Below, piece by piece: positions 1-33,112 of a DNA stretch of 33,112 nucleotides. Source of the stretch: an uncultured Clostridia bacterium. GTDB taxonomy: Bacteria > Bacillota > Clostridia > Christensenellales > Borkfalkiaceae. Under the pieces are notes generated by a model. The model was given only the letters and a program-made list of their open reading frames with translations, ran no database searches and was not told where the DNA came from. The position numbers and the translations under genes were made by a program. Positions within the stretch are counted from its first letter, which is position 1. Each line of letters starts with the position of its first letter. The stretch lies in the NCBI GenBank assembly GCA_944372525.1, contig CALVZL010000014.1, positions 1 through 33,112 on the forward strand. The letters run 5' to 3'.

Positions 1-93
1 GAATACATATCCTACTGGAACAACGAGAGAATTTCTCTCAAATTAAAAGGAATGAGCCCGGTTGGGTACCGTACTCATTCCCATACAATCTAA
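1..93 (+). CDS. IS3-family transposase OrfB, C-terminal fragment
   Basis: Frame 1 reads from the first base to TAA at 91-93 and gives 30 residues. They include YWNNERISLKLKGMSP followed by VGYRTHSH, the standard C-terminal signature of IS3-family DDE integrases (consensus YNxxRxxxKLKGLSPVEYR). This part lies after the catalytic core, so activity cannot be judged. The transposase would cut and join DNA at the element ends. The reading frame shows no damage in the visible part. Confidence 0.85.
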   Translation, partial: EYISYWNNERISLKLKGMSPVGYRTHSHTI

Positions 94-125
94 TATTTTT
101 TGTCCAAACTTTGGGGGTCACTTCA
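1..125 (+). mobile_element. Right end of an IS3-family (IS150-like) insertion sequence, cut by the window edge
   Basis: The first 93 bases encode the C-terminal end of an IS3-type OrfB transposase. They are followed by a right terminal repeat of the form TGTCCAAAC, TTTGGGGG, TCACTTCA at 101-125, which resembles the IS150-group end (a TGTCCAA block, a G-run and a terminal TCA). The outer end is placed at base 125, 31 bases before the stop codon of the converging potD. The left end and any target duplication lie outside the window, so it cannot be said whether the element is complete. Confidence 0.85.
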
Positions 126-156
126 GAGTCGGACGGCGTTTTTTTCTTGCCATGAT

Positions 157-1746
157 TCAGGAATGTATGACGGGGGACTGGTCGACGCGGCGATAGCCTT
201 TTTTGGGTTTTCTGCGCCGAAGGTCGAGTTTGGCTCCGAAACGCAGGTAGAGCGCACCTCCCGCCAATACGACGATCGCGACGCAGATGACGAGGATCGT
301 CCAGAGCTCCAGCGTTTCACCTTTTACCTTTGTCCAAAGTTCGTTTACGCGTTCGCTCGTATCTTCGTCGAAATAGTCCATGACGGCACAGCGCACCATT
401 ACGTTTTCGGGAGGGTATTGCGTGTAAAGCTGGCGGTAAAGCTGATCCTCGTAGGTGAGAACGCTCTTATCTTCGCCGAAAAAGTAGCTGAGATCATAGG
501 CTACGCCTTCCTCTTCGTCGCCTTCCTCCACGGAATAGGTGTCGTTGACGTATTCAAAGACTTCGTCCGCCGCGATCACGGAAGAATATCCGATGTAATA
601 CATGTTTCGCACGGCGATATCGGGGCGAGACAGGAAGTTGACGAATGCCTGCGCTGCTTCGACGTTGGCTCCTTTGGGCATCACCCAGCCGTCGAACCAA
701 AGGTTTGCGCATTCTTCTGGAATATAATAATTGAGGTAGACGGGCTCGTCGTCTCCTTCGGGCTCTTCGGCAAGATCGAGCGCATAAACCGCGTCTCCGC
801 TCCAGGCAAAGTTGAGCCAGATTTTTCCGGTGACCATGTCTTTTTTCCCGGAGTCCGTCTCAAATCCGTAAATATTGCTCTTCATTTCGAGCAGGATCTC
901 TTGGACTTGGGCTACTGTCTGTTCATCGGTGCGATTCATGATGAGAGTGAGCTGCTCGTTGTATTCGGACGAGGAGAGCTCACCCGCCGCGAAGCGGTCG
1001 CCCAAATCGAGCAGTTCGTCGCGGAAGAGAATGGCGAGCCCGACGAAATACGTGTCGCGCACGTTGTCCTTTGTCGTTACTTTGTTCCGATAGGCACTGT
1101 CGAGCATGGCTGCCCAGCCGTCGAGGTCTTCTTCGTCGACGTATTCGGGATTGTAGATGAGCCCGGTCGTGCCCCACATATATCCTGCGGCATAGTCCTT
1201 CCATGCGGCGGAATGCTCCTGTCCGTCTTCCGTGCGGACGGTGACGTAATTGTTTTCGAAGACCTGCGCAATGTAGTCGGAAACGCCGTTGACATAATAA
1301 TTGTGCTCATCGGTTTTGTCGAAGAAATCCGCGCGGAAAGGCTCCAGCATATCTTCCGCCGCGAGCTTCATGATCATGTAGTCGGAGGGACAGATGAGGT
1401 CGTAGCTGTCTCCCAGTTTGAGTTGATTGTACATGTCCTCGTTCGTGCCGAAGTTGGAATATTCCACGCGGATGGGGGTGCCGTAGGTCTCTTCGTACCA
1501 CACTTCGAAATCTTCGATGACGGAGGGAGCGACGATCTCGTCTTCGGATATGTCTTCCGCAGACGAGTCGATGTCTTCCAAAAGCATATCGTAAACATAG
1601 CTTCCTTCTCCGCCTTCATCGATGTATTCTTCCCAGTTATAGACGCGCAGAATGATCTCGTTTGTCCCGCATCCGCAGAGGGCGGACAGGCAGGGGAGAA
1701 GCATTGCGCAAGACAGGGCGAACGAGATCAAACGATTAGGTTTCAT
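157..1746 (-). CDS. potD: PotD-like polyamine ABC transporter substrate-binding lipoprotein with extra C-terminal membrane helix
   Basis: This is the extracellular receptor that would deliver spermidine or putrescine to the PotABC transporter. The 529-residue product starts with a lipoprotein signal (residues 1-25, lipobox LCGC with C26 as the lipidated cysteine). The mature start LRVYNWEEYID matches the PotD family start, and blocks such as WGTTGLIYNP and NFAWSGDA are typical of the fold. Two things are odd. About 40 acidic residues are inserted right after YNWEEYID. A hydrophobic helix near residues 480-503 is followed by a basic tail (LRRRKPKKGYRR), which ordinary PotD proteins (about 350 residues) lack. 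It is the last gene of the operon and overlaps potC by 11 bases. The ATG start is well placed. Function is strong by family and context; the exact polyamine is not known. Confidence 0.9.
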   Translation of the reverse strand: MKPNRLISFALSCAMLLPCLSALCGCGTNEIILRVYNWEEYIDEGGEGSYVYDMLLEDIDSSAEDISEDEIVAPSVIEDFEVWYEETYGTPIRVEYSNFGTNEDMYNQLKLGDSYDLICPSDYMIMKLAAEDMLEPFRADFFDKTDEHNYYVNGVSDYIAQVFENNYVTVRTEDGQEHSAAWKDYAAGYMWGTTGLIYNPEYVDEEDLDGWAAMLDSAYRNKVTTKDNVRDTYFVGLAILFRDELLDLGDRFAAGELSSSEYNEQLTLIMNRTDEQTVAQVQEILLEMKSNIYGFETDSGKKDMVTGKIWLNFAWSGDAVYALDLAEEPEGDDEPVYLNYYIPEECANLWFDGWVMPKGANVEAAQAFVNFLSRPDIAVRNMYYIGYSSVIAADEVFEYVNDTYSVEEGDEEEGVAYDLSYFFGEDKSVLTYEDQLYRQLYTQYPPENVMVRCAVMDYFDEDTSERVNELWTKVKGETLELWTILVICVAIVVLAGGALYLRFGAKLDLRRRKPKKGYRRVDQSPVIHS

Positions 1747-2542
1747 TGCGCTTCCTCCCGTCCGGTTTTTTTGTCAGATTCATGACGAGCACGACGGCGA
1801 CGATCAGCACAAAGATGATCGTGGTGAGCGCCCAGAAAGAGGAGAGCGTTTCCGCCGTGTGCGCGTTGCCTTTGAGTGTTGCGTTATAGACGTAGGTCGA
1901 GATGGTATTGAATCCGGACGGTTTGCAGTAGCTCGTCACGATATAGTCATCGAGCGAAAGAGTGACGGCAAGCATAAATCCGGAGATGATGCCGGGGATG
2001 AGCTGCGGCAGCACGACTTTGAACAGCGCCTTTGAGGGGCTTGCGCCCAAGTCGAGCGCCGCTTCGTACAAACTTCCGTCCATTTGCTTGAGTTTCGGAA
2101 CGACCGAGAGATAGACGAAAGGGGTGCAGATGACCATATGACCGACGACAAGCGTAAAATAGGATTTGTCGAGTCCCACGGTGACAAAGGCGATCGCCAG
2201 CGCGAGCGCCGTGACGATCTCGGCGTTGACAACGGGGATCTGCGATGCTCCGCCCAATAAAGTCTTGACGGTTTTGCGGCTGTAATAGATGCCGATTGCA
2301 CCTGCCGTTCCCAGGAGCGTAGAGAGCGTTGCCGCGACGATTGCAAGCACGACGGTGTTGCCGATCATCTCGAGAATGACGGGATCGCCGAACAGTTTCT
2401 GATAGTGGACCAGCGAAAAGCTTCCCCATGTTCCGATCGTATTGACCTCGTTAAAGCTGTATACCGCTAACAGGAGGATGGGGGCATACAGCAGGATGAG
2501 CACCAGGCCGATATAAAAACTTTTCAGGCATTTCTTTATCAT
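1736..2542 (-). CDS. potC: PotC-like polyamine ABC transporter permease
   Basis: This is one of the two membrane subunits forming the polyamine channel. The 268-residue product has about six hydrophobic segments, beginning with one near residues 8-30. The EAA loop that contacts the ATPase is visible as YEAALDLGASPSKALFKV followed by VLPQLIPG. The N-terminal KSFYIGLVLILLYAPI is typical of PotC. Its start overlaps the potB stop as ATGA at 2539-2542, a sign of coupled translation, and its end overlaps the start of potD. Length matches the family. Confidence 0.93.
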   Translation of the reverse strand: MIKKCLKSFYIGLVLILLYAPILLLAVYSFNEVNTIGTWGSFSLVHYQKLFGDPVILEMIGNTVVLAIVAATLSTLLGTAGAIGIYYSRKTVKTLLGGASQIPVVNAEIVTALALAIAFVTVGLDKSYFTLVVGHMVICTPFVYLSVVPKLKQMDGSLYEAALDLGASPSKALFKVVLPQLIPGIISGFMLAVTLSLDDYIVTSYCKPSGFNTISTYVYNATLKGNAHTAETLSSFWALTTIIFVLIVAVVLVMNLTKKPDGRKRNET

Positions 2543-3327
2543 AAGTTGGTACCTCTCACATTGTCTTCGGGGCTGAATCCGCCCGTGAGCGCCGCCGACA
2601 CAAAGACGACGACGAGCAGAACAAGCGCGATCATCGAGCCCATGTGCCAGTCTGTTCCGAAATAAGTTTCGATAAACTTACCGATGACCGTTACTTTGGA
2701 GTTCCCGAGCATATCCGAGACGACGTAGTTCGTCATGGACGGCAGAAAGACCATCGTAATTCCGCTCACGACGCCCGGCATGGAGAGGGGGACGGTGATC
2801 CGCGTGAAGGTCGTGAAGGAGCTGCCTCCCAGGTCTGCACTCGCTTCGTACAGACTTGAGTCGATCTTGAGCAGAGTCGTATAGAGAGGCAGAATCATGA
2901 AGGGAAGGAAATCGTAGACCATGCCGACGATGGTGTTGAAATAGTTGGCTTCTCCGAGCAGTCCGATCCAGTTCAGCAGTTCGCGGATGGCGTTGATGCG
3001 GAGGACAAAGTTGATCCACATCGGCATGATGAAGAGCAGAAGCAGGACATAGGTTCTCTTCATGCGGCTCCGCGCGAGAATATACGCGACGGGATAGGCG
3101 ATCGCGAGACAGACGGCGGTCGTGATGAGCGCGATGACAAGAGAATAGACGATGGTGCTCAGCTTGGTCGGATCGGAGAAAAATTTTGCAAAATTACTGA
3201 ACGAGAAATGCATTTCCCGGTCCGTGAAGGCATAGAACACAATGATGAGCATGGGGATGATGACAAAACACAGGAGAAAGACGGCATACGGGATCCCCAG
3301 CATCTTTCGTGTGAAGCGTACTCTCAT
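2539..3327 (-). CDS. potB: PotB-like polyamine ABC transporter permease
   Basis: This is the second membrane subunit of the transporter. The 262-residue product has an N-terminal transmembrane helix (about residues 12-34), further helices to a total near six, and the EAA loop YEASADLGGSSFTTFTRI followed by TVPLSMPG. The segment LPFMILPLYTTLLKID just before it is characteristic of PotB. Its start overlaps the stop of potA as ATGA at 3324-3327. Length is slightly shorter than E. coli PotB, which fits Gram-positive versions. Confidence 0.93.
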   Translation of the reverse strand: MRVRFTRKMLGIPYAVFLLCFVIIPMLIIVFYAFTDREMHFSFSNFAKFFSDPTKLSTIVYSLVIALITTAVCLAIAYPVAYILARSRMKRTYVLLLLFIMPMWINFVLRINAIRELLNWIGLLGEANYFNTIVGMVYDFLPFMILPLYTTLLKIDSSLYEASADLGGSSFTTFTRITVPLSMPGVVSGITMVFLPSMTNYVVSDMLGNSKVTVIGKFIETYFGTDWHMGSMIALVLLVVVFVSAALTGGFSPEDNVRGTNL

Positions 3328-4826
3328 TTTCTGTCCTCCGCATGTTTCAGGGTCAGTTTGATCTTGTCTTTGGGAATGATCACGGAGACATAGTCGTTTT
3401 CGTTCCAGAGATCGGCGGTCGCGAAGACAAAATCTTCTTCGTTTTCCTCTGTGCGGACAATGATGCGATAATGATCTCCTTTATAAATAATGGAGATGAT
3501 GTGTCCCATTGCGCCGCCCGCACCCTCTTCGTCGCTGATCGCGATATCGTCGAATCCCACTTCGACGGTCACGGCGACGCCCGTGAGATCCAGCCGCTCG
3601 CCCTCCGCCGTCACGAGATAGTCTTCCTCGTCGATATGGCTCCCGGGATAGAGCTGAGTGACATCGCATTCAAATTCTCCGTCTGCGAATTCTACCGTAT
3701 TGCGCTTGGTGATCACGCCGTCGTAGACATTTTTGGTGTATTTCTTTTTCATCAGATGGATGGCGTCGGGAAAGATGTTCATGCCGATCTCGTCTCCGAC
3801 GTCGCGGCTCTCCGTGCTCTGAATGATGAGCTCATATCTTCCGACCTGCGCGGTGATTTCGTAATGGATGCCTTTGAAGACGACGGAGAGGACCTTTCCG
3901 CGCAGCATTCCGATTTCGGGAGCGCACATGCGGATGTCTTCCGGCCGTACGACGACGTCGACCGGTTCGTTTCGTTCAAAATCGTCGACGCAGTCAAAGA
4001 TTTTGCCGCAAAAACGCACCTTGCGATCCCCGGCGGACGTTCCGTTGAAGATATTGCTTTCGCCGATGAAATCCGCAACGAAGGTGTTGGCGGGCTCGTT
4101 GTAGACGTCTTTGGGTGTGCCGATCTGCTGGACGACGCCGTCTGCCATGACAACGATGGTATCGGACATGGTGAGTGCCTCTTCCTGGTCGTGCGTCACA
4201 TAGATGAAAGTGATGCCGAGGCGCTTGTGCATCTCTTTGAGCTCAAGCTGCATCTCCTTGCGCATTTTCAGATCGAGCGCGCCGAGCGGCTCGTCCAAAA
4301 GCAGGATCTCCGGTTCGTTGACGATCGCCCGTGCAATCGCGACGCGCTGCTGCTGTCCGCCGGAGAGGGTAGAAATGGAGCGTTTCTCAAATCCTTCGAG
4401 ATCGACAAGCGCAAGCGCTTTTTTCACTTTCTCCGCAATTTCTTTTTTGGAGAGTTTTTCTTTTTTGGTATACCGTTCGCCGCGGTCGTTCTCGTACGTA
4501 TTGATCACTTTCTTGCAGCGCAGTCCGAAGGCGATGTTTTCAAAGACGTTGAGATGGGGGAAGAGGGCGTAACGCTGGAACACGGTATTGACCGGGCGCT
4601 TGTTGGGAGGAAGCATGGAGATATCCTTGCCTCCGAGCAGGATTTTTCCCGAAGTGGGAAGATCGAATCCTGCGATCATGCGCAGCGTCGTCGTCTTACC
4701 GCAGCCCGAGGGGCCGAGGAAGGTGATGAATTCGCCCTTGTTGACGTAAAAACTCATGTGGTCGATGACAAGGGTATCGTCGAAGGATTTGCTCACGTCG
4801 ACAAGCTCGATGATGTGTTCTGCCAT
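3324..4826 (-). CDS. potA: PotA-like polyamine ABC transporter ATPase with extended C-terminal regulatory region
   Basis: This cytoplasmic ATPase powers polyamine import. The nucleotide-binding domain shows Walker A GPSGCGKTT (38-46), Q-loop Q84, signature LSGGQQQR (154-161), Walker B ILLLDEP (174-180) and switch H212. A lysine-rich insertion of roughly 20 residues lies between the Q-loop and the signature (about 104-128). The C-terminal half contains a TOBE-like region (VVVRPEDIRM onward). A second similar segment seems to follow, ending GHIISIIYKGDHYRIIV and DYVSVIIPKDKIKL. This explains the 500-residue length against about 350-380 for ordinary PotA. The ribosome site AAGGAGA precedes the ATG. 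The gene follows the regulator after 26 bases and overlaps potB. Confidence 0.93.
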   Translation of the reverse strand: MAEHIIELVDVSKSFDDTLVIDHMSFYVNKGEFITFLGPSGCGKTTTLRMIAGFDLPTSGKILLGGKDISMLPPNKRPVNTVFQRYALFPHLNVFENIAFGLRCKKVINTYENDRGERYTKKEKLSKKEIAEKVKKALALVDLEGFEKRSISTLSGGQQQRVAIARAIVNEPEILLLDEPLGALDLKMRKEMQLELKEMHKRLGITFIYVTHDQEEALTMSDTIVVMADGVVQQIGTPKDVYNEPANTFVADFIGESNIFNGTSAGDRKVRFCGKIFDCVDDFERNEPVDVVVRPEDIRMCAPEIGMLRGKVLSVVFKGIHYEITAQVGRYELIIQSTESRDVGDEIGMNIFPDAIHLMKKKYTKNVYDGVITKRNTVEFADGEFECDVTQLYPGSHIDEEDYLVTAEGERLDLTGVAVTVEVGFDDIAISDEEGAGGAMGHIISIIYKGDHYRIIVRTEENEEDFVFATADLWNENDYVSVIIPKDKIKLTLKHAEDRK

Positions 4827-4852
4827 AATTTTTTCTCCTTTGTTGATCCTGC

Positions 4853-5386
4853 TTAAAAGTTAGGCGGTGTGGAAATCCACAAAAATTTTGCTTTCCCTTT
4901 TCCTTTGTTGACGATGGAATGCTCCGTATCCGCTTTAAAATAAAAACTCTCTCCCTTTTTCGCGCGGTGCGCTTTTCCGGCACAGACGATGTCGATCTTT
5001 CCTTCCAGCACAAACCCGAACTCTTCGCCTTCGTGCGGAAAATCGACGCCGGTCGCGGCGCCCGGCTCCAGCTCGACGAGCACGGGTTCCATCATGTTTT
5101 TCTGGGCGTTGGGGATCACCCATTGCCAAAACATCCCTTCCGATCGCTTGTCGATGTATTCCTCCGCGGGGAACACGATCTTTTGTTCTGTCTCTTCGTG
5201 GAAGAAATCCGAAAGATTGCTGCCCAGCGCGTTGAGGAGATCGACGAGCGTGGCGATCGAAGGACTGGTCAGATCGTTTTCAAGCTGTGAAATGTAGCCT
5301 TTTGTCAGTTCGCAGCGGTCGGCAAGCTCTTCCTGCGTCAGATTTTTCCGCAGTCTGAATTCTTTGAGTCTTGAACCAAGTTCCAT
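4853..5386 (-). CDS. XRE-family regulator with C-terminal cupin domain, probable polyamine transport repressor
   Basis: The 177-residue protein has an XRE helix-turn-helix (about residues 5-60, with NLTQEELADRCELTKGYISQ and LENDLTSPS) and a cupin sensor domain (about 105-175, with PHEGEEFGFVLEGKIDI and KGESFYFKADTEHSI). This is the PuuR-like architecture that often sits upstream of potABCD in Clostridia. The ATG at 5386 is chosen because the minus strand reads CCGAGGTGAAAAACATGG: GAGGTG is the ribosome site six bases before ATG. A GTG nine bases upstream is in frame but is part of that site. Two palindromes upstream suggest self-regulation. The ligand is inferred from the neighbours only. Confidence 0.88.
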   Translation of the reverse strand: MELGSRLKEFRLRKNLTQEELADRCELTKGYISQLENDLTSPSIATLVDLLNALGSNLSDFFHEETEQKIVFPAEEYIDKRSEGMFWQWVIPNAQKNMMEPVLVELEPGAATGVDFPHEGEEFGFVLEGKIDIVCAGKAHRAKKGESFYFKADTEHSIVNKGKGKAKFLWISTPPNF

Positions 5387-5412
5387 GTTTTTCACCTCGG
5401 AATCCGTCGTTT

Positions 5413-5429
5413 GTTTAATAACACTAAAC
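5413..5429. promoter_or_regulatory. Probable regulator operator 1 (17-bp palindrome)
   Basis: The sequence is GTTTA, seven A/T-rich bases, TAAAC. It lies 27 bases upstream of the regulator start codon, so it is near or within the transcript start. The same 17-bp layout recurs 60 bases further upstream, which supports a bound dimer at each site. That the XRE-cupin protein binds here is an inference. Confidence 0.6.
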
Positions 5430-5472
5430 TTTTAATCCATTTTCGCGAGACTTTCGTATAATTAAATTAAAA

Positions 5473-5489
5473 GTTTAATAAAAATAAAC
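5473..5489. promoter_or_regulatory. Probable regulator operator 2 (17-bp palindrome)
   Basis: This second copy reads GTTTA, ATAAAAA, TAAAC and has the same arm sequence and spacer length as the copy at 5413-5429. The two centres are 60 bases apart. The A/T-rich DNA between them should hold the promoter of the regulator-pot operon, but no clear -35/-10 pair can be named. Confidence 0.6.
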
Positions 5490-5586
5490 CCGCGACCGTG
5501 GGACAGTATAGAGGATTTGCCGGAAGATGTCAACTGTTTGAACGGAAAATTTCAAAAATAATACGAATTATTTTTTGACTGTACAA

Positions 5587-5622
5587 AAAAAACCGCCGTC
5601 TGAATCAGGACGGCGGTTTTTT
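5587..5622. terminator. Hairpin terminator, second of a tandem pair after rpsT
   Basis: A perfect 10-bp stem (AACCGCCGTC at 5591-5600 with its complement at 5609-5618) and an 8-base loop are flanked by A and T runs on both sides. On the minus strand, eight T residues follow the stem, so it would stop read-through from rpsT into the regulator operon. It could work in both directions. Confidence 0.85.
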
Positions 5623-5627
5623 GCATG

Positions 5628-5653
5628 AAAAAAGCGCCCGCAGATCGGGGCGC
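5628..5653 (-). terminator. rpsT terminator
   Basis: On the minus strand the stem GCGCCC/GGGCGC (5648-5653 and 5634-5639) is followed by six T residues at 5633-5628. It begins 22 bases after the rpsT stop codon and is the first of two tandem terminators. Confidence 0.85.
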
Positions 5654-5674
5654 ACGGGTACAAAGCGACGCATG

Positions 5675-5944
5675 TTACGCAGCTTGAATCGCCGCAAGTT
5701 TCTTGGCAAGTTTTGCTTTTTTATTCGCAGCGTTGTTTTTGTGCAAAATTCCCTTCGAGGCGGCGGAATCGATGGCGGAAACGGTTTCGGGATAGAGTTT
5801 TTCCGCGGTCTCTTTATCGCCTGCGTTAACTGCCGCGCAGAATTTTTTGATCGAAGTCTTCAAAGCCGACTTGATGGCTTTGTTCTGCTCCGTCTTCTTT
5901 CTGGTGACAAGAACGCGTTTTTTAGCGGATTTGATGTTCGGCAC
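5675..5944 (-). CDS. rpsT: 30S ribosomal protein S20
   Basis: S20 binds 16S rRNA in the 30S subunit body. The 89-residue, lysine- and alanine-rich product begins (M)[10 protein letters not shown], the family signature, and contains [28 protein letters not shown], here read in two parts ([16 protein letters not shown], then [12 protein letters not shown]). A GTG start at 5944 is chosen: the minus strand has AAGGAG seven bases upstream, and the family motif starts at the next codon. Longer readings upstream would include the promoter. Length and composition are ordinary. It is a single-gene unit with its own promoter and terminators. Confidence 0.96.
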
Positions 5945-5976
5945 GATAAATCTCCTTTTTATTTCACTCACGGCAT

Positions 5977-6005
5977 ATTTTAGCATAAAATAAAATGCTT
6001 GTAAA
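5977..6005 (-). promoter_or_regulatory. rpsT promoter
   Basis: On the minus strand TTTACA (6005-6000) and TAAAAT (5982-5977) are separated by 17 bases, a good sigma-A pattern. It lies 32 bases upstream of the GTG start of rpsT. Confidence 0.75.
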
Positions 6006-6067
6006 CCGTTTTATTGCCGTTTCGCAATAAAATTTTCCTTATTTTTTTCTGGGGAAGGGAGGAAATC

Positions 6068-6877
6068 ATGCCGAATTGGAGTGTGGGAGTATTCGACAGC
6101 GGAATCGGCGGACTTACCGTCCTGAACGAATGCGCAAGGCGTTTGCGGGGTTGCCGGTTTTATTATTTGGGAGACAATGCGCGCGCTCCCTATGGCAGCC
6201 GCGGGGCAGAGGAGATCTTTGCCTTTGTTGCGGAGGCTATGAGGCAGTTTGCCGATTTGGGCGTGGATGCAGCCGTCCTTGCCTGCAATACTGCGACCGC
6301 CGTGTGTGCGGAGCGGGTGCGCCGCATGGTATCTTTTCCGGTGATCGGCGCGGAGCCGGCGCTTTTGCCTGCGTTTCGGGTCTGTCGGCGTCCGCTCCTG
6401 CTCGCCACGCCGAGGACGGCAGAGAGTCTTCGGGTGAAAGCACTGCTTGCCCGCCGCCCCGCGCATTGCCGCGTGACGGTCCGTTCCTGCGCGGAGCTCG
6501 CGGGGGCGATCGAGGCCGGATTCACCTTGGGAACTCCGTTTTCTCTTCCCGATCTGCTCCCGTCCTTTTCTCCCGCGGAACAGCCGGACGGGGTTGTCCT
6601 CGGCTGCACGCATTACGTCTTTTTGAAAAGGGAGATTTCCGCCTTTTACGGCGCTCCCGTCTTCGACGGAAATGCAGGGATCGCACGTCGTTTGGAATCG
6701 TTGCTTTGCGCTGCGGAAAATCTAAAAATAGGGACGGATGACCACTTTTTGGGGGGCAAAAACAGGAACAAATGTTCTTTTGAAAACCGTGAAATTTGCG
6801 CAAAAAATGAGCTGATTTTTCTCGGTTTGACAAAAAATATCAATAAAATGCAGTACGAACATATGTTTACATGTTAA
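6068..6877 (+). CDS. murI: Glutamate racemase
   Basis: This enzyme converts L-glutamate to D-glutamate, which MurD adds to the peptidoglycan stem peptide. The 269-residue product shows the family blocks VFDSGIGGLTVL (residues 8-19), LGDNARAPYGSR, ACNTAT with catalytic C73, and GCTHY with catalytic C180. The ATG at 6068 follows GGGAGGAAATC; earlier in-frame codons have no ribosome site. The last 40 or so residues are A/T-rich in sequence and weakly conserved, but the core is complete. It lies just before the mraZ promoter, so it is upstream of, and separate from, the main dcw transcript. Confidence 0.93.
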   Translation: MPNWSVGVFDSGIGGLTVLNECARRLRGCRFYYLGDNARAPYGSRGAEEIFAFVAEAMRQFADLGVDAAVLACNTATAVCAERVRRMVSFPVIGAEPALLPAFRVCRRPLLLATPRTAESLRVKALLARRPAHCRVTVRSCAELAGAIEAGFTLGTPFSLPDLLPSFSPAEQPDGVVLGCTHYVFLKREISAFYGAPVFDGNAGIARRLESLLCAAENLKIGTDDHFLGGKNRNKCSFENREICAKNELIFLGLTKNINKMQYEHMFTC

Positions 6878-6943
6878 AAAATAACAAAAACCGTCGAAAA
6901 AGGGAGAAAAAACAAAAAATTTTTTTTGGTTTTTGAAGAAAAA

Positions 6944-6957
6944 GTGGATGGAAGTGG
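6944..6957 (+). promoter_or_regulatory. MraZ-box-like direct repeats
   Basis: AAGTGGATGG is followed at once by AAGTGGTTGA, so GTGG appears at 6944 and 6954 with a 10-bp period. The repeats touch the -35 element of the mraZ promoter. MraZ is known to bind short G-rich direct repeats with about this period in front of its own operon. Only two copies are seen. Confidence 0.65.
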
Positions 6958-6986
6958 TTGACGAGAAAAAAAAGCTGTGATATAAT
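6958..6986 (+). promoter_or_regulatory. mraZ (dcw cluster) promoter
   Basis: TTGACG (6958-6963) and TATAAT (6981-6986) are separated by exactly 17 bases. The predicted start of transcription is near 6993, about 20 bases before the mraZ start codon. Confidence 0.88.
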
Positions 6987-7014
6987 AGAACCATCTTATG
7001 CGGGAGGAGCGGAA

Positions 7015-7437
7015 ATGGGCTATTTCAGCGGCACGGTTGTCCATCAGTTGGATGCAAAAAACAGAATCCGCATTCCCGCGAAATTTCGCAAGTCGCTCGG
7101 GGACGAATACTATTTCGTGGCGGGAGCACAGGGTTGCATCGCGGTTTATCCCGAGGCGGCGCTCAGCGAACGTCTGGAAAAGCTGAAGGAGATCCGCACG
7201 GGCGATCCGGACAAGCTCAGGGCAAAGCGCCTCATTCAGAGTTCGGTCGAAAAGGTGACGGAAGACGATCAGAATCGGACCCTGATCCCGACTTTCTTCC
7301 GAAACTATGCGCATATTTCGAAAGACGTCGTTACCATCGGAATGGGGGATTACCTCGAGATATGGTCGAAGGAAACATTTGAGAAGTACTGTTCTGAGAT
7401 GACCTTTGACGAAGCATACTCTCTGGTAGATTTTTGA
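7015..7437 (+). CDS. mraZ: Transcriptional regulator MraZ
   Basis: MraZ is a ring-forming DNA-binding protein that controls its own division and cell-wall operon. The 140-residue product contains two AbrB/SpoVT-type halves, each with the D-x-x-x-R motif: QLDAKNRIRIPAKFR near residues 12-26 and EDDQNRTLIPTFFRN near residues 83-97. The ATG at 7015 follows GGGAGGAGC; a longer reading would start inside the promoter. It is the first gene of the cluster and is followed after one base by rsmH. GTGG repeats upstream suggest autoregulation. Confidence 0.95.
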   Translation: MGYFSGTVVHQLDAKNRIRIPAKFRKSLGDEYYFVAGAQGCIAVYPEAALSERLEKLKEIRTGDPDKLRAKRLIQSSVEKVTEDDQNRTLIPTFFRNYAHISKDVVTIGMGDYLEIWSKETFEKYCSEMTFDEAYSLVDF

Positions 7438-7438
7438 T

Positions 7439-8371
7439 ATGGAACAGAGCTATCATCGGCCTGTTCTGTTGAAAGAAGTGCTGGAAGGGCTGTGCGTCAG
7501 AGCGGGCGGGCTGTATTTCGACGGAACGGTCGGCGGCGGCGGACATTCCTATGCGATCCTGTCTTCGAACGATACGGTACGGCTCATCGGAACGGATCGG
7601 GACGCGGAGGCGATCGAGGCCGCGGGCAAACGGCTGAGTCCTTTTCAGGACAGAGTCAGATTATATAAAACAGATTATAGAAGATATGCGGAAATTCTCG
7701 GCCGGGCGGGCGCAGAAGAGCTGGACGGCGTGCTATTGGATTTCGGAATTTCCTCTCATCAGATCGACGACGATCGGAGAGGGTTTTCGTACCGGAAGGC
7801 ATCTGCGCCGCTCGACATGAGAATGGACCTCGGTTCCCCGTTTACCGCGGAAGCGGTGGTGAACGGCTATACGGAAGAGAAACTTTATCGAGTGATACGG
7901 GATTACGGGGAAGAGCGGTTTGCCTCGGCGATTGCGCGAAACATTGTGCGGCAGCGCGAGACGGAACGGATCACGACGTGCGGAATGCTGGCGTCCATCG
8001 TGGAGGAAAGCATTCCTCCGAAATTTCGGTCGGCGGCGTGTGCCAGACAGACCTTTCAGGCGATCCGCATCGAAGTCAACAGCGAACTGGCTGGGTTGCG
8101 GGAATGCATCAAGGGTTTGGTCCGTCACTTGAAACCCGGCGGAAGGATATGTATCATCTCCTTTCATTCTCTTGAGGATAGGATTGTCAAGGAAACGTTT
8201 GCGGAACTGAACAGTTCCTGTACCTGTCCGAAAGAATTTCCCGTGTGTGTATGCGGAAAAAAGAAAGAAATCGAAATTTTGACCAAAAAGCCCATTGTGG
8301 CAGGCGAGCGGGAGCGAACGGAAAACCCGCGCAGCAAGAGCGCAAAATTGCGCATTGCGAAAAAAATATGA
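7439..8371 (+). CDS. rsmH: 16S rRNA (cytosine(1402)-N(4))-methyltransferase
   Basis: RsmH (MraW) methylates C1402 of 16S rRNA using S-adenosylmethionine. The 310-residue product begins YHRPVLLKEVLEGL, then shows the SAM-binding loop DGTVGGGGHSYAIL. Further family blocks are LDFGISSHQID, RGFSYRKASAPLDMRMD, FQAIRIEVNSEL, and CIISFHSLEDRIVK near the C terminus, ending in the usual NPRSKSAKLR. Length matches the family. It starts one base after the mraZ stop, which implies coupled translation, and its place after mraZ is the standard one. Confidence 0.96.
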   Translation: MEQSYHRPVLLKEVLEGLCVRAGGLYFDGTVGGGGHSYAILSSNDTVRLIGTDRDAEAIEAAGKRLSPFQDRVRLYKTDYRRYAEILGRAGAEELDGVLLDFGISSHQIDDDRRGFSYRKASAPLDMRMDLGSPFTAEAVVNGYTEEKLYRVIRDYGEERFASAIARNIVRQRETERITTCGMLASIVEESIPPKFRSAACARQTFQAIRIEVNSELAGLRECIKGLVRHLKPGGRICIISFHSLEDRIVKETFAELNSSCTCPKEFPVCVCGKKKEIEILTKKPIVAGERERTENPRSKSAKLRIAKKI

Positions 8372-8414
8372 ATGAAATCGGTCACCAAAGAATAATTTAT
8401 AAGGAGCAATCCGA

Positions 8415-9383
8415 ATGGCAGGCACGGCTTTATTGGAAAGAGAACTTGAAAAACTCAGCGAAGAACAAAAGCAGCAGAGATCTTCGGTCAGCGAGGCGGA
8501 GAAAGAGCATGACAGACTGATTTCCGAGAATTATCAGAAGCTGATTTCCAATGAAGAGGCGCCTTGGTCGGAGCCCTATGCTTACAATGCGGCGGAGGAT
8601 AATTTTTCGCGCAGAACTTACGAGCTTTCGGAAGGCGCGACGGACCTTAAGAGCGCGCATGTTCCGGAATACCAGCAGTATCAGCCGAAATATCACGCGC
8701 CCATCGTCCCTTCGTCCGTTCCCGGTGCTCCGAGCGCCGCACAGCGGATCGCGGACTATGTGCCTGTTCGGGTCGGGATGCAGAGTTTGCAACGGTTCGG
8801 CGATATGCCCGCGGAGCCGGTGCGCAATCGTACAGCGGAATATGCGCCTGCTGCGCAGCCGATTTATGCGCCCGTCTACGATTCTTCCTATACGCCTGCG
8901 GCGGAAGCGCCTGCCCGCCCTCGTCTGTTTGAGGGTTTGACCTATAAAAACGGAGAGCTTTACGACTCTTCTTCGGCATTGGAGGCGCCCGTCTACGATT
9001 CTTCCTATGCGCCGGTCCGGGAAGTTCCCGTTACGCCTGCGGCAGAACAGACAGATTCGGAGGAAGACGCGCTTCCCACACAGCGCACGATGGAGTCGGT
9101 CCGCCATGCGGAAGAGGCAGAACCAAGTGTCGGGTTCTTTGCTTCCCTGTCGCTGAAGACAAAAGTCGTGCTTGCGGCGGTCGTTGCGGCGATTGTGCTG
9201 ATGATCGCGGGGATTTGCATCAATACGACCATACTTAATTCCGTACAGGCGGAAGTGCTTTCCCATCAGGAGGAGATTAGCAGGCTTTCGGAACAGGCTT
9301 CCGCGATTCAGGCAGAGCTCGACTATGTGACCGATCCTGAGACGATCGCGGAATGGGCGCTCTCTCAGAACATGACCAAATAA
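8415..9383 (+). CDS. ftsL: FtsL-like septal protein with long N-terminal cytoplasmic extension
   Basis: Position between rsmH and ftsI, and the C-terminal pattern, point to FtsL. There is a single transmembrane helix at about residues 251-272, then a short coiled coil (about 277-305, QEEISRLSEQASAIQAEL) and a DPETIAEWAL ending like other FtsL/DivIC proteins. FtsL would form a trimeric unit with DivIC and FtsQ in the divisome. The product is 322 residues, against about 100-130 for normal FtsL. The extra 245 residues are cytoplasmic, low in complexity and rich in Pro, Ala and Tyr, with a repeated APVYDSSY motif. AAGGAG precedes the ATG at 8415. The call rests on context and topology, since FtsL sequences are poorly conserved. 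Confidence 0.75.
   Translation: MAGTALLERELEKLSEEQKQQRSSVSEAEKEHDRLISENYQKLISNEEAPWSEPYAYNAAEDNFSRRTYELSEGATDLKSAHVPEYQQYQPKYHAPIVPSSVPGAPSAAQRIADYVPVRVGMQSLQRFGDMPAEPVRNRTAEYAPAAQPIYAPVYDSSYTPAAEAPARPRLFEGLTYKNGELYDSSSALEAPVYDSSYAPVREVPVTPAAEQTDSEEDALPTQRTMESVRHAEEAEPSVGFFASLSLKTKVVLAAVVAAIVLMIAGICINTTILNSVQAEVLSHQEEISRLSEQASAIQAELDYVTDPETIAEWALSQNMTK
8868..9008 (+). repeat. Internal 24-nt direct repeat in the ftsL extension
   Basis: The same 24 bases, coding APVYDSSY, occur at 8868-8891 and 8985-9008. The copies are 117 bases (39 codons) apart and in the same frame. The identity at base level suggests a fairly recent duplication or copy correction. Confidence 0.85.
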
Positions 9384-9420
9384 AACAAATTCAAAAACAA
9401 ACGGAAACGGCAACGATGGA

Positions 9421-11154
9421 ATGAAACAGACGCAATATTCGTTGACGATCTTACGAAAGAGGTTATTTGCCATATGTTTGGCGATAGCCTTTCTTTTTTG
9501 CATTTTTCTCTCCCGATTCTTCTATGTGCAGGTGATCTGGGAGGAGGAACTCGTCTATCGGGCGCTGGATCAATGGACGCGCGAAATACCTGTCGTGGCG
9601 GAACGCGGAAGGATCAGCGATCGCAACGGAGAACTTCTCGCGGGCAATGAAAGTGCATACAGTGTGTTCGCCCGTGCCAATGCGGTGACCGATCCCGAAA
9701 ACTGTGCGCAAACGCTCTCCGTTTTGCTGGAGATTCCCCGTGAACAGCTTTTGCAGAAGCTGACGGACAGAAGTCGCTCGGAGGTCACGCTCGTCAGACA
9801 GGCGGAAAAGAGCGTTGTGCAGAAGATTGCGGGGACGGGATATGCGGGCGTCTATTATGCGCGTGACAACAAAAGGGTCTATCCTTACGGGGCGCTTGCC
9901 TGCCAGATCCTCGGATTTGTTTCCGCGGATCAGAGCGGAGCCTCCGGCGTAGAAAAATATTACGACCGATATCTCGCGGGAGAGAACGGAGAGGTCCTGT
10001 TCGAAGCCGATCTCGTCGGCGCAGAGCTGGAGGGAACGGGCGCCGTTTATCTGCCCGCTGTCGACGGCGTGAATCTGGAACTCACGCTCGACTACCGCAT
10101 TCAGGCGCTCTGCGAAGAGACGATGGGGCGGGTGCTCGGAGAGAGCGGCGCCGCCGGGGTCGGATGCATTGTGCTCGATCCGACGGATTTTTCGGTGCTT
10201 GCCATGGTCAATCTTCCCTCGTACGATCTCAACGACATTCCGAGAGATGACATCGACGCGTTGAACGCGCTGTCGCGCAATCGCCTCGTGAGCGACGTCT
10301 ATGAGCCGGGATCCACCTTCAAAATCGTGACGGCAGCCGCCAACATCGAAGAATATCTCAGGGGGAATCCCGCCGCTTTTTCCGCGGAATATATTTTCTC
10401 AAGCAGCCGCACCCGCATGGTAGACGGGTCAAAGGTAAGTTGCTGGAGCGACCATAAGAACGGAAAACATTATCATCAGACTCTTTCGGATGCGCTCAAC
10501 AACAGCTGCAATCCCTGTTTTGTGGATATCGCTCTCTCACTCGGGAAAGAGACCTTCTACGATTATCTCGAAGCGTTTCGGTTCGGAACGGCGACGGGAA
10601 TTGATTTTCCGGGGGAGACGCTCGGGATGCTGCTTCCCGAAAGCACGCTCAAAAACGGAGATCTTGCGCGTGTCGCCTTCGGACAGACGATCGCCGTGAC
10701 CCCACTGCAGCTCGCGTGCGCTTCGGCGACAGCCGTCAACGGAGGATATTATTATGCGCCGCATCTGCTTCAGTCGGTCTTTACGCAGGAGGGGGAAGAA
10801 CTCTATCGGGCAGAAAAGGTTCTGCTCGGGCGGACGGTGAGCGAAGAGGCGTCGCGCATCCTTTCGGAGATGCTCGAAGGGGTCGTTCGGGACGGAAGCG
10901 GAAAAAATGCCGATATCGAAGGCTATCGGGTGGCGGGGAAGACGGGCACGGCGCAGAAATATGAAAACGGACAGATCGCGCAAGGAAAATATGTTTCCTC
11001 TTTCGTCGGATATTTTCCTGCTGACGATCCCCGGTATTTGGCTCTCGTGATTGTCGACGAGCCGCAGGGATCGTATTACGGAAGCGTCGTTGCCGCCCCC
11101 TGTGCCAAAGAGATTTTTCAGGGAATTATCGATATCATGGGCTTGCAGCCGTAG
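9421..11154 (+). CDS. ftsI: Class B penicillin-binding protein (FtsI/PBP2 type)
   Basis: This transpeptidase cross-links septal peptidoglycan alongside FtsW. The 577-residue product has a membrane anchor at about residues 13-35, then a dimerisation domain starting AERGRISDRNGELLA. The transpeptidase domain has the three active-site motifs STFK (S298 is the catalytic serine), SCN (362-364) and KTGT (507-510). No PASTA domains follow, so it is closer to FtsI than to full SpoVD. No convincing ribosome site precedes the ATG at 9421, where the bases read GGCAACGATGGA, so translation may be weak or coupled to ftsL. It lies between ftsL and murE, as expected. Confidence 0.94.
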   Translation: MKQTQYSLTILRKRLFAICLAIAFLFCIFLSRFFYVQVIWEEELVYRALDQWTREIPVVAERGRISDRNGELLAGNESAYSVFARANAVTDPENCAQTLSVLLEIPREQLLQKLTDRSRSEVTLVRQAEKSVVQKIAGTGYAGVYYARDNKRVYPYGALACQILGFVSADQSGASGVEKYYDRYLAGENGEVLFEADLVGAELEGTGAVYLPAVDGVNLELTLDYRIQALCEETMGRVLGESGAAGVGCIVLDPTDFSVLAMVNLPSYDLNDIPRDDIDALNALSRNRLVSDVYEPGSTFKIVTAAANIEEYLRGNPAAFSAEYIFSSSRTRMVDGSKVSCWSDHKNGKHYHQTLSDALNNSCNPCFVDIALSLGKETFYDYLEAFRFGTATGIDFPGETLGMLLPESTLKNGDLARVAFGQTIAVTPLQLACASATAVNGGYYYAPHLLQSVFTQEGEELYRAEKVLLGRTVSEEASRILSEMLEGVVRDGSGKNADIEGYRVAGKTGTAQKYENGQIAQGKYVSSFVGYFPADDPRYLALVIVDEPQGSYYGSVVAAPCAKEIFQGIIDIMGLQP

Positions 11155-11172
11155 GAGTGAGGAGGGAAGAGG

Positions 11173-12609
11173 ATGAAACTTTCGGAATTAGCGAGGGAAC
11201 TTGGCCAAAGGCGGCTCGTCGGGGATGCGGAGATCGGCGGATTGTGTACGGACAGCCGCGTTGCGGAAAAAGGAGATCTTTTTTTCTGCTATCGGGGGGA
11301 GCATGTCGATTCGCACGAATTTGCGCAGGAGGCGCTTGCGCGAGGTGCGGAGGCGCTGGTCTGCGAACGGGAACTTCCCTTCTCCTGCGCACAGCTCATC
11401 TTGCCGGACGGGCGGGAGGGCATGGCGCGGATTGCCGCTGCGTTTTACGGGCATCCGGAAAGAAAAATGAAATTTGTCGGCGTGACGGGGACAAACGGGA
11501 AGACAACCGTCACATATCTGCTGCGTTCCGTTCTCGGACAAGCCGGATTTCGAACGGGAATTATCGGAACGCTGGGGGCGGTTTACGGCAGGCATTTTGT
11601 CGCGCCTGCGCTCACGACGCCCGATCCCGTCGGGCTTTTCTCTCTGCTTGCGGGAATGCGGCAGGCGGGCGTGGAGATAGTCGTCATGGAGGTGTCGGCG
11701 CATGCACTGGCTTTGAAAAAAGAATGTCCGATCTACTATGATGTCGCCGTTTTTACCAATCTCACGCGCGATCATCTGGATTTCTTCGGGACAATGGAGC
11801 GCTACGGCGAGGCCAAACGGCTGCTGTTTACGCCTTCCCGCTGTCGCTGCGCGGTGCTGAATGCAGACGATCCTTTTTCCGCCGTTTTGAAACAAGGGGT
11901 GATCTTCAAATCATACGGGTTGGAGACGCCCGCGGATTCCTTCGCCCTGATCGAAAGAGAAGATCTGCGGGGAAGCCGGATCACGCTGAATCTGAGCGAC
12001 GAACTCTGCGAAGCGGAACTGCCTCTTGCCGGGCGCCACAATGTGCTCAACGCGCTTGCTGCGGCGACGGCGGCGCGGGAACTCGGGGTAAACGTAGAAG
12101 ACATCGCGCGCGGACTGACGGAAGCGGAACAGGTGGACGGGCGGCTCGAATGGACGGCCAGCTATCGCGGCGCGGATATTTTTGTAGATTTTGCCCATAC
12201 GCCGGACGGACTGGAAAAATCGCTTGCCGCTCTGCGGCCGTATTGCGCGGGCAGACTGATCGTGCTATTCGGCTGCGGCGGAAACCGCGACGCGGGAAAG
12301 CGGGAGCAGATGGGAGAAACGGCGGCAAAAGGCAGTGATTTCGCCGTGCTTACCTCGGACAATCCGCGTTACGAAGATCCTTGTGCGATCATAACGGAGA
12401 TCGAAAAGGGGTTTCGCAGGCATTCCGATCGCTATGTCTGTGTCGAAGAACGGGAAAAGGCGATTGCCTACGCACTCGGACGACTGAGGGAAGGAGACGT
12501 TTTGCTCATTGCGGGCAAGGGCGGAGAGACCTATCAGGAAATCATGGGAATAAAATATGCCTATAACGACAAAACTGTGTTGAGATCGATGATCGGGCAA
12601 TTGCAATGA
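11173..12609 (+). CDS. murE: UDP-N-acetylmuramoyl-L-alanyl-D-glutamate-2,6-diaminopimelate ligase
   Basis: MurE adds the third residue of the stem peptide. The 478-residue product shows the Mur ligase ATP loop GVTGTNGKTTVTYLL, the block VVMEVSAHAL, the central VFTNLTRDHLDFFGTME and the C-terminal LFGCGGNRDAGKR. DNPR at residues 396-399 is the motif that selects meso-diaminopimelate over lysine. The start ATG follows a purine-rich site (GGAGGGAAGAGG). It ends in an ATGA overlap with mraY. murF, which normally comes next, is missing here. Confidence 0.95.
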   Translation: MKLSELARELGQRRLVGDAEIGGLCTDSRVAEKGDLFFCYRGEHVDSHEFAQEALARGAEALVCERELPFSCAQLILPDGREGMARIAAAFYGHPERKMKFVGVTGTNGKTTVTYLLRSVLGQAGFRTGIIGTLGAVYGRHFVAPALTTPDPVGLFSLLAGMRQAGVEIVVMEVSAHALALKKECPIYYDVAVFTNLTRDHLDFFGTMERYGEAKRLLFTPSRCRCAVLNADDPFSAVLKQGVIFKSYGLETPADSFALIEREDLRGSRITLNLSDELCEAELPLAGRHNVLNALAAATAARELGVNVEDIARGLTEAEQVDGRLEWTASYRGADIFVDFAHTPDGLEKSLAALRPYCAGRLIVLFGCGGNRDAGKREQMGETAAKGSDFAVLTSDNPRYEDPCAIITEIEKGFRRHSDRYVCVEEREKAIAYALGRLREGDVLLIAGKGGETYQEIMGIKYAYNDKTVLRSMIGQLQ

Positions 12610-13559
12610 TAAAACCTATTCTGCTGTGTCTGTTCTCCTCTTTTGCGCTCTCACTCGCGCTGTGCGCTGCGGAGATCCCGCTTCTGAAAAAACTCGGCGC
12701 AGGACAAAACATCCTGTGTTACGTGAAAGAACATAAAACCAAGGGCGGAACGCCGACGATGGGCGGTCTGGGGTTTATATCGGCGGCATGCGTTTCGGTG
12801 CTCTTGCTGTGCGGCGGAGGCGGAAGAAGCCTGCATGTTGCGCTTGCCGTGGGACTTGCCTATCTTGCCGTCGGATTTTTGGATGACATGCTCAAAAAAC
12901 GACGGAAGGACAACCTTGGACTGCGGGCGTATCAAAAGATTTTCTTTCAGCTTGCGGTCGCGGCGATCGCCTCGCTGTTTTGTTGTTTCAACGGGTTTAC
13001 CCGCCTCCGTCTTCCCTATACGCTCCTGTCCTTTGAAATCGGATACTGGACGCTTCCGCTCGGCATCTTCGTCTTTCTTGCTACGGTCAACAGCGTCAAT
13101 CTCACTGACGGATTGGACGGGCTTGCGGGTTCGGTTTCTGCGGTCTTTTTTCTGCTCACCGGGGTGCTCATCGCACTACAGGGAGGCGACGGAGAACTTT
13201 TTTTGCTGTGTTGCTGTCTGGCAGGCGCGCTGGGGGCGTATCTTGTTTTCAACACCAACCGCGCCTCTGTCTTTATGGGGGATACCGGCTCGCTTTCGCT
13301 GGGCGGATTTGCCGCCGCGGTGGCCATGCTCTCCGGAAATGCGCTCTGTCTGCCTGTTTCGGGAGTGATGTTTGTTGCGTCGAGCATATCCGTGATCCTG
13401 CAGGTAATATATTATAAGCGGACGGGAAAGCGGATCTTTCTCATGGCGCCCGTTCATCATCATTTTCAGGAGCGCGGCTTTTCGGAGGGGAAGATCGCCT
13501 ATGTCTATGCCGCCGTGACCGCGGCGGCCGGGCTTTCGCTCTTCTTTCCCTATATTTAG
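12606..13559 (+). CDS. mraY: Phospho-N-acetylmuramoyl-pentapeptide transferase
   Basis: MraY transfers the UDP-MurNAc-pentapeptide to undecaprenyl phosphate, giving lipid I in the membrane. The 317-residue product has about ten hydrophobic segments and the family motifs HKTKGGTPTMGGLGF, LDDMLKKRRKDNLGL, NLTDGLDGLAG, FMGDTGSLSLGG and the substrate loop APVHHHFQERG. Its start overlaps murE by four bases (ATGA). Length is normal. It is followed by murD after a 17-base gap containing a GGAGGGAGT ribosome site. Confidence 0.96.
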   Translation: MIKPILLCLFSSFALSLALCAAEIPLLKKLGAGQNILCYVKEHKTKGGTPTMGGLGFISAACVSVLLLCGGGGRSLHVALAVGLAYLAVGFLDDMLKKRRKDNLGLRAYQKIFFQLAVAAIASLFCCFNGFTRLRLPYTLLSFEIGYWTLPLGIFVFLATVNSVNLTDGLDGLAGSVSAVFFLLTGVLIALQGGDGELFLLCCCLAGALGAYLVFNTNRASVFMGDTGSLSLGGFAAAVAMLSGNALCLPVSGVMFVASSISVILQVIYYKRTGKRIFLMAPVHHHFQERGFSEGKIAYVYAAVTAAAGLSLFFPYI

Positions 13560-13576
13560 AGCCGATCGGAGGGAGT

Positions 13577-14986
13577 ATGTATTTTGCAAGACAGAAGTTT
13601 CTCGTAGCGGGGCTTTCCCGTTCGGGTGTGGCGGCTTCGGAGTTTTTGCTCAGACGCGGTGCCGAACAGGTGTATTGTTACGACGACGTAGAAGAGGGAA
13701 GCGTTGCGCAATCCGCGGCGGAGCTGGAAAAGAAAGGCTGCCGCATCGTACATAAAGAGGAGCTGAAACAGGCGGCGGAAGAGTGCGACGTGCTTGTGCT
13801 GAGTCCCGGGATCCCCATCGATCATCCGCTGCCCGTCTTGTTTCGGCGGGCACGAAAGAGGATCGCAGGGGAAGCGGAACTGGGTGCGCTCTTTCTGCGC
13901 TGCCCCGTCGTGGCGGTGACGGGAACGAACGGAAAGACGACGACGGTGACGATGATCGACGGTATTCTGAAGTCTGCGGGCTTTGACAGCGTTGCCTGCG
14001 GCAACATCGGCAAACCGATTACGGCTTGCTGCGAACGGCTCGGAGAAAACGGAGCCGCCGTTGCGGAGATCTCCTCCTTTCAGCTTGAGACCCTGCTTTC
14101 GCTTCGCCCGCATATTGCCGTCGTGCTCAATGTTTCGGAAGATCACCTCAACCGTCATTATACGATGGAGAACTACGTTCATCTCAAAGCACGGCTGCTT
14201 CGGAACGGGACGGAGAGCGAATACGCGGTGCTCAACTATGACGACGAGATCGTCCGCGGATTTGCGGAAAAGACGAAATCTAAAGTCGTTTGGTTTTCTC
14301 TTCGGGAGCGGACGGAGGGGGGATACCGTGAAAACGGGCGGCTGTGTTTTCGGGGGGAAGAAATTCTCTCCTGTGAGGAATTACCGCTTGAGGGAGAACA
14401 TAATCAGCAGAATGCGCTGGCGGCAATCTGTGCGGCAAAACTCATGGGGGTCGGGAACGAGACCATAGCCGCCGCCCTGAAGACCTTCCGCGGCGTGGAG
14501 CATCGCCTTCAGCCCGTCGGGGAGGTCGGAGGGATCCGTTTTATCGACGACTCCAAGGCGACCAATCCGGACTCTACACTCAAAGCCGTGAGCGGTGTCA
14601 GAGGAGAAAGCGTGCTGCTTCTCGGCGGCAAGGACAAGGGAGAGGATTATGCCGCGCTCTTTGAAGGAATTGCAAATTCCGGAGTCGTGCATGCGGTTCT
14701 GTACGGGGAAAATGCCTTCCGTCTCCTCAGTGCAGCGATGAAACGGGGTTTTCATGCGGTTACGCTCTGCCGCCCCTTCGACGTTGCAGTGCGCGTCGCC
14801 TATCTGACCGCGCGGCCCGGGCAGAACGTTCTGCTCAGTCCCGCTTCGGCAAGTTTCGACAGCTTCCGGAACTATGAGGAACGGGGCGAACGGTTTCGGC
14901 AGTTGCTGGAGATATTCCGTGCGGAGACGGAAAGAGCTGAGACGGAAGAGGAGAAAGAGGAGAAAGAGGCAGCCGATGAAAAATGA
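13577..14986 (+). CDS. murD: UDP-N-acetylmuramoyl-L-alanine-D-glutamate ligase
   Basis: MurD adds D-glutamate to UDP-MurNAc-L-alanine. The 469-residue product starts with a Rossmann-like segment (KFLVAGLSRSGVAAS), carries the ATP loop VTGTNGKTTTVTM (residues 114-126), the block FQLETLLSLRPHIAVVLN and the C-terminal LLGGKDKGEDY and LLSPASASFDSF. The last 20 or so residues are an acidic E/K tail (RAETERAETEEEKEEKE) not needed for the fold. The ATG follows GGAGGGAGT. The end overlaps ftsW by 11 bases. Confidence 0.95.
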   Translation: MYFARQKFLVAGLSRSGVAASEFLLRRGAEQVYCYDDVEEGSVAQSAAELEKKGCRIVHKEELKQAAEECDVLVLSPGIPIDHPLPVLFRRARKRIAGEAELGALFLRCPVVAVTGTNGKTTTVTMIDGILKSAGFDSVACGNIGKPITACCERLGENGAAVAEISSFQLETLLSLRPHIAVVLNVSEDHLNRHYTMENYVHLKARLLRNGTESEYAVLNYDDEIVRGFAEKTKSKVVWFSLRERTEGGYRENGRLCFRGEEILSCEELPLEGEHNQQNALAAICAAKLMGVGNETIAAALKTFRGVEHRLQPVGEVGGIRFIDDSKATNPDSTLKAVSGVRGESVLLLGGKDKGEDYAALFEGIANSGVVHAVLYGENAFRLLSAAMKRGFHAVTLCRPFDVAVRVAYLTARPGQNVLLSPASASFDSFRNYEERGERFRQLLEIFRAETERAETEEEKEEKEAADEK

Positions 14987-16109
14987 GCGGGGAACAGCGC
15001 AGAAACGGGGGCGCGGAGACCTGCTCTTTCTCGGGGCGGTCATCCTGATTGCGGGAGCAGGCGTGCTCTTTGTCTACTCTGCCAGCTCCTATAACGCGCA
15101 GATACAGTACGGAGACGCTCTGTACTTCTTCAAGAAGCAGCTCGCGGGCTTTGCGCTCGGGCTGGTCTGCATGATTTCCGTCTCCTTTCTCGACTGCGAA
15201 AAATTCCGTCGGCTCGGCTTGCCCGTCTTACTTTTCGCTCTCGTCCTGCTTGTGCTTGTCTTTGTCCCGGGATTGGGAAAGACGACGTACGGTGCGACGC
15301 GCTGGATCGTCATCGGACCGCTGTCTGTTCAGCCGTCTGAGCTGGCAAAATACGGACTCATCTTCTTTGCGGCGGGCTATTTTGCCCGCTCTCCTGCGCG
15401 GATGCGGACGTTTCGAGGCATATTGCCCGTTCTTGGGGCGGGACTTTCCGTCTGTGCGCTCGTCATCTTGGAGCCGAACATGTCGGTGACCGTCTGTATC
15501 GGGGCAATTATGCTCGGGCTGCTCTTCCTTGCGGGAACGTCCTTCAAAACCTTTGCGCTCATTTCGCTTCCCGTGCTGGCGGCGATTCCCGCTTTGATTT
15601 TGGCGGAGCCTTATCGGCTGCAGCGGCTTTCGGCTTTTTTGGATCCGTGGGCGTCGCCGAAAGAAGAAGGATATCAGCTCATTCAGTCGCTCTATGCGCT
15701 TGCCAACGGTAATTTTTTCGGGGTCGGATTGTTTCGTTCCCGTCAGAAATACCGCTTTCTTCCCTTTGCGGAGAGCGATTTCATCCTCTCCGTCATTGCG
15801 GAAGAGACAGGGTTTTTCGGAATTCTGCTCTTCTTTGGTCTGGTCGTCTTTCTTCTGGTCCGGGGAGTTCGCATCGCAAAACGCTGCGATTCCTTTTATT
15901 CCTATCTCCTCGTCTGCGGGATCTTGTTCGCCTTTGCGATTCAGACGGCGCTGAACGCGCTCGTCGTCAGCGGCTGCATTCCTCCTACCGGGCTGCCTCT
16001 CCCCCTGGTAAGCGCGGGGAATACGTCGCTTGTGGTGACGATGACGGGCATGGGGATCGTCTATGGGGCGTCAAGGCACAGCGAAAACAAAAAACACATA
16101 AGATGGTAG
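14976..16109 (+). CDS. ftsW: Septal peptidoglycan glycosyltransferase FtsW
   Basis: FtsW is the SEDS polymerase that builds septal glycan strands with FtsI. The 377-residue product has about ten membrane segments and the family blocks FVYSASS, QPSELAKYGLI, ANGNFFGVGLFRSRQKYRFL and AESDFILSVIAEETG, with GLPLPLVSAG near the end. The ATG at 14976 is chosen because MKNERG leads straight into the first helix; a longer reading from 14874 would only add murD sequence in another frame. It could also be called SpoVE or RodA, but its place in the cluster favours FtsW. murG, usually next, is absent. Confidence 0.92.
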   Translation: MKNERGTAQKRGRGDLLFLGAVILIAGAGVLFVYSASSYNAQIQYGDALYFFKKQLAGFALGLVCMISVSFLDCEKFRRLGLPVLLFALVLLVLVFVPGLGKTTYGATRWIVIGPLSVQPSELAKYGLIFFAAGYFARSPARMRTFRGILPVLGAGLSVCALVILEPNMSVTVCIGAIMLGLLFLAGTSFKTFALISLPVLAAIPALILAEPYRLQRLSAFLDPWASPKEEGYQLIQSLYALANGNFFGVGLFRSRQKYRFLPFAESDFILSVIAEETGFFGILLFFGLVVFLLVRGVRIAKRCDSFYSYLLVCGILFAFAIQTALNALVVSGCIPPTGLPLPLVSAGNTSLVVTMTGMGIVYGASRHSENKKHIRW

Positions 16110-16157
16110 TACGAAGAAGGTGCGCGGAGGGTCCTTTTCTGCGCACGGGAGAGACAT

Positions 16158-17414
16158 ATGGAGAAATATATCATCGGCGGGGGGAAGCGGCTGTATGGCA
16201 GCGTGGACGTTGCGTCTGCAAAAAATGCCGTTCTTCCCCTGTTTGCGGCATCAGTCCTGACCGAAAAACGGGTGACCATTCGCGGCGTGCCTGCCATATC
16301 GGATGCGCTCTGTATGGCGCAGATCTTGCGCGAACTGGGAGCGGACGTCAGGTTTCGCGGCGAGGATGTGATCGTCGACAGCGCAAATGCCCATTCTCAC
16401 GAGATTCCGCCGAGCCTGACGCGGGAGCTGCGATCTTCCGTCTTTATGCTCGGTTCGCTGCTCACCCGCTTCGGTTGCGCACGGATCGCCTATCCCGGCG
16501 GATGCGACATCGGACTGAGACCGATTGATCTGCATCTGAATGCGCTCAAGCAGCTCGGCGTCTCGATCAGCGAACAGGGGGGATACATCTTTTGCCGCTG
16601 CGGACGGATCCGAGGCGCGGAGATCTTGCTTGATTTTCCCAGCGTCGGAGCGACGGAGAATATTTTGCTTGCCGCCGTCAAAGCGGAGGGGACGACCGTA
16701 CTTCAGGGAGCGGCGAAAGAACCGGAGATCGTCGATTTGCAGAACTTCCTCAACGCGATGGGAGCACGGGTCTCCGGCGCGGGAGGGGACGTTATTCGGA
16801 TCGAAGGGGTGAAACAGCTCGGCGGAGTGAACTATCGTCCCATCAAAGACCGGATCGAAGCGGGAACCTATCTGATGGCCTGTGCGATCTGCGGCGGCGA
16901 AACGGAAGTGCGGGGCGTGTCGGCAGAAAATATCGGGCTTCTTTTACATAAATTACGCGAAAACGGTTGCAAAATACATACAAAGAATGATAAAATAAGA
17001 ATCGAAAGTGACGGCCGTCTCGTCTGCAATCGAAGGATCGAGACGATGCCTTTCCCCGGCTTTCCGACCGATCTGCAGGCGCAGGCGACTGCGCTCAACT
17101 GCGGTGCGCACGGGAGCGCGCTGATCGTGGAGAATCTCTTCGAAACCCGCTACAAGTACGTCCCGGAATTGCAAAAGATGGGGGCGGACATCGAAGTGAA
17201 GGGGCGCTCCGCGTTGGTGAGGGGCGCGGGAAGGCTGCACGGTGCCTCGCTGGTTGCGGGCGATCTCCGCGGCGGGGCGGCGCTTGTGCTGGCGGCGCTC
17301 GGCGCGGAAGGAGTGTCGGAGGTGCTTGACCTGTCCTATATCGACAGGGGATATGCCGACATGCAGGGAAAACTCAGAAAACTCGGGGCAGAGATCAAGC
17401 GCGTGCGCGTATGA
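16158..17414 (+). CDS. murA: UDP-N-acetylglucosamine 1-carboxyvinyltransferase
   Basis: MurA performs the first committed step of peptidoglycan synthesis, transferring enolpyruvate from PEP to UDP-GlcNAc. The 418-residue product has ASAKNAVLPL near residues 19-28 (the conserved K-N pair) and GGCDIGLRPIDLHL with C116, the residue that reacts with PEP and is the target of fosfomycin. PGFPTDLQAQ contains the conserved aspartate. The cysteine means this copy should be fosfomycin-sensitive by the usual rule. GGGAGA precedes the ATG at 16158. Length is normal, and it is followed by ftsQ after 22 bases. Confidence 0.95.
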   Translation: MEKYIIGGGKRLYGSVDVASAKNAVLPLFAASVLTEKRVTIRGVPAISDALCMAQILRELGADVRFRGEDVIVDSANAHSHEIPPSLTRELRSSVFMLGSLLTRFGCARIAYPGGCDIGLRPIDLHLNALKQLGVSISEQGGYIFCRCGRIRGAEILLDFPSVGATENILLAAVKAEGTTVLQGAAKEPEIVDLQNFLNAMGARVSGAGGDVIRIEGVKQLGGVNYRPIKDRIEAGTYLMACAICGGETEVRGVSAENIGLLLHKLRENGCKIHTKNDKIRIESDGRLVCNRRIETMPFPGFPTDLQAQATALNCGAHGSALIVENLFETRYKYVPELQKMGADIEVKGRSALVRGAGRLHGASLVAGDLRGGAALVLAALGAEGVSEVLDLSYIDRGYADMQGKLRKLGAEIKRVRV

Positions 17415-17436
17415 ACTTTTCCGAGGGGAGATACCG

Positions 17437-18207
17437 ATGAAGAAAAAGGTTTTGACCATCACGGCAGTTGCACTCGTTCTGTTCGTCGCCGTCGTTGCCG
17501 CGGCGCTCAACGCCGTGTTTACGGTCACAAAAGTCGATACCATCTTTTATACTTGCTCTTCTCAAGGGGAGAAAGAAGCGCTCGAATTGCAGGAGAGGCT
17601 CGACGAAGAATTTATCGGGGCGAGCACGACGTTTCTCAAGCTCGACGAGATCGATGCGATGATCGCCGAATATCCCTGTTTCGAGGTTGTTTCTCTGCAG
17701 AAAGAGTTTCCCCGCACCCTTTCGGTCGTCGTCTCGGAGCGGAAGGAACGCTTTGCCGTTCTCCGAGAGAGCGGAATGTATGCGGTGCTGGACGAGGAGG
17801 GCAGGTATCTCTATGAAAGCGACGAAAACGTCAACCGCAGGGGAGGGGAGAACATCCTTCTCTCCGGATTCGAGGTCGTAACGGGAACCGCCGGTGAGGT
17901 TGCAACGGGAAAATATTTTTCCGCGGCGGTCACGCTTTGCGCGGTCTTTTCAAAGACGCTCGACGATGTGCGTGCCAATATTCTTTCCGTGACGTTGGAA
18001 TCCGATTATTTTGAAAATTATTTCAGGATACGGATGCAAGAAGGAGTGAATATTCTCATCTATACTCCGGAAGAGCGGACGGAGGAGAAGGCGCAGGCGG
18101 CGCTCGATCGCTATTGTTCTCTTTCTGTCACGCAGAAACTCTACGGATTTTTCGACGTGATGGAGGATCGTTCGGGCGAAATCAGCGTTAGCGATCACCG
18201 TGCATGA
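17437..18207 (+). CDS. ftsQ: FtsQ/DivIB-like cell division protein
   Basis: This bitopic protein would link early and late divisome parts. The 256-residue product has a short cytoplasmic N terminus, one transmembrane helix (about residues 5-27) and a POTRA-like region. VTKVDTIFYTC, FLKLDEIDAMIAEYPCFEV and FPRTLSVVVSERKERFAVL (about residues 31-110) follow the pattern of FtsQ/DivIB. Sequence conservation is modest, but the position after murA and before ftsA-ftsZ is standard. GAGGGGAG precedes the ATG at 17437. It is the last gene before a terminator. Confidence 0.85.
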   Translation: MKKKVLTITAVALVLFVAVVAAALNAVFTVTKVDTIFYTCSSQGEKEALELQERLDEEFIGASTTFLKLDEIDAMIAEYPCFEVVSLQKEFPRTLSVVVSERKERFAVLRESGMYAVLDEEGRYLYESDENVNRRGGENILLSGFEVVTGTAGEVATGKYFSAAVTLCAVFSKTLDDVRANILSVTLESDYFENYFRIRMQEGVNILIYTPEERTEEKAQAALDRYCSLSVTQKLYGFFDVMEDRSGEISVSDHRA

Positions 18208-18226
18208 AAAAAATGGCGAAATTTGG

Positions 18227-18256
18227 AAAAAGCGCTTTTTTCAAAGCGCTTTTTTT
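18227..18256 (+). terminator. Terminator after ftsQ
   Basis: AAAAAGCGC (18227-18235) pairs with GCGCTTTTT (18246-18254) and is followed by more T residues. It closes the mraZ-to-ftsQ transcript 20 bases after the ftsQ stop, before a new promoter for ftsA. Confidence 0.85.
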
Positions 18257-18288
18257 GCCGTTGCCGAACAGGAAAACAGAATAATCTC

Positions 18289-18317
18289 TTGACAATCCCG
18301 GCGGTTTTTGATATAAT
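18289..18317 (+). promoter_or_regulatory. ftsA-ftsZ promoter
   Basis: TTGACA (18289-18294) and TATAAT (18312-18317) are both exact sigma-A consensus hexamers, separated by 17 bases. It lies 29 bases upstream of the ftsA start codon, directly after a terminator. Confidence 0.92.
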
Positions 18318-18346
18318 CATGAGAGAATACGCAAGAGGAAAAAACA

Positions 18347-19498
18347 ATGGCGGGCAAAAGTGTTGCGGTGTTGGACGTCCGCTCTTCGGAAGTGGCGGTC
18401 TTTGTCGGAGAGAGAGGGGTCAATCATACGTTTGTTTTCAAAGCGAGCAAGACGGAGAAATACAGCGGTTATCAGGACGGCGCTTTCTTCGATGTCTCGG
18501 ATCTTGCCCGCGCGGTGCACAGCGCGCTCGATGCCGTGGAACAGATCTGCGGGGAAAAACAAAAGACGATTTATGTGGGCGTGCCGGGCGAGTTTACGCT
18601 CGTGGAACCCAAAGAACAGGTCGTCGGGTTCCCGAAGAAGATCAAGATTACTTCCAAAGAGCTGAACACATTGTTTGAGAGCGGTCGCAAACCCGTCAAG
18701 GGGTATCGCTTCATGCGTGTGTCGAGCATGATCTATACTACGGCGGACAATCGGCGGGTAGCCAATCCGGTCGGGTTGTATTCTACGGGGCTTTCGGGCG
18801 TGCTCTCTTATTTTTATTGCAGCGACTATTTCGCGCGGACGATCGAAAAGATTTTCGACGGGGCCAAGATCGCTCTTCGGTTTCTTCCTGCGCAGTTTGC
18901 GATGGCAAGTTATCTGATTTCTCCGGAGACGAGAGACGAATATGCTTTGTTCCTCGATGTCGGCTATCTATCTTCCACGATCTGCGTGCTTTTGGGGAAC
19001 GGCGTTCTGTTGCAGCGTACCTTTTGGGCTGGGCAGGGACAAATCGCAGTGCGCTTGATGAAGCGCTTTTCTCTTCCCTATGAGGCTGCCGTTGCAGCGC
19101 TGACCCGATCTAATCTTTATCTCAAGCGGGACGCGCGCGACCGAGAATTTGTCTTCCAGGGCAAAAGCTATGAGATCCCGACGAAGGAATTCATCGACGA
19201 GGTAAAGGCGGGATTGGACGAGCTTTGCGAAGCGGTCGGAGCATTTTTGGAGGAGTGTTCCGGAAAGGAACTGGACAGCAAGCCGCTCTATGTCACGGGG
19301 GAAGGACTGGACGGGATCCGCGGTGCGCTCGAGCATATGTCCAAGCGTTTGAGCTGTGTATGCGAGCAGGTCGCGCCCGATCTTCCCTATTACAATAAAC
19401 CGTCGATGAGTTCGCGGATCGCGCTCATCGATATGGCCTACGAAGACAACCGCCAAAGCGGGTCTTTATATCGATTCTTAAATATTCTCGGAGGTTAA
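18347..19498 (+). CDS. ftsA: Divergent FtsA-like actin-fold protein
   Basis: FtsA tethers FtsZ filaments to the membrane. The 383-residue product lies directly before ftsZ, has the start SVAVLDVRSSEVAVFVGERG (phosphate 1 region) and ends in a short amphipathic-looking tail (SGSLYRFLNILGG) that might bind the membrane. It departs from typical FtsA at the nucleotide motifs. The phosphate 2 loop reads DVGYLSSTI instead of DIGGGTTDI, and the adenosine motif reads VTGEGLDGIRG instead of a TGGGA-like form. It is also shorter than common FtsA (about 420). AGAGGA precedes the ATG. The role is inferred from context and overall pattern; nucleotide binding may be altered. Confidence 0.78.
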   Translation: MAGKSVAVLDVRSSEVAVFVGERGVNHTFVFKASKTEKYSGYQDGAFFDVSDLARAVHSALDAVEQICGEKQKTIYVGVPGEFTLVEPKEQVVGFPKKIKITSKELNTLFESGRKPVKGYRFMRVSSMIYTTADNRRVANPVGLYSTGLSGVLSYFYCSDYFARTIEKIFDGAKIALRFLPAQFAMASYLISPETRDEYALFLDVGYLSSTICVLLGNGVLLQRTFWAGQGQIAVRLMKRFSLPYEAAVAALTRSNLYLKRDARDREFVFQGKSYEIPTKEFIDEVKAGLDELCEAVGAFLEECSGKELDSKPLYVTGEGLDGIRGALEHMSKRLSCVCEQVAPDLPYYNKPSMSSRIALIDMAYEDNRQSGSLYRFLNILGG

Positions 19499-19504
19499 TC
19501 AAGT

Positions 19505-21154
19505 ATGTATAACGACGACATCCCCTATGTGGGAAGAGATAATCTGCCGCCCGAGCGCACGCCTCAGCCCGTCGCGCCCAATCCCGCGGAACAGGAGATG
19601 AACGGCAGGGCGCGGATCAAGGTGATCGGCGTCGGCGGAGCGGGCAACAATGCCGTCAACCGCATGATCGACGCCGGGATCACGAGCGCGGAATATGTTG
19701 CCGTCAACACCGATGCGCAGATCCTTGCGTGCAGCAGGGCGAAGACCAAGATCCAGATCGGTTCTCGTCTTACCAAAGGGCTTGGCGCGGGCGCGGATCC
19801 GGATATCGGCCGTGCGGCTGCCGAGGAGAATAAGGACGATCTTGTCAAAGCGGTGGAAAAAACGGACTTGCTCTTCATCACCGCGGGCATGGGCGGCGGC
19901 ACGGGAACGGGTGCGGCGCCCGTGTTGGCAAAGATTGCGAAAGATCTGAAGATCCTCACCGTTGCGGTCGTGACCGAACCGTTTTCCTTCGAGGGAAAAC
20001 GCAGGATGGACAATACGATCAAGGGAATCGACAATCTGCGCAAGTATGTCGATACGCTGATCATCATTCCCAATGAGAAGATCGGCGACGTCGTTCCGAA
20101 AAATGCGCCGATGGCAGAAGCGCTCCGCGTTGCCGACGAGGTGCTGAAACAGGGAATCCGCGGAATCGCGGATCTGATTGTGACGCCCGCGCTGATCAAT
20201 TTGGATTTTGCGGACGTGAGAGCGGTGCTCAAGGATAAGGGGCTTGCGCATATGGGCGTCGGCGTCGCAAAGGGTGAAAACAGAATTGTGGACGCCGTGC
20301 GGCTTGCAGTCAACTGTCCTTTGCTCGAGACCACGATCGAAGGCGCGACGGGAGTCATCCTCAATGTCGTCGGCGGAAACGATCTGACCTTTGATGAGGT
20401 GAAACTTGCCGCGTCGCTCATTCACAGCGTCGTGGATTATTCGGCAAATATTATTTTCGGTGCCTGCATCGACGAAAATATCAGCGACGAGGTGGAAGTT
20501 ACCGTCATCGCGACCGGTTTTCCCGCCGCAGATAAGACTCGCTCGATCGGAATGCAGCAGGCGGTCCCGCAGTCTGCGCAAAGCGCCCGTCCTGCGGCAG
20601 AGTTCCGTCAGGTCCGTTCCGCGGGGGCGACCGTACAGCCGCAGATGCAGTTTCAGCAGCAGGTCCGTCCGGCGGGAGCCCCCCCTGTACAGCCGCAGAG
20701 AACGATTACGCAGCAGCAGTCTCAGCAGCAGCCGCGCACGCTGTTCGGGAACAATGCTTCATATAATCAGCCGGCAAACAATCCGATGCAGACTTATTCC
20801 GATCCTGCCCAAGGCGGATATCGCGGTTATCAGCAGTCTGCACAGCCTCAGCAGCCTGCGCAGGGCTATTATCCTCCGCAGCAGGGCATGTATAACTCTC
20901 CTCAGCAACAGCCGCAGCAGGGATATTGCAATCGGCCTCAGCAGTCCGCGCAGAACGGATATTACGGCGGAGAGGGCGCTCAGGGCGGCTATGCTCAGCC
21001 GGATTACAGCGCTCAGAAACCGGGGAGACAGTATCCTCCCGCGGTTTCTCCCGACGACGTAGCGGTTGACGACGACGATGAATATGTGTCGGAGAGCCCG
21101 CGCGATCAAAAGCTTCCTCCTTTTGTTCAGAAGCTGCTCGGAAAGAAAAAATAA
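19505..21154 (+). CDS. ftsZ: Cell division GTPase FtsZ with long Q-rich linker
   Basis: FtsZ polymerises into the Z-ring that organises division. The 549-residue product has a 35-residue N-terminal extension, the nucleotide loop GVGGAGNNAVNRM, the tubulin signature GGGTGTG (130-136) and the T7 catalytic loop NLDFADV (232-238). The core ends near residue 345. A linker of about 190 residues follows, rich in Gln, Pro, Tyr and Gly, then a basic C-terminal peptide (DQKLPPFVQKLLGKKK) of the kind that binds FtsA. Typical FtsZ is about 350-400 residues. GGAGG precedes the ATG six bases after the ftsA stop region. Confidence 0.97.
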   Translation: MYNDDIPYVGRDNLPPERTPQPVAPNPAEQEMNGRARIKVIGVGGAGNNAVNRMIDAGITSAEYVAVNTDAQILACSRAKTKIQIGSRLTKGLGAGADPDIGRAAAEENKDDLVKAVEKTDLLFITAGMGGGTGTGAAPVLAKIAKDLKILTVAVVTEPFSFEGKRRMDNTIKGIDNLRKYVDTLIIIPNEKIGDVVPKNAPMAEALRVADEVLKQGIRGIADLIVTPALINLDFADVRAVLKDKGLAHMGVGVAKGENRIVDAVRLAVNCPLLETTIEGATGVILNVVGGNDLTFDEVKLAASLIHSVVDYSANIIFGACIDENISDEVEVTVIATGFPAADKTRSIGMQQAVPQSAQSARPAAEFRQVRSAGATVQPQMQFQQQVRPAGAPPVQPQRTITQQQSQQQPRTLFGNNASYNQPANNPMQTYSDPAQGGYRGYQQSAQPQQPAQGYYPPQQGMYNSPQQQPQQGYCNRPQQSAQNGYYGGEGAQGGYAQPDYSAQKPGRQYPPAVSPDDVAVDDDDEYVSESPRDQKLPPFVQKLLGKKK

Positions 21155-21158
21155 AAGA

Positions 21159-21200
21159 CAGGAAAAAGAGCGCGCCGAAATCGGCGCGCTCTTTTTCCTG
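21159..21200 (+). terminator. Strong terminator after ftsZ
   Basis: A perfect inverted repeat of 20 bp (21159-21178 with 21181-21200), with GC-rich centre GAGCGCGCCG, ends in CTTTTTCCTG. It closes the ftsA-ftsZ unit five bases after the ftsZ stop. Its symmetry means it could also block transcription from the right. Confidence 0.88.
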
Positions 21201-21585
21201 TATCAAACTCCTGCGGATCGTCCGCGGATGCACAGGCAGACTTTCGCAGACCGAGCAAAAAGCGGAGAAGGAAAGGAAACGACAGGAAGGCAAAAAGGAG
21301 GAGAAAGAATTTAACAAAAAAGCAATCAGCAAACAAGAAACAAAAATGAAAAAGGAAGCGAAACAGTTGGAAAAGCAATGATATGCACAAAAAAGCACGT
21401 TTTCGAGAAACAAATAAACGATCGGTCTTCGGGGTCGGAACGGGTGCTCTTGCGTGCATCCGGTAAGCCCGGAGTCAACAACCCGAGACTGAAAAACCAT
21501 CGGCTCAGTCGGCGAAATTTTATTCTGCGGCGGACAAATTTTCTCTTTTGCGTGTAATTTTTTCGGAACGGTCCAAACTGTCGTT
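21201..21585. other. 385-base non-coding stretch before the carboxypeptidase gene
   Basis: No gene is supported here. The first 180 bases are A- and purine-rich. One frame stays open to TGA at 21379-21381 and reads as Lys/Glu-rich, but it has no start codon. From 21421 to about 21512 the sequence becomes GC-rich with two stable stems: CGGGTGC (21441-21447) with GCATCCG (21456-21462), and GACTGA (21487-21492) with TCAGTC (21505-21510). This could be a structured leader for the next gene. No promoter of good quality was found. Confidence 0.4.
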
Positions 21586-22746
21586 ATGAAAGAAATCAGA
21601 AAAGTGTTGTCCGTTTTCGGAATTCTGGCGGTCGGATTGGCGGGCGCTGTGCCGGCGATGCGCGCCGCTGCGGAAACGGAAGAGCAGCCGCAGTGCAAAG
21701 CGGCATATCTTTGTGATTACGGAAGCGGAACGGCTGTCTTTGAAAAAAACGCTTCGCTTCGTCTTCCCGTAGCAAGTATGTGCAAAATCATGACTTTGCT
21801 GCTGAGTTTTGAGGCGATCGGGCGGGGGGAGCTGAGTTATGAAGAGGAAATTCCGATCAGCGAGAATGCCGCAGGCATGGGGGGTTCGCAGGTTTTTCTC
21901 GAAAGCGGACAATCCTATCCCGCGGACAGTTTGCTCAAGAGCATCGCAGTATGTTCGGCAAATGATTCCTGCGTTGCGCTTGCGGAGCGCATATGCGGCT
22001 CCGAATCCCGTTTTGTGGAGCGGATGAACGAACGGGCGAGAGATTTGGGCGCGGATAATACGTTGTTTGCAAATTGTACGGGTTTGCCGAAGGACCCGCA
22101 ATATTCTTGTGCAAAAGACATCGCCGTCATGTTGCGTGCCTTGCTCGCGCATGAAAAATATTATGAGTATGCGCATGTCTGGCTGGAGGATTTCGAACAC
22201 CCCGGCGGAAGAACGACGCAGATGACGAATACCAATCGTCTGATCCGCAGTTACAGTGGCTGCGACGGCGGAAAGACGGGATTTACCAGTCAGGCGGGCT
22301 TTTGCTTGGCCGCGACGGCAAAACGAGGAGCGACAAGGCTGATCTCCGTCGTGATCGGGGCGGAAACTTCCGATGCCCGCTTTCAGGGGGTGAGCGCAAT
22401 GCTGGACGATGGTTTTGCCTGCTATGAGAGCAAGATGCTTGTCCGCGCGGGGGAATGTGTTGCGGAAGTGCCGGTCAGGGGCTCTTCGGCAAAGACGGCG
22501 AAGCTGTGTCCCGAGCGGGAATTGACGATCTTTTGTCGTAAGGGAGAGAGTGGAACCATCGAGACAGAATATATTTTGCCAGAATCGATTATGGCACCGC
22601 TGGAAAAGGGGAGCTGTTGCGGAGAGGCGATTGTCTACCGCGATGGCGTGGAGGTCACTCGCTGCAAGTTGCTTAATCTCGCGGAAATTGAGCGATTTTC
22701 CTGGGGCGATGCGTTTCGAGAGTTGGCAAACGAATGGAATCGCTGA
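21586..22746 (+). CDS. Serine-type D-alanyl-D-alanine carboxypeptidase (DacF-like)
   Basis: The enzyme removes the terminal D-alanine of stem peptides and limits cross-linking. The 386-residue product has a signal peptide (about residues 1-30, ending RAAAET), catalytic motif SMCK (S64, K67), SAND (SxN motif) and KTGF (K230-T231-G232). These are the S11 peptidase marks. The C-terminal third is a beta-rich region typical of PBP5/DacF, ending in an amphipathic-looking stretch. No good ribosome site lies before the ATG at 21586, although the frame and the signal peptide support it. It stands alone between two terminators. Confidence 0.9.
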   Translation: MKEIRKVLSVFGILAVGLAGAVPAMRAAAETEEQPQCKAAYLCDYGSGTAVFEKNASLRLPVASMCKIMTLLLSFEAIGRGELSYEEEIPISENAAGMGGSQVFLESGQSYPADSLLKSIAVCSANDSCVALAERICGSESRFVERMNERARDLGADNTLFANCTGLPKDPQYSCAKDIAVMLRALLAHEKYYEYAHVWLEDFEHPGGRTTQMTNTNRLIRSYSGCDGGKTGFTSQAGFCLAATAKRGATRLISVVIGAETSDARFQGVSAMLDDGFACYESKMLVRAGECVAEVPVRGSSAKTAKLCPERELTIFCRKGESGTIETEYILPESIMAPLEKGSCCGEAIVYRDGVEVTRCKLLNLAEIERFSWGDAFRELANEWNR

Positions 22747-22770
22747 TTTGCATAGTATTATGCTTGAAAT

Positions 22771-22800
22771 AACAGTTCGTGAAAACGAGCTGTTTTCTTT
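22771..22800 (+). terminator. Terminator after the carboxypeptidase gene
   Basis: AACAGTTCG (22771-22779) pairs with CGAGCTGTT (22786-22794), with one G-T pair, and is followed by TTTCTTTTGTTTT. It lies 24 bases after the stop codon. Confidence 0.75.
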
Positions 22801-22815
22801 TGTTTTCCAAATTGC

Positions 22816-22844
22816 TTGCGAATTTTTCCTTGGAATGGTATAAT
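22816..22844 (+). promoter_or_regulatory. lysA promoter
   Basis: TTGCGA (22816-22821) and TATAAT (22839-22844) are separated by 17 bases. The expected transcript start near 22851 decides the lysA start codon downstream. Confidence 0.82.
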
Positions 22845-22879
22845 CATGTGTGAAAGTTTGCTTTATCGCGGAGGACGGC

Positions 22880-24205
22880 ATGAACGAAAGAGAAACGCTG
22901 AAAGTGAATGAAAAGGGCCATTTGGAAATCGGCGGATGCGATTGCGTGGAACTTGCCAAAGAGTTTTCCACACCGCTGTATGTGTTTGACGAGGCGCATA
23001 TCCGCAATATGATGCGCGTTTACCGCGATACGATCCAACGGGAATACGATGGGAACGGCATAGTGCTCTATGCGTCCAAAGCCTTTTCCTGCAAAGCGAT
23101 CTACCGAATTGCCATGCAGGAAAAGATCGGAGTCGATGTCGTTTCGGGCGGGGAGCTCTATACGGCACTGTCCGTCGGATTTCCTGCGGAGCGCATCTAT
23201 CTGCACGGCAACAACAAGCTTCCGCACGAGTTGCGAGAGGCGGTAGAAGCGGGAGTCGGAACGATTGTCGCAGACGCCTATCCTGAGGCGGATCTGCTCG
23301 ATGCGGAAGCGGCGCGGGCAGGAAGGATACAGGAAGTGCTCATTCGCATCAATCCCGGTGTGGAAGCGCATACGCATGCCTATGTTCAGACGGCGACGCC
23401 GGATTCCAAATTCGGATTTTCGGTTGCGGACGGCGCGGCGGAGCGGTTTTGCGCGTATATATTGTCCAAGAAGCATCTCCGCCTGAAGGGATTTCATTGT
23501 CACATCGGTTCGCAGATCTTTGAAAAACAGTCCTTTGTGATCGCGGCAGAAAAAGTCATGCGGTTTTGTGCGGAGATCAAACAGAAACTTTCTTTTGAAG
23601 CGGAAACGATCAATTTGGGCGGGGGATTCGGGATCTGGTATGCCGAGGGCGACAAAAAAATCTCTGCGGAAGGGTATGGGGAATACCTTTCGGCACTCAT
23701 TGATACGGTCAAGGAAGAATGTGAGCGCTGCGGTCTGAAGCGGCCTTATCTCATCGTGGAGCCGGGGCGTTCGATCGTGGGGGAGGCCGGGATTACGCTC
23801 TATACGGTCGGAGCGATCAAGGACATTCCCGGGATTCGGAAATATGTCTCCGTCGACGGAGGGATGTTCGACAATCCCCGTTATTGCCTGTACCAATCCA
23901 AATATACCGCTCTGCTGGCAAATCGTGCGGCGGAGCTTCCCTGCGAACGGGTTGCGATTGCGGGAAAATGCTGCGAGAGCGGTGATCTCATCGGAGTCGA
24001 CATGAATCTTCCTGCGGCAAAATGGGGCGATCTGCTCGCCGTGCTTTCCACCGGAGCCTACAATTATTCGATGGCGAGCAACTATAACAGAAATGCGGTC
24101 CCGCCGGCAGTGCTGGTCTGTGACGGAAAGGCAGAGTATATTGTAAAGCCTCAGTCTTACGAAGACATTGTGAGAAACGATGTGATCCCGACGCGGCTCA
24201 AGTGA
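22880..24205 (+). CDS. lysA: Diaminopimelate decarboxylase
   Basis: LysA removes CO2 from meso-diaminopimelate to give lysine, the last step of lysine synthesis. The 441-residue PLP enzyme shows YASKAF with the PLP-binding K67, HIGSQIF, the glycine loop NLGGGFGIWY, EPGRSIVGEAG, and CCESGD with a catalytic cysteine region. The ATG at 22880 is chosen: GGAGG lies at 22870-22874 and the predicted transcript begins near 22851. A GTG at 22850 would sit at or before the transcript start. It is monocistronic, with its own promoter and terminator. Confidence 0.95.
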   Translation: MNERETLKVNEKGHLEIGGCDCVELAKEFSTPLYVFDEAHIRNMMRVYRDTIQREYDGNGIVLYASKAFSCKAIYRIAMQEKIGVDVVSGGELYTALSVGFPAERIYLHGNNKLPHELREAVEAGVGTIVADAYPEADLLDAEAARAGRIQEVLIRINPGVEAHTHAYVQTATPDSKFGFSVADGAAERFCAYILSKKHLRLKGFHCHIGSQIFEKQSFVIAAEKVMRFCAEIKQKLSFEAETINLGGGFGIWYAEGDKKISAEGYGEYLSALIDTVKEECERCGLKRPYLIVEPGRSIVGEAGITLYTVGAIKDIPGIRKYVSVDGGMFDNPRYCLYQSKYTALLANRAAELPCERVAIAGKCCESGDLIGVDMNLPAAKWGDLLAVLSTGAYNYSMASNYNRNAVPPAVLVCDGKAEYIVKPQSYEDIVRNDVIPTRLK

Positions 24206-24215
24206 CGTTGGGGAG

Positions 24216-24262
24216 AACATTCCGCGCTCTGCTGCACGGAATGTTTTTTCTTTTTTTCATTG
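24216..24262 (+). terminator. Terminator after lysA
   Basis: AACATTCCG (24216-24224) pairs with CGGAATGTT (24237-24245), and the stem is followed by a long T-rich tract to about 24258. It starts 11 bases after the lysA stop. Confidence 0.85.
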
Positions 24263-24269
24263 CCATCGG

Positions 24270-24298
24270 TTGCTTTTTTGCGGAGAATCCGATATAAT
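24270..24298 (+). promoter_or_regulatory. Promoter of the M50 protease-scpA-scpB unit
   Basis: TTGCTT (24270-24275) and TATAAT (24293-24298) are 17 bases apart. The ATG of the next gene is only 12 bases after the -10 element, so the leader would be very short. Confidence 0.75.
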
Positions 24299-24309
24299 GG
24301 ATCAAGGTT

Positions 24310-24993
24310 ATGCAATATTTTATTTCTCTTTTGGCAAGTTTTTTTGCTGTACTCGTCGTGCTGACTTTGCATGAGTTTTCGCACGCCTTTGTCGCAGTTC
24401 GCTGCGGTGATCCGACGCCGAAATGGAATCACCGCCTAACGCTCAATCCCCTGCGGCATTGTGATCCGCTCGGGCTGCTTTGCTTTGTTTTTGTCAGATT
24501 CGGCTGGGCAAAGCCGGTTCCCGTCAATCCGTACAACTTTAAGAAACGGCGTTTGGGAATGGGGCTGACTGCCGTCGCGGGGATCGCCATGAATTATCTC
24601 ACGGCGTTTTTGTTTTATCCGCTTTTTATGCTGGTCTTGACGCGGGTCAACAGTTCTTCTGCCGGATTTTGGTTCCTGTATTATCTTACTCAGGATCTGT
24701 ACGTCTACAGCATATGTTTCTGCGTGTTTAATCTTCTGCCGTTTTATCCGCTCGACGGATTTCGGATCGTGGAGGCATGCAGCAAACATCAAGGAAAGAT
24801 ATATCGATTCCTGCGTCAATACGGGTACTACGTTTTGCTCTTTCTCATTGTAGAGAGTTTCATTTGCAGTACGTTTGTCCGTTTCGGCGTGACGGAGATG
24901 GCGATGTTCGATCTTCTCGGCTGGGTCATGGAGTTTGCGACGGGCATTGTCGGTTGGCCGATTTCTGCGCTTTGGGGGCTTGTGCCGTGGTAA
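24310..24993 (+). CDS. Site-2 protease family (M50) membrane metalloprotease
   Basis: This is a small intramembrane zinc protease. The 227-residue product has HEFSH (residues 21-25, the HExxH zinc motif) in the first helix and NLLPFYPLDGFR (D149 is the third metal ligand) in a later one, with about five hydrophobic segments. Genes of this type often stand directly before scpA in Clostridia. Its substrate is not known. The ATG at 24310 has only a weak AAGG just upstream, and the promoter leaves a leader of four or five bases. It overlaps scpA by seven bases. Confidence 0.9.
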   Translation: MQYFISLLASFFAVLVVLTLHEFSHAFVAVRCGDPTPKWNHRLTLNPLRHCDPLGLLCFVFVRFGWAKPVPVNPYNFKKRRLGMGLTAVAGIAMNYLTAFLFYPLFMLVLTRVNSSSAGFWFLYYLTQDLYVYSICFCVFNLLPFYPLDGFRIVEACSKHQGKIYRFLRQYGYYVLLFLIVESFICSTFVRFGVTEMAMFDLLGWVMEFATGIVGWPISALWGLVPW

Positions 24994-25781
24994 ACCGCGA
25001 TCGATTTGATTCCGTCGTCGACTATACGACGGTGCTTTCCAATTTTGAAGGTCCGCTGGATCTGCTGCTCTATCTCATCAACCGCAACGAAATCGAGATC
25101 AAAGATGTGTTTGTCTCGCAGGTGACTGAGCAGTTTCTCTCTTACATGAGGGGGCTGCCTCGGCTGGATGTGGACCGAATGAGCGATTATCTGAATATTG
25201 CGGCAACTATTTTGAAGATCAAGGCGCAGAGTCTCGTTCCCGGAATGGAAGAGGACCCGGAGCAGGAGGAGATCGAGGAGGAAAAAGCGGGGCTTATCCG
25301 CGCGCTGGAAGAATTTCGTCTCATCAAAGAGGAGACGAAAAAACTTCGGGAGATGGAGACCATCGGATATTTCTTCAAGGAGCCGGATAAAAACGTCGGG
25401 GAGGTCAAAACGGTATTTTCGACGGATCATCTCACGTTGGACGGCTTGATTTCTGCGCTGTCTTCTCTCATGGTCAAGCGGGCGCAGCAGCATCGCGGTG
25501 AGGACGTGCGGGAAATCCCGCGCGACGAATATACGGTGGAAGAGAAGGTGCATCATATTCTGCACGCATTCGGCGAGGCGAAGTCGCTGGAGTTCGGACA
25601 GCTGTTCGACGGGAATTATACGAGATCGGAGATCATTACGACGTTTCAGGCCATATTGGAGTTGCTCAAATATCAATATCTTCAGGTCAGACAGGACGGG
25701 ATGTTTCAAGAGATCACGCTCTCGCTGAATCCGGACCGGAAAGAGGAGGAATTCGTTGGAGAACTTGACGAATATCGTTGA
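24987..25781 (+). CDS. scpA: Segregation and condensation protein A
   Basis: ScpA is the kleisin that bridges the two heads of SMC in the condensin complex. The 264-residue product has the N-terminal block FEGPLDLLLYLINRNEIEI with DVFVSQVTEQFLSYM, the acidic central linker EEDPEQEEIEEEKAGL and the C-terminal winged-helix region (EEKVHHILHAF to VRQDGMFQEI). A GTG start at 24987 is chosen. It is in frame, preceded by TTTGGGGGC, and overlaps the stop of the protease gene by seven bases. Any longer reading would consist of protease-gene sequence in another frame. It overlaps scpB by 26 bases. Confidence 0.93.
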   Translation: MVNRDRFDSVVDYTTVLSNFEGPLDLLLYLINRNEIEIKDVFVSQVTEQFLSYMRGLPRLDVDRMSDYLNIAATILKIKAQSLVPGMEEDPEQEEIEEEKAGLIRALEEFRLIKEETKKLREMETIGYFFKEPDKNVGEVKTVFSTDHLTLDGLISALSSLMVKRAQQHRGEDVREIPRDEYTVEEKVHHILHAFGEAKSLEFGQLFDGNYTRSEIITTFQAILELLKYQYLQVRQDGMFQEITLSLNPDRKEEEFVGELDEYR

Positions 25782-26469
25782 GGCGGTGCTGTTCGCCTCG
25801 GGGAAAGGGGTGTCCCTTTCGGAAATTGCAGAAAAACTCGGAGTGAGCACGGAAGAGGTGAAGCAGTCTCTTTCCGAGCTCAAACGGCGCTACGCGGAAT
25901 CGGGGGGAATTCAGCTGTTGCAATTTAATGCGAAAGCGCAGCTCTGTACGAATCCGCTTTATAAAAAAGAAGTCGAAGCCGTTCTCAATCCGGTGCGCGA
26001 GAAGGAATTGACGCGCATCGTTTTGGAGTGTGCTGCGATTATTGCCTATAAACAGCCGATCACCAAAGCGGAGATTGAGTTACTGCGCGGGCTGAACAGC
26101 GACTATGCCGTACATGTGCTTCTGGAACTCGGACTGATCTGCCCCTGCGGAAGGAAGGATGCCGTCGGTCGTCCCATTCTCTATGCGACGACCGATGAAT
26201 TCCTCAAACGCTTTAAGCTGGCTTCCTTGGAAGAGCTCCCCGATTACGATGCGCTGATGGCGGCGATCAACCGTTCGGAGGAAGAGCGCGACAGCTATCT
26301 CTATGCGCGGGAGGAATATACGGAGCAGACGGCAGAGGAGAGAAAGTCAGCCGTCGGAACGCCGCCGCCCGTTGCGGAAGAGAAGGGAGAGGAGGAATTT
26401 TCCGGGGGATACGAGATTCCGGATTTCCTGCGCGGATTGGACGATGCGGATATCGTAAAGATCGGCTGA
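25756..26469 (+). CDS. scpB: Segregation and condensation protein B
   Basis: ScpB dimers bind ScpA in the SMC complex. The 237-residue product has two winged-helix parts: IVEAVLFASGKGVSLSEIAE with LGVSTEEVKQSLSEL, then IIAYKQPITKAEIELLRG with CGRKDAVGRPILYATTDEF. A TTG start at 25756 is supported by GGAGG at 25745-25749, six bases upstream. The C-terminal 60 residues are acidic and poorly conserved. The gene overlaps the end of scpA, which fits coupled synthesis of both subunits. Confidence 0.93.
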   Translation: MENLTNIVEAVLFASGKGVSLSEIAEKLGVSTEEVKQSLSELKRRYAESGGIQLLQFNAKAQLCTNPLYKKEVEAVLNPVREKELTRIVLECAAIIAYKQPITKAEIELLRGLNSDYAVHVLLELGLICPCGRKDAVGRPILYATTDEFLKRFKLASLEELPDYDALMAAINRSEEERDSYLYAREEYTEQTAEERKSAVGTPPPVAEEKGEEEFSGGYEIPDFLRGLDDADIVKIG

Positions 26470-26505
26470 GCGTCTGCGCTGTGTCGGATAACATAATTTT
26501 TTTGC

Positions 26506-26545
26506 GTCCGCCCATATTAAGGACATGGGCGGACCTTTTATTTGT
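26506..26545 (+). terminator. Hairpin at the scpB/DUF2953 junction (terminator or translation switch)
   Basis: GTCCGCCCAT (26506-26515) pairs perfectly with ATGGGCGGAC (26525-26534), with the loop ATTAAGGAC, and a T-rich tract (CTTTTATTTGTTTTTTTTT) follows. The second arm contains the start codon of the next gene and the loop contains its AAGG ribosome site. It may end most scpAB transcripts, hide the start codon, or both. Confidence 0.65.
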
Positions 26546-27106
26546 TTTTTTTTCTTCGGCGCGCTGTTGTTTCTGCTTCCGATCTGCGTCGCGGTTGACG
26601 GGTATGCGGATGTGCGCGAAAAGAAATGTTGGTTTGCCCTTTCGGTATATCGTTTGCCCCGTCTGATTTCGGGCTATCTGCAGCCCGAACGCGGGGGGAT
26701 TGCCGTTCATTTCGGCAAAAAAAAGGCGTTTTTTCTTCCTTTTTCGGAAATGGCGGCGACGCGGAAAAAATTTGAGATCGCAAAGGGATTTCAACTTATC
26801 CGCTATCGGCAGGTTGTCGAAACGGGCGGAGCGGGCAGTCCGTATTCCGTGTTGCTTGCGGCGTTCTTTCGGATCGTAAGCGCGCAAGTCTTTTCGGTTA
26901 TGAAGACGCGGCATCCCTTTCTCTCTTTAGAAAGTCATCTGCTTCTTGTCGAAGGGGCAGAGCTGAAAGTGTCTGTCCGAGCGGAGACGGTCTTGAACGG
27001 ATTGGTGCTCACCGTCGCGCTCGCAAAGAAATTGTTGGAGGTATTGCTCAATTGGATCAGAGAAGAAAAATCGACAGTATCATGGAAAAGACAGCGGAGC
27101 AACTGA
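26525..27106 (+). CDS. DUF2953-like membrane protein
   Basis: The function is unknown. The 193-residue product has one N-terminal hydrophobic helix (GGPFICFFFFGALLFLLPI), a central region of beta-like character and a C-terminal helix-rich part (SVRAETVLNGLVLTVALAKK). The position between scpB and gerW, and the single N-terminal anchor, fit the DUF2953 family found in the same place in many Clostridia. The ATG at 26525 lies inside a hairpin stem. No in-frame ATG, GTG or TTG exists upstream before a stop at 26489. The gene overlaps gerW by 55 bases. Confidence 0.6.
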   Translation: MGGPFICFFFFGALLFLLPICVAVDGYADVREKKCWFALSVYRLPRLISGYLQPERGGIAVHFGKKKAFFLPFSEMAATRKKFEIAKGFQLIRYRQVVETGGAGSPYSVLLAAFFRIVSAQVFSVMKTRHPFLSLESHLLLVEGAELKVSVRAETVLNGLVLTVALAKKLLEVLLNWIREEKSTVSWKRQRSN

Positions 27107-27432
27107 CCGGACTTGTGGATGTCAACACCGTCATCGGAAAGCCGGTGTTTTCCGCAAGCGGCGCACAGATCATTCCCTTTACGAAGGTGACCCTCGGATA
27201 TCTGTCCGGTGGCGGGGAGTACGGCGAGGTTAAGGCGATCAAAGAAGGGGAAAGCTTTCCCTTTGCGGGCGGCGCAGGGACGGTCATCAGTCTCAAACCG
27301 ACGGGGTTTCTCATTGACGACGGGAAGAAGTGCCGTCTCGTCCGCGTGACGGACGATCCGTTGGACGGTTTGATCGAAAAAGCGGGGGATCTGATCGTTG
27401 AGTTATCGGGGAAAACGCATGACCATGCGTAA
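27052..27432 (+). CDS. gerW: GerW family (YtfJ-like) sporulation protein
   Basis: In Bacillus subtilis GerW (YtfJ) is a spore protein needed for the SleB germination enzyme. The 126-residue product has the family core GLVDVNTVIGKPV, IIPFTKVTLGYLSGGGEYG and GGAGTVISLKPTGFL. The TTG start at 27052 is chosen with GGAGG at 27037-27041, ten bases upstream; the first ATG (27082) would remove the N-terminal helix. It overlaps the DUF2953 gene and the following carboxypeptidase. It is a hint, not proof, of spore formation. Confidence 0.88.
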   Translation: MDQRRKIDSIMEKTAEQLTGLVDVNTVIGKPVFSASGAQIIPFTKVTLGYLSGGGEYGEVKAIKEGESFPFAGGAGTVISLKPTGFLIDDGKKCRLVRVTDDPLDGLIEKAGDLIVELSGKTHDHA

Positions 27433-28441
27433 AAGTCCGATCATACGGGTTCTTGCTGCGGGCATGATTGCTTTGTTCCTCGCCGTCTGCTTCAGTTTTC
27501 CGTGTGGTCGTACCACTCGGGCGGCTTCGGAGAGCCGTGCGGAGTGCGTCGTCGAGGTCGAGTCCAGAAGGATCCTGTCCGGAAAAAACGAAGATACGCC
27601 GCTTCCCGAGGCAAGCACGACAAAAATTTTAACGGCGATCCTTATTCTTGACGACTGCGATCTCGATGCAGAGGTGACCGTAGCGGCGGAAGCGGAGGGC
27701 GTGGAAGGATCGAGCATCTACCTTCGCGCAGGGGAGCGGTATTCGGTAAAGGATCTGCTTTACGGACTGATGCTCCGTTCGGGGAACGACTGCGCCGTTG
27801 CGCTCGCGCTGTATCACAGCGGAAGCATCGAGGCGTTTGCGGCGGAGATGAACGAAAAGGCCGTTTTGCTCGGGGCGTGCGACAGCAGGTTTGTCAATCC
27901 GCACGGTCTTCCCGATCGCCGTCATCGCACAACAGCCCGCGATCTCGCATTGATTTCCGCCTATGCGATGGAAAACGAGACGTTCCGTGAAATTGTCTCC
28001 TGCAAATATTACGCTCCGAGAGGCTGGAAGAACAAGAACAAAATGCTTTGGAATTACGACGGAGCCGTCGGGATCAAGACGGGGTTTACGCTTGAAGCAG
28101 GAAGATGTCTCGTGACGGGCGCCGAACGGGAGGGGATGAAGCTCGTTTGCGTTGTGCTCGACTCTCCACAGATGTATGAACGCACGGCGGAACTGCTCGA
28201 CGGGACATATGCCTCTTATCGGATGTGCGAGCTTTGCGGAGAAGGCGCGCGGTTCGGCGAACTCTGCGCGATGCGAAGATTTGCCTATCCTTTGACCGAT
28301 TCGGAACGAAAACGTATCCGTACTCTTATAGAAAGAGCCGATCCGCCGCCTGTCCGCGGAGGAGATTTCGGAGGTCAAATGAAGATATATCTTGAAAACA
28401 ACTTGCTTTTTTCCCAGAATTTATATATGATAGAGAAGTAA
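27419..28441 (+). CDS. Serine-type D-alanyl-D-alanine carboxypeptidase (DacB-like)
   Basis: This is a second S11 carboxypeptidase; its place between gerW and rluB corresponds to dacB of spore-formers, which trims spore cortex peptidoglycan. The 340-residue product has a signal peptide (about residues 1-35), STTK (S66, K69), SGN (S121-N123) and KTG (K220-G222). The C-terminal beta domain of larger homologues is reduced. The ATG at 27419 is chosen over the TTG at 27398 because GGGGA lies just upstream and the signal peptide then has normal length. It overlaps gerW by 14 bases. spmA and spmB, its usual neighbours, are missing. Confidence 0.87.
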   Translation: MTMRKSPIIRVLAAGMIALFLAVCFSFPCGRTTRAASESRAECVVEVESRRILSGKNEDTPLPEASTTKILTAILILDDCDLDAEVTVAAEAEGVEGSSIYLRAGERYSVKDLLYGLMLRSGNDCAVALALYHSGSIEAFAAEMNEKAVLLGACDSRFVNPHGLPDRRHRTTARDLALISAYAMENETFREIVSCKYYAPRGWKNKNKMLWNYDGAVGIKTGFTLEAGRCLVTGAEREGMKLVCVVLDSPQMYERTAELLDGTYASYRMCELCGEGARFGELCAMRRFAYPLTDSERKRIRTLIERADPPPVRGGDFGGQMKIYLENNLLFSQNLYMIEK

Positions 28442-28478
28442 ATACGGGAGCGGGGGCGGAAGTCCTCGGACAAAGCAT

Positions 28479-29183
28479 ATGAGAATCAATAAATTTCTTG
28501 CCGAACAGGGGATTGCCTCCCGCCGCGGCAGCGATCAGCTGGTTTCGGAGGGCAGGGTAACGATCAACGGTGTTGTTGCGAAGGCGGGTGACAGCGTGGA
28601 AGATTCCGACGAGGTGAAACTCGACGGGAAAATTCTCTCTCACAAGATTCGGTATGAATATTATCTTCTCAATAAGCCGAAAGGTTGCGTTTGCACTGTT
28701 TCCGATGAAAAGGGAAGAAAGACCGTCATGGATTTCCTTCCCGCGGGAGCGGGACGGGTCTATCCCGTCGGAAGGCTGGACTATGACACGGAGGGGCTGT
28801 TGCTCCTGACCAACGACGGCGATCTCGCCTACCGTCTGACCGCACCGCAAAATGAGATTCCAAAGACCTATCTCGTGCGGATCGAAGGGACGATCGCCCC
28901 GCACGAACTCAACCGTCTCAGGACGGGGGTGGAGATCGAAAGGGGAGTCGTGACCAAGAAATGCAAGGTCAATGTGATCGAAACGGATAAAAAATTTACC
29001 AAGTTGCACGTCGTGCTCACGGAGGGAAAAAACCGCGAGATCCGGAAGATGTTTGAGGCGGTCGGGAAAAAGGTCGATTTTCTCAAACGCATCCGCATCG
29101 GCGACTTGACGCTTACGGGGTTGGATCGCGGCGCGGTGCGGCGGCTCACCCGGGAAGAGATCTTTTATCTGCAGAATCTTTGA
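28479..29183 (+). CDS. rluB: Ribosomal large subunit pseudouridine synthase B-like
   Basis: The enzyme makes pseudouridine in 23S rRNA. The 234-residue product has an S4 RNA-binding domain (residues 1-60, MRINKFLAEQGIASRR) and the catalytic domain with GRLDYDTEGLLLLTNDG, where D101 is the catalytic aspartate, followed by KTYLVRIEG and EGKNREIRKMF. It matches RluB/RsuA-type proteins; its place after dacB supports rluB. The ribosome site before ATG 28479 is weak (CTCGGACAAAGCAT). Length is normal for Clostridia. Confidence 0.92.
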   Translation: MRINKFLAEQGIASRRGSDQLVSEGRVTINGVVAKAGDSVEDSDEVKLDGKILSHKIRYEYYLLNKPKGCVCTVSDEKGRKTVMDFLPAGAGRVYPVGRLDYDTEGLLLLTNDGDLAYRLTAPQNEIPKTYLVRIEGTIAPHELNRLRTGVEIERGVVTKKCKVNVIETDKKFTKLHVVLTEGKNREIRKMFEAVGKKVDFLKRIRIGDLTLTGLDRGAVRRLTREEIFYLQNL

Positions 29184-29220
29184 TTGCGAGGGCTGTGCCG
29201 AGAAGCGCGGTTTTGAGAGC

Positions 29221-29898
29221 ATGAAGGATATTTTTTTGGTGGATGCAGACGAAACATTGCTCGATTTCAGGCGCGCGGAGCACGAACAGTTTTTTTCTTC
29301 TCTGCGGGAAGCCGGGATTTTTGCCGACGAAAAGAGCTATCTGCGGTTTTCTCAGATCAACGACGGACTGTGGAAGGCGCTGGAGCGGGGGGAGACGACG
29401 CGTGCAAAACTGGTCGTGGAGCGGTTTTCCCTGCTTTTTTCCGAACTTGGGATATGTGCGGACGCGAAGAGCATCTCAGACTCCTATCTCGCCGGAATGC
29501 CGCATCGCGGATATTTTCTGCCCGGGGCACGGGAGTTCCTGTACGCCCTTAAGGCGCGGGGCAGAGTCTACATCGTGACGAACGGTTCGGAGAAGGCGCA
29601 GACAGAGCGGCTGGGGATGACGGGGATTGCCGCGCTCGCCGACGGAGTCTTTATTTCAGAACGAATCGGGGCGGACAAGCCTTCCGCGGCGTTTGCCGAC
29701 TATACGGAGCACCATATACCGGGATATGAACGGGAGCGCGCGGTCTGGATCGGCGACAGCCTCACTTCCGACGCCGCCTGTGCAGCAACTCGTGCCATCG
29801 ATTTTATCCTTTATTGCAGAACGGAACCGCCGCAAAATCTTTCGGTCAAATGCGCTCGAACGTATGAGGAGTTGCTCGCTCTTCTCAACGATATGTGA
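29221..29898 (+). CDS. HAD-family phosphatase, YjjG-like nucleotidase
   Basis: This HAD hydrolase probably dephosphorylates nucleotides or their damaged forms. The 225-residue product has motif I VDADETLLDF (D8 nucleophile, D10), a helical cap, motif II VTNGSEKAQ, motif III lysine in RIGADKPS, and motif IV WIGDSLTSDA. YjjG/YfnB homologues share these features and length. No strong ribosome site precedes the ATG, which lies 37 bases after rluB, so it may be read from the same message. A terminator follows 37 bases after the stop. Confidence 0.85.
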   Translation: MKDIFLVDADETLLDFRRAEHEQFFSSLREAGIFADEKSYLRFSQINDGLWKALERGETTRAKLVVERFSLLFSELGICADAKSISDSYLAGMPHRGYFLPGAREFLYALKARGRVYIVTNGSEKAQTERLGMTGIAALADGVFISERIGADKPSAAFADYTEHHIPGYERERAVWIGDSLTSDAACAATRAIDFILYCRTEPPQNLSVKCARTYEELLALLNDM

Positions 29899-29935
29899 CG
29901 GACGAGGCAGAAAAGGTGTATTCCAAATCAGAAGA

Positions 29936-29971
29936 AAAAAGAGGATCTGCGGAAATGCGGATCCTCTTTTT
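29936..29971 (+). terminator. Terminator after the HAD gene
   Basis: AAAAAGAGGATC followed by TGC (29936-29950) pairs with GCG and GATCCTCTTTTT (29957-29971), with one G-T pair and a six-base loop. It closes the scpA-to-HAD gene block. Confidence 0.88.
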
Positions 29972-30039
29972 GTATAAAATCTCCCAGACTATCTGTGAGT
30001 TCAAAAATAGGCGTTTGCCGATGTGGTATAGAACAAACA

Positions 30040-30060
30040 CTCCGTTTTGTTAAAACGGAG
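30040..30060 (+). repeat. Left-end hairpin of the IS200-type element
   Basis: CTCCGTTTT (30040-30048) and AAAACGGAG (30052-30060) form a perfect 9-bp stem with a three-base loop. In IS200 elements such a hairpin near the left end is the site recognised by TnpA. It lies 46 bases before the likely tnpA start. Confidence 0.75.
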
Positions 30061-30105
30061 CGGCGACCCGCCAGTTACAAAAAAACAAAACGGAGGAAAA
30101 AAGAA

Positions 30106-30600
30106 CTGTATTCTACTGACAAGAAAATATTAACACACAGCCATTGAAATGGCAAGCATCGCATAGTGTCTGCGCCAAAGTGCAGAAGAAAAGGATTCTA
30201 AGAAAGTCAGAGAAAAGCGATAACGGAGATAATCCGAGAGCCGTGTCAACGGAAAGCAGCGTGAGGGGAAACGACATAGACCATGTGCATCTGTCGGAAT
30301 GATGCCGCCGAAGAGGAGTGTATCGGGTTTCATGGGATACCTGCAAGGTAAAAGCCGTCTGATAATATATCAGAAATTCGGAACGGCAAAATTTCAGTAC
30401 AGGTGCAGGGAGCTTTGGGGTCGTGGCTATACTATGCAGATACGACAGGCAAAAATATTCCGGGGATAAAGGAATGTATGGGAAATCGGCGCAAACAAGA
30501 TAAAGAGAACCTGCAATTAAATGTAGACTATCCTGAGGACCTGTTCACGGTCAGTAAGCAAGAAGCGCAGCGACAAAAAGGTCGTCTCATGAGTGCTTAG
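30106..30600 (+). pseudogene. tnpA: IS200-family TnpA (HUH/Y1 transposase), disrupted
   Basis: Three frames together rebuild an IS200 transposase. From 30130: LTHSH*NGKHRIVSAPKCRRKGF (shown here with its stop) matches SHTxWxCKYHIVFAPKYRRK of intact enzymes, the stop at 30145 replacing Trp; ITEIIREPCQRK follows. From 30261: GNDIDHVHL holds the HxH metal motif. From 30305: PPKRSVSGFMGYLQGKS and RCRELWGRG. From 30427: YYADTTGKN and DLFTVSK, like YYVDTVGKN and DPFTGSK. There are two internal stops and at least three frameshifts. The start codon seems changed to CTG at 30106, behind a good GGAGG. The expected catalytic Tyr appears as Cys (IKECMGN). It cannot make an active enzyme. Confidence 0.88.
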
Positions 30601-30639
30601 CCCTCGGTCCAGTAAACCAGGGCTGGGGCAGAAAATGAA

Positions 30640-30666
30640 CCCCCCTCCCGCTAAGCGGGAGGGGGG
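30640..30666. repeat. Right-end hairpin of the IS200-type element, possible terminator of the facing gene
   Basis: Six C then TCCCGC (30640-30651) pairs perfectly with GCGGGA then six G (30655-30666), loop TAA. IS200 right ends have such a GC-rich hairpin. It also lies 22 bases past the stop of the minus-strand gene and could end its transcript, although only TTCATTTT follows on that strand. Confidence 0.7.
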
Positions 30667-30688
30667 GGGTACTTTTTATGCGGTCTGT

Positions 30689-33112
30689 TTAATCTTTCTG
30701 CGGTCTGATCTGCAGATAGTAGCAGATGCAAAACACGAGAAGATTGAAGAAATAGACAATCGGAATGACGACGTAAGTCGCGAGATCGCCTGCTTTGGAG
30801 AAATCGATCTGCGCGGCAAGTGCGACAATCAGAATGACGATAACGCAGAGCGCATAGGTGACGATGGCGTTGACCAGGAGATTGCCCGTCTGCCGCAAGG
30901 CGCGTTCGCCGTAATGGTTGAGATAGGCCAATCCCGTTACGAGCAGAAGCGCGAGTCCGGTTCCCCAGATGAAATAGGGATAGAACCGGGGCAGTCCGAG
31001 GCGGTTGAGGAATCCGAGCGTGAGACTTCCTTCTGCGATGCAGATCAAAAAGACGACAATTGCACTCAAAAAGAGCGCTCTTCCCTTGTGCACAAGGTTC
31101 ACGGACAGCGTGTTGTTTGTCGTCTTAGACCTTCCTCCGGACGTTGTGATTCGAATTCCGTCTTGTGCGGCGCGGGTCTCCAAATCGTAGAAATCAACGC
31201 CGTCCAGCGCTTTTGCCGCCACGGGAGCGACAGCTTTTTTGGCGGGAGCGGGGGAGACGGGCTGTGAAACGGGAGCGGCGGTGCGCACGGCGGATTGCGG
31301 AAGGGGAGTTTTTTCCTTCTTCCCGGCGGCAGGCTCCTGTTTCAGCGTATTAGAGTAAAGTTTGCGTATGACGGAACGGTATTCTCTGTTTCGTTCCGGA
31401 TTGCCTGTCTGTGCGGCGGTTGCATTGGATTCGGTGCGTGCCGAGGGGGAATAATAGGTGTATTCGTTTTGAGAGGGTCGCTCTTCCGCAGGAGGCGTAT
31501 TGACGAGGTTGAGATAGTTCTGATGGATCATCTGCTGCTCGCGCTGACGGAAGAGCACTTCATCCTCTTCGCGAATGCGCTGTTCTTGTTCGGCAAGCTC
31601 CCGTTCATGGAGAGAGCGGAAGCGTTCTTCCTGATCGCGCAGCATTTTCTCATAACGGGCGCGTTCTTCGATGAAGGGCTCCATCTCCAGAATGCGCGCG
31701 TTTTGCTGTTCTTTTTCCGCATTCAGCGCCATGGCGTGCGCACGTTCTTCGTTGTGTTTCAGACGTTCTTCTTCCAGACGCGCTTCTTCTTTGCGTTTTG
31801 CCTCTTCTTCGGCGCGGCGTGTCTCTTCTTCCAGTCTTGCCTGTTCCTCGGCGCGGCGCGCTTCCTCTTCGGCGCGGCGCGCTTCTTCCTCGGCACGGCG
31901 ATGCTCCTCATATTCGCGCAGCTGCTGTTCATAGCGCGCGCGTGCGATCTCTTCCGCCTCTCGGCGAATGCGCATTTCTTCCGCGATCCGCGCTTCTTCG
32001 CGGGCACGGTATTCCGCACGGAGCCGTTCCGTTTCAGCTTTTTCCGTCTCTTCTGCCAGAATCCGTTTGCGGCGTTCTTCCTCCTCCTGCAAAGCGTGTT
32101 CGCGTTGGAGAAGTTCTTCTTCCCGACGAAGGCGCTGTGCTTCTTCGTTGCGGAGCGCTTCCTCTTTCGCACGCAACTCTTCTTCGCGGCGCGCTTGGGC
32201 CTCTTCTATTTTGGCAAATTCCTCTTCAAGCGCGGCACGTCGGTCGGCAAGTTCCTGTTCCCGATTGTCGGGGAGCGTTTCCGCCGATTCTAAGACACTG
32301 TCTTCGGCTGCGGTCGCAGCGGCGTTTTCCTCTTCTTCCGGCTCTTCCTCAAAGGAAAAAGGTGCTCTGAAATATTGCGGGGCGGGAGAATCAGCGTGCA
32401 TGTCGTCTTCAAGATCAAAATATTCTTCTTTCGGCTCTTCTCTTCCCGGGACGCGCGAGGTCGATTGTTTGAGCACGCGCATGTCAACGGGAGAAGGCGG
32501 AGACTGGTTGAAATCGAAGTCTCTGTCGGAGATCAGACTGTCGATCACGGTACGGGAATATTCCCATTCCGACTGATTGCGTTCGGCGATCTCTTTTCCC
32601 GCATCGGTGAGCGAGAAATATTTTCTTCTGCCGCCGCTGACCGAACCGCCCCAATAGGAAGTGACATAGCCTTCCCGTTCAAGGCGTTTGAGAGCGCTGT
32701 ACAGAGAGGGTTGTTTGAGCTGATATTGTTTGTGGCTTTTTCGCTCGATCTCGGCAATGATCGCATAGCCGTACTTGTCGCCGTCGTAGAGAGAGCGCAG
32801 GATGATGGTGTTGATGTGTCCGCGAATCAGGTCGGCGCTGATCGTCCGTTCGCCGGCTTGTCCCTGCGTTTCGTCGCGTTCCTCGGCGGGTTCGTCCTCG
32901 GCGGGCTCATCCTCGGCGGGCTCGTCCTCGGCGGGCTCGTCCTCGGCGGGCTCGTTCTCCGTGGGTTCGTCCTCGGCGGGCTCGTCCTCGGCGGGCTCGT
33001 TCTCCGTGGGCTCGTCCTCGGCGGGCTCGTTCTCCGTGGGTTCGTCCTCGGCGGGCTCGTCCTCCGTGGGTTCGTCCTCGGCGGGCTTTTCGGAAATCGT
33101 CTCGTATGAGAC
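30689..33112 (-). CDS. PadR-type winged-helix protein with long E/R-rich helix and C-terminal membrane domain (5' end outside window)
   Basis: One frame runs open from the window edge to TAA at 30689, giving at least 807 residues with no in-frame start codon before the DNA-binding part. In order: about 14 acidic pentapeptides (AEDEP/TENEP/TEDEP, residues 10-78); a PadR winged helix (about 95-175: LIRGHINTIILRSLYDGDKY, QPSLYSALKRLEREGYVT, GGRRKYFSLTDAGKEI); an acidic linker; a charged helix of some 250 residues (about 285-533) with heptads such as RRAEEEA; a Pro/Ala-rich linker; and about four transmembrane helices (680-800). Known PadR proteins are 100-200 residues and soluble. A membrane-anchored regulator or scaffold is an inference. 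The gene was not recognised as a named family. Confidence 0.85.
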   Translation of the reverse strand, partial: VSYETISEKPAEDEPTEDEPAEDEPTENEPAEDEPTENEPAEDEPAEDEPTENEPAEDEPAEDEPAEDEPAEDEPAEERDETQGQAGERTISADLIRGHINTIILRSLYDGDKYGYAIIAEIERKSHKQYQLKQPSLYSALKRLEREGYVTSYWGGSVSGGRRKYFSLTDAGKEIAERNQSEWEYSRTVIDSLISDRDFDFNQSPPSPVDMRVLKQSTSRVPGREEPKEEYFDLEDDMHADSPAPQYFRAPFSFEEEPEEEENAAATAAEDSVLESAETLPDNREQELADRRAALEEEFAKIEEAQARREEELRAKEEALRNEEAQRLRREEELLQREHALQEEEERRKRILAEETEKAETERLRAEYRAREEARIAEEMRIRREAEEIARARYEQQLREYEEHRRAEEEARRAEEEARRAEEQARLEEETRRAEEEAKRKEEARLEEERLKHNEERAHAMALNAEKEQQNARILEMEPFIEERARYEKMLRDQEERFRSLHERELAEQEQRIREEDEVLFRQREQQMIHQNYLNLVNTPPAEERPSQNEYTYYSPSARTESNATAAQTGNPERNREYRSVIRKLYSNTLKQEPAAGKKEKTPLPQSAVRTAAPVSQPVSPAPAKKAVAPVAAKALDGVDFYDLETRAAQDGIRITTSGGRSKTTNNTLSVNLVHKGRALFLSAIVVFLICIAEGSLTLGFLNRLGLPRFYPYFIWGTGLALLLVTGLAYLNHYGERALRQTGNLLVNAIVTYALCVIVILIVALAAQIDFSKAGDLATYVVIPIVYFFNLLVFCICYYLQIRPQKD
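31803..31910 (-). repeat. 21-nt heptad repeats in the charged helix
   Basis: Near-identical 21-base units coding RRAEEEA occur several times in a row (the core GGCGCGGCG recurs at about 31811, 31850, 31871 and, with one change, 31892). They make part of the long E/R-rich helix and look like products of local duplication. Confidence 0.75.
32881..33085 (-). repeat. 15-bp tandem repeat coding acidic-proline pentapeptides
   Basis: Thirteen full units and one partial unit of 15 bases follow each other without gaps (plus-strand form CCTCGGCGGGCTCGT, with a TCTCCGTGGGCTCGT variant). In the minus-strand gene they encode AEDEP or TENEP/TEDEP. All changes keep the frame. The array ends near the window edge. 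Confidence 0.93.

Follow-up and report, generated by a model that had tools for sequence, protein, structure and literature searches.

We found that a gene at the edge of a contig from an uncultured gut bacterium of the Clostridia encodes a PadR winged-helix domain, a long charged stretch, and four predicted membrane helices in one polypeptide, and that a 31-base element, TTATGTCWGACATAGTACTATG, which in most relatives closely precedes the −35 box of this gene, recurs in roughly 10 to 30 copies per genome, with a reversed control giving almost none. In two genomes with long contigs, comparison of site positions with base composition shows that these copies surround the replication terminus and that their direction switches where the GC skew switches. 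We consider it probable (roughly 0.63) that the product is an integral-membrane terminus-binding protein, which would resemble RTP and Tus in the logic of its sites while being unrelated to either.

The DNA analyzed (the window) is the entire contig C14 (33,112 bases) of an incomplete genome. The features discussed below, by window position, are as follows.

30689..33112, minus strand: PadR-coil-membrane gene, represented here by its final 807 codons and the stop codon (open frame; the 5′ end continues on contig C22)
32880..33087, minus strand: 15-base tandem repeat coding for an acidic (A/T)E(D/N)EP tail, in a region where the contigs break off
32513..32842, minus strand: PadR winged-helix domain (Pfam match at 32588-32803)
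32678..32716, minus strand: presumed DNA-recognition helix region, KQPSLYSALKRLE
31478..32269, minus strand: charged E/R/A-rich stretch, a presumed helical stalk (from composition)
31499..31552, minus strand: conserved motif FRQREQQMIHQNYLNLVN at the stalk end
31133..31201, minus strand: conserved pre-membrane motif GVDFYDLETRAAQDGIRITTSGG
30704..31096, minus strand: four predicted membrane helices (from hydrophobic windows)
30640..30666, minus strand: strong hairpin, rich in G+C, after the stop codon, a likely terminator (−29 kcal/mol, z −4.2)
22746..22776, minus strand: candidate copy of the terminus element, weak at 21.9 bits, located at the stop codon of the gene for a D-Ala-D-Ala carboxypeptidase
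9421-26469: genes for division and the cell wall (PBP transpeptidase, Mur ligase, FtsW/RodA, and FtsZ), on the same contig as the fusion

The frame at 30689-33112 on the minus strand stays open for 807 aa and runs off the contig end, where it adjoins the 15-base repeat; the latter is present in 13.9 copies and is translated as the acidic tail that the sequence-only reading had placed ahead of the PadR domain. Extension past base 33112, which that reading proposed, located the 5′ end of the gene on contig C22, with an ATG start codon at base 340 of the C22 locus (L003, minus strand) and, upstream of it, AGGAGG and a consensus promoter, TTGACA-17-TATAAT. C22 overlaps C14 by 163 bases at 93%, and the overlapping ends (L003 1-163 and window 32950-33112) lie in the acidic repeat, with units that differ. 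As the contigs break within the repeat and the overlap reaches only 93%, the precise count of acidic repeats is uncertain; it may also differ among strains. Between its −35 and −10 boxes, the window's own promoter has a perfect palindrome, which was considered as an operator and dropped because it is not common to the relatives.

From the N to the C terminus, the protein comprises the acidic tail, the PadR domain, a linker, the charged stretch, another linker, in which conserved motifs occur, and four hydrophobic windows; this bears out the original description of a PadR domain, an E/R-rich stretch, and about four membrane helices in one frame. Pfam PadR (PF03551) matches residues 104 to 175 (E = 2.2e-18; 66 bits against a cutoff of 27), and a profile of the domain matches solved PadR chains, with 9qbc as the best (E = 1.2e-37); the KQPSLYSALKRLE region is what we take to be the DNA-recognition helix. 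Residues 282 to 478 are devoid of Pro and Gly, and residues 281 to 545 consist of 30% E, 19% R, and 14% A, a composition that we read as a presumed continuous helix; the FRQREQQMIHQNYLNLVN motif at its end is a possible partner-binding site. The four hydrophobic windows fall within residues 673 to 803. The profile searches for each domain that had been suggested turned out unevenly: PadR was clear over the cutoff, whereas the membrane part gave only weak, scattered Pfam matches (DUF1129 weakly in 3 of 63, and HAAS absent from among them) and chance-level matches to solved structures. A Pfam scan of the protein recovered neither a motor ATPase domain nor a match to RTP, and PADLOC returned only a weak match, to the PadR stretch.

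The fusion is genuine and conserved across families of the order. We fetched 78 loci (40 from the genus, 17 from other genera of the family, and 21 from other families), and in 74 of these PadR and membrane matches occur in a single frame of 414 to 1206 aa; the exceptions are two contig edges (L104 and L142), one locus with a membrane match only (L140), and one whose membrane match is too weak for the script (L141). The sequence-only reading had proposed a search for the same order of domains in relatives and would have been refuted by halves that are always separate genes; the 74 one-frame loci contradict such separation and show that the fusion is no join artifact. Outside the genus, the membrane part was the only criterion for choosing the 38 loci, and PadR is in frame in 35 of these. 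All 61 genomes of the genus that were searched have a match (weak in G050 and G058, partial at a contig edge in G002), and of 396 genomes of the order, 52 gave a match with the membrane part alone as the query. Conservation is highest in the PadR part (mean column identity of 63% over 31 rows versus 33% for the membrane part over 63 rows), while the stalk is highly variable in length and some shorter members lack a long charged stretch. Candidatus Gallimonas and Candidatus Coproplasma, both Clostridia, are the closest relatives that have a name; our genera g1 and g2, we infer, correspond to these, probably so for Gallimonas.

As for the neighborhood, the division gene region that had seemed suggestive is indeed present in the window, but among 52 relative loci none of the 14 most frequent listed neighbor families looks division-like (first residues, judged by eye). 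The same segment, 9421-26469, also holds genes for D-Ala-D-Ala carboxypeptidase and ScpA and an ScpB-like frame (ScpB judged by eye). In L065-L121, a putative ABC transporter operon of three genes (function judged by eye) lies upstream of the fusion on the same strand, and its members were found in 33 to 39 of 52 loci.

The upstream regions of relatives share the element TTATGTCWGACATAGTACT ahead of the −35 box. It consists of a strong palindrome, ATGTCWGACAT, flanked on one side by another, weaker dyad (CATAGTACTATG), and its core, ATGT-N3-ACAT, differs from the canonical PadR operator, ATGT-N8-ACAT, as given in parts of two papers (PMC4517056, PMC5050560). In 34 of the 40 genus rows, a script places the end of the core 7 to 9 bases ahead of the −35 box, using a scoring matrix trained mostly on the same loci; one of the 34, L081, scores only 14 bits. 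Two further rows (L080 and L095) have the element placed alike by eye, three (L068, L073, and L077) have their best copy ~93 bases upstream, and L086 has a miscalled start. In genus g2, the element stands 17 to 19 bases upstream of the −35 box in 10 of 10 rows, and a g3 promoter (L121) contains a reversed 24-bit match. No strongly conserved flanks were seen around the copies beyond ~31 bases. The f3 loci among L122-L139 have a different promoter inverted repeat (ACTATTATA ... TATAATAGT), which straddles the −35 box and showed no recurrence in the flanks examined; in most f3 rows, LYNQLKRLE replaces LYSALKRLE in the recognition region.

A search pattern allowing up to 3 mismatches, counted on both strands of what is a near-palindrome, gave 17 to 45 matches in 13 genomes of the genus, against 0 to 2 for the reversed control and 0 to 2 in eight genomes from other families. 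In G250, all 11 pattern matches lie at 549 to 818 kb of an 824-kb contig, i.e., within 270 kb, with none elsewhere in the 1.7-Mb genome; a matrix scan of 400 kb adds one weak copy apart from these, at 474 kb. Ten genomes have a dnaA contig without the element among the matches listed. For the skew analysis we fetched contig C1 of G007 in full and 400 kb of contig C1 of G250. In both, the GC skew and the gene strand switch in the terminus sense, near 115 kb in G007 (where the skew is small and noisy) and near 596 kb in G250. The cumulative skew peaks, at 115,000 and 595,664, fall between the innermost opposed sites, at 109,289 and 129,741 in G007 and at 592,163 and 604,388 in G250. The orientation of matrix sites matches the replichore in 24 of 25 cases in G007 (binomial P = 8e-7) and in 15 of 17 in G250 (P = 1e-3), and one block shuffle of each gave 0 and 1 matrix matches, respectively. 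A search for dif with a B. subtilis sequence as the query gave best matches no better than those to shuffles.

The polarity extends to further genomes. In 49 named loci outside L065-L121 (80 minus 24 on contigs of the latter and minus 7 short ones), 89 of 92 sites agree with the skew; within L065-L121, agreement with the local skew is found for 36 of 37 nonpromoter sites and 51 of 56 promoter-region sites. With a 3-kb skew, 12 of 14 sites agree in the window's own genome and 20 of 20 in G004, but only 13 of 21 in G010. The orientation of the candidate copy in the window, at 22746..22776, fits the window's GC skew. As judged from match lists alone, with no skew comparison, the direction switches once in two contigs (G312 C1 and G239 C4) and is mixed in three (G039 C1, G143 C5, and G143 C12). 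Transcription of the fusion gene itself runs head-on to replication (54 of 56 loci in one set, 48 of 49 in the other), and hence the direction of the sites tracks the replichore rather than the gene strand.

By crude gene calls, 16 of the 25 sites of G007 and 8 of the 17 of G250 are intergenic (17.5% and 13.7% for random positions). In a second tally, 9 of 25 and 9 of 17 fall within genes, 5 and 1 in gaps toward which two genes converge, 10 and 4 no more than 250 bases ahead of a gene start (8% and 7% for random positions), and 1 and 3 farther ahead of one. Conservation is not peculiar to the promoter site: for at least 6 of the 25 sites of G007, G250 has a site at the homologous position.

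Of the two functions that the sequence-only reading offered, a tie between DNA and the membrane is favored because the promoter element recurs as polar terminus sites, many of them inside genes. The other, a membrane-tethered transcription factor that senses an envelope signal and whose regulon the sites would mark, appears improbable to us. PadR is a repressor family, part of PMC11237479 proposes HAAS-PadR pairs as sensors of membrane signals, and the excess of sites close upstream of gene starts is what a regulon would give; but nothing that we found points to an envelope signal, no HAAS-like gene was seen by eye among the recurrent neighbors, site direction tracks the replichore, and the pattern matches of G250 are restricted to one region. 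The many sites inside genes or between convergent ends speak against a plain regulon. That the element is functionless, either a repeat or what remains of a mobile element that inserts preferentially near the terminus, would account for short, multicopy sequences in a biased location, but is very improbable given that the flanks are not strongly conserved beyond ~31 bases, that positions are common to different genera, that placement at one promoter is fixed, and that the copies are polar.

Weightier, if still unlikely, is the possibility that the sites belong to an unknown soluble terminator and that the PadR-membrane gene is one of several carrying a promoter site by chance. The positional conservation of other sites fits this explanation, as does the departure of the core from the canonical PadR operator, and two genomes have sites with the fusion undetected. 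In one of these, G370 (genus g6, 97% complete; 23 pattern matches), no fusion was found by the membrane part or in the stretches around sites (L306-L315), and only 7 of 15 sites agree with the local GC skew, i.e., they are not polar; in the other, G361 (300 contigs), the sites are polar in 9 of 9 cases. Against a soluble terminator stands the fixed distance from the −35 box in the 34 of 40 genus rows and 10 of 10 g2 rows. Within the family, genera with the element at the fusion gene (g1, g2, g4, and g5) carry sites genome-wide (7 to 45 matches where the 3-mismatch pattern was run), whereas sites are almost gone, with 1 to 3 matches each, from four genomes of g3 (G102, G343, and G396) and g7 (G405), of which G102 has no fusion by the membrane-part search and the other three have a diverged PadR. 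An independent palindrome beside the fusion of family f29 likewise recurs genome-wide: in G089, the element ahead of the fusion is TTGCATAGTACTATGCAAA, which has CATAGTACTATG in common, and with this palindrome as the query we obtained 25+26 matches, against 0+0 for the control and 0 to 2 in seven other genomes. These palindromes (GCATAGTACTATGC; L287-L305) are often paired ~27 bases apart, at about two dozen places on nine contigs; judged by eye, they show no polarity under the strong/weak rule, and a second f29 genome (G152) has just 1+1 matches. Finally, none of the 396 genomes of the order has an RTP (PF02334) match over the cutoff, with the B. subtilis positive control detected; matches below the cutoff occur in 3 of the 396, all in other families.

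A terminus-binding membrane protein may be set beside several known systems. The RTP-Ter system of B. subtilis, in which RTP is a small, soluble winged-helix protein, likewise has two-part polar sites flanking the terminus and a site in the promoter of its own gene, but here PadR is joined to a long stalk and four membrane helices, and fork arrest is proposed by analogy only. Tus-Ter of E. coli, with a soluble protein of another fold, is comparable in its polar sites around the terminus and the copy in its own promoter, where autoregulation would apply here too. MatP, a soluble ribbon-helix-helix protein, has about twenty matS sites limited to the Ter macrodomain, a confinement like that in G250 (11 of 11 pattern matches, with the one weaker matrix match outside); matS is nonpolar, unlike the present sites, and the protein here is a PadR. 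FtsK, also a membrane protein, combines four helices and a long linker with a winged helix, which reads polar KOPS (8-base and very frequent) that point toward the terminus; the layout of our protein resembles that of a motorless FtsK, but with the membrane part C terminal and no motor ATPase domain found. RacA and Noc, peripheral membrane proteins with a DNA-binding head, a coil or membrane link, and dispersed sites, differ from this integral membrane protein in that their sites are not terminus centered. HAAS-PadR pairs also associate PadR with a multipass membrane part, but PadR is a standalone protein there, according to a part of PMC11237479, and is fused here, with no HAAS-like gene seen by eye in the 14 listed neighbor families.

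Taken feature by feature, polar sites that switch at the terminus are found in G007 and G250 and not in G370; a site in the gene's own promoter is found in the genus and g2 rows counted above, where PadR would be the protein that binds it; and homology to RTP is lacking. Of what defines a PadR regulator, the winged helix is present and the ATGT-N8-ACAT operator and small soluble form are not. The protein thus has a PadR domain yet is no ordinary PadR regulator, and it belongs to neither RTP-Ter nor FtsK.

We propose that PadR dimers would bind the polar 31-base sites, that binding at the protein's own promoter site would provide autoregulation, and that the stalk and membrane helices would keep the DNA of the terminus close to the membrane. 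A fork from the origin reaches the weak side of a site first, and a fork leaving the terminus reaches the strong side first. Parts of PMC10331603 describe the tus and rtp promoters as each containing a ter site and being autoregulated, Tus as binding as a monomer, and, for RTP, a fork that reaches the strong B site first as blocked and one that reaches the A site first as passing. By analogy with RTP, the array might then act as a trap that admits forks and does not release them. Tentatively, and at somewhat less than even odds, this could be a third, independently evolved terminus system, membrane-embedded and motorless and widespread in one order of uncultured Clostridia from the gut. It would both trap forks and fasten the terminus to the membrane, thereby linking the completion of replication to the membrane or to the site of division. 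Among the matches listed in literature searches, none linked PadR to the replication terminus or described a new Clostridia fork trap or a PadR fused or membrane anchored in this manner; tying the terminus to the membrane in this way would be an undescribed arrangement.

To our knowledge, Tus and RTP are the only established fork-trap proteins, and both are soluble; why bacteria retain fork traps is debated. If our reading is true, polar terminus sites arose again with an unrelated, membrane-anchored protein and are physically linked to the envelope, and one could test directly whether termination, segregation, or division is the purpose of such sites. PadR proteins, known for drug and stress responses, would then gain a role in the chromosome.
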